Below, piece after piece: positions 1 to 64,000 of a DNA stretch of 64,000 bases (positions are counted from its first letter, which is position 1; every line of letters begins with the position of its first letter). Below the pieces are notes generated by a model. The model had not been told where the DNA came from, ran no database searches, and was given only the letters and a program-made list of their open reading frames with translations. The DNA is from Pseudoxanthomonas sp. F37 (GTDB lineage Bacteria > Pseudomonadota > Gammaproteobacteria > Xanthomonadales > Xanthomonadaceae), in NCBI RefSeq assembly GCF_022965755.1, contig NZ_CP095187.1:2790001-2854000 (forward strand), read 5' to 3'. Position numbers and translations under genes: made by a program.

Positions 1-2285
1 ACGACGCGGCCAGCCTGATCCGTCCGGCCAACCTGCGCGGACTGCCACCGGACAACACGCTGGTGCTGGTCAACGGCAAGCGCTTCCACCGTTCGGCGGT
101 GATCACCTTCCTCGGCCACGGCCTGTCCGACGGCTCGCAGGGCCCCGATCTTTCCGTCTTCCCGTCGCTCGCGCTGGAACAGGTGGAAGTGCTGCGTGAT
201 GGCGCGGCCGCGCAGTACGGTTCCGATGCCATCGCCGGCGTCATCAACTTCGGCTTGAAGAAGATCAGCGAAGGCGGGGCATTCGAAGCCTTCGCCGGCC
301 AGTATTACGAAGGCGACGGCTTCACTACCCAGTACTCCGCGCAGATCGGTCTGCCGCTCACGGCGCGCGGCTATGCGACGCTGACCGCCGAATGGCGCCA
401 GGCGGACGACACCTCGCGCAGCGTGCAGCGCAACGACGCCGCCGCGGCGATCGCCGCCGGGTATCCGGGCGTGCCGGTGCCGGCGCAGATCTGGGGCTCG
501 CCGAAGGTCGACGATGACCTGAAGTTCGTCGCCAACCTCGGTATCAGCGGCGACAGCGTGGACGTGTACCTGTTCGGCAACTACGCCCAGCGCGAAGTCG
601 ATGGCGGCTTCTACTTCCGCGACCCGACCGCGCGCTCGGGCGTCTACTCCAACGACGGCGGGGCGACGCTGCTGATCGGCGACACCACCGGCGCCGGGGG
701 TTGCCCGACCATCGCCCTGCGCGACGGCGCCGGCAACCTGATTCCGTATAGCACCGTGAGCGCCGCGGTCGCGGCCCTGCCTTCGAACTGCTTCACTTTC
801 CTCTCCACCCTGCCCGGGGGCTTCACGCCCCGCTTCGGTGGCAGCCTGGAAGACATGTCCGTGGTCGGCGGCGTGAAGGGCACCTGGGGCAATGCCTGGC
901 ACTGGGATGCCAGCGTCACCTACGGCCGCAACGACATCGACTTCGTCATCTACAACACGGTCAACGCCTCGCTGGGCGCGGCGCAGCCCGCGGGCCTGCG
1001 CTTCAGTCCCGGCGGCAACACCCAGACCGAGAAAGGCGTGAACTTCGACGTCGGTCGTGACATCGAGACATCGTTCACGGCGCAGCCGGTGCGTCTGTCG
1101 GCCGGCGCGGAGTGGCGGGAGGAAAGCTTCGAAGTGAAGGCCGGCGATGCGGCTTCGACCGGCATCGGTCCGCTGACCGAACAAGGCTTCGCGCTGGGCT
1201 CGAACGGCTTCAACGGCTTCAACCCGCGCACCGCCGGTGAATGGGACCGCAAGAACTGGGCCGTCTACCTCGACATGGAAGCGCAGTTCACCGAGCAGTG
1301 GTTGCTGGCCGCCGCGATCCGCCACGAGGACTTCGATGACTTCGGCAGCACCACCAACGGCAAGCTGACGGCGCGTTTCGACGTCTCCGACACCTTCGCC
1401 CTGCGCGGCGCCTACAACACGGGCTTCCGCGCGCCCACGCCCGGGCAGGCGAACATCAGCCAGATCAGCACGGCGTTCAACGGCAGCGTGCTGGAGGACA
1501 TCGCCACGCTGCCGCCCACCAATCCCATCGCCATCCTGAAAGGCTCCCGCCCGCTGACCCCGGAAGAGTCGAAGAACCTCTCCCTGGGCATGGTGTGGAG
1601 CAGCGGCGACTGGCTGGTCACGCTGGACGGCTACCGCATCGAGGTGGAAGACCGCATCGCACTCAGCACCAGCTTCGCGCTGACGCCCGAAGAGCGCGAC
1701 GCCCTGGTCGACTCCGGCAATCCGGAAGCCGCGTCGTTGAGTTCGGTCACCTACTTCGGCAACGCCTTCGATACCACCACGACCGGCGTCGACCTGGTGG
1801 CCAGCGTGGAGACGGACCACTTCGGCGGCACGACCACCTATTCGCTCGCGGCGAACTGGAACAAGACCGAGGTCGACCGCTACGACCCGGACTTCATCGA
1901 CGAGGCCCGCGTCTACAAGATCGAGGAATCGCTGCCGAAGACCAAGGGCTACTTCAGCGTCAACCACAAGCGGGAGGTCTTCCACGCCAACCTCCGCCTG
2001 GGCTACTACGGCTCCTGGTACGAGGACCACCTGGACAGCGGCGCGATCACCGTGGAAGACGGTGGCCTGCCGATCTACGAGGACAGCACGGTCATCGTGG
2101 ATGCCGAAGTCGGCTGGACGTTCGCTTCCGGTCTGTACGTCAACGTCGGCGCACAGAACCTGTTCGACGAAACCCCGGACGACAATCCCTGGGGCGCGGC
2201 GGTCGCCGGTGCGGCCTACCCGGTGCACTCGCCCTATGGCTTCAACGGGGGTTTCTACTACGCCCGCGTGGGCTGGAAGTTCTGA
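1..2285 (+). CDS. TonB-dependent outer-membrane receptor, 5' end outside the window
   Basis: The frame is open from the first bases of the window to a TGA at 2283-2285, so about 760 codons of the C-terminal part are visible. The first visible residues lie inside the plug domain (LVLVNGKR, then LEQVEVLRDGAAAQYGSDAIAGVINF, which is typical of plug domains). The rest is a long beta-barrel rich in aromatic and acidic residues, ending in a terminal aromatic strand (YARVGWKF). Such receptors move a ligand across the outer membrane using energy from TonB-ExbBD. The signal peptide, TonB box and upstream context are outside the window, so no substrate can be named. An ATG at 63 is inside the plug and is not a real start. 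A strong hairpin follows the stop. Confidence 0.93.
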   Translation, partial: DAASLIRPANLRGLPPDNTLVLVNGKRFHRSAVITFLGHGLSDGSQGPDLSVFPSLALEQVEVLRDGAAAQYGSDAIAGVINFGLKKISEGGAFEAFAGQYYEGDGFTTQYSAQIGLPLTARGYATLTAEWRQADDTSRSVQRNDAAAAIAAGYPGVPVPAQIWGSPKVDDDLKFVANLGISGDSVDVYLFGNYAQREVDGGFYFRDPTARSGVYSNDGGATLLIGDTTGAGGCPTIALRDGAGNLIPYSTVSAAVAALPSNCFTFLSTLPGGFTPRFGGSLEDMSVVGGVKGTWGNAWHWDASVTYGRNDIDFVIYNTVNASLGAAQPAGLRFSPGGNTQTEKGVNFDVGRDIETSFTAQPVRLSAGAEWREESFEVKAGDAASTGIGPLTEQGFALGSNGFNGFNPRTAGEWDRKNWAVYLDMEAQFTEQWLLAAAIRHEDFDDFGSTTNGKLTARFDVSDTFALRGAYNTGFRAPTPGQANISQISTAFNGSVLEDIATLPPTNPIAILKGSRPLTPEESKNLSLGMVWSSGDWLVTLDGYRIEVEDRIALSTSFALTPEERDALVDSGNPEAASLSSVTYFGNAFDTTTTGVDLVASVETDHFGGTTTYSLAANWNKTEVDRYDPDFIDEARVYKIEESLPKTKGYFSVNHKREVFHANLRLGYYGSWYEDHLDSGAITVEDGGLPIYEDSTVIVDAEVGWTFASGLYVNVGAQNLFDETPDDNPWGAAVAGAAYPVHSPYGFNGGFYYARVGWKF

Positions 2286-2293
2286 TCGCCGCA

Positions 2294-2322
2294 TGCCGGT
2301 GCCCCGACGTCGGGCACCGGCA
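2294..2322. terminator. Hairpin between convergent genes
   Basis: Perfect 11-base arms (TGCCGGTGCCC and its complement) around a 7-base loop lie between the stop of the TonB receptor and the stop of the convergent DUF4130 gene. There is no T tract, so this is a bidirectional hairpin terminator by position only. Confidence 0.55.
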
Positions 2323-2334
2323 CGGCATCCGGAT

Positions 2335-3156
2335 TCACCCGGGCGTGCGCGGGCGTCCGGGAATGCGCCGCCGCGGCCCCTGCGCCTCGCGCTCGTCCAT
2401 GTCGCGCACGCGCCGGCCGGCCTCGCGGACCAGCTCCGGCAGCAGGTGGGTTTCGGGCAGATGCTTCCAGTACTTCTGCGGCATCTCCTGCCGCATCATC
2501 CGCGTATTGAGGCGCGCGGGGTTGAAGATGCTGGCGTAGTAGGTGCGCCACAGCGCATCCTCCGCATCGTCGGCCGGGGCGTCCGAACGCCTGGCGCCCT
2601 CGCCCGCCCACAGCTGCCCGCCATCCCACTGCACGCTGCGGTAGGGCGTGAGAATGGCCCAGCGCATCCCGGCGAAGCGGCGCATGAAGAACGGCGCCAC
2701 GCGATCGACGATGTAGTGGTCCGGTTCGAACCAGGCGATGTAAGCGTCGTCTCGGCCTTCGACCTGGCGGAATCGGACGAACGCCTTCATCTTGTGCGTA
2801 TCGCGACGGACGGCCTGTGCCCAGCGCGTCGCGCGATGCACATCGGCATCGGTGGCGCGATCCAGCAGCGCGCGCTCGCCGTTGCCGATGCGCCACAGCA
2901 ACCGGTACAGCAACGCGTGCCGGCCGGCATCGCGATGGCAGAGCACGGCGGCGGCCAGCGCCATGAAGTCCGCCGGCACGGACAGCCCCCGCCGACGGAC
3001 CGGCTGGTCGGCGACGGTCGCGCTGGCGAGCAGTTCGCCCTGCCCATCCGCCTGCCATTCCACGGCCTCCGGCGGCAGCCCGGCCTCCCAGGCGTGGCGC
3101 GCCTGCGCGCGCCAGGCGTCCAGGTCCCAGGCCGGCATGACGGTGGCGCGGAACAT
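2335..3156 (-). CDS. TIGR03915/DUF4130-type putative DNA repair protein
   Basis: This 273-residue protein (start MFRATVMPAWDLDAW) resembles the DUF4130 family, which almost always sits beside the radical SAM protein encoded just upstream. Conserved stretches include HKMKAFVRFRQV, then WFEPDHYIVDRVAPFFMRRF, and later PQKYWKHLPETHLLPEL near the C-terminus. In many bacteria the same protein continues into a UdgX-like uracil-DNA glycosylase domain; here it stops after the DUF4130 part, with a basic tail. The start is 8 bases after the stop of the radical SAM gene, so the two are co-transcribed. The family is annotated as DNA modification or repair; its reaction is not established. The start was chosen because it is the first Met after the upstream gene ends. 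Confidence 0.85.
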   Translation of the reverse strand: MFRATVMPAWDLDAWRAQARHAWEAGLPPEAVEWQADGQGELLASATVADQPVRRRGLSVPADFMALAAAVLCHRDAGRHALLYRLLWRIGNGERALLDRATDADVHRATRWAQAVRRDTHKMKAFVRFRQVEGRDDAYIAWFEPDHYIVDRVAPFFMRRFAGMRWAILTPYRSVQWDGGQLWAGEGARRSDAPADDAEDALWRTYYASIFNPARLNTRMMRQEMPQKYWKHLPETHLLPELVREAGRRVRDMDEREAQGPRRRIPGRPRTPG

Positions 3157-3164
3157 CGCGCACC

Positions 3165-4415
3165 TCACCCGAACAGATCGGCCTGGCGCGGTGCCGGCGC
3201 CAGGTCGCGGCGCAGGCGTGCCGGATCGTCCAGCCGCTGGCGCGGATGATGGTCCAGCAGTACGACGAAGGGCAGCAGCTTCTGCAGCGGCGCACGCAGG
3301 CGGGCAAGGTCGGCCACGCGCAGCTTGCCCTGCCGGCGCGAATCCACGATGCGCTGGACGTTGCGTGCGCCCAGCCCGGGCACGCGCAGCAGCATCTCGC
3401 GCGGCGCCGTATTGATGTCCACCGGGAAGCGGTCCGGATGGCGCAGCGCCCATGCCAGTTTGGGATCGATGTCCAGGTCCAGCATGCCGCCCTGCCCCGG
3501 GACGTCCTCGACGATTTCCTTCACCTCGAATCCATAGAAGCGCAGCAGCCAATCGGCCTGGTAGAGGCGGTGCTCGCGCAGCAGCGGCGGTGCGCGCAAC
3601 GGCAGCTGGGTGGAGGCGTCGGGGATGGGGCTGAAGGCGGAGTAATACACGCGGCGCATGCGGAACTGACGGTACAGCGCGTCGCTGCTCACCAGGATGG
3701 CACGGTCGTCGGCGGCGTCGGCGCCCACGATCATCTGCGTGCTCTGGCCGGCCGGGGCGAATTTCGGCGGGCGCCGGCGTTTGGGCTGCGACTCCTGTTT
3801 CGTCGGCTTCGCCGCCAGGATCCGCGTGTGCAGCTCGCCCATGGCGGCGCGGATGCCCGGCGCATCCTTCTGCGGCGCCAGCCGCTTCAGGCCCGCCTCG
3901 GTGGGCAGTTCCACGTTGATGCTCAGACGGTCGGCGTAGCGTCCTGCGGCAGCGAGCAGTTCGGGGGAGGCCTCGGGAATGGTCTTGAGGTGGATGTAGC
4001 CGGCGAAGCGATGGTCCTCGCGCAGGCTGCGCGCCACCTCCACCAGCTGTTCCATGGTGTAGTCGCCGTTGCGGATGATGCCGCTGGAGAGGAACAGGCC
4101 TTCGATGTAGTTGCGCTTGTAGAACTCCAGCGTCAGCCGCACCACCTCGGCGGTGGCGAAGCGCGCGCGCGGCACGTTGCTGGAGACGCGGTTGACGCAG
4201 TATGCGCAGTCGTAGATGCAGAAATTGGTCAGCAGGATCTTCAGCAGGGATACGCAGCGCCCGTCCGGCGTGTACGAATGGCAGATGCCCATCCCCTCGG
4301 TACTGCCGATGCCGCCCTTGCCCAGCGAATGCCGCTTGCCCGCGCCGCTGGACGCGCACGAGGCATCGTACTTGGCCGCATCGGCCAGGATCGCCAGCTT
4401 GTCTTTCAGTTGCAT
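3165..4415 (-). CDS. Putative DNA modification/repair radical SAM protein (TIGR03916-like)
   Basis: This 416-residue radical SAM protein starts MQLKDKLAILADAAKYDASC. The [4Fe-4S]/SAM cluster motif C-x3-C-x2-C is visible in TNFCIYDCAYCVNR at about residue 70. The C-terminal third carries a helix-hairpin-helix DNA-binding element (PREMLLRVPGLGARNVQRIV), consistent with acting on DNA. It is the first gene of a two-gene unit with the DUF4130 protein. The pair is conserved across many bacteria and is assigned to DNA modification or repair by association only. The substrate is unknown. Identification of the family is firm; function is not. Confidence 0.92.
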   Translation of the reverse strand: MQLKDKLAILADAAKYDASCASSGAGKRHSLGKGGIGSTEGMGICHSYTPDGRCVSLLKILLTNFCIYDCAYCVNRVSSNVPRARFATAEVVRLTLEFYKRNYIEGLFLSSGIIRNGDYTMEQLVEVARSLREDHRFAGYIHLKTIPEASPELLAAAGRYADRLSINVELPTEAGLKRLAPQKDAPGIRAAMGELHTRILAAKPTKQESQPKRRRPPKFAPAGQSTQMIVGADAADDRAILVSSDALYRQFRMRRVYYSAFSPIPDASTQLPLRAPPLLREHRLYQADWLLRFYGFEVKEIVEDVPGQGGMLDLDIDPKLAWALRHPDRFPVDINTAPREMLLRVPGLGARNVQRIVDSRRQGKLRVADLARLRAPLQKLLPFVVLLDHHPRQRLDDPARLRRDLAPAPRQADLFG

Positions 4416-4498
4416 GGCCGGATTCTAGCGAGCGACCCCGTGCACGGACTGCGACGCTGCGACATGCGCCTGGAGCCGGGGCCGCATGCCGGCCACTT

Positions 4499-4527
4499 GC
4501 GGACAGGATGCGACGCATCCTGTCCGC
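4499..4527. terminator. Perfect 29-base palindrome, probable terminator
   Basis: The 14-base arms GCGGACAGGATGCG and CGCATCCTGTCCGC are perfectly complementary around a single base. The element lies 27 bases beyond the stop of the minus-strand outer-membrane protein gene and upstream of the radical SAM gene. No T tract is seen, so a terminator is the likely but not the only reading; a regulatory site for the radical SAM gene is possible. Confidence 0.45.
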
Positions 4528-4554
4528 GAAGCCGCGAGGCGGTGGGCGACGCGT

Positions 4555-5337
4555 TCAGAAGTCGAAGCGCGCCGCGATGGAGATCGGCACCGAGACGCGC
4601 TTGCCCGTGTCGTTGATGGATCCCAATCCCAGCCCGCCGATGGCGCTGTCGTCGCCCTCCAGGTCGGCGACATAGCGCACGCCGGCCTGCGCAGTGATGC
4701 TGAAGGCCTCGCTGACCGGGATCAGCACGCCCACGTCCACGCCGGCGGTGGCCGCCCACTTCTTCTCGGTGAACGGCGCGTTGGCGATGGTGATGGCGGC
4801 ATCGGGTATCTCGAACGTCGCGCGGATGTCGTCGGTCTGGGTGGCGCCCAGGCGGCCGGCGACGAACGGACGCGCCGAACCGGGCTGCATGAAGTAGTAG
4901 CGGTAGCCGGCTTCCAGGCTGAGCGCCTTGTAATCGCTGAAGGTGCCGTAGACCGGAAGCTCGGTATTGAGCGCCGGCACGAAAGCGACGCCGACGCGCA
5001 CCGTGCCCGGGTCGGCTTCGGTGCGGCGCACCTGGCCGAAAACCTCGGCGCGATCGCTCAGCCCGTAGGAGAACTCCAGACCGTAGGTGAAAGCCTGGTC
5101 GTAGATGTCCTCATGGCTGCGCGGCTGGATGCGCAACTCGGCGCTGACGCCGGCCAGGTCGGGATTCAGCGGCCCCAGGTCGGGCACGGGCGCCACCGCG
5201 CCGTCATGCACGTCGCCGCTGATGGGCGTGTCCGCGCCACCGAACAGCGACATCGAGAACTTGCCTTGTTCCGGGCCTGCCGCAAACGCCGGAGCGGAAA
5301 CGGCAAACAGCATCAAGCCAGCCAGCCTTGTGTTCAT
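4555..5337 (-). CDS. Exported outer-membrane beta-barrel protein
   Basis: This 260-residue protein starts at MNTRLAGLMLF, which begins a clear signal peptide cut after APAFA. An upstream in-frame Met at 5385 would bury that signal peptide and was rejected. The mature part alternates aromatic and polar residues in strands of about ten residues, and ends in the classic outer-membrane signature (SIAARFDF, terminal Phe). It looks like an eight- to ten-strand barrel of the OmpA/OmpW/opacity type. No enzymatic motif is seen. An inverted repeat (GAAAACAC...GTGTTTTC, 5436-5461) lies about 100 bases upstream and might be an operator. The function is unknown. Confidence 0.75.
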   Translation of the reverse strand: MNTRLAGLMLFAVSAPAFAAGPEQGKFSMSLFGGADTPISGDVHDGAVAPVPDLGPLNPDLAGVSAELRIQPRSHEDIYDQAFTYGLEFSYGLSDRAEVFGQVRRTEADPGTVRVGVAFVPALNTELPVYGTFSDYKALSLEAGYRYYFMQPGSARPFVAGRLGATQTDDIRATFEIPDAAITIANAPFTEKKWAATAGVDVGVLIPVSEAFSITAQAGVRYVADLEGDDSAIGGLGLGSINDTGKRVSVPISIAARFDF

Positions 5338-5667
5338 GGTGATGGTATCCAGAGGTGATGGGTGGAGTTCCGCGGCGACATGCACGCGGCGTTTTCCCTA
5401 CGCGACATCGCGCCGCCTGGATTCAACCGGATGCGGAAAACACAACACACGCAGTGTTTTCACGCGCCATCGACGTGCATTAACAGGCATGCGTGGAAGC
5501 GGGACATTGCGCATGCGCGTATCGCGCCGCATGACGGGTGGCGATCAGGGCCACGTGCGCTGCGCTTCCGACAGGGCAGCACGGTGCAGCCGCGAGGTGC
5601 GCGATGAAACCCGGCGCATTCCTGCGCCGGGACGCCGGGCGCGCGCGACCCGCGGCCGGGCGAAGGC
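5338..5667. other. Gene-free stretch with two inverted repeats
   Basis: I see no credible gene here. It holds the promoter region of the minus-strand barrel gene. There is an 8-10-8 inverted repeat at 5436-5461 (GAAAACAC/GTGTTTTC) in locally AT-rich DNA. A second hairpin at 5610-5631 has 9-base arms (CCCGGCGCA/TGCGCCGGG) and a 4-base loop, just ahead of the PH-domain gene. Neither matches an operator I can name. Confidence 0.4.
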
Positions 5668-6258
5668 ATGCAAGAATCGCGCACCCCGACAGGAGGCGAC
5701 CGTGCCCACATCCCCACCCTTTCCGAGACCCCGCCCCTGCACGCCACCTTCAATCCGCTGATCCGGCCTTACCTGGTGGCGATGGTGGCCTGGTACCTGC
5801 TGCTCTCCCTCTTCGGTGCACCGCTGATCCTGGTATGGGTGCTGGGGCCGGGGCAATGGTGGGCGCGGCACTACTTCGACCGGCTGGGCTGCACGCTGGA
5901 CGACCGCACGCTGCAGTTCCGCAAGGGCATCCTGTTCCGGGTGGAGAAGACCATCCCGCTGGAGAACATCCAGGACGTGACCTTCATCGAAGGGCCCATC
6001 CTGCGGCTCTACCATCTGAGCATCCTGCGCGTGGAGACCGCCGGCCAGAGTCCGGGCCAGGCGCACAGCATGCAACTGGTCGGCATCGTCCACGCGCATG
6101 CGCTGCGCGACGAGATCCTCGCCCGTCGCGAGCGCTTGCGGATGCAGCGCGCGATGCCGCACGCCAATGCGGATACGCCGCACGAGACGCTGGAGGCCGT
6201 CCGCATGCGCCTGGACGAGATCGCCGCCATGATGCGCGCCCGCCACGGCGCCGTCTGA
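5668..6258 (+). CDS. Membrane protein with bacterial PH domain (YdbT/YdbS-like, bPH_2)
   Basis: This 196-residue protein has a hydrophobic hairpin at about residues 32-60 (YLVAMVAWYLLLSLFGAPLI and following) and then a bacterial PH domain. The domain is marked by CTLDDRTLQFRKGILFRVEKTIPL and the characteristic I-P-L-E-N-I-Q-D motif. Members are small inner-membrane proteins of unknown role, often paired in operons. The C-terminus is a charged helix. The start is uncertain: a good AGGAGG lies inside the reading frame at about 5691, but no ATG, GTG or TTG in this frame follows it closely, so ATG 5668 is used. It converges on chrR, with only 14 bases between stops. Confidence 0.75.
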   Translation: MQESRTPTGGDRAHIPTLSETPPLHATFNPLIRPYLVAMVAWYLLLSLFGAPLILVWVLGPGQWWARHYFDRLGCTLDDRTLQFRKGILFRVEKTIPLENIQDVTFIEGPILRLYHLSILRVETAGQSPGQAHSMQLVGIVHAHALRDEILARRERLRMQRAMPHANADTPHETLEAVRMRLDEIAAMMRARHGAV

Positions 6259-6272
6259 ACGGCGCTGGCCCG

Positions 6273-6941
6273 CTACAGCTTGAACAGCGGTTGCAGCCGT
6301 TGCGCCAGCCAGCCCGGGAACCGCAGCGGCGCGTCCAGCGCGGACACGCAGATGCAGGCGGTGCCGGGCACGGTCACCGGCTGGTGCTCGACGCCGCTGT
6401 CGAGATCGGCGATGTCGCCGGGCGCGAACTGGCCCAGCGCATCGTGGTAGGCGCCGCGCAGCACCTGGGTCAGCTCGGTGCCGCCGTGGCTGTGCACCGG
6501 CATGCTGCGGCCGGGGCCGATCTTCAGCATCAGCAGGGTGCCGCTGCGGGTGCCCGCTGCGCGGATGCAGTGCACGCCCGGCGCCATCCAGCGCCACTTC
6601 AGCGCGCGGTACGACGCGCCGAAGTACGGGTGCAGGGGGGTGGGCAGGCGGTCGTCGTCCTCGTAGGGCGCGCCCCGGGCGGCCGCGATGGGGGCCGGCG
6701 GCAGCGGTGCGTCCAGCTGTTCCAGCATGCAGGCACGCAGGTCGGCCAGGCGGGACGACGACAGCGCCGGCTGCTGGTGCTCCACCAGCTGGCCGCCGAT
6801 GCGTTCGGCCTCGTCCACGCGCGCGCGGCAGTGCGCGCAGGTCTCCAGATGGGTGGCGGCCACGACGGCCATCTCCACGGCCAGCGCGCCGGCCGCGTAG
6901 CTGACCACGGTGGAGGGGTCGAGATGATGGTGCGGGTTCAC
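6273..6941 (-). CDS. chrR: ChrR-family zinc anti-sigma factor
   Basis: This 222-residue protein starts at a GTG (VNPHHHLDP). The N-terminal zinc anti-sigma domain carries all four ligand positions known from Rhodobacter sphaeroides ChrR: His6, His31, Cys35 and Cys38 (HLETCAHC). The C-terminal cupin keeps the second zinc site (His150, His152, Glu156 in VHSHGGTE, and His186). ChrR binds its ECF sigma factor and releases it on singlet oxygen or organic hydroperoxide stress. The start overlaps the sigma stop by four bases (GTGA), so translation is coupled, as in the classic rpoE-chrR operon. With both domains complete, it should be a functional sensor. Confidence 0.95.
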   Translation of the reverse strand: MNPHHHLDPSTVVSYAAGALAVEMAVVAATHLETCAHCRARVDEAERIGGQLVEHQQPALSSSRLADLRACMLEQLDAPLPPAPIAAARGAPYEDDDRLPTPLHPYFGASYRALKWRWMAPGVHCIRAAGTRSGTLLMLKIGPGRSMPVHSHGGTELTQVLRGAYHDALGQFAPGDIADLDSGVEHQPVTVPGTACICVSALDAPLRFPGWLAQRLQPLFKL

Positions 6942-7564
6942 GGCTGACCTCGTACTTGGCCCTGCAGGCGCAGGAACGCGCGCCGCAGGTGCGACTTCAC
7001 CGTACCCAGCGGCATCTGCAGCTCGTCGGCGATTTCCTGGTGGCTCTTGGCTTCGAAGTAGGACATGCGCATCAGCCGCGCCTGCACGGCCGGCAGGTCT
7101 TCGATGCGGCGCTGCAGGTGCACGTGCTCGGCGTAGTCCTCGGCCGAGGTGAACGGTCGCGCCAGTTCCTCGTCGCTGGCGGGCGCGGCTTCCTCGAGCA
7201 TCTGTACCCAGCCCGGCTCGCGGCGGATGCGGTCGATGTGCAGGTTGCGCCCGATCCGGAACAGCCAGGTGGAGACCGCACCCTGCTGCGGGTCGTACAT
7301 GGTGGCGCGCTGCCACAGGCGCAGCAGGGCTTCCTGGGCCAGTTCCTCGGCCACGGCTTCGGGGCTGCCCAGGCCGCGCAGGTACAGGCACAGGCGCGGC
7401 ATGAAGTGGTCGTACAGGCGCATGAACGCGGCACGGTCGCGCGCGCGCGCCACCGCCAGCATGTCGGCCGTCCAGTCGTGGGCGTCGCGCGTGAGGGGCG
7501 TTGGCGTGGACACCGGGGGTGCGGCCCGAAGGGGCGGCGGTCTCCTTGTGAAGTCGGTGGGCAT
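6938..7564 (-). CDS. ECF sigma factor of the ChrR-partnered (ECF11) group
   Basis: This 208-residue ECF sigma factor shows region 2 (AFMRLYDHFMPRLCLYLRGLG, then AEELAQEALLRLWQRA and a GRNLHIDRIRRE segment) and region 4 (MRMSYFEAKSHQEIADELQMPLGTVKSHLRRA, split here only for description). It has a proline-rich N-terminal extension of about 30 residues. It directs RNA polymerase to its own operon and to target genes once ChrR lets go. The start MPTDFTRR was chosen because it lies about 30 bases downstream of the predicted transcription start. It is divergent from the fatty-acid operon, which is probably its main local target. Confidence 0.94.
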   Translation of the reverse strand: MPTDFTRRPPPLRAAPPVSTPTPLTRDAHDWTADMLAVARARDRAAFMRLYDHFMPRLCLYLRGLGSPEAVAEELAQEALLRLWQRATMYDPQQGAVSTWLFRIGRNLHIDRIRREPGWVQMLEEAAPASDEELARPFTSAEDYAEHVHLQRRIEDLPAVQARLMRMSYFEAKSHQEIADELQMPLGTVKSHLRRAFLRLQGQVRGQP

Positions 7565-7601
7565 GGTATGCCAGGTCCCGGGGCGTGCGTGATGACGGTC
7601 T

Positions 7602-7628
7602 CTACGAAGATGACCGGGGTTCGGATGC
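7602..7628 (-). promoter_or_regulatory. Predicted ECF11-type promoter of the sigma-chrR operon
   Basis: On the minus strand GCATCC (7628-7623), an 18-base spacer and TAG (7604-7602) lie about 40 bases upstream of the sigma start. This is close to the TGATCC-N18-TAA type known for Rhodobacter RpoE. The same pattern occurs twice more in the neighbourhood, which supports autoregulation. Confidence 0.6.
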
Positions 7629-7650
7629 AGCGCCCCGCGCGCCGCCGGAT

Positions 7651-7677
7651 GCATCCGCGGGACGCCCGCCTGCGTAC
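7651..7677 (+). promoter_or_regulatory. Predicted ECF11-type promoter of the fatty-acid operon
   Basis: GCATCC (7651-7656), an 18-base spacer and TAC (7675-7677) lie upstream of the first gene of the divergent operon, leaving about 20 bases of leader with a GGAG before ATG 7706. The spacing is identical to that of the sigma-chrR promoter on the other strand. Confidence 0.6.
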
Positions 7678-7705
7678 AGGGGGCTCCTGCCGCCCGGAGC
7701 CGCCC

Positions 7706-8485
7706 ATGCCCCGCCCAACCTTGCGCTTGCTGGCCGTGCTGCTGTCGACGACGCCGCCCGCCTTCGCCGGTACCGATGTCCTCCGCCAGGAAGCCGTCGC
7801 CTACGCCCGCAAGGGCGATGCGGTGATCTACCGCGAGTCCCACTGGCGCTACCGCCAGGACGGGGTGGCGCGGCGCCTGGTGCTCTACCGCTGCCCCGAC
7901 GGGCGCGCGTTCGCCCGCAAGACCGTGATCGAACGGCCTGCCGCGCAGGCGCCCGACTTCGACTTCGAAGATGCGCGCGACGGCTATCGCGAGGGCGTAC
8001 GGACCGGCCCCGGTGGGCGCGTGGTCTACGTCAGGGAAGCCGGCGCCGCCCGTCCGCAGGAGCGCGCCCTGGCGACGCCGCCCGGCGCCGTCATCGACGC
8101 GGGTTTCGATGCCAGCGTGCGCCAGCACTGGGACGCGCTGCGGGCGGGGCGCGAGGTCACCCAGCCCTTCCTGTTGCCCAGCCGCTTCGCGTTCGTGCCG
8201 GTCAGGCTGGACCCCGGCCCCGCCGTGCGCTGGAACGGCGTGCCGGCCCAGCGCCTGTCGATGAAGCTGGACCGCTGGTATGCCTTCGTCGCACCGACGA
8301 TGCAGCTGACGTACGCCAGTCAGGACCAGCGCCTGCTGGAGTTCGCCGGCATCGCGACCATCCGCGATGACGAAGGCCGCCACCAGGACGTGCGCATCGT
8401 GTTCCCGCAGCCGGCCGCGCCCGCCGATGCGCGCGCGCTCCAGGCCGCACTGGCGACGCCGCTGGTGCGGCAGTGCCGGGGTTGA
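7706..8485 (+). CDS. Exported protein of unknown function, first gene of the ChrR-linked operon
   Basis: This 259-residue protein has a signal peptide (MPRPTLRLLAVLLSTTPPAFA). The mature part is soluble and mostly beta, with recurring motifs such as YRESHWRYRQDG and LVLYRCPDGRAFARK, suggesting a periplasmic domain that may bind a lipid or a protein. I do not recognise a named family. A GGAG lies eight bases before the ATG. The predicted sigma promoter is just upstream, so the gene should be induced with the lipid-modification genes that follow. A periplasmic role in the same stress response is inferred from position only. Confidence 0.8.
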   Translation: MPRPTLRLLAVLLSTTPPAFAGTDVLRQEAVAYARKGDAVIYRESHWRYRQDGVARRLVLYRCPDGRAFARKTVIERPAAQAPDFDFEDARDGYREGVRTGPGGRVVYVREAGAARPQERALATPPGAVIDAGFDASVRQHWDALRAGREVTQPFLLPSRFAFVPVRLDPGPAVRWNGVPAQRLSMKLDRWYAFVAPTMQLTYASQDQRLLEFAGIATIRDDEGRHQDVRIVFPQPAAPADARALQAALATPLVRQCRG

Positions 8486-8496
8486 GCAGCCTTCAC

Positions 8497-8523
8497 GCAT
8501 CCAATACCCGCGCCGCGCCGTAG
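8497..8523 (+). promoter_or_regulatory. Second predicted ECF11-type promoter, before the desaturase
   Basis: GCATCC (8497-8502), an 18-base spacer and TAG (8521-8523) form a third copy of the pattern seen upstream of the sigma gene and of the operon. It sits so close to ATG 8526 that a transcript from it would start at or beyond that codon, which would favour ATG 8553 as the translation start. Confidence 0.5.
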
Positions 8524-8525
8524 TG

Positions 8526-9503
8526 ATGGACGACGCAACCGAGACCTCCGCGATGCCGGCCAGCGATTCCTCCCCCTCCACGCCGGTCCACCATGCCGTG
8601 TCCATCCTGCGCCGGTGGTTCGACACCCAGGCCCACGGCGACGACAGCGGACCGCCGGACCGCATCGACTGGCTGCGCGTGGTGCCTTTCATCGGCCTGC
8701 ACCTGGCATGCGTCGCCGTGCTCTGGGTGGGGGTGTCGCCCATCGCGGTGGCCGTGGCGGTGGCGCTGTACGCGGTGCGGATGTTCGCCATCACCGGCTT
8801 CTACCACCGCTACTTCTCGCACCGCACGTTCCGCACCTCGCGCGTGCTGCAGTTCGTGTTCGCGCTGATCGGCGCCTCCAGCGTGCAGCGCGGACCGCTG
8901 TGGTGGGCCGCGCACCATCGCAACCACCACCGCCACGCGGACACCGCCGCCGATCCGCATTCGCCTAACCAGCGCGGATTCTGGTGGAGCCATGCGGGCT
9001 GGTTCCTGACCCGGGAAGGCTTCCGCACGGACTGGGCGCGCATCCCCGACCTGGCGCGCTACCCGGAGCTGCGCTGGCTGGACCGCTACGACACGGTGGT
9101 GCCGGCGCTGCTGGCCGCCGCCCTGTACGGCCTTGGCGCGCTGCTGAAACGCACGTCCCCGCAGTTGGGGACCGACGGTCCGCAGATGCTGGTGTGGGGC
9201 TTCTTCATCTCCACCGTGGTGCTGTTCCATGCCACGGTCACCATCAATTCGCTGGCGCACCGTTTCGGCCGCCGCCGCTTCGACACGCGCGACGACAGCC
9301 GCAACAATCTCTGGCTGGCCCTGCTGACCTTCGGCGAGGGCTGGCACAACAACCATCACTTCTTCCCGGGCACCGCGCGCCAGGGCTTCCGCTGGTGGGA
9401 AATCGACCTGACCTGGTACGGCCTGCGCGCGCTGGCGCTGCTCGGGCTGGTGCGCGACCTCAAGCCCGTGCCCGCGTGGGTGCTGGCCAAGGCGAGGCGC
9501 TGA
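8526..9503 (+). CDS. Membrane fatty-acid desaturase (acyl-CoA/acyl-lipid type)
   Basis: This 325-residue integral membrane di-iron desaturase has all three histidine boxes: HRYFSH (94-99), HRNHH (131-135) and HNNHH (274-278), plus the conserved NSLAH. Hydrophobic segments lie at about residues 50-90, 105-125, 190-210 and 220-240. It introduces a double bond into fatty acyl chains using O2 and an electron donor. In a ChrR regulon it could act like UfaD, the desaturase of furan-fatty-acid synthesis, but ordinary delta-9 activity is equally possible from sequence. The start could be ATG 8526 or ATG 8553; a predicted sigma promoter ends at 8523. Confidence 0.93.
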   Translation: MDDATETSAMPASDSSPSTPVHHAVSILRRWFDTQAHGDDSGPPDRIDWLRVVPFIGLHLACVAVLWVGVSPIAVAVAVALYAVRMFAITGFYHRYFSHRTFRTSRVLQFVFALIGASSVQRGPLWWAAHHRNHHRHADTAADPHSPNQRGFWWSHAGWFLTREGFRTDWARIPDLARYPELRWLDRYDTVVPALLAAALYGLGALLKRTSPQLGTDGPQMLVWGFFISTVVLFHATVTINSLAHRFGRRRFDTRDDSRNNLWLALLTFGEGWHNNHHFFPGTARQGFRWWEIDLTWYGLRALALLGLVRDLKPVPAWVLAKARR

Positions 9504-9505
9504 AC

Positions 9506-10789
9506 ATGCGCATCGCGGTCATCGGATCCGGCATCGCAGGCCTGGCCTCGGCGTGGTGGCTGTCGCCGCGGCACGAGGTGGTGCTGTTCGAAGCCAACGA
9601 CTACCTGGGCGGACACACGCATACCCACACCGTCGAACAGGCCGGCCGCCAGTACCGCATCGACAGCGGCTTCATCGTGTTCAACCCGGACCACTACCCG
9701 CTGCTGTGCGGACTGTTCGACGAACTCGGCGTGGCATCGCAGCCGACCACGATGAGTTTCTCCGTGCACAGCGAGCGCAGCGGCCTGGAGTACAACGCGA
9801 CCTCGCTGGACACGCTGTTCTGCCAGCGACGCAACCTGGTGTCGCCGCGCTTCTGGGGCATGCTGCGCGACCTGGCGCGCTTCTACCGGGAAGCGCCGGC
9901 GCTGCTGGCAGGCGACGATACCGGTCCGACGCTGGGCGACTATCTGCGGGCCGGCGGCTATGGCGAGGCCTTTCGCGACGAGCACCTGGTGCCGATGGCG
10001 TCCGCGCTGTGGTCGTCGCCGCCGCAGGGCATCCTGGCGTTCCCGGCGCGCTACCTGGTGCAGTTCATGGCCAACCACCACATGCTGACGCTGGGCACCC
10101 GCCCGCCGTGGCGGGTGGTGACCGGCGGCTCGGCGACGTACGTGCAGGCGCTGCGCCGTCGCTGGCGCGTGCAGGAGCGGTTGTCCACGCCCGTGCTGGC
10201 GGTACGGCGCGATGCCGATGGTGTCGAACTCGATACGCTGCACGGCCGCGAACGCTTCGACCAGGTGGTGATGGCCTGCCACAGCGACGATGCGCTGCGG
10301 CTGCTGCACGACGCCGACGAACGCGAGCGCGGCGTCCTCGGCGCGATCCGTTACCAGTCCAACGACACCGTGCTGCACACCGACGCGCGCCTGCTGCCGC
10401 AGCGCCGCAAGGCCTGGGCCGCATGGAACGCGCACGTGCCGCGCGACCCGTCGGCGCCGTGCACGGTCAGTTACTGCATGAACCTGCTGCAGGGCCTGGA
10501 CTCGCCCGAGCCGTTCGTGGTCACGCTCAACCGCAGCCATGCCATCGACCCGGCCCGCATCCTCCGCCGCATGCACTACCGGCATCCGGTCTACGACCAC
10601 GCCATGGTCGCCGCGCAGCGGCGCCGGCAGGAGATCCAGGGGCACCGGCGCACGTGGTTCGCGGGCGCCTACTGGGGCTGGGGCTTCCACGAGGACGGCA
10701 TCCGCAGTGCGCGCGAGGTGGTCGATGCCATCGCCGCATTGCCCGTCGGCGCGCCCGCGCCGGGTGCCATCGAGGCGGTGGGCGCGTGA
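9506..10789 (+). CDS. FAD-dependent amine-oxidase-like oxidoreductase
   Basis: This 427-residue flavoprotein begins with an FAD-binding Rossmann motif (MRIAVIGSGIAGLASAWWLS, then an acidic FEAN and GGHTHTH). It continues as a NAD(P)-binding-8/amine-oxidase-like protein. It starts two bases after the desaturase stop. In many proteobacteria this family is followed by DUF1365 and a CFA-type methyltransferase, as here, and it belongs to the core of the Rhodobacter singlet-oxygen regulon. An oxidase step on methylated unsaturated acyl chains is an attractive idea, but the sequence alone does not show the substrate. Confidence 0.93.
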   Translation: MRIAVIGSGIAGLASAWWLSPRHEVVLFEANDYLGGHTHTHTVEQAGRQYRIDSGFIVFNPDHYPLLCGLFDELGVASQPTTMSFSVHSERSGLEYNATSLDTLFCQRRNLVSPRFWGMLRDLARFYREAPALLAGDDTGPTLGDYLRAGGYGEAFRDEHLVPMASALWSSPPQGILAFPARYLVQFMANHHMLTLGTRPPWRVVTGGSATYVQALRRRWRVQERLSTPVLAVRRDADGVELDTLHGRERFDQVVMACHSDDALRLLHDADERERGVLGAIRYQSNDTVLHTDARLLPQRRKAWAAWNAHVPRDPSAPCTVSYCMNLLQGLDSPEPFVVTLNRSHAIDPARILRRMHYRHPVYDHAMVAAQRRRQEIQGHRRTWFAGAYWGWGFHEDGIRSAREVVDAIAALPVGAPAPGAIEAVGA

Positions 10790-11562
10790 ACGCCCCCCTG
10801 GCAAGCGCCGTGTACGAGGGCTGGGTGCGGCACCGCCGGCATTCGCCGCGCCCGCATGCGTTCCGCTACCGCATGGCGCAGCTCTACCTGGACCTGGACG
10901 AAATCGATACCGTGTTCGACCGCCGCTGGCTGTGGTCGGTGGACCGCCGCAACCTGGCCGAATTCCGTCGCAGCGATTACCTGGTGCCGCACGACCGGCC
11001 GCTGGCCGAGGCCGTGCGCGACCGCGTGGAGCGCGCGGTGGGCCATCGTCCGCAAGGCCCGGTCCGCCTGCTGACGCACCTGCGCTACGGCGGCTACGTG
11101 TTCAACCCGGTCAGCTTCTACTACTGCTTCCAGCCGGACGGCACCACCCTGGACGCCGTGCTGGCCGAGATCACCAACACGCCCTGGCGCGAGCGGCACA
11201 GCTACGTGCTGCCGGTGCGCGACGGCGCGCCGTACGGCGACGGCTGGGAATGGGGCTTCGACAAGGTGTTCCATGTGTCGCCGTTCCTGCCGATGGACTG
11301 CGCCTACCGCTGGCGCTTCACCCTGCCCGAGGACGCGCTGCGCGTGCACATGCAGGTCGACCGCGAAGGACGGCGCGCCTTCGACGCCACCCTCACCCTG
11401 CTGCGCCGGCCGCTGGACGGCCGTTCACTGGCGCGCGTGCTGTGGCGCTACCCGCTGATGACGGCGCAGGTGATGACCGGCATCCACTGGCAGGCGCTGC
11501 GGCTGTGGCTGAAGCGCACGCCCGTCCACGACCATCCTTCCCTTGCCCGCGAGACCCCATGA
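10786..11562 (+). CDS. DUF1365 family protein
   Basis: This 258-residue protein starts at a GTG overlapping the stop of the FAD gene (GTGA). The DUF1365 signature is clear: YEGWVRHRRHSPRPHAFRY at the N-terminus, then LLTHLRYGGYVFNPVSFYYC, and PFLPMDCAYRW later. Family members are found almost only between an FAD oxidoreductase and a CFA-type methyltransferase, so they should act in the same lipid pathway. No catalytic role is known to me. The tight overlap on both sides indicates coupled translation and fixed stoichiometry with its neighbours. Confidence 0.95.
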   Translation: MNAPLASAVYEGWVRHRRHSPRPHAFRYRMAQLYLDLDEIDTVFDRRWLWSVDRRNLAEFRRSDYLVPHDRPLAEAVRDRVERAVGHRPQGPVRLLTHLRYGGYVFNPVSFYYCFQPDGTTLDAVLAEITNTPWRERHSYVLPVRDGAPYGDGWEWGFDKVFHVSPFLPMDCAYRWRFTLPEDALRVHMQVDREGRRAFDATLTLLRRPLDGRSLARVLWRYPLMTAQVMTGIHWQALRLWLKRTPVHDHPSLARETP

Positions 11563-12809
11563 ACGAGATCGCCGACGTCACTGCCGTTTCCTCCTACGGG
11601 GCGCTCGATCGCCTGCTGCGCTCGCAGCTGCTGGCGCGCCTGGATGCGCTGGACCACGGCATGCTGGTGGTCCGCGACGCGCTGGGCGAACACCGCTTCG
11701 GCCGCACCGGCCGGGACGCGTTGCCCGCCGTGCACCTGTGGATCGACGATCCGGCGTTCTACCGCGCCGTCGCCGCACAGGGCAGCGTGGGCGCGGGCGA
11801 GGCCTACATCGCCGGCCAGTGGCGATGCGACGACCTGGTCGGCCTGGTGCGCCTGCTGGTGCGCAACCGCGAGCTGCTGGACGGCATGGAAAGCGGCCTG
11901 GCGCGGCTGGGGGGCTGGGCGCTGCGCAGCTGGCATGCGCTGCGACGCAACACGCGCGAAGGCAGCCGCCGCAACATCGCGGCGCACTACGACCTGGGCA
12001 ACGACTTCTTCAAGCTGTTCCTGTCCCCGGACCTGATGTACTCCTCGGCGATGTTCGCTTCCCCGGACGACGACCTGGAAACGGCCTCGTATCGCAAGCT
12101 GGATGCCGTGTGCCGCAAGCTGGCGCTGTCGCCCGACGACCGGGTGATCGAGATCGGCACCGGCTGGGGAGGCTTCGCCCTGCACGCGGCGCGCCACTAC
12201 GGCGCCCACGTCACCACCACCACGATTTCGCGCGAGCAGCATGCGCTGGCCAGCCAGCGGGTCGCGGACGCCGGGCTGCAGGACCGGGTGACCCTGCTGC
12301 TGCAGGACTACCGCGACCTGCAGGGGCAGTACGACAAGCTGGTGTCCATCGAGATGATCGAGGCGATCGGCGCGCAGTACCTGGACACGTTCTTCGGCAA
12401 GCTGGGCAGCCTGCTGCGGCCGGGCGGCCAGGCGTTGCTGCAGGCCATCACCATCGAGGACCATCGCTACGTGCAGGCGCGCGACTCGGTGGACTACATC
12501 AAGCGTTTCGTCTTCCCCGGCAGCTTCATCCCCTCGCTCAACGCCATGTACGGCGCAAAGACCCGCGCCAGCGACCTGCAGGTCGTGCACCAGGAGGACT
12601 TCGGCCTGTCCTACGCGTACACGCTGCGGGCCTGGCGGCGCCGTTTCTTGACACGACTGGCCGACGTACGCGCGCAGGGCTTCGACGAGCGCTTCATCCG
12701 TCTGTGGGAGTTCTACCTGGCCTATTGCGAAGGCGGCTTCCTGGAGCGGTCCATCGGCGTGTCCCACCTGCTGATGGCCCGCCCGGGCCGCCCGCCGGGG
12801 GCCGCATGA
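11559..12809 (+). CDS. Cyclopropane-fatty-acid-synthase-type SAM methyltransferase
   Basis: This 416-residue CFA-family enzyme shows NIAAHYDLGNDFFKLF, the SAM motif VIEIGTGWGGFALHAA and LLLQDYRDL. CFA synthase transfers a methylene group from SAM to a phospholipid double bond. Two residues differ from the E. coli active site as I align it: the cysteine of YSCAYW is serine here (YSSAMF), and the histidine of LLHTIG is glutamine (LLQAIT); the key glutamate is kept (EMIEAIG). That pattern would fit a methyltransferase making methylated rather than cyclopropane chains (UfaM-like), which is inference. The start overlaps the DUF1365 stop (ATGA). Confidence 0.92.
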   Translation: MNEIADVTAVSSYGALDRLLRSQLLARLDALDHGMLVVRDALGEHRFGRTGRDALPAVHLWIDDPAFYRAVAAQGSVGAGEAYIAGQWRCDDLVGLVRLLVRNRELLDGMESGLARLGGWALRSWHALRRNTREGSRRNIAAHYDLGNDFFKLFLSPDLMYSSAMFASPDDDLETASYRKLDAVCRKLALSPDDRVIEIGTGWGGFALHAARHYGAHVTTTTISREQHALASQRVADAGLQDRVTLLLQDYRDLQGQYDKLVSIEMIEAIGAQYLDTFFGKLGSLLRPGGQALLQAITIEDHRYVQARDSVDYIKRFVFPGSFIPSLNAMYGAKTRASDLQVVHQEDFGLSYAYTLRAWRRRFLTRLADVRAQGFDERFIRLWEFYLAYCEGGFLERSIGVSHLLMARPGRPPGAA

Positions 12810-13603
12810 GCCTGTCGCACTCCCTCGGCTGGGTGGCCCTGGTGGCCGCCGCGGTGATGACCCTGGGCTGGCTGTGGCAGCGGCGCCACAAGAATGCGGG
12901 CATCGTCGACGTGCTGTGGTCGGCCTGCGTGGGTGGCAGCGCGGTGCTGCTGGCCGTGCTGGGCGACGGCGCCTGGCAGGCGCGCGCCACCCTGGCCGTG
13001 CTGGGCGGCGCGTGGGGCGCACGGCTGGCGCTGCACCTGTGGCACCGGGTGCGCAGCGAGCCGGAAGACGGCCGTTACCGCTACCTGCGCGAGCACTGGC
13101 GGGGCCACCAGGGCAAGTTTTTCCTGTTCTTCATGGCGCAGGCGCTGCTGGTGGTGCTGTTCGCCCTGCCGTTCGCCGCGGCCGCACGCAGCCCCGTGGA
13201 CACGGCGTGGCCCTGGATCGTGCTGGCGGTGGCGATCTGGGCGGGCAGCGTAGTCGGCGAAGCGATCGCCGACCGCCAGCTGGCACGCTTCCGCGCCGAT
13301 CCCGCCCACCGTGGAAAGACGTGCCGCGATGGGCTGTGGCGGTACTCGCGCCACCCCAACTACTTCTTCGAATGGCTGCACTGGTTCGCCTACGTCGTGC
13401 TGGCCATCGGTTCGCCCTGGGCGTGGCTGTCGTGGTGCGGGCCGGTGGTGATGTACGTGTTCCTGCGCTGGATCAGCGGCATTCCCTATACCGAGGCGCA
13501 GGCGCTGCGCACCCGCGGCGAGGAGTACCGCGAATACCAGCGCACCACGCCGATGCTGTTCCCCTGGTTTCCCAAACCCGCCACCAAGGAGGCGACACGA
13601 TGA
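12806..13603 (+). CDS. DUF1295 membrane protein (steroid 5-alpha-reductase fold)
   Basis: This 265-residue multi-pass membrane protein has hydrophobic segments at about 8-25, 35-55, 110-130, 135-155 and 200-225. The DUF1295 signature near the C-terminus reads GLWRYSRHPNYFFEWLHW, followed by RGEEYREYQRTTPMLFPWFP. The fold is shared with steroid 5-alpha reductases and isoprenylcysteine methyltransferases, which act on membrane lipids. It overlaps the preceding stop by four bases (ATGA). A reductase or transferase acting on the modified acyl chain is plausible; no substrate is proven. Confidence 0.93.
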   Translation: MSLSHSLGWVALVAAAVMTLGWLWQRRHKNAGIVDVLWSACVGGSAVLLAVLGDGAWQARATLAVLGGAWGARLALHLWHRVRSEPEDGRYRYLREHWRGHQGKFFLFFMAQALLVVLFALPFAAAARSPVDTAWPWIVLAVAIWAGSVVGEAIADRQLARFRADPAHRGKTCRDGLWRYSRHPNYFFEWLHWFAYVVLAIGSPWAWLSWCGPVVMYVFLRWISGIPYTEAQALRTRGEEYREYQRTTPMLFPWFPKPATKEATR

Positions 13604-14682
13604 ACGCGATGGTGGAAGAACTGGCCGCCGACCGGGCCGCCCCCGGCCTGCTGGGCCTGGCCGAACGCGGCCTGTTGCCCGATGCGCTGATCCGCGCCGG
13701 CATCCGCCGGCTGTGCGCGCAGCGGCTGCGCGACGAGAGTGCGGGCGGGCAGCAGGCGCAGTCGGCGCTGCTGGCGCAGCGCCTGCGCGCATTGCGCCAG
13801 GGCGCGCTGGCCGTGCATACCGACGCCGCCAATCGGCAGCATTACGAACTGCCGGCGGAATTCTTCCTGCGCTGCCTGGGCCACCGGCTCAAGTACAGCA
13901 GCTGTTATTACCCCACCGGCGCGGAGACGCTGGACCAGGCCGAGGACGCGATGCTGGCACTGTACGGCGAGCGCGCCGCACTGGCCGACGGCCAGGACAT
14001 CCTGGAGCTGGGCTGCGGCTGGGGCTCGCTGACGCTGTGGATGGCCCAGCGCTACCCGAATGCGCGCATCACCGCGGTCTCCAACTCGCACTCCCAGCGC
14101 ACGTTCATCGAGGCGCGCTGCGCCGAGCGCGGCCTGCGCAACGTGCGCATCATCACCTGCGACGTGAACCAGCTGCAGCTCGAACCGCAGGCCTTCGACC
14201 GCTGCGTGTCGGTGGAGATGTTCGAACACGTCAGCAACCACGCCGCGCTGATGCGCCGCATCCATGACGCACTGCGTCCGGGCGGGGCACTGTTCGTGCA
14301 CATCTTCGTCCACCGCCATCTGATGTACCCGTTCGAAACGCAGGGCGAGGACAACTGGATGGGCCGGCATTTCTTCACCGGCGGCATGATGCCGTCGGCC
14401 GACCTGCTGCTGTTCTTCCAGGACCACCTGCACCTGCAGGAACGCTGGCTGCTGGACGGCACGCACTACCAGCGCACCGCCAACCACTGGCTGGCCAACC
14501 ACGATGCGCGCCGCGACGAGGTGATGGCCGTGCTGCGCGCCGCCTACGGCGATGCGGCGCCGTTGTGGAACCAGCGCTGGCGGATGTTCTGGATGGCCTG
14601 CGCCGAGCTGTTCGGCTATCGCGACGGGCAGGAATGGCTGGTGGCCCACTATCGCTTCCAGCGCCCGGCGCGGGAGCACTGA
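13600..14682 (+). CDS. Second CFA-like SAM-dependent methyltransferase
   Basis: This 360-residue enzyme is shorter than its neighbour and only distantly similar. It shows HYELPAEFFLRCLG, KYSSCYY, the SAM motif ILELGCGWGSLTLWMA and the conserved EMFEHVSNH. It belongs to the CFA/coclaurine-N-methyltransferase-like branch. A second methylation, as done by FufM on furan fatty acids in Rhodopseudomonas, is one candidate role. An AAGGAGG lies just before the start, which overlaps the DUF1295 stop (ATGA). It ends one base before the lipocalin start. Confidence 0.9.
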   Translation: MNAMVEELAADRAAPGLLGLAERGLLPDALIRAGIRRLCAQRLRDESAGGQQAQSALLAQRLRALRQGALAVHTDAANRQHYELPAEFFLRCLGHRLKYSSCYYPTGAETLDQAEDAMLALYGERAALADGQDILELGCGWGSLTLWMAQRYPNARITAVSNSHSQRTFIEARCAERGLRNVRIITCDVNQLQLEPQAFDRCVSVEMFEHVSNHAALMRRIHDALRPGGALFVHIFVHRHLMYPFETQGEDNWMGRHFFTGGMMPSADLLLFFQDHLHLQERWLLDGTHYQRTANHWLANHDARRDEVMAVLRAAYGDAAPLWNQRWRMFWMACAELFGYRDGQEWLVAHYRFQRPAREH

Positions 14683-14683
14683 C

Positions 14684-15220
14684 ATGCGTACCCTGCCCTT
14701 CGTGCTGCTCGCGCTGATGGTCGCCACCAGCACCGCCGCCTGCCGCTCCGGCAACGTCAAGCCGTCCATCCCCACGGCCGCACCGGTGGACGTGGACCGC
14801 TTCATGGGCGACTGGTACGTGATCGCGCACATCCCCTCGTTCCCCGAGCGCGAAGCCTACGCCGCCGTGGAGTCGTACGCCAAGCTGCCCGACGGCCGCA
14901 TCCGGACCACGTTCCGCTTCCGCAAGGGGGCGCTGGACGGACCGGAGAAAACGATGCATCCGGTCGGCACGGTCACCCCGGGCTCGGGCGGCGCGGTGTG
15001 GGGCATGCAGTTCGTCTGGCCGATCCAGGCCGAGTACGTCATCGCGTACGTGGACGCCGACTACCAGCAGACGATCGTGGGACGCAGCAAGCGCGACTAT
15101 GTGTGGCTGATGGCGCGCACGCCGCGGATATCCGAGGCCGACTACGAGGCACGGATCCGGCAGATCCAGGCATTGGGCTACGACGTGTCGAAGATCCGGC
15201 GCGTGCCGCACGCACCGTAA
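14684..15220 (+). CDS. Lipocalin-family lipoprotein (Blc-like)
   Basis: This 178-residue protein starts MRTLPFVLL with a signal peptide ending at a cysteine (STAAC), a weak but plausible lipobox. The lipocalin G-x-W motif follows at GDWYVIAHIPSF, and the C-terminal part keeps the strands and the helix of bacterial lipocalins such as Blc. These outer-membrane lipoproteins bind fatty acids or lysophospholipids. As the last gene of the lipid operon it may carry or repair modified acyl chains at the outer membrane, which is inferred from context. Confidence 0.88.
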   Translation: MRTLPFVLLALMVATSTAACRSGNVKPSIPTAAPVDVDRFMGDWYVIAHIPSFPEREAYAAVESYAKLPDGRIRTTFRFRKGALDGPEKTMHPVGTVTPGSGGAVWGMQFVWPIQAEYVIAYVDADYQQTIVGRSKRDYVWLMARTPRISEADYEARIRQIQALGYDVSKIRRVPHAP

Positions 15221-15417
15221 CCTCAACTGTGTAATCAGGCTTACTGGGCCACCGGTCAGCGCGCGCTTCCTGCGCCCTTCCGCAGGCGCTAATGTGGCCG
15301 GACCGCAGCGGCCACCGCGCCGCGGTCCGACGCCTCAAGTCGCGCCTCCCCCCGCCGATGCCGTGGGGAAGGGATTCGACGACGCCGGGGGTCGGGCAAG
15401 CTGCACAGGGGGGCTGC

Positions 15418-17010
15418 ATGGCGACGCCACCGTTCCACACTGCCGACGCGCTGCGCCAGCGTATCGCCGACGCGGTGTGCCACGAAAAGATCTTCCCCGC
15501 CTACCAGCCCATCGTGTGCCTGCGGACCCGGGCCATCCACGGGTTGGAAGTGCTGGCGCGCTGGCACGATCCCGACTTCGGCGCCGTGCCGCCGAAGGAT
15601 TTCATTCCCATCGCGCTGCAGGCTTCGCTGCTGCCGCTGCTGACGCTGAATCTGGTGCGCCGCGCCTGCGCAGAGGCCAGCGCGTGGCCAGGCCGCTTCT
15701 GCCTGGCGTTCAACGTGCCGCCGTCGCTGCTGCAGGACGCACCGGCGGTGCGCCTGCTGCTGGAGGCGATGGCCGAATCGTCGTTCCCGCTGGACCGCAT
15801 CTGCATCGAGATGACCGAGGACGAGCTGGTCGAGGACGAACCCGCGGCCGAGCGGGCCTTCGGCTATCTGAAATCGCACGGCATCCGCGTGGCCCTGGAC
15901 GACTTCGGCACCGGATTTTCCAGCATGGTGCGGCTGAGCCGCTTCGGCTTCGACGAACTGAAGATCGATGGCAGCCTGATCCAGCGCCTGACCACCGACC
16001 GCGAGAGCCGCAAGGTGGTCTCGGCCATCATCGGCCTGGGCCACAGCCTGGACGTGCCGGTGGTGGCCGAGTGGGTGGAGACCGAAGCGCAGGCGGACGT
16101 GCTGCGCGAGCTGGGCTGCGATTACGCGCAGGGCTGGCTGACCGGCCGGCCCATGCCGGGCGAGGCGGTGGCGCAGCTGCTGGCCACGGCGCCCGTGCAC
16201 GCCGCCTCGCCCGCATCGCAGCCGCTGTCGCCCTACCTGCGCCAGCACCAACTGTCCTCGCTCTACAACAGTGCACCGGTGGGCTTGGCCTTCCTCGATC
16301 TGGACATGCGCTACGCGGCGGCGAACGCGCAGTTCGCGCGCATGGTGGGCCGGCCCTTGTGCGAGATCGTCGGCGCGCACGTCGAGCAGGTCTACACGCC
16401 CGACATCGCAGCGTGGGTCGTGCGCGCCTCGCGCCGTATCCTGGACAGCGGCGACATCCCCAGCATCGAGTTCCGCTTCCCGGGACGGGACGAGACGTTC
16501 CTGGTGGTCGGTGCGCGCGTCACCGACGAGACCGCGCAGCCCATCGGCGTCTCGGTGGTGACCATCGACATCACCGAACGCAAGCGCGCAGAGGACGAGA
16601 TGCGCGCCCGCGAAGCGACCTATCGCGCCGTGGTGGAACTGGGCCCCAACGTGCTGTGGGTCAGCGATGCCGCCGGCACCCTCACCTACATCAGCCCGAC
16701 CCCGCAGGAGCCGGAAGGCTGCTCGATGGAAGCGCGCATGGCGGCCTGGTACGCGCGCATGGAAGAGAACGACCGCGTGCGCGTGCGCGCCGAATGGCTG
16801 GCCGCGGTGCACACCCGCGACACCTTCGAGACCCGCTTCCGCCTGCGCTGGTTCGACGACCGCTGGCGCTGGGTCTCCAGCCGCGCCACGCCGCGGACAG
16901 CACCTGACGGTACCCGCAGCTGGTTCGGCGTGTTCACCGACATTTCGCGGCAGGTGGAACTGGAAGAGCAACTGGCACGGCGGGACAAGGCTGCTCCCGC
17001 ACCGGATTGA
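15418..17010 (+). CDS. Cyclic-di-GMP phosphodiesterase, EAL domain followed by two PAS domains
   Basis: This 530-residue protein starts MATPPFHTAD after a GGGGGG. The EAL domain fills about residues 15-250. The signature is GLEVLARW, so EAL reads EVL, with the catalytic Glu kept. The metal- and base-related motifs are intact: LAFNVPPSLL, IEMTEDEL, ALDDFGTG, LKIDG, EWVETEAQ and DYAQGWL, so activity is likely. Two PAS domains follow at about 265-390 and 395-520 with no GGDEF domain. Sensing C-terminal to the EAL is the reverse of the usual order. No signal peptide or membrane segment, so cytoplasmic. The gene is alone, with about 200 bases of leader after the lipocalin gene. Confidence 0.92.
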   Translation: MATPPFHTADALRQRIADAVCHEKIFPAYQPIVCLRTRAIHGLEVLARWHDPDFGAVPPKDFIPIALQASLLPLLTLNLVRRACAEASAWPGRFCLAFNVPPSLLQDAPAVRLLLEAMAESSFPLDRICIEMTEDELVEDEPAAERAFGYLKSHGIRVALDDFGTGFSSMVRLSRFGFDELKIDGSLIQRLTTDRESRKVVSAIIGLGHSLDVPVVAEWVETEAQADVLRELGCDYAQGWLTGRPMPGEAVAQLLATAPVHAASPASQPLSPYLRQHQLSSLYNSAPVGLAFLDLDMRYAAANAQFARMVGRPLCEIVGAHVEQVYTPDIAAWVVRASRRILDSGDIPSIEFRFPGRDETFLVVGARVTDETAQPIGVSVVTIDITERKRAEDEMRAREATYRAVVELGPNVLWVSDAAGTLTYISPTPQEPEGCSMEARMAAWYARMEENDRVRVRAEWLAAVHTRDTFETRFRLRWFDDRWRWVSSRATPRTAPDGTRSWFGVFTDISRQVELEEQLARRDKAAPAPD

Positions 17011-17097
17011 CGGGACGGACGGTCGCTGCGCCACTCCCACGGAAGGAGGAAGAACGGTTGCGCCTTCCGATGCGGGCGGCCGAGGCTGCCTCGCCGC

Positions 17098-18438
17098 TCA
17101 TCGGGACGCATAGGGGCCGGACACCGCCTTGATCTTCATCGCCTCGTCGGCATCGTCCAGCACGAACACCCGGTAGTGCGCGCCTCCCTTCTCCACCCGG
17201 ATGACGACATGGCCCTGCGTACTGGCCGCCGCGTTCGCGCCGTAGGTCGTCTTCGCGGTCGCATCCGACAGGTGGGTGATGAAGATGTCGCGCTGTCCGG
17301 GCCAGACGGCCTGCGAGGTCATCCGCTTGTAGGCGTTCACCGCGGGATGACCGTCGGCGCGCGCGGCGATGACGATCACCCGCGGCTGCAATGCCGCCAG
17401 GAAGGGGATGCTGTTGGCATCCCAGCTGCCGTGATGGTTGGCCTTCATGGCATCGACCGGCCCGCAGGCACGCGCCACCTCGGGCTCGACGTTCTTCCAC
17501 GCTGCGGGAGCGAACGCGATTTCTTCGTCCACAGAGGAGAGATCGCCGCCGGTGTAGTAGTCGAACCCACCGTAACGCACGCGGAAGGCGATGCTCAGCT
17601 TGTTCTCGCCCGGCGCGCCTTGCCCGGCCATCCGCTCCGCCGAGGGGAAAAGCGCGCGCACGGTCTCTCCCTCGCCCGCCCAGAGTACGCCGTTCGCATA
17701 GAGATTGCGGATCTCGAAACCGGGATAGGCCTCGGCGTCGTGCACCGGCACGATCTGGTCCTTGCGGCCCGGCTGGAACCTTTCCACCTTCATGCCGCGG
17801 TTCCGCACCTGCCAATCGAGGAACCGGCGATAGTTGTCCATGGTCGTGCCATGGAGCGGCGCCGGGTAGTCGTAGCCCGGCCATCCGCGGTCGATGACCT
17901 TGGCGATCGGCACGGACTCGGCGACCTGGGTGATGCCGCTGAGCCGATAGCCCTTGACCGATAGCGGGGAATCGGCGTCGATCGTGCCCATGTGGTCGCC
18001 GTGGAAATGGCTGATGACCGCATAGTCCAGCCCCTTCGCTTTCCCGGGCACTACGCGCCTGACGTAGCGTGCCACCCACTCTCCCGGCGCGCGGGATGCG
18101 TCCGGCCGGGTGGGCAGCGAGAACGGCGCCTGCTCGTTCGTCCTGCCGCTCATGTCCACCAGCACGCTGCTGCCATCGGGCAGGATCAGGAGTTGGGCCT
18201 CACCGCGTCCGGTGTTGATGTGGTGGATGTCCAGTTCGCCTTCGCGCCATGCCGGCAGTGTCCCGCCCGGCGCGGCCTCAGGACCAGGACCGGCCCGCAG
18301 GGAAAGCGCCAGCAGGAACGCCACCGGCGAAAGCAGGCACGCCGCGCACCTCTTCGTCCGACCCCGCGGCCCGCATGACCTGCCGGGCGACGGGCCTGGA
18401 CTCCGGAAGCGGCCGCGGCGTTCGATCATGGCGGTCAT
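17098..18438 (-). CDS. Exported metallo-beta-lactamase-fold hydrolase (ComEC-like domain)
   Basis: This 446-residue protein starts MTAMIERRGRFR; a second Met at 18429 is possible. A hydrophobic segment at about 33-50 (CLLSPVAFLLALSLRAG) should export or anchor it. The metal-binding motif HFHGDH (AVISHFHGDHMGTID) and downstream GGDLSS and ANHHGSWD mark the MBL fold, of the branch also seen at the end of ComEC. Its start overlaps the phoD stop (ATGA), so it is translationally coupled to the phosphatase. It may cut phosphodiesters in the periplasm together with PhoD; this comes from context. Confidence 0.88.
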   Translation of the reverse strand: MTAMIERRGRFRSPGPSPGRSCGPRGRTKRCAACLLSPVAFLLALSLRAGPGPEAAPGGTLPAWREGELDIHHINTGRGEAQLLILPDGSSVLVDMSGRTNEQAPFSLPTRPDASRAPGEWVARYVRRVVPGKAKGLDYAVISHFHGDHMGTIDADSPLSVKGYRLSGITQVAESVPIAKVIDRGWPGYDYPAPLHGTTMDNYRRFLDWQVRNRGMKVERFQPGRKDQIVPVHDAEAYPGFEIRNLYANGVLWAGEGETVRALFPSAERMAGQGAPGENKLSIAFRVRYGGFDYYTGGDLSSVDEEIAFAPAAWKNVEPEVARACGPVDAMKANHHGSWDANSIPFLAALQPRVIVIAARADGHPAVNAYKRMTSQAVWPGQRDIFITHLSDATAKTTYGANAAASTQGHVVIRVEKGGAHYRVFVLDDADEAMKIKAVSGPYASR

Positions 18439-20024
18439 GCGCGCTGGATGCCCGGCTTGCCATGTTCCACCGCCAGGCGGGCGATCACGGTCTTCGTCCC
18501 TCCGGGGGCCGACACCTTGTCCACGCCGACCACCTCGGTACGCCACAGCCGGGGACCGATGTCGAAAACCTGGTAGCCACGGCGATCGTTGAGCAGGTGG
18601 GTGTGGGGATTCTGCGAGGGAACGTGTTCCCAGCCGGGGGGAATATCGCTGCCATCGCCTCCGGAGGCGATGGAGGTGGTGACGAACTCGGTCGCCACCG
18701 GCGTGCTGAGCGGATCGCCTTCCACGGAGGGGATCACGCCGGCATGATGCTTGTGCACGTCGCCGGTCGCGACCACGACATTGCCCAGCCTTCTTTCCCG
18801 CAGGGTGTCCACCAGGCGCGCGCGCGCCGCCGGATAGCCGCTCCAGGAGTCGGTGTTGGTGGGTCCGGATTTCCGGCTGTCCGGATAGGCGTAGGGCATC
18901 ACCATCACCTGCTGCGCCAGCAGATGCCAGCGCGTGTCGCTGTCCAGGCCGGCGCCCAGCCACTGTTCCTGCGCACTGCCCAGCATGTGCTCCGCTCCGG
19001 CCAAGGCATCGGTGCGGCAGGGCCGGGTCATTCCCCGCTCGCACCGCTGCTTGCTGCGGTACTGCCGGGTGTCGAGCAGATGCACCCTCAGCGTCCGGCC
19101 ATAGTCCAGCCGCCGATACAGCGTGATGCCGGCCTGCGGTGAGGGAAACAGCGCGCGCCGCACCGGCATGTTCTCGTACCAGGCCTGCATGGCGGCGAAT
19201 TTCCGCAGTGCGAAGACTTCGGGAGGCGTGCCGTCCTGGTCGAGCGCAGCGGCCCAGTTGTTGTCGAACTCGTGGTCGTCCCAGGTGGACAGGAAGGCGG
19301 TGGCGGCGTGGGCGGCCTGCAGGTCGGGATCGTGCTTGTACTGCGCGTAACGCCGGCGGTAGTCGTCCAGCGTGTAGATCTCGCCGCCCGCATGCCTGCG
19401 GTCCACGCGCCTGCCACTGTTGTCGACAAGGGACAGCGCGCCCTCCTTGCCCGCCCCCTCGTAGATGTAGTCGCCGTAGTGGAACACCGCATCCAGGTCC
19501 TGTTCCTGGCTCAGGTGGCGGTAGGCGGTGAACAGCCCGGCTTCGTGGTGCTGGCAACCGGCCACGCCGATGCGGACGCGCTGCGGCCCATCCCCTGCCG
19601 CGGGTGCGGTACGCACCGTTCCCACGGGACTGGGCGGCTGTCCTGCCACGTGGAAGCGGTACCAGTAGGGACGCCGTGGCCGCAGCCCCTGCACTTCCAC
19701 ATGGATGCTGTGGCCAAGCTCGGGGCGTGCCAGGGCTTCTCCCCGGCGCACGACCGTGGCAAAGGCCTCGTCCTCGGCGACTTCCCAGCGCACGGGAACC
19801 GTGAGCATGGGCATGCCGGCGTGTTCGTCCAGCGGCCGCGGCGCCAGGCGCGTCCAGATCACGAAGCCATCCGGCGCCGGATCGCCTGATGCGACGCCCA
19901 GCAGGAACGGGTACGCGGGAAAGGGCGCGGAAGCCCACACGCGCGCGGCCTGGCCCAGGCCCGCGAACATGGCCAGGCGGCCGGCGGCCTGCAGGAAGGT
20001 GCGGCGATCGAATCGGGTAGACAT
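18435..20024 (-). CDS. phoD: PhoD-family alkaline phosphatase/phosphodiesterase, Tat-exported
   Basis: This 529-residue protein starts MSTRFDRRTFLQAAG, a twin-arginine signal (RRTFL), which fits PhoD enzymes that fold with Fe/Ca cofactors before export. The PhoD N-terminal domain follows (FLLGVASGDPAPDGFVIWTRL) and then metallophosphatase motifs such as HYGDYIYEG, TWDDHEFDNNW, DTRQYRS and VATGDVHKHHAG. PhoD cleaves phosphomono- and diesters outside the cytoplasm. An upstream in-frame Met at 20087 was rejected because it would bury the Tat signal. The gene is 102 bases downstream of the TonB receptor and coupled to the MBL hydrolase. Confidence 0.93.
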   Translation of the reverse strand: MSTRFDRRTFLQAAGRLAMFAGLGQAARVWASAPFPAYPFLLGVASGDPAPDGFVIWTRLAPRPLDEHAGMPMLTVPVRWEVAEDEAFATVVRRGEALARPELGHSIHVEVQGLRPRRPYWYRFHVAGQPPSPVGTVRTAPAAGDGPQRVRIGVAGCQHHEAGLFTAYRHLSQEQDLDAVFHYGDYIYEGAGKEGALSLVDNSGRRVDRRHAGGEIYTLDDYRRRYAQYKHDPDLQAAHAATAFLSTWDDHEFDNNWAAALDQDGTPPEVFALRKFAAMQAWYENMPVRRALFPSPQAGITLYRRLDYGRTLRVHLLDTRQYRSKQRCERGMTRPCRTDALAGAEHMLGSAQEQWLGAGLDSDTRWHLLAQQVMVMPYAYPDSRKSGPTNTDSWSGYPAARARLVDTLRERRLGNVVVATGDVHKHHAGVIPSVEGDPLSTPVATEFVTTSIASGGDGSDIPPGWEHVPSQNPHTHLLNDRRGYQVFDIGPRLWRTEVVGVDKVSAPGGTKTVIARLAVEHGKPGIQRA

Positions 20025-20126
20025 GGGGGATGGGTCTGTTGTCCGGAAGTGGAGACGAGGCATGGCGCGGCGCCCTGCCGCAGGCAACCCGCACCCGCGG
20101 CATGCACGCCTGTGGCCATCGGAGGC

Positions 20127-23100
20127 CTAGAAGCGCGCCCGGATGCCGAGCGATGCGCGACGGCCGCTGGTGATGTAGATCTGGCTGTGGTGGCCGCCCG
20201 CCCCCAGTCCGACCGGACCGTTGGAATAGACGGTGTGGCGGTTCTGGTCGAACAGGTTGTTGGCGCTGAAGTACACCTCCAGCCCCAGCCAGTTGTCGCG
20301 GGTCTTGGGAATGAGGGTGTAACTGCCGGACAGGTTCACCTCCAGGTAGTCGTCGAAGGGCTGTTCCTGGACGACCGAATAGGCGCCGTTGCCGTTGTTC
20401 ACGGTCACCGCGCTGGTCGGGCCGCGATCCTTCTCGTCGCTCCACACGCTGTTGAGGTTCAGGCGTATGGGGCCGTACTTCCAGCCGAAGCCCAGGCCCG
20501 CCACCTGCTGGGCCACGCGCGAGAGCTTCTTCGACGGGTGGGTGTTGGTGAAATGCCCGCGCAGGGTCAGCCCGCTCAATGGACCCGGCAGGTAGTCCAT
20601 GGCGTGGTTGAACTCGAACTCGTAGCCGTTGACGGTGATGTCCGCCGCGCTGTTGGTCGCGGTGCTGACCAGGTCGACGGGCTCGTCGCCGTCGTAGCCG
20701 AACTCCTCCGGCGTCAGCGTGGCCGTATCGATCAGGTCCTTGATGCGGTTGTGGAACACGCCGAACGCCACCAGCCCGACCGGCTCGAAGTACTGCGTCG
20801 CGCGCAGGGAGAAGTTGTCCGAGTACTCCGGCTTCAGGCTGGCATTGGGCGCGCTGAGCACGTTCCCGTCTTCGGTGCCGTAGGCGATGGACCACACGCC
20901 GGCCAGGTCGCCGACCTCCGGACGCATGATGGTCTTGCTGTAGCCTGCATGGATATCCAGGCTGTCGGTCACGCTGTACTTGAGCGACGCGCTGGGAAAG
21001 AAATCGTCGTAGCGGCCCTCGGTCTGCTTCCGCGGGTTGGTCAAGTACTGGTACTTCAGGCCCTCGACCGTGGCGGCCCGGCCCGTGGCCGCGGACACCG
21101 CATAGCCGGCGGCGCGCACCTGCTCGGGGCTGAGCGGGTCGAAGTCGTGGCCGATCTCACGGGTCCGCTCCCAGCGCAGGCCGGCCTGGCCCTTCAGCCG
21201 CTCGGTGAAATCCGCGGTTCCCATGAAATAGAGCGAGGTGATCCGTTCGTCCAGCTCGTTCACGTTCGCGATATGGGCGTTGTACCACTGCGCGGGCGTC
21301 TCGCTGCGTATCCACTGCTCGGGATTGGCCTGCATCATCTGGTGGATCCTGGCCAGGCTGTAGAGGTATACGTCGCCGCCGCTCAAGGTCCGGATGTCCA
21401 TGCCGCTCTCGCCGCCATGCCATACGTTCCGGCTCTGCACGGCGCGCAGGAACTCGGCGTTGCTCAACGGGCCGTTGTAGGTCCAGATGTTGGCGTCGGA
21501 GGTGTTGCCGAACTCGTAGCCGGCACGGGTGGCCTTGACGCCGGTCTTCCAGGTGACCGGAATGCGGCCGATGTCCTGGTAGAACTCGACGTTGAGCGCA
21601 CCGCCCCGGTAGTCCAGCTCGGCCGAACTGCCGCTGGTGGTGCGGATGGACGGCCGGGTGGATGCACCGAGCGCGCCGGCATACGACCCCAGCGTGAAGG
21701 CGTCGGGGCTGGCCCAGTCGATGCCGTCGATCTGCTGGATCTGCCAGTCCTGATGCATCCAGTCGCTGCGCGAGGCGCTGTAGTTGCCGCGCGCGCTCAG
21801 GGTATTCAGCAGATTGGAGACCTGTCCCTTCTTGACCGAGTCGTACCGGCTGGTGGACGTGGCGGAGAACAGGTTGCCATCCACTTTCAGGTTCTCGTTC
21901 TGCCAGACGAAGCTGGGCACGAAGTTGCGCGAGTAGCCGACCTTGTAGGTGTAGCTGTGGTTCAACGCCAATGTGTTGGTGCTGGCGGGATAGCGCGTGG
22001 TCCAGTCCAGCGAGGGGTCGCCTTCATGCGGATTGGCGGTGGTCGCGCGGCCATTGGTGAAGGTGGGCGTGATGGTGTTGGGATCGATGTCGCCGCGGCT
22101 CAGGTTGGCCGAGAGCGACAGGATCAGCGTGTCGGTCGCCTTGAAGTCCGCATTGAAGGACGCGACACGCCGGTTGTATTCGCGGTCGTAGCCCGACGCG
22201 GCGATCGACGTCACCGCGTAGGGATAGGGACTGGTGGCCGTGGCCACGTAGTTGCGGCCGGCCGTGATCTGCGCCTGTTCCACCAGGTTGGTGATGCTGC
22301 TGATGCCGGCCGCGATGCCGAGGCGCTTGTCGAAGAATACGTCCGAATAGGTGATGGAGCTGCTGGGCAGCCACTTGGTGTCGTAACCGCCTTCCATCCA
22401 CCCGGTGTTCCTGCTGTCCCACAGGCCGGAATGCGTGGTGCCGCCGAGGGACACGACGACCCGCCGCCCCTTGGCGTCGAACGCCTTCCTGGTCCGGATG
22501 TCGATGGTGCCTGCCGGCGCGTTCGCATCCATGTCCGCGGACGTCGTCTTGTTGATGCTGATCGAGTCCACGCCCGCCAGCGCGCTCTGTTCGAAGCTGA
22601 AGGTGCGCGAGCTGGACGAGTTGGCGTCTATCCCGGGAAGACTGACGCCGTTGAGCGTCACGCCCGTGTACTTGGCCGGCAAACCGCGCAGGCTGATGTT
22701 GCGCGGCGCATCGTCGGCCACCACGTCGAAATCCACACCGGGCATGTACTTGAGGAACTCGCCCGGGTTGCCGTCGCCGATCTCGCCGAAGCTGTCGGCC
22801 GACAGCGTGTTGGTGATGTTCATGGCGGCACGCTGCTCCATGATGGCCCTGGCATCGCCCTCGCGCACCCCGACCACCTGCAGCGAATCCAGCGTACGCG
22901 CGCCGGCGTTGCCCGCCTCCACCGACGTGCTGCGCAACTGGAACTCCAGGCGCTCGCGTTCGTCCGGCTCCAGCTCGATGGTGCGACGCTCCTCGTGGAA
23001 GCCGGTGTAGCTCACCGTCACCTCCACCGTGCCGGCCAGCACGCCGGTGAGCTGGAATTCGCCCCGCTCGCCCGAATGGACCACGCGGGTGCCGGCACGG

Positions 23101-23504
23101 CTGGTGATGCGCACGACGGCATCCCGGAGATAGCCGCCCGTCGCCGGATCCAGCACGCTGCCGAGCACCGTTCCGCTTCCCATGCCCGGCTCGCCGGAAC
23201 GCGAGGGCTGCAACAGGATCACGCGACCGTCGTCGGACTTGACCTCCAGGCCGGTATCGCGCAACAAGGCACGCAACGTCTGCCGCGCATCGCCTTCGCC
23301 CACCACCGCCTGCGTATTGACCCCATCGAGCGCATCCGCGGGCGCGATGATCTGCAGCTGCGCCTGGCGCGCGAACTCCGGGATACCGGTTACTGCCGGC
23401 TGCGTGGGGACATTGAACGGGCGCCGTTGCGCCATGGCAGGCGGCGCGGACGCCAGCGCTATCGCGACGGCGGTGGCCAGCAGGAGCTTCTTGCAGCGAA
23501 TCAT
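20127..23504 (-). CDS. Large TonB-dependent transducer with STN signalling domain
   Basis: This 1,125-residue receptor starts MIRCKKLLLATAVAIALA with a signal peptide ending APPAMA. A secretin/TonB N-terminal (STN) domain covers about residues 34-90 (IPEFARQAQLQIIAPADAL), then a carboxypeptidase-regulatory-like domain, the plug (from about 195; RNISLRGLPAKYTGVTLNGV) and a barrel of about 800 residues ending LGIRARF. STN domains pass ligand binding to a FecR-type regulator, and the genes for such a regulator and its sigma factor lie directly upstream. The co-encoded PhoD and MBL hydrolase suggest a phosphorylated or nucleotidic ligand; this is inference. Confidence 0.95.
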   Translation of the reverse strand: MIRCKKLLLATAVAIALASAPPAMAQRRPFNVPTQPAVTGIPEFARQAQLQIIAPADALDGVNTQAVVGEGDARQTLRALLRDTGLEVKSDDGRVILLQPSRSGEPGMGSGTVLGSVLDPATGGYLRDAVVRITSRAGTRVVHSGERGEFQLTGVLAGTVEVTVSYTGFHEERRTIELEPDERERLEFQLRSTSVEAGNAGARTLDSLQVVGVREGDARAIMEQRAAMNITNTLSADSFGEIGDGNPGEFLKYMPGVDFDVVADDAPRNISLRGLPAKYTGVTLNGVSLPGIDANSSSSRTFSFEQSALAGVDSISINKTTSADMDANAPAGTIDIRTRKAFDAKGRRVVVSLGGTTHSGLWDSRNTGWMEGGYDTKWLPSSSITYSDVFFDKRLGIAAGISSITNLVEQAQITAGRNYVATATSPYPYAVTSIAASGYDREYNRRVASFNADFKATDTLILSLSANLSRGDIDPNTITPTFTNGRATTANPHEGDPSLDWTTRYPASTNTLALNHSYTYKVGYSRNFVPSFVWQNENLKVDGNLFSATSTSRYDSVKKGQVSNLLNTLSARGNYSASRSDWMHQDWQIQQIDGIDWASPDAFTLGSYAGALGASTRPSIRTTSGSSAELDYRGGALNVEFYQDIGRIPVTWKTGVKATRAGYEFGNTSDANIWTYNGPLSNAEFLRAVQSRNVWHGGESGMDIRTLSGGDVYLYSLARIHQMMQANPEQWIRSETPAQWYNAHIANVNELDERITSLYFMGTADFTERLKGQAGLRWERTREIGHDFDPLSPEQVRAAGYAVSAATGRAATVEGLKYQYLTNPRKQTEGRYDDFFPSASLKYSVTDSLDIHAGYSKTIMRPEVGDLAGVWSIAYGTEDGNVLSAPNASLKPEYSDNFSLRATQYFEPVGLVAFGVFHNRIKDLIDTATLTPEEFGYDGDEPVDLVSTATNSAADITVNGYEFEFNHAMDYLPGPLSGLTLRGHFTNTHPSKKLSRVAQQVAGLGFGWKYGPIRLNLNSVWSDEKDRGPTSAVTVNNGNGAYSVVQEQPFDDYLEVNLSGSYTLIPKTRDNWLGLEVYFSANNLFDQNRHTVYSNGPVGLGAGGHHSQIYITSGRRASLGIRARF

Positions 23505-23595
23505 CGGGCGAACACTCGCATTGTTGGCCGCAGGAATTGCGGACCTCCAATGCTTGAGACGCCATGGCCCGGCTTCCGCCATGCGTCATGAAAAT

Positions 23596-24606
23596 TTAAT
23601 CTTCCGGAACGATGACGATCTCGCGGCTGGTTTCCTGCCGCACGTCTGCGCCGAACACGTCCGCCACCGCGCGACTGAACCCTGCCGGATTGTTGGCGGC
23701 GAACAGGCCGGTGATGGACGCATTCGCCAGGCGCGGGTCGGGAATGACGATACGGACATCGCTGTAACGCGCGAAGGCTTCGGCCGCTTCGGCCAGGCGC
23801 TCGCCGTGGAAAGCGAGCTTGCCCTCGCGCCACGCCAACTCGCGCTGCATCTGGTCCGCCGACAGCGATGCCACCTCGATGCGGCCGGACGCCGTCTTCC
23901 ACGATCCACGCTGGTGCGCCGCCAGTGCGTTCACGGCTCCTTCGGGCGCAGGCAGGCCCACTTCGCCGTCCTGCACGACGACCTGGGCCGGCTGGCCATC
24001 GAGTTTGCGCACCACGAAGGCGGCAGCGCCCGCACGCAGTCGCAGTCCTTCGATCTCCACCAGCAGGGGCTCGCCACTTCCGGACGCTTCCACGAACACC
24101 TCACCGCTGCGGACCCTCACGCGCAGGCGGCGCTCCTCTTCATACACATCGACGCGGCTTTCGGTGTTGAGGGTGAGCGTCGAACCATCGGCCAGCGGGA
24201 CCCGGCGCATCTCTCCCTTCGCGGTCGCGTAGGCCACCGGCATCGGCATGCTGGCGACCACCAGCACGAACAGCAGGATCGACGCCGCCAGCGCAGCGAG
24301 CCCTCGACGCACCGCCGGCGCGGCGCGCCGCGGTGCGCGATGCGGGCGATGAATCCCGCGCGGGCTGGCAGGCCCGCGCGCCGGCTCCTGCCGGCACAGC
24401 TCCGGCGGGAGCGTCGCGTTGGCGATGACGTCGGGGCGGTGCCACAAGGCCTGCGCACGGATGAACGCGCCGCGCCTGCGCGCATCGCCGCTCAGCCAGC
24501 GCTGCAGCTCCTCCTGTTGCCGGCCATCGAGCGGCCCGCGATCCATGCGCGCGACCCACTGCGCGGCCTTCCGCTCAATCGCCTGACTGGTTTCGCGACC
24601 GTCCAT
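23596..24606 (-). CDS. FecR-family sigma regulator
   Basis: This 336-residue protein starts MDGRETSQAIERKAAQW. The N-terminal DUF4880 domain (residues 5-55) binds the sigma factor in the cytoplasm; one membrane span follows at about 100-120 (LAALAASILLFVLVV); the periplasmic FecR domain (GEMRRVPLADGSTLTLNTES) and a C-terminal STN-like domain complete it. It relays occupancy of the TonB transducer to the ECF sigma factor. Its start lies 32 bases inside the sigma gene, so the two are coupled, and its stop is 91 bases before the receptor start. Confidence 0.94.
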   Translation of the reverse strand: MDGRETSQAIERKAAQWVARMDRGPLDGRQQEELQRWLSGDARRRGAFIRAQALWHRPDVIANATLPPELCRQEPARGPASPRGIHRPHRAPRRAAPAVRRGLAALAASILLFVLVVASMPMPVAYATAKGEMRRVPLADGSTLTLNTESRVDVYEEERRLRVRVRSGEVFVEASGSGEPLLVEIEGLRLRAGAAAFVVRKLDGQPAQVVVQDGEVGLPAPEGAVNALAAHQRGSWKTASGRIEVASLSADQMQRELAWREGKLAFHGERLAEAAEAFARYSDVRIVIPDPRLANASITGLFAANNPAGFSRAVADVFGADVRQETSREIVIVPED

Positions 24607-25204
24607 AGGTCCTCCTGGTGTCCCGACCACTTCCCTGGGAGACATGGGGCACCCCGTTTCCGCCATCGCCCAGCCGCTCGCCCAGCCATCGGATGCCCCG
24701 CGCGATGTGTTTCTCGACGGTGTTCTCGGAAATCCCCATGCGCTGGGCGATCTCCCGCTGGGGCAGCGCATGGATGCGGCGCAGGACGAAGGCCTGGCGG
24801 GCCTGTCCGGGCATGCCCGCGATCAGGTCGGCCAGCTGGCGCAGATCGTCCCGGCCCATGGCGTCGCGTTCGGGCGTGGCCGCCTTGTCGGCCAGTTCGA
24901 CGTTCCCCAGTTCCTCGATCGCCAGGATCGGCACGATCCGCGCGCGACGGATGTTGCGCAACATCAGCGAGTGCGCCACCTGGAACAGATAGGCGCGCGG
25001 ATTGAGGATGTCGTCCAGCCGCTCGCGTTCCAGGAGCAGGGCGTAACTTTCCTGGATGATGTCCAATGCGTCCGGCTCCTGCACCCGCAGCCGTGTCAGC
25101 CAGCGCCGCAGGGACGCCTCGTGGGGCAGGATATTGACCGCGAACCAATGCGCGCGCCCGGCATCGTCGGGCACGGCCTGTTCGACCTGGGGTTGGAGCG
25201 GCAA
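24575..25204 (-). CDS. FecI-type ECF sigma factor
   Basis: This 209-residue sigma factor shows region 2 (ALDIIQESYALLLERERL, NPRAYLFQVAHSLMLRNIRR) and region 4 (RQAFVLRRIHALPQREIAQR, ISENTVEKHIARGIRW). The tail beyond residue 180 is basic and unconserved and overlaps the FecR start. It should switch on the TonB receptor-phoD-MBL genes downstream when the receptor is occupied. It heads the five-gene minus-strand operon. Its promoter must lie in the 143 bases before the hutU stop; I cannot pick it out with confidence. Confidence 0.93.
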   Translation of the reverse strand: MPLQPQVEQAVPDDAGRAHWFAVNILPHEASLRRWLTRLRVQEPDALDIIQESYALLLERERLDDILNPRAYLFQVAHSLMLRNIRRARIVPILAIEELGNVELADKAATPERDAMGRDDLRQLADLIAGMPGQARQAFVLRRIHALPQREIAQRMGISENTVEKHIARGIRWLGERLGDGGNGVPHVSQGSGRDTRRTYGRSRNQSGD

Positions 25205-25347
25205 GACGGTTCCCCGAGCGTGCCTTGGGGGAGAGCAGGCACGACCGGTTCATTCTGGGCAGCGGGGATGACGCGGATATGACGGTGTGCCGCACCCGAA
25301 GGACGGCCTGCCGTGACGGGCCGCCTGCGACCACGACAGGCGATGGT

Positions 25348-27015
<1,668 letters not shown>

Positions 27016-27122
27016 GACAGGTTCCAGATGCAGGGATGCGGCCATTATCGACGGGAGGCCCCACCCTGCGCGAGCCGCGGCGATGTTGCAGTGCGCGAAG
27101 GCGTGCATGGCAGAATCGCGCC

Positions 27123-27856
27123 ATGAACGTCCTCCGCCCCGCTTTCCCGGCCCTCCTGGTGGCTGGCCTGCTGTCCGCCGCGTCCGTGCCGGCCGCCCCA
27201 CCCGACCGCATCCTGGTGTTCACCAAGACCGCGGGCTTCCGCCATGACGCCATTCCGGCCGCCGTGGAAGCGCTACGGCGCCTGGCCGCCGACGAAGGCA
27301 TGGGGCTGGACCACACCGAGGATGCGCAGGCGTTCAGTCCGGCCAATCTGGCGCGCTATCGCGCGGTGGTGTTCGCGAGCACCACGGGCGACGTGCTGGA
27401 TGAAGCGCAGCAGACGGCGATGGAAGGCTTCGTGCGCCGGGGGGCGGCTTCATCGGCCTGCATGCGGCAGCGGACACGGAGTACGACTGGCCATGGTATG
27501 GCCGGCTGGTGGGCGCGTACTTCAGGAACCATCCGCCGGGCCTGCAGTCCACGCACGTGCAGCCGGAACGCGATGGCAAGCCGGTGGGCACGCGCTGGCC
27601 GATCACCGACGAGTTGTACAACTACCGCACCCATCCACGCGGACAGGTGCGGGTGATCGCCACGGTGGACGAGCGGTCATACGAAGGCGGCACGATGGGC
27701 GCCGACCACCCCATCGCCTGGTGCCATGCGTTCGATGGCGGTCGCGGCTGGTACAGCGGGCTGGGGCACGATGCGGCGGTGTACGCCGACCCGCACTTCA
27801 TCGCCCAGTTGCGGGGCGGCCTGCGCTACGCCGCGGGGCGTTCGGACGACTGCTGA
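27123..27856 (+). pseudogene. ThuA-like exported protein, interrupted by a frameshift
   Basis: The first part ([20 protein letters not shown]) has a signal peptide and then the ThuA start [20 protein letters not shown]. The family reads on as a glycine-rich GGGFIGLHAAADTEYDWPWY, but here the frame is lost at a run of six Gs (27439-27444). Adding one G restores it exactly, through GRLVGAYFRNHP and HPIAWCH, to a TGA at 27854-27856. Without it the protein ends out of frame at 27656. This is either a real one-base deletion, a phase-variable tract, or a sequencing error. ThuA-like proteins resemble class I glutamine amidotransferases and are linked to sugar use. Confidence 0.85.
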
Positions 27857-27898
27857 CCCCTTGGCCATCCGCACGCCCGGAAGCAGCGACAGCCATCC

Positions 27899-28231
27899 TC
27901 AACGAATCGAGGGGTCCAGGGTACGCAAGGCCTCGGCCAGGCTTGGCTGACCCGTGCGGTCCAGATCGTCCTTCGAGTAGGAGCGCCCGGGCTGGCCGTT
28001 GCACGCGGTCCTGGCATCGCGCTGGCGGATGCGGCTGCCGGTCTGCCGGATGCAGCGGGCCTCGGACAGGCGCGGCTGGTCCTCGCTCTTCGACGGCATG
28101 GCGGCCGACGCGGCGACATCCGCCGGCGGGTCCGCGACCGGCACGGCCTGCTGCGTGGGTGCGGGGGACTGGGCCTGCGCGGTGGCCGCCATCAGGCAGG
28201 CGGCGAAGGCCAGAAGAGGCAGAGGCTTCAT
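27899..28231 (-). CDS. Small exported protein with TGSR motif (paralogue 1)
   Basis: This 110-residue protein has a signal peptide (MKPLPLLAFAACLMAATAQA), a proline/alanine-rich linker and a conserved C-terminal block: RCIRQTGSRIRQRD, a second cysteine nine residues further on (TACNGQPGRSYSKDDL), then a short helix. The two cysteines could form a disulfide in the periplasm. The same C-x3-TGSR block occurs in the protein encoded at 28845-29180, so they are related. I do not know a named family or role. The start was chosen at the Met that begins the signal peptide. Confidence 0.72.
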   Translation of the reverse strand: MKPLPLLAFAACLMAATAQAQSPAPTQQAVPVADPPADVAASAAMPSKSEDQPRLSEARCIRQTGSRIRQRDARTACNGQPGRSYSKDDLDRTGQPSLAEALRTLDPSIR

Positions 28232-28317
28232 GGGGAGGCTCCGGGAGGGCTTGGTCAACACGGTACGCGCCGGTGCGCGCCCGCGTCGCAGGCTTCCGAC
28301 CTGCGTTCAGCGGCTCC

Positions 28318-28833
28318 TCATTCGGCCGGACACTGCGCCCTGCGGCCCTCGTGGAAGCGCTGGATGGCCGCCGCATCGGCCTTCTGCGGCGACACGCCGT
28401 CGTCGAACAGGACGCGCCACACGCCATCGTCGCCCCGGTACCAGACCGAGCCGAAGCGGCCGATGCGGCTTTCCCCGGTGTTGGGATCTTCGTACAGCGC
28501 CGGCCCGCTGGAATACGCCGTGCGGCCATCGCCGCCCAGGGTCACCACGGCGGGGTACCAGCTGAGCTTCAGCGTCGTACCCTGGATGAGCGGCGTCCAC
28601 TCGCGGGTGATGGCGTCGCGCCCGCGCGTGGGTGTCCGGCTTACGCCGAACGCGGCCTGGGGATGCAGGTGCTCGGCAAAGGCCACGGCGTCGTGGTCGG
28701 CGACGGATCGGGCGAAGCTGAGCTCGCGCTGCCAGACCTGGCAACGGGCGCCGGCGTCTTCGGCCGGCGCCGCGGCGGCTTGCGCCGCCGCAACGGCCAG
28801 CATCACGACAAGGGCGCGCGACACAGGGAGCAC
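28318..28833 (-). CDS. Exported NTF2-like (DUF4440/SnoaL-type) protein
   Basis: This protein of about 171 residues most likely starts at a GTG (28833), which gives a good signal peptide (VLPVSRALVVMLAVAAAQ); the first ATG, at 28803, would give a very short one. The mature part fits the cone-shaped NTF2-like fold: ELSFARSVADHDAVAFAEHL, then GRDAITREWTPLI, and SVWYRGDDGVWRVLFDDG. Such proteins bind small molecules or are enzymes of varied kind. It lies 11 bases downstream of the TGSR paralogue, so the two are probably one transcript. Confidence 0.72.
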   Translation of the reverse strand: MLPVSRALVVMLAVAAAQAAAAPAEDAGARCQVWQRELSFARSVADHDAVAFAEHLHPQAAFGVSRTPTRGRDAITREWTPLIQGTTLKLSWYPAVVTLGGDGRTAYSSGPALYEDPNTGESRIGRFGSVWYRGDDGVWRVLFDDGVSPQKADAAAIQRFHEGRRAQCPAE

Positions 28834-28844
28834 GTTGGCCCTGC

Positions 28845-29180
28845 TCAATGGGTCACGACGAAAACCTGACCCGGCATACGGTTGGCGCAGCGCTGATCCG
28901 CCTTGTCGCGCCAGATCAGCCGCGACCCGGTGCTCTGGACGCATTCTCCCTCTTGGCCGCCGCGGCCATCGCCAGTGGACGCACCGTTGACGTAAACGAT
29001 CCGGGCGGGTCGCCGCTTCTGCAACTCGGGTTCGTTCACCACGATCTTGAGGCGAGGGCGGGGCTTGTCACCCGCCACATCGGTCCCGGGGGGCGACTTC
29101 ACGTCACCCAGCGTATAAGCCGTCGCCATGACCGGGGACAGCAACGCGACAGCCAGCAACGCTTTCCATGTCTTGCTCAT
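28845..29180 (-). CDS. Small exported protein with TGSR motif (paralogue 2)
   Basis: This 111-residue protein starts MSKTWKALLAVALLSPVMATA, a signal peptide. A proline-rich middle is followed by the motif CVQSTGSRLIWRDK and a second cysteine (RCANRMPGQVFVV). The spacing C-x3-TGSR-x(n)-C-x(n)-PG matches the protein at 27899-28231. AGGAGG precedes the start (complement of gcctcct). It leads a two-gene unit with the NTF2-like gene. The function is unknown; a disulfide-bonded periplasmic protein is the most that can be said. Confidence 0.75.
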   Translation of the reverse strand: MSKTWKALLAVALLSPVMATAYTLGDVKSPPGTDVAGDKPRPRLKIVVNEPELQKRRPARIVYVNGASTGDGRGGQEGECVQSTGSRLIWRDKADQRCANRMPGQVFVVTH

Positions 29181-29299
29181 ACGGCCTCCTCGTGGGTTCC
29201 TGCGCGCAGCATCGGGGCCGGCGGGAGGGGTGTCAACCGCCTGAACCGGTCACATGCCCGTGCGATACTCAGGACTGACCCACGATCCTCAACCCCGCC

Positions 29300-30550
29300 T
29301 TGCGATCGACGCTTCTGTTGCTGGCATTGGCCCTGTTCCTGGGCGGATGCAACTCCCGGCCCGACACCCGGCCGTCGCGCACGCCGCACAGCGTCGTGCT
29401 GATCTCCATCGACGGCCTCCCCGCCCGCGCCTTGCAGCATGGCAACACCCCGCACCTGGACGCCCTGGCGGCCGAGGGCGTGCGGGCCGCCTGGATGAAC
29501 CCCTCCTACCCGGTGCTGACCTTCCCCAATCACTTCACCCTGGTGACAGGATTGCGGCCCGATCGCCATGGGATCATCCACAACAGCATGCATGACCAGG
29601 CCGTCGGCGGCTTCCGGGTGGCCGACAAGGCCGCGGGAGCGGATGCGCGCTGGTGGCAGGGCGAACCGATCTGGAACACGGCAGAGAAAGCCGGCCTGCG
29701 TACGGCCATCTGGGCCTGGCCCGGCAACGCGGCGCCCATCGGCGGCCGGCGGCCCACGCGCTGGGTGCCCTACTCGCCCGAGGTCAGCGCAGCCGACCGC
29801 GCCGATCAGGTCGCGGGCTGGCTGATCGAACCCACGGCCACACGCCCGAGCCTGGCCGCGCTGTATTTCGAGCGCGTGGACAACGTCGGCCACGACAAGG
29901 GTCCGGACGCGCCCGAAACGCAGGCGGCGATCCGCGAAGTCGACGCCGCCGTGGGCCGCATCGTGCAGACACTGGAGGCGCGTGGCCTGCGCGCGACGAC
30001 CGACGTGGTGGTGGTATCCGACCACGGCATGGCGCCGGTGCGGCCGGAACAGTACATCGCGCTGGAGGACATGGCGACGATCGAGCAGGCCGAAGCGGTG
30101 AGCACCGGCCAGGTGATCGGCTTCAATCCGCGCCCAGGCCACGAGGCCGACGTCGAACAGCGACTGCTGGGTCGCCACGACCATTACCAGTGCTGGCGCA
30201 AGCAGGATCTGCCCGCACGCTGGCATTACGGCACGCATCCGCGCGTCCCGGCGATCGTCTGCCAGTTCGACGAGGGCTGGAACGGATTGCCGGCGGCGCA
30301 GTTGCGCCGTACACCGCGGGCGCAGTTGAACCGCGGTTCGCATGGCTACGACAACGCATTGCCGTCGATGCGGGCGGTGTTCATCGCCGCCGGCCCCAGC
30401 TTCCGTCGGGGCGCCACGCTGCCGGCCTTCGACAACGTCGACGTGTATCCGCTGCTGGCGGAACTGCTGGGCCTGGCGCCCGCACGCAACGACGGAACCG
30501 CGGATACCTTCAAGCCGGTGCTCATGCCGCGGACGGCACCGGCGCATTGA
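29300..30550 (+). CDS. Ectonucleotide pyrophosphatase/phosphodiesterase-type lipoprotein
   Basis: This 416-residue protein starts at a TTG and has a lipobox (LFLGGCNS), so it is a lipoprotein. Alkaline-phosphatase-superfamily motifs of the NPP branch are all present: metal-binding Asp in LISIDGL, nucleophile Thr in VLTFPNHFTLVTGL, then FERVDNVGHDKGP, VVSDHGM and RGSHGYDN. NPPs cleave nucleotide and other phosphodiesters with two zinc ions; a Xanthomonas member is well studied. The TTG start is accepted because the signal peptide follows directly and no better start exists. Confidence 0.92.
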   Translation: MRSTLLLLALALFLGGCNSRPDTRPSRTPHSVVLISIDGLPARALQHGNTPHLDALAAEGVRAAWMNPSYPVLTFPNHFTLVTGLRPDRHGIIHNSMHDQAVGGFRVADKAAGADARWWQGEPIWNTAEKAGLRTAIWAWPGNAAPIGGRRPTRWVPYSPEVSAADRADQVAGWLIEPTATRPSLAALYFERVDNVGHDKGPDAPETQAAIREVDAAVGRIVQTLEARGLRATTDVVVVSDHGMAPVRPEQYIALEDMATIEQAEAVSTGQVIGFNPRPGHEADVEQRLLGRHDHYQCWRKQDLPARWHYGTHPRVPAIVCQFDEGWNGLPAAQLRRTPRAQLNRGSHGYDNALPSMRAVFIAAGPSFRRGATLPAFDNVDVYPLLAELLGLAPARNDGTADTFKPVLMPRTAPAH

Positions 30551-30599
30551 TGTCCGGAAACGGTGAGTCGGCGCGTGGATGCGGTGCTAGCCTGCGTCC

Positions 30600-32099
30600 A
30601 TGCTCCCGACCGATGCCAGCGCCCTGCCCGACCGCCACGTCTGCGAACAGGCGCGGCTGAGCCGCGACGCACGCTTCGACGGACTGTTCTTCACCGCGGT
30701 CACCAGCACACGGATCTACTGCCGCCCCGTATGCCCGGCGCCCGCGCCCAAGCCCCGCAACATCGTCTACTACCGCCACGCGGCGGCCGCAGAGGCCGCG
30801 GGCTTCCGCCCCTGCCTGCGCTGCCGGCCGGAACTCGCCCCCGGTGACGGCACCTGGCGCCGGGGCGACGAAGTGGTGGCGCGCGCACTCACGTTGATCG
30901 ACCAGGGCGCACTGGTCGACGCGCCGTTGTCGGACCTGGCGCAGCGCGTGGGCCTGGGCGAACGGCACCTGCGCCGGCTGTTCAGCGACCGGCTGGGCGC
31001 CACGCCGGCCCAGGTGCACGGCACCCGCCGCCTGCTGTTCGCCAAGCAGTTGCTGACCGAGACCACGCTGCCGGTCACCCAGGTGGCGCTGGCGGCGGGC
31101 TTCGGCAGCCTGACCCGCTTCAACACGGCCTTCCGCGCCGAATACCGGATGGCGCCGCGCGACCTGCGCAAGCGCGAACTGCCGGTCGCCCGCGACGCGA
31201 TGACGCTGCGCCTGGGCTACCGGCCGCCGTACGATTTTGGCGCCATGCTCGATTTCCTGCGCGGGCGCGCACTGCCGAGCGTCGAAGTCGTCGACGAGGT
31301 GAGCTATCGGCGCGTGATCGGCACGCCGGATACGCCAGGCTGGCTGCGGGTCAGCGCCTGGGACGAAGACACGCATGCGCTGAAGCTGGAACTGCACGGG
31401 GGTGCGGCGGCGGACCTGCTGCAGATCGTCAACCGCCTGCGGCGCATGTTCGACCTGGATGCCGATCCGCAGGCGGTTGCCGCGGCGCTGGGCCACGACG
31501 ACCGCCTGCGCCCCTTGCTGGATGCGCGGCCGGGCCTGCGCCTGCCCAGCGGTTGGGACGGTTTCGAGATCGCGGTGCGTGCGGTGATCGGCCAGCAGGT
31601 CAGCGTGGCCGCCGCGCGCACGCTGACGGCGCGCCTGGCGCAGCGGCATGGAACACCGCTGGCGATCCCGTTCGAGGGACTGACGCATCTGTTCCCGGCA
31701 CCGGAAACGCTGGTGGATGCCGACCTGACCGAGATCGGCCTGACCCGTGCGCGGGCCGAGACGATCCGCGGGCTGTCGCGCGCACTACTCGATGGCCGCG
31801 TCGACTTCCGGCCCGAGCGCACGCTGGAGGATTTCACCGCGCGCTGGGTCGCCCTGCCCGGCATCGGCCCGTGGACGGCGCACTACATGGCGCTGCGCGC
31901 GCTCGGCCATCCGGATGCGTTCCCCGCCGACGACCTGGTGCTGCAGAAGGCCGTGCCCACCGACGGCACGCGGATGACGGCCAAGGCGCTGACCGCGCGC
32001 GCGGAGGCCTGGCGGCCCTGGCGTGCCTATGCGGTGATCCATGTGTGGAAGGGCAGTATGCCGGCGCAGAAGGCAATGCCTTCTGTGGGAGCGACGTGA
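30600..32099 (+). CDS. Ada-type regulator fused to AlkA DNA-3-methyladenine glycosylase
   Basis: This 499-residue fusion has three parts. Residues 1-85 form the Ada metal-binding domain with its four cysteines (IYCRPVCP and RPCLRCRP), which senses methyl phosphotriesters. Residues 90-190 are an AraC-type DNA-binding domain ([32 protein letters not shown]). Residues 200-490 are AlkA, with AVIGQQVS, the helix-hairpin-helix [15 protein letters not shown] and the catalytic aspartate region FPADDLVLQ. The O6-methyltransferase part of E. coli Ada is missing and is supplied by ogt next door. The last codons and the stop come from an intergenic repeat. Confidence 0.95.
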
Positions 32100-32169
32100 G
32101 TCGCGACCGGGATACTTCGGGTCGCAACAGCATTTCATTCTTGCGGTCGCGACTCATGTCGCTCCTACA
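32084..32169. repeat. REP-type hairpin element
   Basis: Arms of 25 bases (32084-32108, TGTGGGAGCGACGTGAGTCG...; 32145-32169, ...CATGTCGCTCCTACA) are inverted repeats with two mismatches around a 36-base loop. A small palindrome (CAGAAGGCA/TGCCTTCTG) precedes it. A related element is at 44071-44218. Such repeats are common between genes in Xanthomonadaceae. This one lies between ada-alkA and ogt and includes the stop codon of the former. Confidence 0.8.
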
Positions 32170-32181
32170 TCGAACGCTCTT

Positions 32182-32691
32182 ATGCTCCCCACCATGATCC
32201 TCTACCGCGAATTCGACAGCCCCGTGGGCACACTCACCCTCGCCGCGACGGACGCGGGCCTGCATGCCATCGAATTCCCGCGCAACCGCCATCCGGCAGA
32301 CCGTGAGGGTTGGACACCGGGCGATCATCGCGTACTCGACCTGGCGGCGCGCCAGCTGGACGACTACTTCGCCGCCAGGCGGTGCGTGTTCGACCTGCCC
32401 CTGGCACCGCGCGGCACCGACTTCCAGCGCACCGTGTGGATGACGCTCGCAGGGATCGGCTACGGCGAAACGATCAGCTATGCGCAGCTGGCCCAGCGCG
32501 TCGGCAGGCCCACCGCCATGCGTGCGGTGGGCGCGGCGAACGGGCGCAATCCGTTGCCCATCGTGTTGCCCTGCCACCGCGTGATAGGCGCGGACGGTGC
32601 GCTGACGGGGTTCGGCGGCGGCCTGCCGACCAAGCAGTTCCTGCTGGAACTGGAAGGCGCCCTGCCGAAGTCCCGCGACCTGTTCGGCTGA
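32182..32691 (+). CDS. ogt: Methylated-DNA-[protein]-cysteine S-methyltransferase
   Basis: This 169-residue protein (157 aa after Met1 if ATG 32194 is counted as residue 13) repairs O6-methylguanine by moving the methyl group to its own cysteine. The active-site motif [18 protein letters not shown] is complete, and the helix-turn-helix region reads [18 protein letters not shown]. The Asn hinge is present ([11 protein letters not shown]). It follows the Ada-AlkA gene, with only the REP hairpin between, and completes an alkylation-repair pair. Two in-frame ATGs (32182 and 32194) are possible; neither has a good ribosome-binding site. Confidence 0.95.
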
Positions 32692-32697
32692 GCGCGG

Positions 32698-33459
32698 TCA
32701 CATCCCGCGGAAGCGCTGCTGGAACGCGCCGCTGACCGGCAGCACGTCCTTGCGCCCCTTCACGCTGAGCTGGTGGCGGCCCAGTTCGTCCTTGCGCACG
32801 CGGTCGATGGCCTGCACGCGCACCAGCACCCCGCGATGCACCTGCCAGAACACGTCCGGATCCAGGCCGCCAAGCAGTTCTTTCAACGACATGCGGATGA
32901 TGGCTTCATCATCGGCGGTCACCACGCGCACGTACTTGTCCTGCGCCTGGAAGAACAGCACCTCGTCGATGGCGATCATGCGCACGCTGTCGCCGACGCT
33001 GGCGGTGATCCAGCGGATCAGGCGGTCGCCCTGCGGCCGCAGGCGCGCCTCCAGGTCGTCGATCAGCGAGCGCATGTCCGGTACGCGCGCCTCGGCCAGG
33101 CGCGCCCGCATGCGCTCCACCGCCTGCGCCAGCCGCGCGTCCTGCACCGGCTTCAGCAGGTAGTCCGCCGCACCCGCCTCGAAGGCGCGGATGGCGTAGT
33201 CCTCGTACGCCGTGGTGAACACGACCAGCCCACCCTGCGCCACCACCTGCCGGGCGACGTCCAGCCCGCTGACGCCCGGCATGCGGATGTCGAGGAAGGC
33301 CACGCGCGGACGATGCCGGGTGACGGCGTCCAGCGCCGAGAGTCCGTCCTCACAGACGGCCACCAGCTCCAGCTCCGGCCATGCCGTGCGCAACTGCTGC
33401 TGCAGCGCGCGCCGCTGCGGCGCCTCGTCCTCGGCGATCAGGGCGGTGACGACATTCAT
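32698..33459 (-). CDS. LytTR-family response regulator
   Basis: This 253-residue protein has a receiver domain (1-120): acidic pocket AEDE, phospho-acceptor Asp in VAFLDIRMPG, FTTAYEDYAI and the conserved Lys in DYLLKPVQD. A LytTR DNA-binding domain follows (about 150-250), with RWITASVGDSVRMIAIDEV, FFQAQDKYVRVV and FWQVHRGVLVRV. LytTR regulators bind paired direct repeats. Its start overlaps the stop of the kinase gene by four bases (ATGA), so the pair is coupled. It may control the serine hydrolase gene that leads the operon. Confidence 0.94.
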   Translation of the reverse strand: MNVVTALIAEDEAPQRRALQQQLRTAWPELELVAVCEDGLSALDAVTRHRPRVAFLDIRMPGVSGLDVARQVVAQGGLVVFTTAYEDYAIRAFEAGAADYLLKPVQDARLAQAVERMRARLAEARVPDMRSLIDDLEARLRPQGDRLIRWITASVGDSVRMIAIDEVLFFQAQDKYVRVVTADDEAIIRMSLKELLGGLDPDVFWQVHRGVLVRVQAIDRVRKDELGRHQLSVKGRKDVLPVSGAFQQRFRGM

Positions 33460-34673
33460 GCGGCAGGCCCCAGCGGCACGCGGATCTCCGCGCAGACGCC
33501 ACGACCCTCGGCGGCCGGCGACAGGACGAAGGCCGCGCGCGCACCGTAGCGTGCCGCCAGTTGTTCGCGCACGTTCGCCAGGCCCATGCCGGTGCTCAGG
33601 CCAGGCTGAAGACCGGCGCCATCGTCGCGCACCTGCACGCGCAGGGTGTCGCCATCGCGCGCCGCTTCCACCTCGATGCGCCCCGGACCGGGCCGTGGTT
33701 CGATGCCGTGCTTGATCGCATTCTCCACCAGCGTGATCAGCAGCGACGGCGGAAACGGCGCCGCACGCAGCACCTCGTCGGCGCGCACCGCGTAGTCCAG
33801 GCGTCCCCCCATGCGCACCCGCATCAGTGCCAGGTAGCTGCTGCAGAGGTCGAGCTGCTGGCCGAGCGTGGCGTGCAGGCCGCGGTCGTCGCGCAGCTTG
33901 GGGATGGTGGCGCGCAGGAAATCGACCAGCGCATCCAGGGTCGCTTCGGCCTGGGCCGGATCCTGCCGCACCAGTGCACGGACCGATGCCAGCGTGTTGA
34001 ACAGGAAATGCGGCTCCACCTGCGCCTGCAGCACCCCCAGGCGCAGGTCCGCCTCATGCACGCGGCTTTCCAGGGCGCTCAGTTCGCGCACATGGTGGTG
34101 CTCGTCCCAGCGGCGATGTTCACTGAAGTACGCGCGCAGGGCCAGGCCGCCACCGAACAGACCGTAGATCACCACCAGCGCCGCCACATTGATGGCCAGT
34201 CCGATCGCCTTCACCACCGGTGAGAGCACCGGTGGCTTGACGGCCAGGCCGGCGGCGGCCAATTCCGGTTTGACCAGTTGGTCGATGTACGACGAAGCCA
34301 CCCGGTCGACGAAGAAGCTGAGCACCATGCCGGCCAGCACGGCCACCACCACGGCCTTGCGCTCCCACGCGACCGGCCAGCCGCGATGGCGCACTGCCGT
34401 GGCCAGAGCCGGGCCCAGCGTCGCCATCAGGCTGAAGGCGATGAACTGGGTGATGCCGACCCTGATCGCGATGCCGGGGTCCTGCAGGGCCACGCCGGTG
34501 CCCGTGCCGATGAACGCGGCGACCACCGCGATCACGCTGCAGAACAGCAGGCTGCGGCCCATCAGCCAGCGCAGGCCGAACACCGGATACTGGCGGTAGC
34601 GGCTCCATACCGCGTTCCCACCCACCAGTACTTCGGCCGGCAGCTTCTGCCGCAGCGGGTAGGTCCGCTCCAT
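33456..34673 (-). CDS. LytS/YehU-type sensor histidine kinase
   Basis: This 405-residue kinase has four membrane spans in the first 180 residues (SLLFCSVIAVVAAFIG; ITQFIAFSLMATLG; VVVAVLAGMVLSFFV; AINVAALVVIYGLFG). The His_kinase domain follows with QVEPHFLFNTLASV, where the His is the phosphorylation site, and the ATP-binding part shows LVENAIKHG and RDDGAGLQPG. There is no separate periplasmic domain, so the signal is sensed in or near the membrane. It lies two bases after the serine hydrolase stop and overlaps the regulator gene. Confidence 0.93.
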   Translation of the reverse strand: MERTYPLRQKLPAEVLVGGNAVWSRYRQYPVFGLRWLMGRSLLFCSVIAVVAAFIGTGTGVALQDPGIAIRVGITQFIAFSLMATLGPALATAVRHRGWPVAWERKAVVVAVLAGMVLSFFVDRVASSYIDQLVKPELAAAGLAVKPPVLSPVVKAIGLAINVAALVVIYGLFGGGLALRAYFSEHRRWDEHHHVRELSALESRVHEADLRLGVLQAQVEPHFLFNTLASVRALVRQDPAQAEATLDALVDFLRATIPKLRDDRGLHATLGQQLDLCSSYLALMRVRMGGRLDYAVRADEVLRAAPFPPSLLITLVENAIKHGIEPRPGPGRIEVEAARDGDTLRVQVRDDGAGLQPGLSTGMGLANVREQLAARYGARAAFVLSPAAEGRGVCAEIRVPLGPAA

Positions 34674-34675
34674 GC

Positions 34676-36319
34676 TTACTTCCTTTCTCCGCGCAGCTGC
34701 TGGCCCGCCTGCTTCAGCGTCAGCGCGACCACCTTGCCGGCCGCATCGCGCTCGAAGCGGATCTCCGCGCCCACGGCATCCATCACGAAGACATCGCGCT
34801 CCACCGCCTGCACGGGCAACGCGGGCTGGCCGGTGCCCTGGATGGTCAGGGTGTCGCCCTGCGCCTTCACGGCGAGCGAGAACGCGGGCATGAGCGGGTA
34901 ATCGCCCTCATAGTCGCGCAGGGCAGCGGCGTCGGGCTTCATCGCCGGCTGCGACGCGGCGGCATCGATGCGCTTGGCCGGCAGCGCGGCGCCCATCTGC
35001 ATCCAGGTGAAGGACTGGCCTTCCGCCGTGCGCCGCGGGCGCAGCACGGCATCGAATTCGCGCGGATAGAAATCGCCCGCACTGTCGTAGCCCATCGCAT
35101 ACGCGCCCTGACCGGCCGGCTGGATCTCCAGGGCGTCGCCCTGTCGGCGCAGCGCCATCTTCATGCCGCCCGCGAGCTCGTATTCGCCTGCCAACGCATC
35201 CAGCAGCGTGCCGTCCGGCCTGGCTTCATGCCGCGGCGCGCCCAGCGGAAAGCTGGCATCGACCAGGTGCAGACCCAGGGACCCCAGGCTGCCGATCGAA
35301 TTCCAGGTGGTGTCGGACAGGATCACCACGCCACGCTGCTTCTCGATGTCGAAGGATACGAACGAGGAGAAGCCGCCGGTACCCCCCTCGTGCACGTGCA
35401 CCGTACGCCCGCCCACGGGCATCAGCATCCAGTTCATCGCCATCGGCGGCGAATCCGATACCTGCTGCTGCGAGCGCTGCAGCGCCGCCGAAATGGACGT
35501 GGCCCCGCCCCCCAGTTGGCCCTGCACGTAGCGCACCATGTCATCGAGGGTCGCGCGCACGCCGCCCACGCCGGCGAGATTGGTCTGGAAATGCCAGGCC
35601 GGCGTGGCGCGCGCGTTCGGCGTATGGCCCACCGCCGCGCGCACGCCGTCCGGCGCCGCGTTGACGTAGGCATGGCGCATGCCCAGCGGCGCGAACAACC
35701 GCTGCTTCAGCAGGGTTTCCAGGTCGGTGCCCGCGCGGCGGGCGACAGCGTACGACAGCACCATCGAGGCGAAGTTGGAATACTCGGACTTCGTGCCCGG
35801 CGCCGCGGTGAGCGTGACATCGCCCAGCGAGGCGAGCAGTGCCGTTTCGTCCAGTTTCGCGTACGGATCGGTCATGTCGGCCGCGCCCATGCGCGAGGGC
35901 AGCGCCGGCAGGCCGGAGGTGTGGGTGACGATGTGGCGCAGCAGGATGGGCTTGCCCTGGTAGTCGGGCAGCTTCGTGCCCTGCGGGAGCCAGGCCGACA
36001 GCGGATCGTCCAGCGAACCCTTGCCCTGCGCGATCAGGTCGGCCAACAGCGCCGCCGTCATGGTCTTGCTGACCGAGCCGATCTCGAACGCGCTGTCGGG
36101 CCCGATGCGCGACGTCTCCTTAGGATCCGCGCACTGGTAGGTGCGGGCGACCGTGCCGGCCTCCACGACCGCCACCGCCATGCAGGCACCGGTGCGGTCG
36201 CCCTGCAGGCGTTGCTTCACCGTGCCGGCCAGGGCCTGGTCGGTCATCGCATGGGCGGGCGTGAAGACGGTAAGGCCGGCAGCGGCCAGGGTGATGGCGA
36301 GCGAATGGGCGTAGGCCAT
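34676..36319 (-). CDS. Exported serine hydrolase (beta-lactamase class C/penicillin-binding-like)
   Basis: This 547-residue protein starts MAYAHSLAITLAAAG with a signal peptide ending PAHA. The active-site motifs of the beta-lactamase/transpeptidase-like superfamily are visible: SxxK in GSVSKTM and YxN in SEYSNFAS, with HVHEGGTGGF as the third box. A beta-rich domain of about 180 residues follows. These enzymes act on D-amino-acid peptides or esters rather than being true beta-lactamases. It is the first gene of a three-gene unit with the sensor kinase and regulator, only two bases apart, so a cell-envelope role is likely. Confidence 0.9.
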   Translation of the reverse strand: MAYAHSLAITLAAAGLTVFTPAHAMTDQALAGTVKQRLQGDRTGACMAVAVVEAGTVARTYQCADPKETSRIGPDSAFEIGSVSKTMTAALLADLIAQGKGSLDDPLSAWLPQGTKLPDYQGKPILLRHIVTHTSGLPALPSRMGAADMTDPYAKLDETALLASLGDVTLTAAPGTKSEYSNFASMVLSYAVARRAGTDLETLLKQRLFAPLGMRHAYVNAAPDGVRAAVGHTPNARATPAWHFQTNLAGVGGVRATLDDMVRYVQGQLGGGATSISAALQRSQQQVSDSPPMAMNWMLMPVGGRTVHVHEGGTGGFSSFVSFDIEKQRGVVILSDTTWNSIGSLGSLGLHLVDASFPLGAPRHEARPDGTLLDALAGEYELAGGMKMALRRQGDALEIQPAGQGAYAMGYDSAGDFYPREFDAVLRPRRTAEGQSFTWMQMGAALPAKRIDAAASQPAMKPDAAALRDYEGDYPLMPAFSLAVKAQGDTLTIQGTGQPALPVQAVERDVFVMDAVGAEIRFERDAAGKVVALTLKQAGQQLRGERK

Positions 36320-36445
36320 GGCGGTGCTCCTGAGGGGTCGGTCGCCATGCTGTCGAAGGAGGTCGCCACGCGTGCGGGTCTGCGACGGGCGGGCCGCCGG
36401 TAACGACGAACCCGGCGATCCGGACGATGGCCGCCGCGGCATGCG

Positions 36446-37702
36446 TCAGTCCTCCAGCAACCGGCGCACCGTCGCGCCGTAACGGCGCGCGATGGCCTCA
36501 TGGTCGACATGGCGTCCATCCACCACCTTGTCGCGGCCGCTTACCCGGACCGATCGGACCAGCCGCCGGTTGCCTGCGAACAGCCAGCGGTCCACCAGGT
36601 CCTCCGGGGTGGCACCGGCCAGCACCGGGGCGTCCGCATCCAGCCAGACGGCGTCCTGCGGATCCGGCGCGGGGCCGGTGGCATCTCCGGCGCTGTCCAG
36701 CACCCCTGCCAGCAGGGTGCGGCCCACCCGGGGCGAGCCCGGCAGCACCGCGATGTTGCGATGGCGTGTGACCAGTCGCTGGCCGTACTCCAGCCAGCGC
36801 AGTTCCTCCACCGGCGACACGGAGACATGCGAATCCGAACCGATGCCCCAGCGTCCGCCCGCCTGCAGGTAGTCGCGCAGCGGGAACAGGCCGTCGCCGA
36901 GGTTCGCTTCCGTCGTGGGGCAGATCGCGACGGTGGCGCCACTGGCGGCGACGCCGCGCGTTTCCTCGTCCGTCAGGTGGGTGGCATGCACCAGCGTCCA
37001 GCGCCGGTCGACAGCGAACTCGCGCAACAGCCACTCCACCGGGCGCGCGTTGCGCAGCGCCAGGCAATCCTGCACCTCGCCCACCTGCTCGGCGATGTGG
37101 ATATGCACGGGCGCCTCGGCCGGCAGTGCCACCAGCACCTGGCGCATCGCCGCTTCCGGCACGGCCCGCAGGCTGTGGAACGCGCAGCCCACGCGCAGCG
37201 ATTCATCCTGTAGCGGGCGCAGGGTGTCGAGCAGGCGGAGGAATCCGTCCACATCGTGGCCGAAGCGCTGCTGGCGCGCCGACAGCGCGCGACCATCGAA
37301 GCCGCCTGTCATGTACAGCACCGGCAGCAGGGTCATGCGGATGCCGGTATCGCGGGCGGCGGCCACCAGCGCCCTGGACATGGCCGCGGGGTCTTCGTAC
37401 GGCGTGCCGTCGGGCCGATGGTGCACGTAGTGGAACTCGCACACATGCGTGTAGCCGGCTTCCAGCATTTCGGCGTACAGCTGCGCCGCCACCGCGTAGG
37501 TGCTCTCCGGCGTCATCCGCGCGGCGAAGCGGTACATGATCTCGCGCCAGGTCCAGAAGCTGTCTTCCGGGTGGGTCTGGTGCTCGGCCAGTCCCGCCAT
37601 GGCCCGCTGGAAGGCGTGCGAATGCAGGTTGGCGATGCCCGGCACGCGCCAGCCGGCGTCGGTGGCGACGATCTGGCCAGCAAGGGGATCGGTGTTCGGC
37701 AT
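36446..37702 (-). CDS. hutF: Formimidoylglutamate deiminase
   Basis: This 418-residue amidohydrolase removes ammonia from N-formimidoyl-glutamate in the five-step histidine route. Metal-binding HSH is seen in GIANLHSHAFQRAMAG, then FHYVHHRPDG, HIHIAEQVGEV, VHATHLTDEE and GSDSHVSVSP. The N-terminal composite beta-domain is about 25 residues shorter than in Pseudomonas HutF; an in-frame stop lies 12 codons before the ATG, so it cannot be extended. It is divergent from the small membrane gene and hutI. Confidence 0.95.
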   Translation of the reverse strand: MPNTDPLAGQIVATDAGWRVPGIANLHSHAFQRAMAGLAEHQTHPEDSFWTWREIMYRFAARMTPESTYAVAAQLYAEMLEAGYTHVCEFHYVHHRPDGTPYEDPAAMSRALVAAARDTGIRMTLLPVLYMTGGFDGRALSARQQRFGHDVDGFLRLLDTLRPLQDESLRVGCAFHSLRAVPEAAMRQVLVALPAEAPVHIHIAEQVGEVQDCLALRNARPVEWLLREFAVDRRWTLVHATHLTDEETRGVAASGATVAICPTTEANLGDGLFPLRDYLQAGGRWGIGSDSHVSVSPVEELRWLEYGQRLVTRHRNIAVLPGSPRVGRTLLAGVLDSAGDATGPAPDPQDAVWLDADAPVLAGATPEDLVDRWLFAGNRRLVRSVRVSGRDKVVDGRHVDHEAIARRYGATVRRLLED

Positions 37703-37785
37703 GGCGGTGCTTGCGGCGGCGACGGGGTGCGTTAGGCTACCGCGTCACCCACGCCAAGACACGCCCGCGCAGGTCGCCCACCTCC

Positions 37786-37977
37786 ATGCTTGCCATCGTC
37801 CTTTCACTGGTCGCCGTCGCCATCGCGCTGATGGTGGTCTTCATCGCGCTGCAGGCGAAGAAAAATGCGGGCCGTGCCGCCGAGGGTGCGGGCGAAAGCG
37901 CGACCGACCCCGTGCCCGCCACGCACGGCGATGGCGGGTGCGCGTCCGATGCGGGCGATGGCGGCGGGGGCGACTGA
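37786..37977 (+). CDS. Small single-span membrane protein, unknown
   Basis: This 63-residue protein has one long hydrophobic helix ([22 protein letters not shown]) followed by a short basic turn (QAKKNAGR) and a low-complexity glycine/aspartate tail ([15 protein letters not shown]). The stop is one base before the GTG of hutI, which suggests they share a transcript. Small proteins of this shape with Gly/Asp/Cys tails occur in related bacteria without known function. The positive-inside rule would put the tail in the cytoplasm. Confidence 0.5.
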
Positions 37978-37978
37978 C

Positions 37979-39205
37979 GTGGACACGCGCTGGGACGGCC
38001 TGCTGGTCAACGCACGCCTGGTCACCCTGGCCGGCGATGCGGGCTATGGCGCGATCGAAGACGGCGCGCTGGGCTGGCGCGACGGCGTGCTCGTCTTCGC
38101 GGGCCACCGTGCGGACCTGCCGGCGCCCCCCGCGTCGCTGGCCGATGACATCGTGGACGCGCAGGGCGAATGGGTGACGCCCGGCCTGGTCGACTGCCAC
38201 ACCCACGTGGTGTTCGGCGGCGACCGCGCCGGTGAGTTCGAGCAGCGCCTGCAGGGGGCAAGCTACGAAGACATCGCACGCGGCGGCGGCGGCATCGTCT
38301 CGACCGTGCGCGCCACCCGCGCCGCCAGCGAAGACGAGCTGTTGGCGCAATCGCTGCCGCGCGCACGCGCGCTGCGCGACGACGGCGTGACCACGCTGGA
38401 GATCAAGTCCGGCTACGGGCTGGACCTGGACAACGAGCGCAAGATGCTGCGCGTGGCGCGCCGGATCGGCGATGCGCTCGGCATCGCGGTCCGTACCACC
38501 TTCCTGGGCGCGCATGCACTGCCGCCGGAGTTCGCCGGACGCGCAGACGACTACATCGATGCCGTGTGCCGCTGGCTGCCCGCCCTGCACGCGGAGGGCC
38601 TGGTGGATGCGGTGGATGCGTTCTGCGAGCGCATCGGATTCACGGCCGGGCAGACGCAGCGCGTGTTCGGAACCGCCCGCGCGCTCGGCCTGCCGGTGAA
38701 ACTGCATGCCGACCAGCTGAGCGACGGCGGCGGCGCGGCGCTGGTGGCCGGCTTCGATGGCCTGTCCGCGGACCATGTCGAGTACACCTCGGAGGCTGGC
38801 GTGGCGGCGTTGAAGCGCTCCGGCAGCGTCGCCGTGCTGCTGCCCGGCGCCTTCCACGTGCTGCGCGAGACCCGACTGCCGCCGCTGGAGGCGTTCCGCG
38901 CGCAGGGCGTGCCGATGGCGGTGGCCACCGACTGCAATCCCGGCACCTCGCCCCTGCAGTCGCTGCGGCTGGCCATGTCGCTGGCCTGCACCCATTTCCG
39001 TCTGACGCCGGAGGAGGCGCTGCGCGGCGCCACCGTGCACGCGGCCCGGGCGCTGGGCCTGGCCGACAGGGGGCGTCTTGCGGCCGGACAGCGAGCGGAC
39101 TTCGTGCGCTGGCGCATCGGCCAACCGGCACAGCTGGCCTACTGGCTGGGGGGCGACCTGGTGTCGGCCGTCCATGTCGGCGGCCGTGTCATCGTCGCCG
39201 CCTAG
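37979..39205 (+). CDS. hutI: Imidazolonepropionase
   Basis: This 408-residue enzyme opens the ring of imidazolone propionate to N-formimidoyl-glutamate, the step between HutU and HutF. The metal-binding motif is [20 protein letters not shown] (H-T-H), followed by [35 protein letters not shown] and [10 protein letters not shown]. The chosen start is GTG 37979 (VDTRWDGL), which gives the usual length; ATG 37958 is also in frame but inside the upstream gene. A hairpin terminator follows the stop. Confidence 0.96.
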
Positions 39206-39212
39206 AAAACGA

Positions 39213-39236
39213 AAACCCCGGCGATGGCCGGGGTTT
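39213..39236. terminator. Rho-independent terminator shared by hutI and the Thx gene
   Basis: Perfect 10-base arms AAACCCCGGC/GCCGGGGTTT around a GATG loop. The A and T ends make it work for both the plus-strand hutI and the converging minus-strand Thx gene. Confidence 0.85.
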
Positions 39237-39270
39237 CCTGTCGCAACCGGCCGTGCCGGTGCGCATGGCG

Positions 39271-39447
39271 TCACGCCTTGGCGACAGCCTTCTTGGCCAC
39301 GGCCTTCTTCGCCGGCGCCTTCACCACCGACTTCTTGGCGGTGGCGGTAGCCGCCACGCCGGCCTTGGCCACGGCGTGCTTGCGCGCATTGCCGTAGCTG
39401 GACGAATAGCGCTTGCCCTTGGCCGTCTTGCGATCACCCTTGCCCAT
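39271..39447 (-). CDS. 30S ribosomal protein Thx
   Basis: This 58-residue basic protein starts MGKGDRKTAKGKRYSSSYG, which is the signature of the Thx family (a small peptide in a cavity at the top of the 30S head). A lysine/alanine-rich tail (KKSVVKAPAKKAVAKK) follows, as in other Xanthomonadaceae homologues and longer than in Thermus. An AGGAGA lies ten bases before the ATG. It shares the bidirectional terminator with hutI. Confidence 0.9.
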   Translation of the reverse strand: MGKGDRKTAKGKRYSSSYGNARKHAVAKAGVAATATAKKSVVKAPAKKAVAKKAVAKA

Positions 39448-39589
39448 CTTTGTTCTCCTGATTCATTGAAAAGTCCGCCCTGGACGGGGCGATGCGCGGG
39501 CATCCACAGCTCGGGGGCGCCGCGCGCGAGGCCGCAAAGCCTACCACAGCGGGCCCCTCCGGGCCCGCCGCCGGTCCTGGAGGAAGGGC

Positions 39590-39997
39590 CTAGTGTGCGC
39601 AGCTGGCGTCGTGGACGTGCCAATGATTCAGGCGCAGGTTCAGCAGATGGGCCAGGCCCACCAGCGTGCCGCCCACGGTCATCACGATGGCATGCGGCAC
39701 CACCGAGGCATGCAGCGGCGGATACAGCACCCCCACCCACAGCGCCGCCAGGCCCGCCAGCAGCATGCCCAGCGCGCGGAACACGCGGTGCCGGCGGTAG
39801 CCCCAGATCAGGCTGAAGGCGCCCAGCACCGTGACGAACACCACGAAGATCTCCTCCAGGCTTTCCCCCAGCCACAGCGACAGGCCCAGCGACGGCGCCA
39901 GCGCCAACGCCAACGGCACAAGGGCGCAGTGCAGCGCGCAGACCAGGGAGCCGGCGGCGCCCAGACGATCGAGCAGGTGGCGGAACGAAGGCTTCAT
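39590..39997 (-). CDS. MerC-domain membrane protein, probably zinc-regulated
   Basis: This 135-residue protein starts MKPSFRHLLDRLG. It has four hydrophobic segments and the MerC-type CALHC motif (AAGSLVCALHCALVPLAL) in the first, and a metal-binding tail rich in histidine (NHWHVHDASCAH). MerC proteins carry metal ions across the inner membrane. It is divergent from the zinc-receptor gene with a Zur box between, so zinc rather than mercury is the likely metal. No other mer gene is present. The earlier in-frame Met at 40057 lies within the Zur-box region and was rejected. Confidence 0.85.
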   Translation of the reverse strand: MKPSFRHLLDRLGAAGSLVCALHCALVPLALALAPSLGLSLWLGESLEEIFVVFVTVLGAFSLIWGYRRHRVFRALGMLLAGLAALWVGVLYPPLHASVVPHAIVMTVGGTLVGLAHLLNLRLNHWHVHDASCAH

Positions 39998-40038
39998 GGC
40001 GGCAAGTATGACTTTCGGGAGGGTTATATTGTTGCTAT

Positions 40039-40053
40039 TGGTATAATATAACA
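40039..40053. promoter_or_regulatory. Zur box between merC-like and znuD-like genes
   Basis: TGGTATAATATAACA matches the Zur consensus TGTTATAnTATAACA with one mismatch. It includes a TATAAT (40042-40047) that would be the -10 of the plus-strand receptor gene, so Zur bound here would block that promoter, and it lies about 42 bases before the merC-like start. A further GTTATATT half-site lies at 40023-40030. Confidence 0.8.
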
Positions 40054-40070
40054 TCATTCGTTACCCCCAC

Positions 40071-42254
40071 ATGAGTGAATCCGTGCCCATGCTCTCCCCC
40101 CGCCGCCCCGCCCCCTGCCTGCTCGCCACCGCCCTGGCCCTGGCCCTGGCCTTGGCCTCGCCTGCCGCCTTCGCCGAGACCGCCAGCGACTCCAAGACCA
40201 AGGACCTGGAGGCCGTGGTGGTGACTGCTTCGCCGCTGAAGGGCAATGCGGAGTCCGTCGCCACCCCGGTGGACGTGCTGTACGGCGAAGACCTGGACAA
40301 GGCCAAGGCCGGCACCCTCGGCGAGACCGTCGCCAAGCTGCCGGGCGTGCAGACCACCTACTTCGGCACGGGCGTCGGCCGCCCGATCATCCGCGGCCAG
40401 GAAGGCCCGCGCGTGCAGGTGCTGTCCGGCGGCATCGGTTCGATGGATGCCTCCACCGTCAGCGCCGACCACGCGGTCAGCATCGAGCCCTTCCTCGCCG
40501 ACCAGATCGAGGTCCTGAAGGGACCGGCCACCCTGCTGTTCGGCAGCGGCGCCATCGGTGGCGCGGTCAACGTGGTCGACGGACGCCTGGCCGAATCCAT
40601 TCCCGACCAGCCGCTGAGCGGCCGCGCCGAGGTGCGCGGCAACACCGTCAACGACGAGCGCACCGGCATGTTCCGCCTGGACGGCGTAAGCGGGAACTGG
40701 GTGCTGCATGTCGACGGCCTGGTCCGCGACACCGACGACTACGACATCCCCGGCGTCGCCATCCTCCACGACCACGAAGAAGGCGAGGAGCACGAAGAGG
40801 AGCCGCAGCCCGACGGCACCCTGCCGAACAGTTCGGTGAAGACCCGCGCGGGCGCGGTCGGCGCGACCTATCTGGGCGATCGCGGCTACTTCGGCCTGGC
40901 CGCCAGCACCTACCGCAGCAACTACGGCATCCCCGCCGGCGCCCACGTGCATGGCGAGGAAGACCACGACCACGATGGCGAAGCCGACCACGATGACGAA
41001 GCGCACGAGGAAGGCGCCGTGCGCATCGACATGACGCAGAACCGCTTCGACATGAAGGCCGGCGTCTACGAACCGGTCTCGTTCCTGCAGAGCATCAACC
41101 TGCGCGCCGCCTGGAACGACTACGAACATGTGGAGCTGGAAGGCGGCGAAGTGGGCACGCGCTTCAGCAACGAGGGCTACGACGCCCGCCTGGAAGCGGT
41201 GCAGAAGACGTGGAACGGCTGGCGCGGCGCCTTCGGCCTGCAGTTCGGCAGCACCGATTTCAGCGCGGTGGGCGAAGAGGCGTTCGTGCCGTCCACCGTC
41301 ACCGACACGCTGGGCCTGTTCGTGGTGCAGGAGAAGGATTTCGGCCCCTGGAAGCTGGAGCTGGGCGGTCGCTACGACCAGGTCAAGCTGAAGCCCGATG
41401 ACCGCGCGGCCACCGATTTCAGTGCGGTCAACCTGTCGGCCGCCGCCATCTGGCGCCTGAGCGACGGCTTCGACCTGCGCTTCGGGCTGGACCGGTCCGA
41501 GCGCGCGCCGACCAACGAGGAACTGTTCGCCGGCGGCACTCACGTGGCCACCCAGTCCATCGAGATCGGCGATGCATCGCTGGATACGGAAAAGGGCGTG
41601 CGCGCCGAGATCGGTGCGCACTGGCACACCGACCGCGTCGACCTGAAGCTGGCCGTCTACCAGACCCGGTTCAAGGACTTCATCTACCTCACCGATACCG
41701 GCGTGGAAGAAGAAGGCTATCCGGTGCGCCTGTGGACGCAGGACGACGCCACCTTCACCGGCGCCGAGGCCGAAGCGAAGATCCAGTTGGCCGACACCGC
41801 CGCCGGCGCCTGGGACCTGCGCCTGTACGGCGATTACGTGCGTGCGGAGCTGGATGGCAGCGGCCTGCGCACCGTGGCCTTCGAGGTGCCGCACGGCGAC
41901 CACACGCATGGCTACGAGGTCGACATCGCGCAGGGCGGCTACCTGCCCCGCATCTCGCCGATGCGCGTCGGTGCGGACCTGGGCTGGTCGCTGGGCGGCT
42001 GGCGCGCCTCGCTGGGCGCGGTGCGCTACAGCAAGCAGGACGACGTGGCGCAGAACGAGGAGCCCAGCGACGGCTACACGCTGGTCGACGCGCACGTGGC
42101 CTACCGCTGGGACCGCCCGGCCTCCAGCTGGGAGGTGTTCCTGGACGGCAGCAACCTGACCGACGAGGAAGCCCGGCCGCATACCTCGCTGCTGCGCGAC
42201 TACGCGCCGCTGCCGGGCCGCGGCGTGGCCTTCGGCATCCGCGCCTACTTCTGA
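40071..42254 (+). CDS. znuD: ZnuD-like zinc TonB-dependent receptor
   Basis: This 727-residue receptor has a signal peptide (residues 1-36, ending PAAFA), a TonB box and plug (LEAVVVTASPLKGNAESV; VGRPIIRGQEGPRVQVLSGG) and a barrel ending GVAFGIRAYF. Two outer loops are very rich in His, Asp and Glu: HDHEEGEEHEEEPQPD at about 235 and HVHGEEDHDHDGEADHDDEAH at about 295. These are the hallmark of ZnuD-type zinc receptors. A Zur box overlaps its -10 region, so it should be made in zinc shortage. A hairpin terminator follows. The symbol is given by similarity of architecture. Confidence 0.93.
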   Translation: MSESVPMLSPRRPAPCLLATALALALALASPAAFAETASDSKTKDLEAVVVTASPLKGNAESVATPVDVLYGEDLDKAKAGTLGETVAKLPGVQTTYFGTGVGRPIIRGQEGPRVQVLSGGIGSMDASTVSADHAVSIEPFLADQIEVLKGPATLLFGSGAIGGAVNVVDGRLAESIPDQPLSGRAEVRGNTVNDERTGMFRLDGVSGNWVLHVDGLVRDTDDYDIPGVAILHDHEEGEEHEEEPQPDGTLPNSSVKTRAGAVGATYLGDRGYFGLAASTYRSNYGIPAGAHVHGEEDHDHDGEADHDDEAHEEGAVRIDMTQNRFDMKAGVYEPVSFLQSINLRAAWNDYEHVELEGGEVGTRFSNEGYDARLEAVQKTWNGWRGAFGLQFGSTDFSAVGEEAFVPSTVTDTLGLFVVQEKDFGPWKLELGGRYDQVKLKPDDRAATDFSAVNLSAAAIWRLSDGFDLRFGLDRSERAPTNEELFAGGTHVATQSIEIGDASLDTEKGVRAEIGAHWHTDRVDLKLAVYQTRFKDFIYLTDTGVEEEGYPVRLWTQDDATFTGAEAEAKIQLADTAAGAWDLRLYGDYVRAELDGSGLRTVAFEVPHGDHTHGYEVDIAQGGYLPRISPMRVGADLGWSLGGWRASLGAVRYSKQDDVAQNEEPSDGYTLVDAHVAYRWDRPASSWEVFLDGSNLTDEEARPHTSLLRDYAPLPGRGVAFGIRAYF

Positions 42255-42276
42255 TCCAGCGCCGCGTCTCTCCCCC

Positions 42277-42309
42277 GGGCGGCTGGCCGGCAAGGCAGCC
42301 GCCCTTCTT
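42277..42309 (+). terminator. Terminator after the zinc receptor
   Basis: Nine-base arms GGGCGGCTG (42277-42285) and CAGCCGCCC (42296-42304) with a 10-base loop, followed by TTCTT. It separates the zinc receptor from the MarR unit. Confidence 0.65.
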
Positions 42310-42312
42310 GAC

Positions 42313-42342
42313 GGCCATTATGTGCATATACACATAATGGCC
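42313..42342. promoter_or_regulatory. 30-bp palindrome over the marR start, probable operator
   Basis: GGCCATTATGTG and CACATAATGGCC are perfect 12-base inverted arms around CATATA. The start codon of marR (42337) is inside the right arm, so a bound dimer would block transcription or translation of the MarR-MFS pair. Size and symmetry suit a MarR dimer acting on its own gene. Confidence 0.75.
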
Positions 42343-42822
42343 TCACTCCCCTCCCCTGCGACTTCGATGACGCCGCCACCCGGCCCCTCCACGCCCAGCC
42401 CGTGCACCTGCTTCCGTCTGCGCCGCGCCAGCCGCCGGATGACGCAGGTGTACGACCATGAACTCGCCCCGGTCGGCCTGAGCCTCAACCAGTACTCCAT
42501 CCTGCGCCGCAGCGAGCGCGAACCGCGCGTGCTGGGTGAGTTGGCCGACGAACTGGGCATGGACCGCACCACGCTTACCCGCAATCTGTCGCCCCTGGTG
42601 GAAGCCGGCCTGGTGGAAGCCGTCCGCGGGCGCGACGCGCGCCAGCGCATGGTCACGGTGACGGCGTCGGGCCGCGACCGGCTGGCCGCGGCCAGACCCC
42701 GGTGGCGGCGCGCGCAGGCGGCCATCGACACGATGCTGGGCGAGGCCGGCATCGCCCGGCTGCACCGCGACCTGGACCACCTGGACGAGCTGCTGCGGCA
42801 CCATCTGGGGCACGCCGCATGA
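42337..42822 (+). CDS. MarR-family transcriptional regulator
   Basis: This 161-residue winged-helix repressor shows TCFRLRRASRRMTQVYDHEL, LSLNQYSILRRS, then the recognition helix region LADELGMDRTTLTRNLSPLV and the wing GRDARQRMVTVTASG. The chosen ATG (42337) has no ribosome-binding site and sits in a palindromic operator; GTG 42322 is in frame but inside the operator's left arm. A leaderless message is possible. The stop overlaps the start of the MFS transporter (ATGA), which is the likely target. Confidence 0.92.
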   Translation: MASLPSPATSMTPPPGPSTPSPCTCFRLRRASRRMTQVYDHELAPVGLSLNQYSILRRSEREPRVLGELADELGMDRTTLTRNLSPLVEAGLVEAVRGRDARQRMVTVTASGRDRLAAARPRWRRAQAAIDTMLGEAGIARLHRDLDHLDELLRHHLGHAA

Positions 42823-44051
42823 ACGCGGCCAGCACCACGCCGCCGCGCATGCACTGGGGCCTGCTGCTCACCGCTGCGGCGACGTTGATGATCACCATGG
42901 GCGCGCGCCAGACGACGGGCCTGTTCGTTGCGCCGATCCACCGGGACACCGGCATCGGCATCGCGGCCATCAGCTTCGCGTTGGCGATCGGCCAGTTCAC
43001 CTGGGGCGCCGTGCAGCCCGTGTTCGGCGCCATCGCCGACAAGCGCGGCTCGACCGGCGTGCTGGTGCTCGGCGCGCTGCTGCTGGCGTTGGGGCTTGCG
43101 CTCACGCCGCACCTGACCTCGCCCTGGGGGCTGATGTTCACGCTCGGCGTGCTGACGGCCGCGGGCGCGGGTGCCGGCAGCTTCTCCATCCTGATCGGCG
43201 CCACCGCCCAGCAGCTGGCGCCGGAAAAACGCTCGTTCGCCGCCGGCTTCATCAATGCGGGCGGCTCGCTGGGGCAGTTCGTATTCGCGCCGCTGGTGCA
43301 GGCCGTCATCGCGTTCGCGGGCTGGGCCAGCGCGATGTACGCGCTGGCGGTCGCCTCGCTGCTGGCGATCCCGCTGGCGCTTCCGCTGCGGAGGAAGGCC
43401 ACGCCCGTGGCCGCCCCCCACACCGCGACCGCCATCGGCGACATCACGCTGAAGCGACAGCTCGCGGTGGCCCTGCGCGACCGCAGCTACTGGATGCTGC
43501 ACCTGGGCTTCTTCACCTGCGGTGTGCACATCGCGTTCCTGGTGACCCACCTGCCCGGCGAAATCGCCCTGTGCGGCCTGTCGCCCAGCGTATCGGCCGT
43601 ATCGATCGCGCTGATCGGCCTGTTCAACGTGGCCGGCAGCCTGGTCGCGGGCGCGCTGGGCCAGCGGATGCGCATGAAATGGATACTCGCGGCGATGTAC
43701 GCCAGCCGCGCGGTGATGATCGCGCTCTACCTGATGGCACCGCCGACACCGCTGACGTTCTACGTCTTTGCGGCCGCGCTGGGTTTCACCTGGCTGGCGA
43801 CGGTGCCGCCGACGGCGGGCCTGGTCGGCAAGCTGTTCGGTCCGCGCTACCTGGGTACGCTGTTCGGACTGACCTTGCTGTCGCACCAGATCGGCGGCTT
43901 CTTCGGTGCATGGTTGGGCGGCCTGGCGCTGGAACGCTTCGGCGACTACACGTGGATGTGGTACGTCGACATGGCGTTGGCCTTGGTCGCAGCGGCGGCG
44001 AACCTGCCGATCCGGGAGCGCTCACCGAGGGCGGTAGCGGCAGCGGCCTGA
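42819..44051 (+). CDS. MFS transporter (OxlT-like/monocarboxylate family)
   Basis: This 410-residue protein has twelve hydrophobic helices and MFS loop motifs such as GAIADKRGSTGVLVLGALLL after helix 2 and RAVMIALYLMAPP. The N-terminal pattern ITMGARQTTGLFVAPI followed by FALAIGQFTWGAVQPVFG is typical of a family with conserved YbfB/OxlT-like members. It is coupled to the MarR gene, so it may export or import a compound sensed by MarR; the substrate is unknown. A REP pair follows. Confidence 0.92.
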   Translation: MNAASTTPPRMHWGLLLTAAATLMITMGARQTTGLFVAPIHRDTGIGIAAISFALAIGQFTWGAVQPVFGAIADKRGSTGVLVLGALLLALGLALTPHLTSPWGLMFTLGVLTAAGAGAGSFSILIGATAQQLAPEKRSFAAGFINAGGSLGQFVFAPLVQAVIAFAGWASAMYALAVASLLAIPLALPLRRKATPVAAPHTATAIGDITLKRQLAVALRDRSYWMLHLGFFTCGVHIAFLVTHLPGEIALCGLSPSVSAVSIALIGLFNVAGSLVAGALGQRMRMKWILAAMYASRAVMIALYLMAPPTPLTFYVFAAALGFTWLATVPPTAGLVGKLFGPRYLGTLFGLTLLSHQIGGFFGAWLGGLALERFGDYTWMWYVDMALALVAAAANLPIRERSPRAVAAAA

Positions 44052-44070
44052 GAAGCATGTCGATGCGACT

Positions 44071-44218
44071 GCAGGAGCGACGCAAGTCGCGACCACAAGG
44101 CGTCCGTCGCTAGATATCCAAACCGGCTTCGCACACCGTCGGGCGATGGCGCCATCCCCCGCGCGCGACAAGGATTCAATGCGCTGCAGGTCTGCGGTCG
44201 CGACTCACGTCGCTCCTA
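44071..44218. repeat. REP-type inverted pair between convergent genes
   Basis: GCAGGAGCGACGCAAGTCGC... (44071-44094) and its near-complement ...ACTCACGTCGCTCCTACA (44194-44218) enclose about 100 bases. The arms match those of the element at 32084-32169. It fills the gap between the MFS gene and zur, which converge. Confidence 0.75.
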
Positions 44219-44232
44219 CAACAGCTCAACCC

Positions 44233-44721
44233 TCACGCCGCCGCGCAGCGCGCGCACAACCCATGCACTTCCAGCGTCTGCGCCTGCGGCTGGAAACCCA
44301 GCGCCTTGGCGCGCGCATCCAGGGCGGCCACCACGTCGCGGTCTTCCAGCTCCACCGCACTGTGGCAACGGTCGCAGATGAGGAACGGCACCGAGTGTTG
44401 CGCGCTGTTGGGGTGATGGCAGGCGACGAAGGCGTTCACCGATTCCAGCTTGTGCACGAAACCGTTGGCCATCAGGAAGTCCAGCGCGCGATACACCGTC
44501 GGCGGTGCGTCGGCGCCGACGCCCTTGGTGGCACGCACCCACTCCAGCAGTTCGTACGCCTTCACCGGCTTGCCGGCTTCGGCGATCAGCTGCAGCACGC
44601 GCGCGCGGATCGGCGTCAGCCGCAGGCCACGCTCCTGGCACGCATGCTCCACCGCCGCCACGAACGCCTGGGCGTCGTGGACGTGGTGGTGCGGGTCGGT
44701 GCAGGCGTGGGCGTTGCTCAT
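44233..44721 (-). CDS. zur: Zinc uptake regulator Zur (Fur family)
   Basis: This 162-residue Fur-family repressor starts MSNAHACTDPHHHVHD with a histidine-rich head. The DNA-binding helix is TPIRARVLQLIAEAGKPVKA and PTVYRALDFLMANGFVHKLE. The metal sites show CHHPNSAQHSVPF, ICDRCHSAVEL and LCARCAAA (two CxxC pairs for structural zinc). The residues fit Zur rather than Fur, and the Zur box at 40039-40053 lies 4 kb away. With zinc bound it represses zinc uptake genes. It lies 13 bases after the gltX start region on the same strand but downstream of gltX. Confidence 0.93.
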   Translation of the reverse strand: MSNAHACTDPHHHVHDAQAFVAAVEHACQERGLRLTPIRARVLQLIAEAGKPVKAYELLEWVRATKGVGADAPPTVYRALDFLMANGFVHKLESVNAFVACHHPNSAQHSVPFLICDRCHSAVELEDRDVVAALDARAKALGFQPQAQTLEVHGLCARCAAA

Positions 44722-44734
44722 AAGCGATCCGGAT

Positions 44735-46153
44735 TCAGGCGGACGTACCGCATTTGATGAGTGCGGCGTCGATGCGTTTCAAGGCTTCCTCACGACCGGC
44801 CAGATAGACGGTATGCGAAATGTCGGGGCTGACCTGGGTGCCGGTGATGGCCACGCGCAGCGGCTGCGCCACCTTGCCCATGCCCAGTTCCAGCGCCGTC
44901 GCGGCCTGGTGCAGCGCCGCCGACACGCTTTCGGCCGTCCAGTCCGCCAGCGCGGCCAGCTGCTCGCGGGCCTGGGCCAACGGCGCATGGGCGGCGGCCC
45001 CCAGATGCTTGGCCACCGCGGCATCGTCGTACACGGCCAGCGGCCGGTACCAGACCAACGCCTTTTCCGCCATTTCCTTCAGCGTCTGCACGCGGTCGCG
45101 CAGGGCGACCACCACGTCGGCCGGTGCCGGGCCGGTGGACAGGTCCACGCCCAGCTTCTGCAGCTGGTAGACCAGGTGCGGCGCGACGTCCGCGGGCGCG
45201 TCCGTCTTCAGGTAGTGCTGGTTCACCCAGCCGAGCTTGGCCATGTCCAGGCGCGCGGCCTTGGAGTTCACGTCCTTCACCTCGAACAGGTCGATCAGTT
45301 CCTGCCGCGTGAACAGTTCCTGGTCGCCGTACGACCAGCCCAGCCGCGCCAGGTAGTTGATCAGCGCGTGCGGCAGGTAGCCCGCGTCCTTGTACTGCAT
45401 CACGTCGGCCGCACCGGTGCGCTTGGACAGCTTGGCGCCCTGCTCGTCCAGGATCATCGGCATGTGCGCGAACTTGGGCACCGGCGCGCCCAGCGCTTCG
45501 TAGATGTTGATCTGGCGCGGGGTGTTGTTGATGTGGTCGTCGCCGCGGATCACCTCGGTGATGCCCATGTCCCAGTCGTCCACCACCACGGCGAAGTTGT
45601 ACGTGGGGTAGCCGTCCGGACGGAAGATCACCATGTCGTCCAGCTCGCTGTTGGCGATCTCGATGCGGCCCTTGATCAGATCGTCGAAGGCAACCACGCC
45701 GTCCAGCGGATTCTTGAAACGGATGACGCGGTTGGGGTCGTCGCGGTACGGCAGGCCCTGCTCGCGTGCGGCGCCGTTGTAGCGCGGCTTCTCCTGCTTG
45801 GCCATCGCCGCCTCGCGCATGGCGTCCAGTTCCTCGCGCGTCTCGTAGGCGTAGTAGGCCTTGCCGTCGGCGACCAGCTGTTCGGCCACCTCGCGGTAGC
45901 GCTCGACGCGATGGGTCTGGTAGACCGGGCCTTCGTCATAGCCCAGGCCCAGCCAGTCCATCGCCTCCAGGATCGCGTCGATGGCGGCCTGGGTGCTGCG
46001 CTCGCGGTCGGTGTCCTCGATGCGCAGGATGAACTCGCCGCCGCGATGGCGCGCTTCCAGCCAGCAGTACAGCGCCGTGCGGGCGCCGCCGATGTGCAGG
46101 TAACCGGTGGGACTGGGAGCGAAACGGGTACGGCAGGCCATGGGGAAGCTCAT
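44735..46153 (-). CDS. gltX: Glutamyl-tRNA synthetase
   Basis: This 472-residue class I synthetase (usual length 465-490) attaches glutamate to tRNA(Glu). The HIGH signature reads HIGG in [20 protein letters not shown], and KLSKR is present in [12 protein letters not shown]. The start [15 protein letters not shown] has a second Met at residue 5, which is the more usual start in the family. It lies 13 bases upstream of zur with no terminator seen, and could be co-transcribed with it. Confidence 0.97.
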
Positions 46154-46296
46154 GTGCGGAATCCCGCAATTTTACCGCGCCGCGACGGTTCTGCCGCGCT
46201 CCCCGGCCCGAACGCCCCACGCTGCGCCCGCCCGGCGAGTCGCCAGGACGGTCTGTCGATGGAGGAAGCCCGGTGGAGAGGGCTTAGAATCAGTGC

Positions 46297-47037
46297 ATGA
46301 CCACGCTTTTCATCTCCGACCTGCATCTGGACGCCGAGCGGCCGGCCGTGACCGAACTGTTCGGTGCGTTCATGCAGCGCCAGGCCATGGCAGCCGACGC
46401 GCTGTACATCCTCGGCGACCTGTTCGAGGCCTGGGTGGGCGATGACGACCCCTCCGAGACCGGTGCCTATGTCGCGGCCCGCATCCGCGAGGTGGCCGAT
46501 GCCGGCGTACCGGTGTTCTTCATCCGCGGCAACCGCGATTTCCTGCTGGGCGAAACCTTCGCCCGGCGCGCCGGCATGCGCATCCTGCCGGACCCCGCGG
46601 TGGTCATGCTGTACGGCAGGCCGGCGATCCTGATGCACGGCGATCTGCTGTGCACCAGCGACACGGCCTACCAGGCTTTCCGCGCGCAGACACGCCAACC
46701 GGCCTGGCAGGCACAGTTCCTGGCGCAGCCGCTGGCCGCACGGCTGGCCTTCGCGGCCCAGGCACGCGCCGCCAGCGCCGCGCACCAGGGCGGCCTGAAG
46801 CGGGACGACAAGGCGCAGTTCGAAACCTTGACCGACGTTGCGCCGGAGACCGTGGACGCCACGCTGGCCCGGTTCGGCATCGACACGCTGATCCACGGCC
46901 ATACCCACCGCCCTGCGATCCACGATCTCTCTGTCGGTGGTCGCGCCTGCCGCCGCATCGTGCTGGGCGACTGGTACGAACAGGGCTCGGTGTTGCGCGT
47001 GGAGCCCGATGGGATGGCGCTGGAACAGCTCCGCTAG
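46297..47037 (+). CDS. lpxH: UDP-2,3-diacylglucosamine diphosphatase
   Basis: This 246-residue metallophosphoesterase makes lipid X in lipid A synthesis at the inner membrane face. Motifs: [44 protein letters not shown] and [17 protein letters not shown] at 46285-46290 is only 7 bases before the ATG, so its message may be leaderless. The TAG stop is the first three bases of the tandem repeat array that follows. Confidence 0.96.
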
Positions 47038-47665
47038 GAGCGCCCATGGGCGCGATGCTTTGCGCGCGGGTGAGCAAGAGCATCGCGGGCATGGCCCGCT
47101 CCTACAACGCTGGTGGCGAGGGGGCGGCCCGTGGGCTCTTCGTGCCGGAAAAGCTCTGGAAGCGCTGTAGGAGCGCCCCATGGGCGCGATGCTTTGCGCA
47201 CGGGTGGGCAAAGAGCATCGCGGGCATGGGGCGCTCCTACAACGTCGGCGGCGGGGGGGCGGCCCGTGGGCTCTTCGTGCAGGAAAAGCTCTGGAAGCGC
47301 TGTAGGAGCGCCCCATGGGCGCGATGCTTTGCGCGCGGGTGGGCGAGAGCATCGCGGGCATGGCCCGCTCCTACAGCGCCGGTGGCGAGGGGCGGCCCGT
47401 GGGCTCTTCATGCTGGAAAAGCTCTGGAAACGCTGTAGGAGCGTCCCATGGGCGCGATGCTTTGCGCGCGGGTGGGCAAGAGCATCGCGGGCATGGCCCG
47501 CTCCTACAACGCTGGTGGCGAGGGTGCAGCCCGTGGGCTCTTCATGCTGGAAAAGCTCTGGAAGCGCTGTAGGAGCGCCCCATGGGCGCGATGCTTTTGC
47601 GCGCGGGTGGGCGAGAGCATCGCGGGCATGGCCCGCTCCTACGGCGCTGGCGGCAAGGGGGCGGG
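47035..47665. repeat. Tandem array of about 134-bp hairpin repeats
   Basis: Four full units and one partial start at 47035, 47168, 47303, 47436 and 47570 (unit lengths 133, 135, 133 and 134). Each begins TAGGAGCGCCCCATGGGCGC, then GATGCTTTGCGCGCGGG, and returns as GAGCATCGCGGGCATGGCC plus GCTCCTAC, giving a hairpin; a spacer ending AAAGCTCTGGAAGCGCTG joins the units. The array fills the whole gap between convergent lpxH and DUF455 and contains both stop codons. Units are more than 90% alike by eye. Confidence 0.92.
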
Positions 47666-48463
47666 CTGGGGGGCTTCCAGGGCGGCCAGCTCGTCCTCGT
47701 CGAAGCCGGCCAACAGCCGCGCCTGGATGTTGAACGGGCCGTGCAGGTAGCCGCCGGCATATTGCTTCAGCAACTCGCGGAAACGCGCGCGCGGCTCGAC
47801 GCCGCGCCGCTCGCAGTACCACCGGTACCAGCGCGAACCCGCCGCCACGTGCGCGACTTCCTCGCGGAGGATGAGGTCCAGGATCGCGACGGTGGCCTCG
47901 TCGCCCAGCTCGCGCAGCTTCACGATCATGCCGGGCGTCACGTCCAGCCCACGCGCTTCCAGCACGCGCGGCACCAGCGCCATCCGCGCCAGGCCATCGT
48001 GCGCGGTCTTCTCGGTCATTTCCCACAGGCCGTTGTGCGCGTCGAAGTCGCCGTAGTCGTGGCCGAGTTCGCGCAGGCGGTCGCGCAGCAGCACGAAATG
48101 GCGCGATTCGTCGTGCGCCACCTGCACCCAGTCGGCGTAGAACGCCGTCGGCAGCCCGCGGAAGCGGTACACCGCATCCCACGCCAGATCGATGGCGTTG
48201 AGCTCGATGTGCGCGATGGCGTGGATGAAGGCGGCGCGGCCCTGCACGCTGCCCAGTCCGCGGCGGGGCAGGTCGCGCGGGTGCACCAGCGCCGGCTTCG
48301 CCGGGCGACCGGGCATGCGGATCGGATCCGGTGCCGGCGCATCGTCGGGAGCCTGCAGTTCGCCGCGCCGGAACGCGTCCGCATAGCGCCGGGTCAGTCC
48401 GACCTTCTCATCCACATCGGCCGCCGCCAGGCAGGCGCGCGCGGCCTCGAACAGCGTGGCCAT
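47639..48463 (-). CDS. DUF455 ferritin-like protein
   Basis: This 274-residue protein starts MATLFEAARACL. The ferritin-like di-iron pattern is visible: HIELNAIDLAWDAVYRF, DESRHFVLL and LREEVAHVAAGSRWY. DUF455 members are related to MiaE-type hydroxylases, so an oxygenase role is possible but unproven. It follows purF after 15 bases and is probably the last gene of that operon. The final codons and the stop (TAG) lie in the repeat array, so its C-terminus (PLPPAP) may have been altered by the array. Confidence 0.9.
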   Translation of the reverse strand: MATLFEAARACLAAADVDEKVGLTRRYADAFRRGELQAPDDAPAPDPIRMPGRPAKPALVHPRDLPRRGLGSVQGRAAFIHAIAHIELNAIDLAWDAVYRFRGLPTAFYADWVQVAHDESRHFVLLRDRLRELGHDYGDFDAHNGLWEMTEKTAHDGLARMALVPRVLEARGLDVTPGMIVKLRELGDEATVAILDLILREEVAHVAAGSRWYRWYCERRGVEPRARFRELLKQYAGGYLHGPFNIQARLLAGFDEDELAALEAPQPAPLPPAP

Positions 48464-48478
48464 GCGGTGCCTGCCGGA

Positions 48479-49948
<1,470 letters not shown>

Positions 49949-49954
49949 GGTGAC

Positions 49955-50563
49955 CTACTCCGGTTTCGACTCGGGCGAAGCTGCAGGGGGGACGCGCTCC
50001 TGCGGGGCGCCGGATTCGTCCAGCGGCAGGGGCAAGGGGTGCAGGCGCGCATTATCGCCCGCCGGAACGCCGTTGCCAAAGTCCAGTTCCTGCACGGTCC
50101 ATTCCGGCAACCCGCGTGAAAGCCACTGCGCGCCCGGCAGCAGCACCGGCACGACGGAGGAACGTTTCCATTCAGGTTCACGCGGCAGATCGGTGAAGGC
50201 CGCCAGCAACAGTACGACGCAGGCGATGAGCGCACCACGCGCCAGTCCGAGCACCAGGCCCAGCATCCGGTCCACGCCCGACAGCCCGACCGAGGTGACC
50301 ATCTTGCGCACCAGCCAGCCCGTCACGCCCACCACCACCATGACCACGACGAAGCTGAGCGCGTAGCCGCCCAGCAGGTCGGCCGATCCCGGCGGACCGT
50401 CATCGGAAAGCCAGGCGGCGACTTCGCCGCCGTAGTGGAACGCCACCCACCCGGCCAGCAACCAGGCCAGGACCGAAGCGAGCGCCCCGATGAAGCCGCG
50501 CATCAGCCCGAACAGCGTCGAGACGCCGATGATGGCGAGCAGGGTCAGATCGAGCGCACTCAC
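49955..50563 (-). CDS. cvpA: Colicin V production protein CvpA
   Basis: This 202-residue inner-membrane protein has four hydrophobic segments in the first 130 residues (LTLLAIIGVSTLFGLMRGFIGALASVLAWLLA is split into two helices; VVMVVVGVTGWLV; MLGLVLGLARGALIACVVLLLAAF). The family motif FGLMRGFIG is clear. A proline-rich cytoplasmic tail ends the protein. It is linked to membrane stress and colicin V export in E. coli. It lies between dedD and purF as in enteric bacteria. Confidence 0.93.
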   Translation of the reverse strand: MSALDLTLLAIIGVSTLFGLMRGFIGALASVLAWLLAGWVAFHYGGEVAAWLSDDGPPGSADLLGGYALSFVVVMVVVGVTGWLVRKMVTSVGLSGVDRMLGLVLGLARGALIACVVLLLAAFTDLPREPEWKRSSVVPVLLPGAQWLSRGLPEWTVQELDFGNGVPAGDNARLHPLPLPLDESGAPQERVPPAASPESKPE

Positions 50564-50600
50564 GCGGCACGCCCTCCGGCCACGGCGACGGGGGCCGGCA

Positions 50601-51599
50601 TCAAGGGTGCGGACGCACCATGCCGTCGATGCCGACCTTCGCGGCCACCTGGGTCTTCAGGCGATCGGCCTCGGCACGGTCGGCCACCGGTCCCACGCGC
50701 ACGCGGCTGAGCGTGCCCTTGTCGGTGCGCACCTGCTCGACGAAGGCGCTGAAGCCGGCGGCGCGCACCCGGTCGCGCAGGGCATTCGCATCACCCGCAT
50801 TGGAGAACGCACCCAGTTGCACGGCATAGCCCACGCCGGAGGCGGCGGGCGTGGACGGCGCTGCCGGTTTGGGGGCGGGCGCGGCAGGCCGGGTGACCGG
50901 GGTGGCCGGCTTCGTCTCGGCGGCGACCGGCTTGGTTTCGGTGGGCGCGGGCCTGGTCACCGGCTTGGCCGGCTCGGGCGGGAGCGCCTGGGTGGTCACG
51001 GCCGGCGTGGACGGCGTGGCGGTCGCGATGGAGGGCGCCGGTGCCGGCACGGGCGTGCCAGCGGGTGCCGCCGCGTCCAGCGTGACCACCTGCGCGTTGA
51101 CGTCGCCGCGCACCTTGATCGCATCCAGCCGCGCCGCCTCGGCCTGCGCACGATCCGCGTACGGTCCGACCCGCACGCGGAATGCCGGCTTGCCGTTGAT
51201 GGTGGCGGGTTCGACGAAGCCGGGCAGCCTGGCCTGCTTCACGCGGGCCAATACGGCGTCCGCATCGGCCTGGGTGGCATAGGCGCCGAAGCTGACGGCG
51301 AAATCGCCGCCTGCTGTCGCCGGCGGCTGCAGCGCGCCTTCGGCGGGCGCCGGTTCGGCAGCAGGCGCAGCCCCCTGACCGTCCAGTCCGACCGCGCCCT
51401 TGGCCGGCGCACTGCCGGGCGTGACCAGGGGCAACTCGCGCGTTTCGTATTCGCCACCGGGCGCAGCGGGCACCTCGAGCGGCACGTCGGACACGCCACT
51501 GTCGGGTGCCGGTCCCTTGACCAGCATGGGAAGGAAGATGACGGCCAGCGCGACCAGCACGACGGCGCCGATCAGGCGCTGTTTCAGGGCGGTATCCAT
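50601..51599 (-). CDS. dedD: DedD-like divisome protein with two SPOR domains
   Basis: This 332-residue protein starts MDTALKQRLIGAVVLVALAV: a short cytoplasmic head and one membrane span. A proline/alanine-rich linker then carries one SPOR domain at about 100-170 (FAVSFGAYATQADADAVL) and, after another low-complexity linker, a second at about 255-330 (YAVQLGAFSNAGDANALRD). SPOR domains bind peptidoglycan bare of stem peptides at the septum. E. coli DedD has only one SPOR domain. It is between folC and cvpA as in E. coli. Confidence 0.92.
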   Translation of the reverse strand: MDTALKQRLIGAVVLVALAVIFLPMLVKGPAPDSGVSDVPLEVPAAPGGEYETRELPLVTPGSAPAKGAVGLDGQGAAPAAEPAPAEGALQPPATAGGDFAVSFGAYATQADADAVLARVKQARLPGFVEPATINGKPAFRVRVGPYADRAQAEAARLDAIKVRGDVNAQVVTLDAAAPAGTPVPAPAPSIATATPSTPAVTTQALPPEPAKPVTRPAPTETKPVAAETKPATPVTRPAAPAPKPAAPSTPAASGVGYAVQLGAFSNAGDANALRDRVRAAGFSAFVEQVRTDKGTLSRVRVGPVADRAEADRLKTQVAAKVGIDGMVRPHP

Positions 51600-51666
51600 C
51601 CAGGTCCAGGGCAGAGGCGGCGGGAATGCCGCGGCGATTATACGGCGCGGCTCCCGCCGCTCCCCG

Positions 51667-52938
51667 TCATCGACCTGAATGCAGCGCCTGCAGCGCGGCG
51701 GCCACGGCAAGGAACGAACCGAACACCAGCACGCGGTCGCCGTCACGCGCAGCGGCCAATGCGGCCGCCAAGGCGTCTTCCACGCGCCGATGGCGGGCCG
51801 CCCGCGCGGCGACGGTTCCCTCGAGCCGGGCGGCGAGCTGATCGGCGGACTGCGCCCGCGGCCCCGCATCCAGCCCCGCCAGATGCCATTGCAATGGCAT
51901 GCCCGCGAACGCGTCCACGACGGACCTCACGTCCTTGTCGGCCAGCGCCGCGAACACGACATGCGTCTGGCCCGCGGCAGGATGCGCCTGCAGCCACGCG
52001 GCCAACTCGCGTGCCGCCTGCGGGTTGTGGCCGACGTCGAGCACCACGTCCACCTGGCCCTGCGACACGCGTTGCAAGCGCCCCGGGAGCGTGGCACGGG
52101 CCACGCCCTGCGCGAAGGCCTCGTCGGGAATCGCCTCGCCCGGCAGCGCGCGCAATGCGGCGATCGCGCTGGCAGCGTTCGCCCGTTGGGCCGGGGCCGA
52201 CAGCACGGGCATCGGCAACACCAGTTCCGCGCCGACTTCACGCCAGCGCCAGTGACCACTGTCGATGGGCTCGTGGAAGAAGTCGCTGCCCAGCCTGAGC
52301 GCGTTCGCGCCGATGGCGTAGGCATGGCGCAGCACGCTGGAAGGCGAGTCCACTTCCCCCAGCACCAGCGGCTTCCAGGCACGGGCGATACCGGCCTTCT
52401 CGGCGCCGATGACCTCGCGGTCCGCACCCAGCCAGTCGGTGTGGTCGATATCGACCGTGGTGATCACGGCCACATCGGCATCGACCAGGTTCACGGCATC
52501 CAGCCGTCCTCCCAGGCCGACTTCCAGCACCGCCAGGTCCAGGCCCGCGCGTTCGAAAAGCCACAGCGCGGCCAACGTGCCGAATTCGAAATACGTCAGC
52601 GGCGTGTCGCCGCGCGCGGCTTCGACCGCTTCGAACGCCGCCACCAGCGACGCGTCATCGGCTTCGGCGCCATTGATGCGCACGCGTTCGTTGTAGCGCA
52701 GCAGGTGCGGCGAGGTGTAGGCGCCCACCTTCCAGCCCGCGGCGCGCGCGATGGCCTCGATGAAGGCCACGGTGGAGCCCTTGCCGTTGGTGCCGCCGAC
52801 GGTGATCACGCGCACGGCCGGCCTGCCCAGCGCCATCCGCGCGGCGACATCGCGCACGCGCTCCAGGCCCATGTCGATGGACTTGGGGTGCTGCTGCTCG
52901 ATGTAGGCCAGCCACTGCGGAAGATCGGTAAGCGCCAT
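51667..52938 (-). CDS. folC: Dihydrofolate synthase/folylpolyglutamate synthase
   Basis: This 423-residue Mur-ligase-family enzyme adds glutamate to dihydropteroate and to folates. The ATP loop is VITVGGTNGKGSTVAFIEAI and the second motif is LEVGLGGRLDAVN; DHTDWLG and VLDVGHNPQAAREL follow. It starts MALTDLPQWLAYIEQQHPK. The stop of the mutase gene upstream is 17 bases away, and dedD follows 67 bases downstream, so it is inside one operon. Confidence 0.96.
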   Translation of the reverse strand: MALTDLPQWLAYIEQQHPKSIDMGLERVRDVAARMALGRPAVRVITVGGTNGKGSTVAFIEAIARAAGWKVGAYTSPHLLRYNERVRINGAEADDASLVAAFEAVEAARGDTPLTYFEFGTLAALWLFERAGLDLAVLEVGLGGRLDAVNLVDADVAVITTVDIDHTDWLGADREVIGAEKAGIARAWKPLVLGEVDSPSSVLRHAYAIGANALRLGSDFFHEPIDSGHWRWREVGAELVLPMPVLSAPAQRANAASAIAALRALPGEAIPDEAFAQGVARATLPGRLQRVSQGQVDVVLDVGHNPQAARELAAWLQAHPAAGQTHVVFAALADKDVRSVVDAFAGMPLQWHLAGLDAGPRAQSADQLAARLEGTVAARAARHRRVEDALAAALAAARDGDRVLVFGSFLAVAAALQALHSGR

Positions 52939-52955
52939 GCGGGCCCTCGACGGCG

Positions 52956-53600
52956 TTACAGCGCCCGGTGCTTGGCTTCGCCGAAGAACGGGGTGTGGTG
53001 CGCGCAGTCGTTCAGGCGCACGACTTCCAGTTGCTCCACCGAGGGACCTTCCAGCAGGTTGAGCGTGGTGGGCGCCTGGCGGAACGTCCACAGCCGGGCG
53101 ATCGGCAGGCCCAGGATGCGGCACAGCAGGACGCGGTTGACGGCGTCGTGGGCGACCACCAGCAACGTGTCGTCCTCGCCCAGGCCTTCCGTTGCACGCG
53201 CCAGGCCGCGCCAGGAACGGTCCAGCACCTGGCGCAGCGATTCGCCGCCCGGCATCAGCACGTTTTCGGGCTCCTCCCGCCAGGCCAGCAGGCGGGCCGG
53301 GTCCTTCTGCTGGATCTCGCTGGCCAACAGCCCTTCCCATTCGCCGTGGGCGATCTCCTGCAGGTCGGCATCGGTCTGCAGCATGTCGGCACGCGCGTCG
53401 CCCAGGGCCAGCCGCGCCGTCAGCTGCGCACGCGACAGCGGCGACGCCACCGCGCGGTCGATGCGCACATCCTTGAGGCGCTGGCCCAGCGCAGTCGCCT
53501 GACCCTCGCCGACCGGCGAAAGCGGGATGTCGATCTGGCCCTGGTAGCGGCCTTCGGCGTTCCAGGGCGTTTCGCCGTGGCGGGCAAGCAGGATGCGCAT
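52956..53600 (-). CDS. Histidine phosphatase family protein (phosphoglycerate-mutase-like)
   Basis: This 214-residue protein starts MRILLARHGETPWNAEGRYQ; an in-frame Met at 53642 was rejected because RHGE should lie near the N-terminus. Residues: RHGE with the phosphorylated His, SPLSRAQLTA, GEWEGLL and VVAHDAVNRVLL with the second His. Such enzymes include GpmB-like and alpha-ribazole phosphatases; no specificity can be read. It leads the folC-dedD-cvpA-purF unit. Confidence 0.9.
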   Translation of the reverse strand: MRILLARHGETPWNAEGRYQGQIDIPLSPVGEGQATALGQRLKDVRIDRAVASPLSRAQLTARLALGDARADMLQTDADLQEIAHGEWEGLLASEIQQKDPARLLAWREEPENVLMPGGESLRQVLDRSWRGLARATEGLGEDDTLLVVAHDAVNRVLLCRILGLPIARLWTFRQAPTTLNLLEGPSVEQLEVVRLNDCAHHTPFFGEAKHRAL

Positions 53601-53732
53601 GCGTGGTGATGTCCGTTGGAGGTGGGCCGGCGTGGCTTCCATACGCCGGAAACGAAGACGGGAGCGGATGATAACCGCTCCCGTCCGGTCTTCGCCGACG
53701 GCCCGCGGGCCATCAGACCAATTGGCGACCGC

Positions 53733-55901
53733 TCATTTGCCGACGTTCATTTCCTTCAGCAGCTGCGGCGCCGGATAGACCTCCTGCATGATCCAGCGCA
53801 GGTAGCGGCCATCGACGGCGATCATCCGGGTCATCTTCGGATCGAACACCCAGTTGGAGCTGACCGATTCCCAGTTGCCGTCGAAGGCCAGGCCCACCAG
53901 CTTGCCGTGCGCATCGAGCACGGGCGAACCGGAGTTGCCGCCGGTGATGTCCAGGTCGGACAGGTAGTTCACCGGCACCGACCCGATGCGCTTGTCCTCC
54001 AGGCCGCCATAACGCTTGGCGGCCACGGCGTCGAGCAGCGCCTTGGGCGAATCGAACGGGTCCTGTCCGGTTTCCTTGGCCACCACGCCTTCCAGCGTGG
54101 TGAACGGGGTGTACTCCACGCCATCCTTCGGCGCGTAGCCCATCACGTTGCCGAAGGTGATGCGCAGCGACAGGTTGGCATCGGGGTAGACGAACTCGCC
54201 CTGGCTCTTCTTGTAGTCGGCCAGCGCCTGCAGGTAGAGCGGGCGCGCGGCCAGGTTCTCGCCGGCACGCGTCTTGCGCTCCTGCTCCAGCTTGAGCAGC
54301 GTGGGCATCACCGCCACCGCGTACTGGATGGCCGGATCGCTGCTGGCCTCGAACGCCTTGCGGTCGGCGGCGAACCACTTCAGCCGTTCCTCCGTGCTGC
54401 CGAGCCGGGTACCGGCCAGCCGGTCGAGCGCGCGCTTCACCGCCGCGGCGTCGTTGCCGCCCAGCCAGGTATCGAGGGCGGCCACGCGCTGATTGGCGGG
54501 CAGCTTGATGTATTCGTTCAGCCAGTACTCCTGCAACTGGCGGTCCATCGCCGCGACGTAGCGGCGCTCGAGTTGCTTCAGGCCGCCTTCGATGGCCGGC
54601 AGGTCGCGGTCCTGGTAGCCGGATTCGCGTTCGGCATTGGGCTTCTCGCGTTCGATCGACAGGCGGTACAGCTGCGTGGCGGCCCCCAGCATCGCGGTGT
54701 TGTTGAACAGCGCCAGGGTCAGGTCGCGATCGCGCGTGGCCTTGCTCTGCTCCAGCAGGTCGAGCAGTTTGGCATGCGCGTCCAGCGCCGGCTGGCCCTG
54801 GGCGCCCTGCCCCTTCAGCCAGCCCAGCACGGCGGCCTCCTCGCGCCGCTTCTGGCCGGCGGCGTCGATGCGCTTGAAGCCCTCAAGCTGGCCGTCGTAG
54901 TTCTTGCTGGTGTTGTTCCAGCCGGCCATCGTGGCGGCGTACTTCACCTGGATGTCGGCATCCTGCTTGCCGGCGGCCTGCACCATCGCGATCTGGTTCT
55001 TGTAGTGGCGCGCGATGGTCGGATAGGTCCACTGCGCGGTGTTGTCGAACTCGGCCGCCAGCGCGTAGCGGTTGGTCGAACCCGGATAACCGGCCACCAT
55101 GACGAAATCCCCCGCGCCCAGCGGCTGGTCGGCGAATTTCAGCCAGTGCTTCGGCTGGTACGGCACGTTGTCCTTGGAGAACGCAGCCGGCTTGCCGTCC
55201 TTGCCCACGTAGGCGCGGTAGAACGCGAAGTCGCCGGTGTGGCGCGGCCACATCCAGTTGTCGATGTCGCCGCCGAACTTGCCGACACTGCCCGGAGGCG
55301 CGTACGCCAGGCGGACGTCCTTGATCTCCAGGTTCTTGAAGAGGCGATAGGTATTGCCACCGGAGAAGCTGTACAGGCGGCAACGGAAACCGGCCTCGGC
55401 CTCGCAGTCGGCGATCAGCTTCTTCTCGAAGGCCTCCAGCGCTTTGGTGCGCGCCAGCGCATCGTCGCCGGCGGAGGCGATGGCCGCCTTCGCCTCCTTC
55501 GTCACGTCGGTGATCTCGTCCAGCACGAACACGCGCGCGTTCGGGCCCGCGCTGACCTCGTCGCCGGTCGTGGACGCGTTGAAGCCGTTCTTGATGAGGT
55601 TGTTCTCGGCCGTGGAGTTCAGCTGGATGGCGCCATAGGCGCAGTGGTGGTTGGTGACCACCAGACCGTTGGGCGACACGAAGCTGGCGGTGCAGCCGCC
55701 CAGGGCGACGACCGCGCCCATCGGGTCGCCGGTCAGGTCGGAGATCTGCTGCGGCGACAGCTTCAGGCCGGCCTTCTTCAGCGGCCCGGCGATCTCGGGC
55801 AGTTGCTGCGGTACCCACATGCCCTCGCCCGCCAGGGCGGCCTGGGTGGCGAACAGGGACAGCGGGACCGCGATGGCGGCGGCGAGCAGGTTCGGACGCA
55901 T
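53733..55901 (-). CDS. S46-family dipeptidyl-peptidase (DPP7/DAP BII type)
   Basis: This 722-residue periplasmic enzyme has a signal peptide ([17 protein letters not shown], ending AALA) and removes dipeptides from peptide N-termini. The chymotrypsin-like triad is visible: His in [11 protein letters not shown], Asp in [19 protein letters not shown] and Ser in [11 protein letters not shown]. The specificity position, Arg in DPP11, is Gly here ([10 protein letters not shown]), which points to DPP7/DAP BII-like preference for hydrophobic residues. S46 enzymes were studied in Pseudoxanthomonas mexicana. It is transcribed alone. Confidence 0.95.
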
Positions 55902-56045
55902 GGAAACCCCGTGACGGACAGGAAAGTCCCGATTGTAATGAACCTGTCACCGCGGCCGCCCATGACTTTCGTCCTGCCCGCCCGCGCCCCATGCCATCCC
56001 GGGCTGTCAAGGCGCCCTGCAACAGGGCCGCTCCGGGCCGGGGCG

Positions 56046-56051
56046 TATAAT
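56046..56051 (+). promoter_or_regulatory. Probable -10 element of tdh
   Basis: A perfect TATAAT in otherwise GC-rich DNA, 30 bases before the tdh start. No good -35 element was found at 16-18 bases upstream. Confidence 0.5.
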
Positions 56052-56081
56052 CCGCGCCCTCTTTACTTGGATCGACGTCCG

Positions 56082-57116
56082 ATGGCACAGACGATGAAGG
56101 CGCTGGTCAAGCGCGAAGCCGGCAAGGGCATCTGGATGGAGGAACTCCCCGTCCCGCAGCCCGGCCCGAACGAAGTGCTGATCAAGCTGGAGAAGACCGC
56201 CATCTGCGGCACCGACCTGCACATCTACCTGTGGGACGAGTGGAGCCAGCGCACCATCAAGCCCGGGCTGACCATCGGCCACGAGTTCGTGGGACGCATC
56301 GCGCAGCTCGGCTCCGCGGTGACCGGCTACGACGTGGGCCAGCGCGTGTCGGCCGAAGGCCACATCGTCTGCGGCCACTGCCGCAACTGCCGTGGCGGCC
56401 GCCAGCACCTGTGCCCGAATACCGTCGGCATCGGGGTGAACGTCAACGGCGCTTTCGCCGAATACATGGTGATGCCGGCCAGCAACCTGTGGCCCATCCC
56501 GGACCAGATCCCCAGCGAACTGGCGGCGTTCTTCGACCCTTACGGCAACGCGGCGCACTGCGCGCTGGAATTCGACGTGGTCGGCGAGGACGTGCTGATC
56601 ACCGGTGCAGGCCCCATCGGCATCATCGCCGCCGGCATCTGCAAGCACATCGGCGCGCGCAACGTGGTGGTCACCGACGTCAACGACTTCCGCCTGAAGC
56701 TGGCCGCCGACATGGGCGCGACCCGCGTGGTCAACGTGGCCAACCAGTCGCTCAAGGACGTGATGGCCGACCTGCACATGGAAGGCTTCGACGTGGGCCT
56801 GGAGATGAGCGGCAATCCGCGCGCCTTCAACGACATGCTGGACTGCATGTACCACGGCGGCAAGATCGCCCTGCTCGGCATCCTGCCCAAGGGCGCCGGC
56901 GTGGACTGGGACCGCATCATCTTCAAGGGCCTCACCGTGCAGGGCATCTACGGCCGCAGGATGTACGAGACCTGGTACAAGATGACCCAGCTGGTGCTGA
57001 GCGGTTTCCCGCTGGGCAAGGTGCTGACCCACCAGCTGCCCATCGACGACTTCCAGAAGGGCTTCGACCTGATGGAACAGGGCAAGGCCGGCAAGGTGGT
57101 GTTGAGCTGGAACTGA
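56082..57116 (+). CDS. tdh: L-threonine 3-dehydrogenase
   Basis: This 344-residue zinc alcohol dehydrogenase-family enzyme oxidises threonine to 2-amino-3-ketobutyrate. Catalytic zinc ligands are in [16 protein letters not shown] and GHEFVG; the structural zinc site is [15 protein letters not shown]; the NAD fold is GAGPIGI. It matches E. coli Tdh along its whole length; the family usually starts at the second Met ([10 protein letters not shown], 56094). Its partner kbl is 5 kb downstream, beyond the cys genes. A hairpin terminator follows. Confidence 0.96.
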
Positions 57117-57143
57117 GGCCTTCGCGGCAACGGTGAAAAAAAA

Positions 57144-57167
57144 AAAGGGCGCCTTGCGGCGCCCTTT
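57144..57167. terminator. Terminator shared by tdh and the TorF porin gene
   Basis: Perfect 10-base arms AAAGGGCGCC/GGCGCCCTTT around TTGC, with an A run of eleven before it that becomes a T tract for the converging minus-strand porin gene. It is a strong terminator for that strand and a weaker one for tdh. Confidence 0.85.
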
Positions 57168-57192
57168 CCTGTGCTGCGCATCGAGCGCCGTA

Positions 57193-57939
57193 TCAGGGCA
57201 CCGCGACCGCGATCGTGAACACCAGGCCGGGCTTGTAGATGTCGGAGCCACGGCGCAGTTCGGAGGCGTCCGAGCCGAACGTGTCGTAATAGCCCAGCGT
57301 CGCGGTCGCCGGACCGAAGCCCTTCGACACGGTGATGGCGCCATCGTAGAAATCGGCGCGCCCGTCGCTGCCGGCGTCGATGGAGGTATAGCCGGTCGAA
57401 GCGCCCACCGAGAAACCGGACTCGCCGATGTCGTAGCTCGCCGAAACACCAGCGTAGGTTTCCTCGGCCCCGCTGTTGCTGTAGTCGTCGGCGTAGGCCA
57501 GCGTACCGGCCACAGTCACCGGACCGCTCCACGTGACCTTGGCGATGTACTCGTTGTAGTCGATGTCGCCGTAGCCGGCGGAAGACCCTTCATAGGTGTA
57601 GCGGGTCACGCCGAGATCGAGATTCCAGGCATCGCTGAGGTCCTTGTTCCAGCCGACGAAGTAGTCGACTTCATAGTCGGGACCGCCGTCGCCGAAGTCC
57701 ACGTTCGACGCCCACACGCCGGCATACAGGCCGAACGGCGCGGAGTAACTCGCGCCCGCCTGGAACGCCGGTTCGTTGTCGGTCTGGGAGACGCCGCGGA
57801 ACACGTAGTCCGACGTCACCGCAAAGGTCGCACTGAAGGGCGAGGATGCTTCTTCCTCGGCCTCCTGGGCGAAGGCGGACATCGGCAGCGAAAGCAGCAG
57901 GGCGGTGGCGAGGGCGGTAGCGAGCTTGACGGGCTTCAT
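57193..57939 (-). CDS. TorF-family putative porin
   Basis: This 248-residue outer-membrane protein starts MKPVKLATALATALLLSLP with a signal peptide ending SAFA. The family hallmark SDYVFRGVSQTDNEPAFQAG follows an acidic stretch (EAEEEASS). The mature chain is a small barrel with repeated aromatic Gly-rich strands. The C-terminus is AVAVP, not the usual aromatic residue, as in other family members. A GGAGAA lies before the start. The substrate is unknown; it is next to the sulfate transporter, though transcribed separately. Confidence 0.88.
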   Translation of the reverse strand: MKPVKLATALATALLLSLPMSAFAQEAEEEASSPFSATFAVTSDYVFRGVSQTDNEPAFQAGASYSAPFGLYAGVWASNVDFGDGGPDYEVDYFVGWNKDLSDAWNLDLGVTRYTYEGSSAGYGDIDYNEYIAKVTWSGPVTVAGTLAYADDYSNSGAEETYAGVSASYDIGESGFSVGASTGYTSIDAGSDGRADFYDGAITVSKGFGPATATLGYYDTFGSDASELRRGSDIYKPGLVFTIAVAVP

Positions 57940-58128
57940 CCGGATTCTCCTTGGTCGAGTGATCGTGGGGCAGGCGAAGCGCGTGGAACGTCGTACGACC
58001 GTCATCACCACTTCACTATTTTTTAACTGCGCTTGGATAGTGCGACGCAGCAATCACTCACGTCAAGCCCCCGCCGGACGAGCGGAAAATTGGTTTCTTT
58101 TCTAATTAATTCAGCAGCTTAGGCCGCA

Positions 58129-59187
58129 TCACACTGGTGCCGTTTCACCATTCAGGGGAAACCAGCCGTACCGTTTTGGTGCCAAACGAATCGCCTGGCC
58201 GAGGCCCGTGGCGGCGCCCTCATGGTCCGAGGGCAGCTCGATCTCCACTTCGTCCCCCACTTCCAGCCGCGCGCGCAACCGCAGCCGCGGCCCGTTGCGC
58301 TGCGCGCCGATGATCGTCGCCGGCCAGCCGGTCCCGTCATCGACCAGGCGCAGGTCTTCCGGGCGCACGAACACCTCGGCCCGGCCCTGCCCGCACGCGT
58401 CCCGCACCGCCAGCGGCAAGCCTGCCGCATGCAGGGCGCCGGATTCCCAACGCGCCGGCAATCGGTTCACGGCGCCGACGAAGGAATAGACGAAGGGCGA
58501 CGCAGGGGCGTCGTAGGCGTCCGCAGGACTGCCCAGTTGCTCGATGCGGCCACGATGGAGGATGGCGACGCGATCCGCCAGTTCCAGCGCCTCTTCCTGG
58601 TCGTGGGTAACGAAGACCGTGGTCAGGCCGGTGCGGTCGTGCAGTTCACGCAGCCATCGGCGCAGGTCGCGGCGCACCTGCGCGTCGAGTGCGCCGAACG
58701 GTTCGTCCAGCAACAGCACGCGCGGCTCGATGGCCAGGGCACGGGCGAGCGCCACGCGCTGGCGTTGCCCCCCCGACAACTGGGCCGGATAGCGTCCGCC
58801 CAGTCCATCGAGTTGCACCAGCGAGAGCAGTTCGGCCACGCGGGCGCGGATCGCCGCATCGGCCAGGCGCTGCTTGCCACGCCGCACGCGCAAGCCGAAG
58901 GCGATGTTCTCGTCGACCGTCAGGTGGCGGAACAGCGCGTAGTGCTGGAAGACGAAGCCCGCGCGCCGGGCCTGGACGCTCAGCGAGGTGGCGTCCTCGC
59001 CCTCGAACAGCACGCGCCCGCCATCGGCCTGTTCCAGGCCCGCGATCACGCGCAACAGCGTGGTCTTGCCGGAACCGGAGGGACCCAGCAGCGCCAGCAG
59101 TTCGCCCGGGCGGATCTCGAGGGTGACATCGTCCAGCGCAGTGAACGTACCGAACCGCTTCTGCAGGTGCTCGATCTTGATGCTCAT
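58129..59187 (-). CDS. cysA: Sulfate/thiosulfate ABC transporter ATP-binding protein
   Basis: This 352-residue ATPase energises sulfate uptake. Walker [11 protein letters not shown]-loop [12 protein letters not shown], signature [15 protein letters not shown], Walker [13 protein letters not shown] and the switch His in [11 protein letters not shown] are all intact. The C-terminal TOBE-like domain (from about 235) includes [11 protein letters not shown]. It is the last gene of the sbp-cysT-cysW-cysA operon, nine bases after cysW. Confidence 0.96.
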
Positions 59188-59196
59188 GGCGTCGTC

Positions 59197-60159
59197 TCAG
59201 TGCCGATGGTTGGCCGCCAGCGCTTCGCCGTGCCGCCATTCGAGCCAGGTCTTCAGCCCCAGCGTCAGCAGCGCGGTGAGCGCCAGCAGCGAGGCCGCCG
59301 CGAAGGCGGCGCTGTAGGCGTACTCGTTGTAGAGGATCTCCACATGCAGCGGCAGCGTGTTGGTGCGGCCGCGGATATGGCCCGACACCACGGAGACCGC
59401 ACCGAATTCGCCGAGGGCGCGGGCGCTGCACAGCAGTACGCCGTACAGCAGCGCCCACCGGATGTTCGGCAGGGTCACCCGCCAGAACGTCTGCCATCCA
59501 TTTGCGCCCAGGCTCAGTGCGGCGAGTTCTTCGTCGGTGCCTTGCTGCTCCATCAGCGGCATCAGCTCGCGCGCGATGAAGGGGAACGTCACGAAAGTCG
59601 TCGCCAGCACGATGCCCGGCAGCGCGAAGATGATCTTCGGCAGTTGCAGGTGCCATGGGCCCAGCAGGGGCAACGACAGGCGCCAGCCCTCGTCCACCAG
59701 TGCATAGGCCCAGCCTTGCGCACCGAAGATCAGCACGTAGATCAGGCCGGCGACCACGGGCGACACGGCGAACGGCAGGTCGATCAGCGTCACCAGCCAG
59801 CGCTTGCCGCGGAACTCATGCTTGCTGACCGCCCAGGCCGCCGCCACGCCGAACACCAGGTTGAGCGGCACGACCATGCCGGTGACCAGCAGCGTCAGCT
59901 CCACCGCGGCCAGCGCATCGGCCTCGCTGACCGCGGCGAGGAAGGCGCCCCATCCGCCGCGCAGCGCTTCCACGAACACCAACGCCAACGGCAACAGCAG
60001 GAACGCGAGCAGGAAGCCCAATGCACCGAGGACCAGCAGCACCCGTACCCAGGCGGGCTCGCTGGTGGCGGCATGGCGACGCGGCGGAGCGGATGCGCGG
60101 GGCTTCACGGATACGGACTCCGGTGGCAAGGCGATCACGGCCGAAAGGGCGTCGCCCAT
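59197..60159 (-). CDS. cysW: Sulfate/thiosulfate ABC transporter permease CysW
   Basis: This 320-residue permease has six membrane spans and the inner-membrane EAA loop for contact with CysA ([22 protein letters not shown]). The helix [22 protein letters not shown] is typical of CysW. The N-terminus has an unusual 40-residue Pro/Ala/Arg-rich extension before the first span ([17 protein letters not shown]). The start lies one base from the cysT stop. Confidence 0.95.
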
Positions 60160-60160
60160 G

Positions 60161-61024
60161 TCAGCCTCCTGCCCGCTTGCCGGTGCGCTGCAACCGGGCC
60201 TGCAGCGTGTTGATCACCAGCAACAGCGCGAAGGACAACAACAGCATTGCGGCGGCGATGGCGGTGGCGCCTTGGTAGTCGAACTCTTCCAGCTTGATGG
60301 TGATCAGCAGCGGTGCGATCTCGGACACGCCGGGCAGGTTGCCGGCGATGAAGATCACCGAGCCGTACTCGCCCACGCCGCGTGCGAACGCCAGCGCGAA
60401 GCCCGCGAGCACGGCCGGCCACAGGGCCGGCAGCACCACGTGCCGCACGGTCTGCCAACGGCTGGCACCCAGCGTCGCCGCCGCTTCCTCCAGCTCTGTT
60501 TCGACTTCCGCCAGCACCGGCTGCACCACGCGCACCACGAACGGCAGGCCGATGAAGACCAGCGCCACCGTGATGCCCAGCGGCGTATAGGCCACCTTGA
60601 TGCCCGCCGCTTCCAGCCATTGGCCGAGCCAACCGGTCGGTCCGTACAGCGCCGTCAGCGCGATGCCGGCCACCGCGGTCGGCAGCGCGAACGGCAGGTC
60701 GATCATGGCGTCGAACACGCGCTTGCCCGGGAAGCGGTAGCGCACGAACACCCACGCCACCAGCGTACCCATCACCGCATTGAAGGCGGCCGCCGCCAGC
60801 GCGGTGGCGAAACTGACGCGCAAGGCGGCGAGCACGCGCGGCTCGGTCCAGATCGACCACAGGCCCGCCAGGCCCAGGCCGCTCGCCTTGAAGAACACGC
60901 CTGCCAGCGGAATCAGCACGATCAGGCCCAGCCACAGCAGCGTATAGCCGAGGCTGAGGCCGAACCCGGGAATGATGCGCCGCGTGCGCGTCCGTCCCGG
61001 CAACGTGGGCGCCGCCACCGCCAT
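60161..61024 (-). CDS. cysT: Sulfate/thiosulfate ABC transporter permease CysT (CysU)
   Basis: This 287-residue permease starts [20 protein letters not shown] with six hydrophobic spans. It shows [21 protein letters not shown] and the EAA-type loop [22 protein letters not shown]. It pairs with CysW to form the sulfate channel. The start is two bases after the sbp stop. Confidence 0.96.
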
Positions 61025-61026
61025 GG

Positions 61027-62043
61027 CTATTTCGCCTGGATCTGGTCGAACACGCCGCCGTCGGCGAAATGCGTGGCCTGCGCCTTCGCCCACGAACCGA
61101 AAACGCCGTTGATGGTCACCAACTCAAGTTTCGGGAAGCGGGCGACATCCTGGGGCGCGGCGTACTGCGGATAGCGCGGACGGTAGTAGTGCTTGGCCGC
61201 GAGCCGCTGCCCGGTCGGCGAGTACAGGTACTTCAGGTAGGCCTGCGCGACCTCACGGGTGCCATGCTTGTCCACGTTGCGGTCCACCAGTGTGACCGGC
61301 GGCTCGGCCAGGATCGACAGGGACGGCACGACGATGTCGAACTTGTCCGGCCCCAGTTCCTCGATCGACAGGAAGGCCTCGTTTTCCCACGCCAGCAGCA
61401 CGTCGCCGATGCCGCGCTGGACGAAGGTGGTGGTGGAGCCGCGGGCGCCCGTATCCAGCACCGGTACGTTGCGGAACAGGGCCCGCACGAAGTTGCGCGT
61501 CCTGGCTTCGTCTCCCTTGAAGATCTTCAGGCCGTAGGCCCATGCGGCGAGGTAGTTCCAGCGCGCGCCGCCCGAGGTCTTCGGATTGGGCGTGATGACC
61601 GAGATGCCCGGCTTCACCAGGTCGTGCCAGTCGCGGATCTTCTTCGGGTTGCCCTTGCGCACCAGGAACACGATGGTCGAGGTGTACGGCGCGCTGTTCT
61701 CGGGCAGGCGCGATTGCCAGTTCGCCGGGAGCAGCTTGGCGCGCCGGGAGATCGAGTCGATGTCGTAGGCCAGCGCCAGGGTCATCACATCGGCCTCGAG
61801 ACCGTCGATGACCGAGCGGGCCTGCTTGCCGGAACCGCCGTGCGAGGTCTCGATGCCGACCTTCTGGCCCCGGGTCTTCTGCCAGTCGGCGGCGAAGGCG
61901 GCGTTGAACTCGCGGTAGAACTCGCGCGTCGGGTCATACGACACGTTCAGCAGGGTGATGTCCCGGGCCAGCGCGGCAGACGCCCATGCCAGGCCGCATC
62001 CAAGCAGGACAGCGCGTGCGCGGTGCGAGAGGGATCTCTTCAT
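61027..62043 (-). CDS. sbp: Periplasmic sulfate-binding protein
   Basis: This 338-residue protein starts [17 protein letters not shown] with a signal peptide ending AALA. The Sbp signature [17 protein letters not shown] and the sulfate-binding Ser/Gly region [16 protein letters not shown] are present, plus [16 protein letters not shown]. It delivers sulfate or thiosulfate to CysTWA. It leads the minus-strand operon; a TTCCC-GCA-GGGAA inverted repeat is about 70 bases upstream of its start. Confidence 0.96.
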
Positions 62044-62113
62044 GCAGCATCCGGGGGGGTGGCGATCGGGACCCGGGACTGCCGGGCCGGAAACGCGATG
62101 CTGCGTGCGCACA

Positions 62114-62126
62114 TTCCCGCAGGGAA
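62114..62126. promoter_or_regulatory. Inverted repeat upstream of sbp
   Basis: TTCCC-GCA-GGGAA lies between the divergent sbp and kbl genes, 71 bases upstream of sbp. It could be an operator for the sulfate genes; CysB is a candidate by context, but the match is not diagnostic. Confidence 0.3.
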
Positions 62127-62226
62127 ATGACGAAAAGACGTCCGCTTATGCCGTAACCGCATGACGCGACCGGGGCGATCGCGGGGCGCGGGTAGAATGG
62201 CGGCCTGCCCCTTTCGTCCCTGCCCC

Positions 62227-63426
62227 ATGTCCAATCCGCTGACTGCCCACTACGCCGCCACCCTGGACGAGATCCGCGCCCAGGGCTTGTTCAAGTCCGA
62301 ACGCATCATCACCAGCCCCCAGTCGGCCGAGATCACCCTGGAAGACGGGCGCACGGTCCTGAATTTCTGCGCCAACAACTACCTGGGCCTGGCCGACCAC
62401 CCGGACATCATCCAGGCGGCGAAGGATGCCCTGGACACGCACGGCTTCGGCATGGCGTCGGTGCGCTTCATCTGCGGCACCCAGGACCTGCACAAGCAGT
62501 TGGAGAAGACGATCGCCGACTTCTTCGGCACCGAGGACACCCTCCTCTACGCCGCCTGCTTCGACGCCAACGGCGGCCTGTTCGAGCCGTTGCTGGGCGA
62601 GGACGACGCCATCATCTCCGACGCGCTGAACCATGCCTCGATCATCGACGGCGTGCGGCTGTGCAAGGCTAAGCGCTTCCGCTACGCCAACTGCAACATG
62701 GCCGACCTGGAAGCCCAGTTGCAGGCCGCCGATGCGGCCGGCTGCAGGACCAAGCTGATCACCACCGACGGCGTGTTCTCGATGGACGGCTTCATCGCGC
62801 CGCTGGACGAGATCACCGCGCTGGCGAAGAAGTACGACGCCCTGGTACACATCGACGAATGCCACGCCACCGGCTTCCTCGGCGCGACCGGCCGCGGCTC
62901 AGCCGAAGTCAAAGGCGTGATGGACCGGATCGACATCTTCACCGGTACGCTGGGCAAGGCGATGGGGGGCGCGCTGGGCGGCTTCACCACGGCGCGCAAG
63001 GAAGTCGTCGAGCTGCTGCGCCAGCGCTCGCGCCCGTACCTGTTCTCGAACTCGCTGCCGCCGCATGTGGTGGCCGCCGGCATCAAGGCCTTCGAGATGC
63101 TGTCCTCGGCCGGCGAGCTGCGCGAGCGGCTGCGCGAGAACACCGCCTACTTCCGCGAGCGCATGACGACGGCCGGCTTCGACATCAAGCCGGGCGTGCA
63201 CCCGATCAGTCCGGTGATGCTGTACGACGCGCCGCTGGCGCAGCGCTTCGCCGAACGCCTGCTGGAAGAAGGCATCTACGCGATCGGCTTCTTCTTCCCC
63301 GTGGTGCCCAAGGGCCAGGCGCGCATCCGCACGCAGATGAGCGCCGCGCATACGCGCGAGCACCTTGACCGCGCCATCGACGCGTTCATCCGCATCGGAC
63401 GCGAACTGGGCGTGCTGGCAGCCTGA
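62227..63426 (+). CDS. kbl: Glycine C-acetyltransferase (2-amino-3-ketobutyrate CoA ligase)
   Basis: This 399-residue PLP enzyme splits 2-amino-3-ketobutyrate with CoA into glycine and acetyl-CoA, following Tdh. The start [17 protein letters not shown] is usual; motifs are [22 protein letters not shown] and the PLP lysine in [21 protein letters not shown] at 62193-62198 may be its -10. It is separated from tdh by five genes on the other strand. Confidence 0.97.
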
Positions 63427-63447
63427 CGGGACGGGCGCGTCCGCGCT

Positions 63448-63738
63448 TCAGCGGGCGCGCTTGCCGGTCGACGATGCTTTCGGCCGCGCCGGCGCGCCCT
63501 TGGCCACGCGGATGCCGCGCGCCTTCATCCAGGCGTCGAACTCCTCGGCCGTCATCTTGCGGCCGTTCTGTTGCATGTCGAAGCGATGGCCATGCGGCCC
63601 TGGTGCGACGGTGACGACGGCGTCCTTGGGCGCGCTCCTGGCGGCGGTGCCCGGCGCATGGCTGGCGCACCCCGCCAGCAGTCCGAAGGCAAGCAGCAGG
63701 GCGTAACGCGCCGCCGGGCGCGCGGTCAGGTTCAACAT
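63448..63738 (-). CDS. Small lipoprotein, unknown
   Basis: This 96-residue protein starts MLNLTARPAARYALLLAFG with a lipobox LLAGCAS. The mature part is basic, with a middle motif GHRFDMQQNGRKMTAEEFDAW and a Lys/Arg/Ser-rich tail. I do not recognise a family. It converges on kbl with 21 bases between stops. Confidence 0.7.
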   Translation of the reverse strand: MLNLTARPAARYALLLAFGLLAGCASHAPGTAARSAPKDAVVTVAPGPHGHRFDMQQNGRKMTAEEFDAWMKARGIRVAKGAPARPKASSTGKRAR

Positions 63739-63812
63739 GTCTTTCCCCGATGGTGTGGCGAGAGCGAGTGTAGGCAGATGACGCGCGCCGAACCCGGACG
63801 GTGGTCGCGCAA

Positions 63813-64000
63813 TCAGCGCCCGCCTGTCGGGGCGAGTTGGTCGCGCTCATGCGCATCGAGCAGGCGCCAGGCGCCCTTGGCGAGCGTGCCCAGTTCGATG
63901 GCGCCGATCGCCACCCGCACCAGCCGCAGCACGCCGACATCGAAGGCCTCGAGCAGTCGCCGGATCTGCCGGTTGCGCCCCTCGTCCAGCACGATCTCCA
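63813..64000 (-). CDS. Pseudouridine synthase (RsuA/RluB/RluE family), C-terminal fragment
   Basis: The last 61 codons of a minus-strand gene run off the window end. The visible part (EIVLDEGRNRQIRRLLEAFD, then VLRLVRVAIGAIELG) is the conserved C-terminal strand-helix of RsuA/RluB/RluE enzymes, which make pseudouridine in rRNA. The catalytic aspartate lies outside the window, so the target base cannot be told. Confidence 0.88.
   Translation of the reverse strand, partial: EIVLDEGRNRQIRRLLEAFDVGVLRLVRVAIGAIELGTLAKGAWRLLDAHERDQLAPTGGR

Follow-up and report, generated by a model that had tools for sequence, protein, structure and literature searches.

GCATCC-N16-CGTA elements as predicted promoters of a ChrR-linked sigma factor gene and a furan-fatty-acid-like lipid operon in Pseudoxanthomonas

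The ECF11 promoter type, its autoregulation, a regulon of furan fatty acid and photolyase genes, and sigma/ChrR control of an operon orthologous to the one considered here are already known. In Rhodobacter sphaeroides, the core sigma-E/ChrR regulon includes furan fatty acid genes, which also play a part in the turnover of ChrR (PMC6852236). The methylated furan fatty acids of this species are made by UfaM, the FAD-binding enzyme UfaD and the DUF1365 protein UfaO; ufaM (RSP2144) lies apart from ufaD-ufaO (RSP1091-1090), whereas in R. palustris the genes adjoin in the order UfaD-UfaO-UfaM (RPA2571-2569) (PMC7380195). The rpoE2-chrR promoter of Shewanella oneidensis, the start of which has been mapped, is TGATCC-N16-CGTA, and the predicted Shewanella regulon contains a photolyase, a photolyase-related protein and cfa (PMC4336711). 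In Stenotrophomonas maltophilia, deletion of chrR raised expression of smlt2375-smlt2367 and of the sigma gene, and this was reverted in a chrR-rpoEc double deletion; the evidence comes from RNA-seq done once and qRT-PCR for some of the genes, with which a sigma promoter fusion agrees (PMC11832516). The same report found that the sigma promoter was not induced by menadione or ceftazidime, and labelled the operon membrane lipid modification; the word "furan" does not occur in its text (PMC11832516).

The window analyzed here, a stretch of 64,000 nucleotides (64 kb) from Pseudoxanthomonas sp. F37, carries an arrangement like that of S. maltophilia rpoEc-chrR-chrA and smlt2375-smlt2367: an orthologous sigma-chrR pair (6273-7564, minus strand) and, divergent from it, an eight-gene run (7706-15220, plus strand), the counterpart of which is sigma- and ChrR-dependent in S. 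maltophilia. According to the published description, the operon contents are also alike, with a hypothetical protein, a desaturase, an oxidoreductase, two CFA synthases and a lipocalin, but S. maltophilia has nine operon genes rather than eight and a chrA gene after chrR, where the window has none next to its chrR. Since sigma/ChrR control of the orthologous operon in S. maltophilia has been published, we do not regard the core finding as new.

The first gene of the pair (6938-7564, minus) encodes an ECF sigma factor that is 97% identical to its counterpart in Pseudoxanthomonas mexicana DSM 17121 and whose best solved relative is the RpoE of 2q1z/2z2s; it matched R. sphaeroides RpoE (2q1z_A) with an E-value of 4.6e-30, the next solved structure following at 4e-13. 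The recognition helix of its region 4.2 contains H192 and R195. Directly after it lies the gene for a ChrR anti-sigma factor (6273-6941, minus) with a zinc-binding HxxxCxxC part and a cupin part, which scored 161.9 bits against TIGR02451 (cut-off 124.5) and also matched PF12973 (Cupin_7), and residues 3-211 of which align with 2z2s_B, including the HxxxCxxC motif and the cupin histidines. Against the equivalog model NF051881 (StressantisigmaChrR) the window ChrR scored 157.6 bits, below the curated cut-off of 300. The nearest solved relatives of both proteins are thus the RpoE-ChrR pair of R. sphaeroides, an ECF11 system, and both the sigma gene with its directly following zinc-and-cupin chrR gene and the nearest solved sigma agree with ECF11. 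The ECF11 promoter, TGATCC-N16-CGTA, is represented here by GCATCC with the spacing and CGTA retained; in our judgement this counts as an ECF11 variant, because the motif correlates with the group and does not define it.

The original prediction placed three GCATCC-N18-TA elements around the sigma-chrR pair, and all three are exact matches at the places and in the directions it gave. The first predicted promoter element (7603-7628, minus) lies 38 bp upstream of the sigma ATG (7564), the second (7651-7676, plus) 29 bp upstream of the Orf1 start (7706) at the head of the lipid operon, and the third (8497-8522, plus) within the operon, directly upstream of the desaturase. The 18-base spacer before TA held, while the −10 is better described as CGTA than as TA[CG], and in this strict form, GCATCC-N16-CGTA, the window contains exactly these three elements. 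The loose form has four matches in the window, the fourth of which (7205-7230, minus) we rejected as a promoter; it lies inside the sigma coding sequence and ends in GGTA. That the elements are chance matches in GC-rich DNA could be argued from the 55 occurrences of the loose pattern in the genome and the four in the window, but control spacers within N8-N24 gave no matches in the 64 kb window apart from one at N15 and two at N19. In 300 first-order Markov simulations of the window, moreover, the strict pattern occurred 0.08 times on average and at most once, so that three within 1 kb never arose. These results, together with the conservation of the sites despite diverged spacers described below, bear out the expectation that three such elements in under 1 kb are unlikely to be accidental, and we consider chance an extremely improbable explanation.

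The motif, its positions and its conservation can be read directly from related loci. A set of the best 80 of 464 relatives by sigma scan (1.507 Mb), drawn from Pseudoxanthomonas, Stenotrophomonas, Luteimonas, Lysobacter, Thermomonas, Arenimonas, Rhodanobacter, Dyella and Dokdonella as well as from MAGs, contained 248 matches to GCATCC-N16-CGTA, with at least one in each of the 80 loci; the matches are not 248 independent events, because the loci are kin. Over the same best 80 of 464 loci, the 16 other spacers (8-15 and 17-24) gave 0-9 matches each, the 15 other leading dinucleotides before ATCC-N16-CGTA gave 0-7 (TGATCC, 0), and single changes at each of the ten fixed positions gave 0-15; the spacers vary between these loci while the ten fixed bases persist. 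The proposed likeness to the Rhodobacter RpoE promoter stands for the architecture; in its first two bases this lineage truly departs from TGATCC. Exact sites also precede the sigma gene in 19 of the 21 loci of a second set (L031-L051, 20 family loci plus the window's own), the exceptions being L051, with GGATCC at the same spacing, and L047, with CCATCC and one base more.

Several loci in these surveys carried sites elsewhere or an unusual setting. Fourteen Stenotrophomonas loci among L090-L122 have an extra exact site at about 18000-18801 (minus; e.g., L101:18114), roughly 8 kb beyond the sigma gene and on the opposite strand. Six others (L134-L138 and L140) keep sigma-chrR and its site in a fetched stretch without the lipid operon, and have another site about 3 kb downstream, at 12984-13415 (minus). 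L088, a MAG labelled Chloroflexota, has a Lysobacterales-like sigma-chrR locus arranged as in L085 and L086, likely a binning error.

Counting a site as upstream of a gene when it fell between -15 and 150 bp of a start extrapolated from the window's proteins, we found one before sigma in 77 of the best 80 of 464 loci, before Orf1 in 36 of the 39 loci in this set that have Orf1, and before the desaturase in 61 of the 63 that have a desaturase. The association was weaker for the lipocalin (7/61) and the FAD-dependent oxidoreductase (3/65) in the same best 80 of 464 loci, some lipocalin genes apart from the operon having their own site (e.g., L127 and L132), and no site was found in this interval before ChrR (0/80), DUF1365 (0/64), CFA1 (0/63), DUF1295 (0/59) or CFA2 (0/62). 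This distribution bears on whether the elements might instead be targets of a different ECF sigma factor, or of some DNA-binding regulator, and lie near sigma-chrR incidentally. The genome does hold 11 matches to the sigma protein, itself counted, but the site before the sigma gene itself in 77 of the best 80 of 464 loci, an architecture the same as that of Shewanella and other ChrR-linked promoters, and the sigma- and ChrR-dependence of the orthologous S. maltophilia genes (PMC11832516) make this very unlikely. The conserved positions across the order and the S. maltophilia chrR deletion data (PMC11832516) likewise uphold the proposed tie between the lipid operon and the ChrR-controlled sigma factor.

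The third element bears on how many of the sites work. A MEME box was described before rpoEc and before smlt2375, which we liken to the window's divergent pair by position, not by letters; the available sections of that report name boxes at these two places only and no third promoter (PMC11832516). It could accordingly be proposed that only the two divergent sites work, that the Orf1 promoter by itself serves the operon, and that the desaturase site is a relic of an Orf1-less arrangement. The site is indeed present in 23 of the 25 loci in which no Orf1 was found before the desaturase (among the best 80 of 464), some of them with the operon downstream of chrR, and can on that account be read as an older promoter; the S. 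maltophilia authors also treat the cluster as one operon (PMC11832516). Against a relic, the exact ten bases and the spacer are kept in all 38 loci where Orf1 precedes the desaturase (among the best 80 of 464), and in the S. maltophilia chrR mutant the desaturase transcript exceeds that of the preceding gene (TPM 2088 vs. 744; PMC11832516). The transcript argument is weak, because a comparable spread is seen among the later genes (533 to 3352) with no exact site before CFA2; an internal promoter before CFA2, at which these published values might hint, was itself rejected, the exact site being absent in 62 of 62 loci (among the best 80 of 464). We judge a relic unlikely. Because the site is kept with or without Orf1, we favor reading the third element as a promoter that belongs to the desaturase itself; in some lineages Orf1 with a promoter of its own would then sit between the desaturase promoter and sigma.

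This placement also affects the desaturase start. Among 19 relatives hand-picked from the 63 desaturases, all 19 have an in-frame start 26-33 bp past the promoter −10 (ATG in 18, TTG in L082), three of them with an additional ATG at 4-6 bp. In the window, ATG 8526 lies only 3 bp past the −10, ahead of the expected transcription start, while ATG 8553 corresponds to the 26-33 bp start of the relatives. On this comparison we propose 8553 rather than 8526 as the start of the desaturase.

The eight genes of the operon begin with Orf1 (7706-8485, plus), an exported protein with a predicted LolA/RseB/DUF1849-like fold that matches no Pfam or NCBIfam family, and the fatty acid desaturase (proposed 8553-9503, plus; PF00487). 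They continue on the same strand with an FAD-dependent oxidoreductase (9506-10789; PF01593 and PF13450), UfaD-like by comparison with PMC7380195, a UfaO-like DUF1365 protein (10786-11562; PF07103, 291.4 bits), a CFA-synthase-family methyltransferase (CFA1, 11559-12809; PF02353) that is a candidate UfaM, a DUF1295 membrane protein (12806-13603; PF06966), a second CFA-synthase-family methyltransferase (CFA2, 13600-14682; PF02353), and finally a Blc-like lipocalin lipoprotein (14684-15220; PF08212, 137.8 bits), which scored 66.3 bits against NF007786, below the cut-off of 267. The FAD oxidoreductase, DUF1365 protein and CFA-family methyltransferase adjoin the sigma factor locus and, unlike their R. 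sphaeroides counterparts, one another, and because their order matches UfaD-UfaO-UfaM of R. palustris (PMC7380195) we read the operon as a furan-fatty-acid-like pathway, an inference from protein families and gene order rather than from direct alignment with the Ufa proteins. The "membrane lipid modification" operon under sigma control in Stenotrophomonas may, by the same reading, be a furan-fatty-acid-like pathway; our literature search, which covered subscription papers thinly, did not find this reading of the Stenotrophomonas operon or a promoter of the desaturase's own.

Taking these observations together, we hold with high confidence that an ECF11-type sigma/ChrR pair uses all three elements as promoters, for its own autoregulation and for a furan-fatty-acid-like lipid operon with two start points. 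The sigma factor encoded alongside would read all three elements while ChrR holds it in check; the element at 7603-7628 would drive sigma-chrR itself, that at 7651-7676 Orf1 and the lipid operon in the divergent direction, and that at 8497-8522 a second start of the operon at the desaturase. By analogy with Rhodobacter, ChrR would release the sigma factor on singlet oxygen or peroxides; both this signal and the lipid product we infer, and the available sections of the S. maltophilia report do not describe activation by singlet oxygen (PMC11832516). Release would yield more sigma factor together with the UfaD-, UfaO- and UfaM-like enzymes, the desaturase, the lipocalin and the exported Orf1 and, elsewhere on the chromosome, a photolyase, GTP cyclohydrolase I, an MsrP-like protein and a second lipocalin.

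The window shares its spacing and CGTA with Shewanella but not the TGATCC, and the Shewanella cfa gene is in an operon with phrB and not divergent from sigma; R. sphaeroides likewise has a TGATCC-like −35 where the window has GCATCC (PMC4336711). Among 121 ChrR loci of other groups (one of them, L178, from the same order), 108 have a sigma gene, preceded by a TG-type site in 79 (TGATCC, TGATCT or something close to these, in a few cases with 15 or 17 bases of spacer), by another dinucleotide in 11 and by none in 18; the remaining 13, among L183-L203, have ChrR-family genes but no corresponding sigma ORF within the stretch retrieved. For an alignment of the sigma factors, an ORF was found in 223 of 236 loci and the 13 others were omitted; L329, L333 and L334 had been removed as duplicates, the Lysobacterales set comprised the 80 named loci (best 80 of 464) plus L047-L051, and L178 and a poorly aligned Ser195 row, L371, were grouped with the others. 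Dinucleotide counts leave out 27 Leu195 sigmas, one other and three from Lysobacterales that lack xxATC[CT]-N16-CGTA in the 420 bases upstream.

On this basis, Leu195, the residue that R. sphaeroides RpoE has at the position of the window's R195, is accompanied by TG in 87 of the 95 sigma promoters that have a site and in 65 of the 69 divergent ones. In the Lysobacterales set (including the best 80 of 464), Arg195 is accompanied by GC in 80 of 82 sigma promoters (GA and GG once each) and in all 58 divergent promoters, and sigmas with Phe, Asn, Thr, Ala or Met195 have TG in 7 of 11 sigma promoters (otherwise TC, CC or CG) and in none of 8 divergent ones. Family f37, from another class of the same phylum, includes loci with Phe, Asn or Thr at 195 and varying first two −35 bases (L376-L383), and its relatives with Leu195 (L384-L404) have TG before sigma in 19 of 21. 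Residues 190 (Lys in 223 of 223) and 191 (Ser in 217 of 223) match those that read bases unchanged here, and residue 192 was rejected as the determinant, since sigmas with Ser or Gly192 and Leu195 still have TG in 5 of 6.

Residue 195 aligns with SigW R175 and hence with E. coli sigma-E R176, and we take M. tuberculosis SigH R186 to occupy the same position. SigW R175 and sigma-E R176 contact the −35 G and are apposed to the −36 base (PMC6713349), and in SigH it is the first G of the −35 that R186 contacts (PMC6411747). With TGATCC and GCATCC set in the register of the SigW element, as their equal spacing suggests, the Arg-read G would lie one base further in, so the Arg contact cannot simply be transferred to GCATCC. 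Two loci also speak against a role of residue 195: L191 has Leu195 yet GCATCC before sigma, with TGATCC at another place in the locus, and in L147, whose residue 195 is Lys, the sigma promoter has AAATCC and the divergent one GCATCC. A quick tree built from 84 rows (including 48 of the 95 that have Leu195 and a site, and 20 of the 85 from Lysobacterales) gave three independent pairs for a basic residue 195 against a leading G, two going the same way and none the opposite, and three for Leu195 against TG, on average 1.5 the same way and 0.1 the opposite, numbers at which significance is unreachable in either comparison.

That the order uses GCATCC where ChrR-linked sigmas elsewhere mostly use TGATCC, with an accompanying change from Leu to Arg195, looks new; a literature search with thin coverage of subscription papers did not find GCATCC as a lineage-wide change with a matching sigma residue. 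We lean somewhat toward the view that the ChrR-controlled sigma of Lysobacterales switched its −35 from TGATCC to GCATCC mainly through Leu to Arg195, its regulon promoters being rewritten in step; on this view Leu would pair with TG and Arg with a leading G, and other residues would loosen the choice of the first two bases. If so, ChrR-linked sigmas would form a natural series in which to follow the recoding of an entire sigma regulon. Two orthologous regulons with −35 elements differing in two bases and one candidate residue offer a simple test of sigma/promoter co-change.

With ten fixed bases and a fixed spacer, the motif is searchable for the stress regulon of an order with soil, industrial and clinical species. 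The genome of this organism (3.97 Mb in a single contig) contains 18 strict sites, or 4.5 per Mb. Outside the window there are 15, nine of which are correctly oriented and 24-170 bp upstream of a gene start; four fall in called coding sequence with no gene start behind them, and two have no assignment. The nine genes include those for GTP cyclohydrolase I (folE), photolyase, a photolyase-related DPRP, an Oxidored_molyb protein that we read as MsrP-like, a fasciclin protein, an HlyD-type adaptor and a lipocalin. The codon-based gene caller called the window's intergenic region coding (a long spurious minus-strand ORF) and placed the photolyase site inside a called upstream ORF; gene assignments were verified by tblastn with clustered proteins. 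The one-mismatch site GAATCC-N16-CGTA in the window (5399-5424, minus), upstream of an outer-membrane-protein-like gene (4555-5385, minus; weak Pfam match), is a candidate promoter only; in another Pseudoxanthomonas genome (L292) the homologue has an exact site 140 bp upstream, and the gene is possibly a further regulon member.

We compared seven Pseudoxanthomonas genomes, taking all strict sites from three (G000, this organism, G444 and G446) and part of them from four (G443, G445, G447 and G448), so that the counts are lower bounds. Sites precede photolyase in at least seven of the seven genomes, folE in at least six, the msrP-like gene in at least five, lipocalin genes in at least six, fasciclin in at least three, HlyD in at least three and DPRP in at least two; the original prediction of a searchable motif, with photolyase-type genes among its targets, was thus borne out. 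Ahead of photolyase, folE and msrP, the spacers have diverged widely, this organism and its close kin G447 excepted. One lipocalin gene and the fasciclin gene have similar spacers in most of the seven genomes, so their sites count for less.

Site density separated genomes with and without the sigma gene weakly. With 21 of 149 family genomes scored as sigma-positive (a sigma match of at least 49% identity), strict sites averaged 3.76 per Mb in these and 2.64 in the 128 others (one-sided Mann-Whitney p = 0.0011, without correction for kinship; p = 0.0033 in a smaller version with 92 of the 149). Genomes of the same genus without the sigma gene reach 4.4 sites per Mb, compared with 4.5 in this one, which means that many matches must be accidental. 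A reversed-pattern control (1-3 matches per genome, 0-23 in another scan) was rejected as background, because it flatters the motif: sigma-less family genomes still have 1-24 forward matches. We set the count-based test of sigma presence or absence aside as weak and relied on position and conservation instead. One lipocalin gene has a spacer between GCATCC and CGTA that, unlike that of other sites, is almost constant (TGATGACTAGCGTGTC or nearly so in L211, L413, L426, L280 and L255), and a second constraint may lie there.
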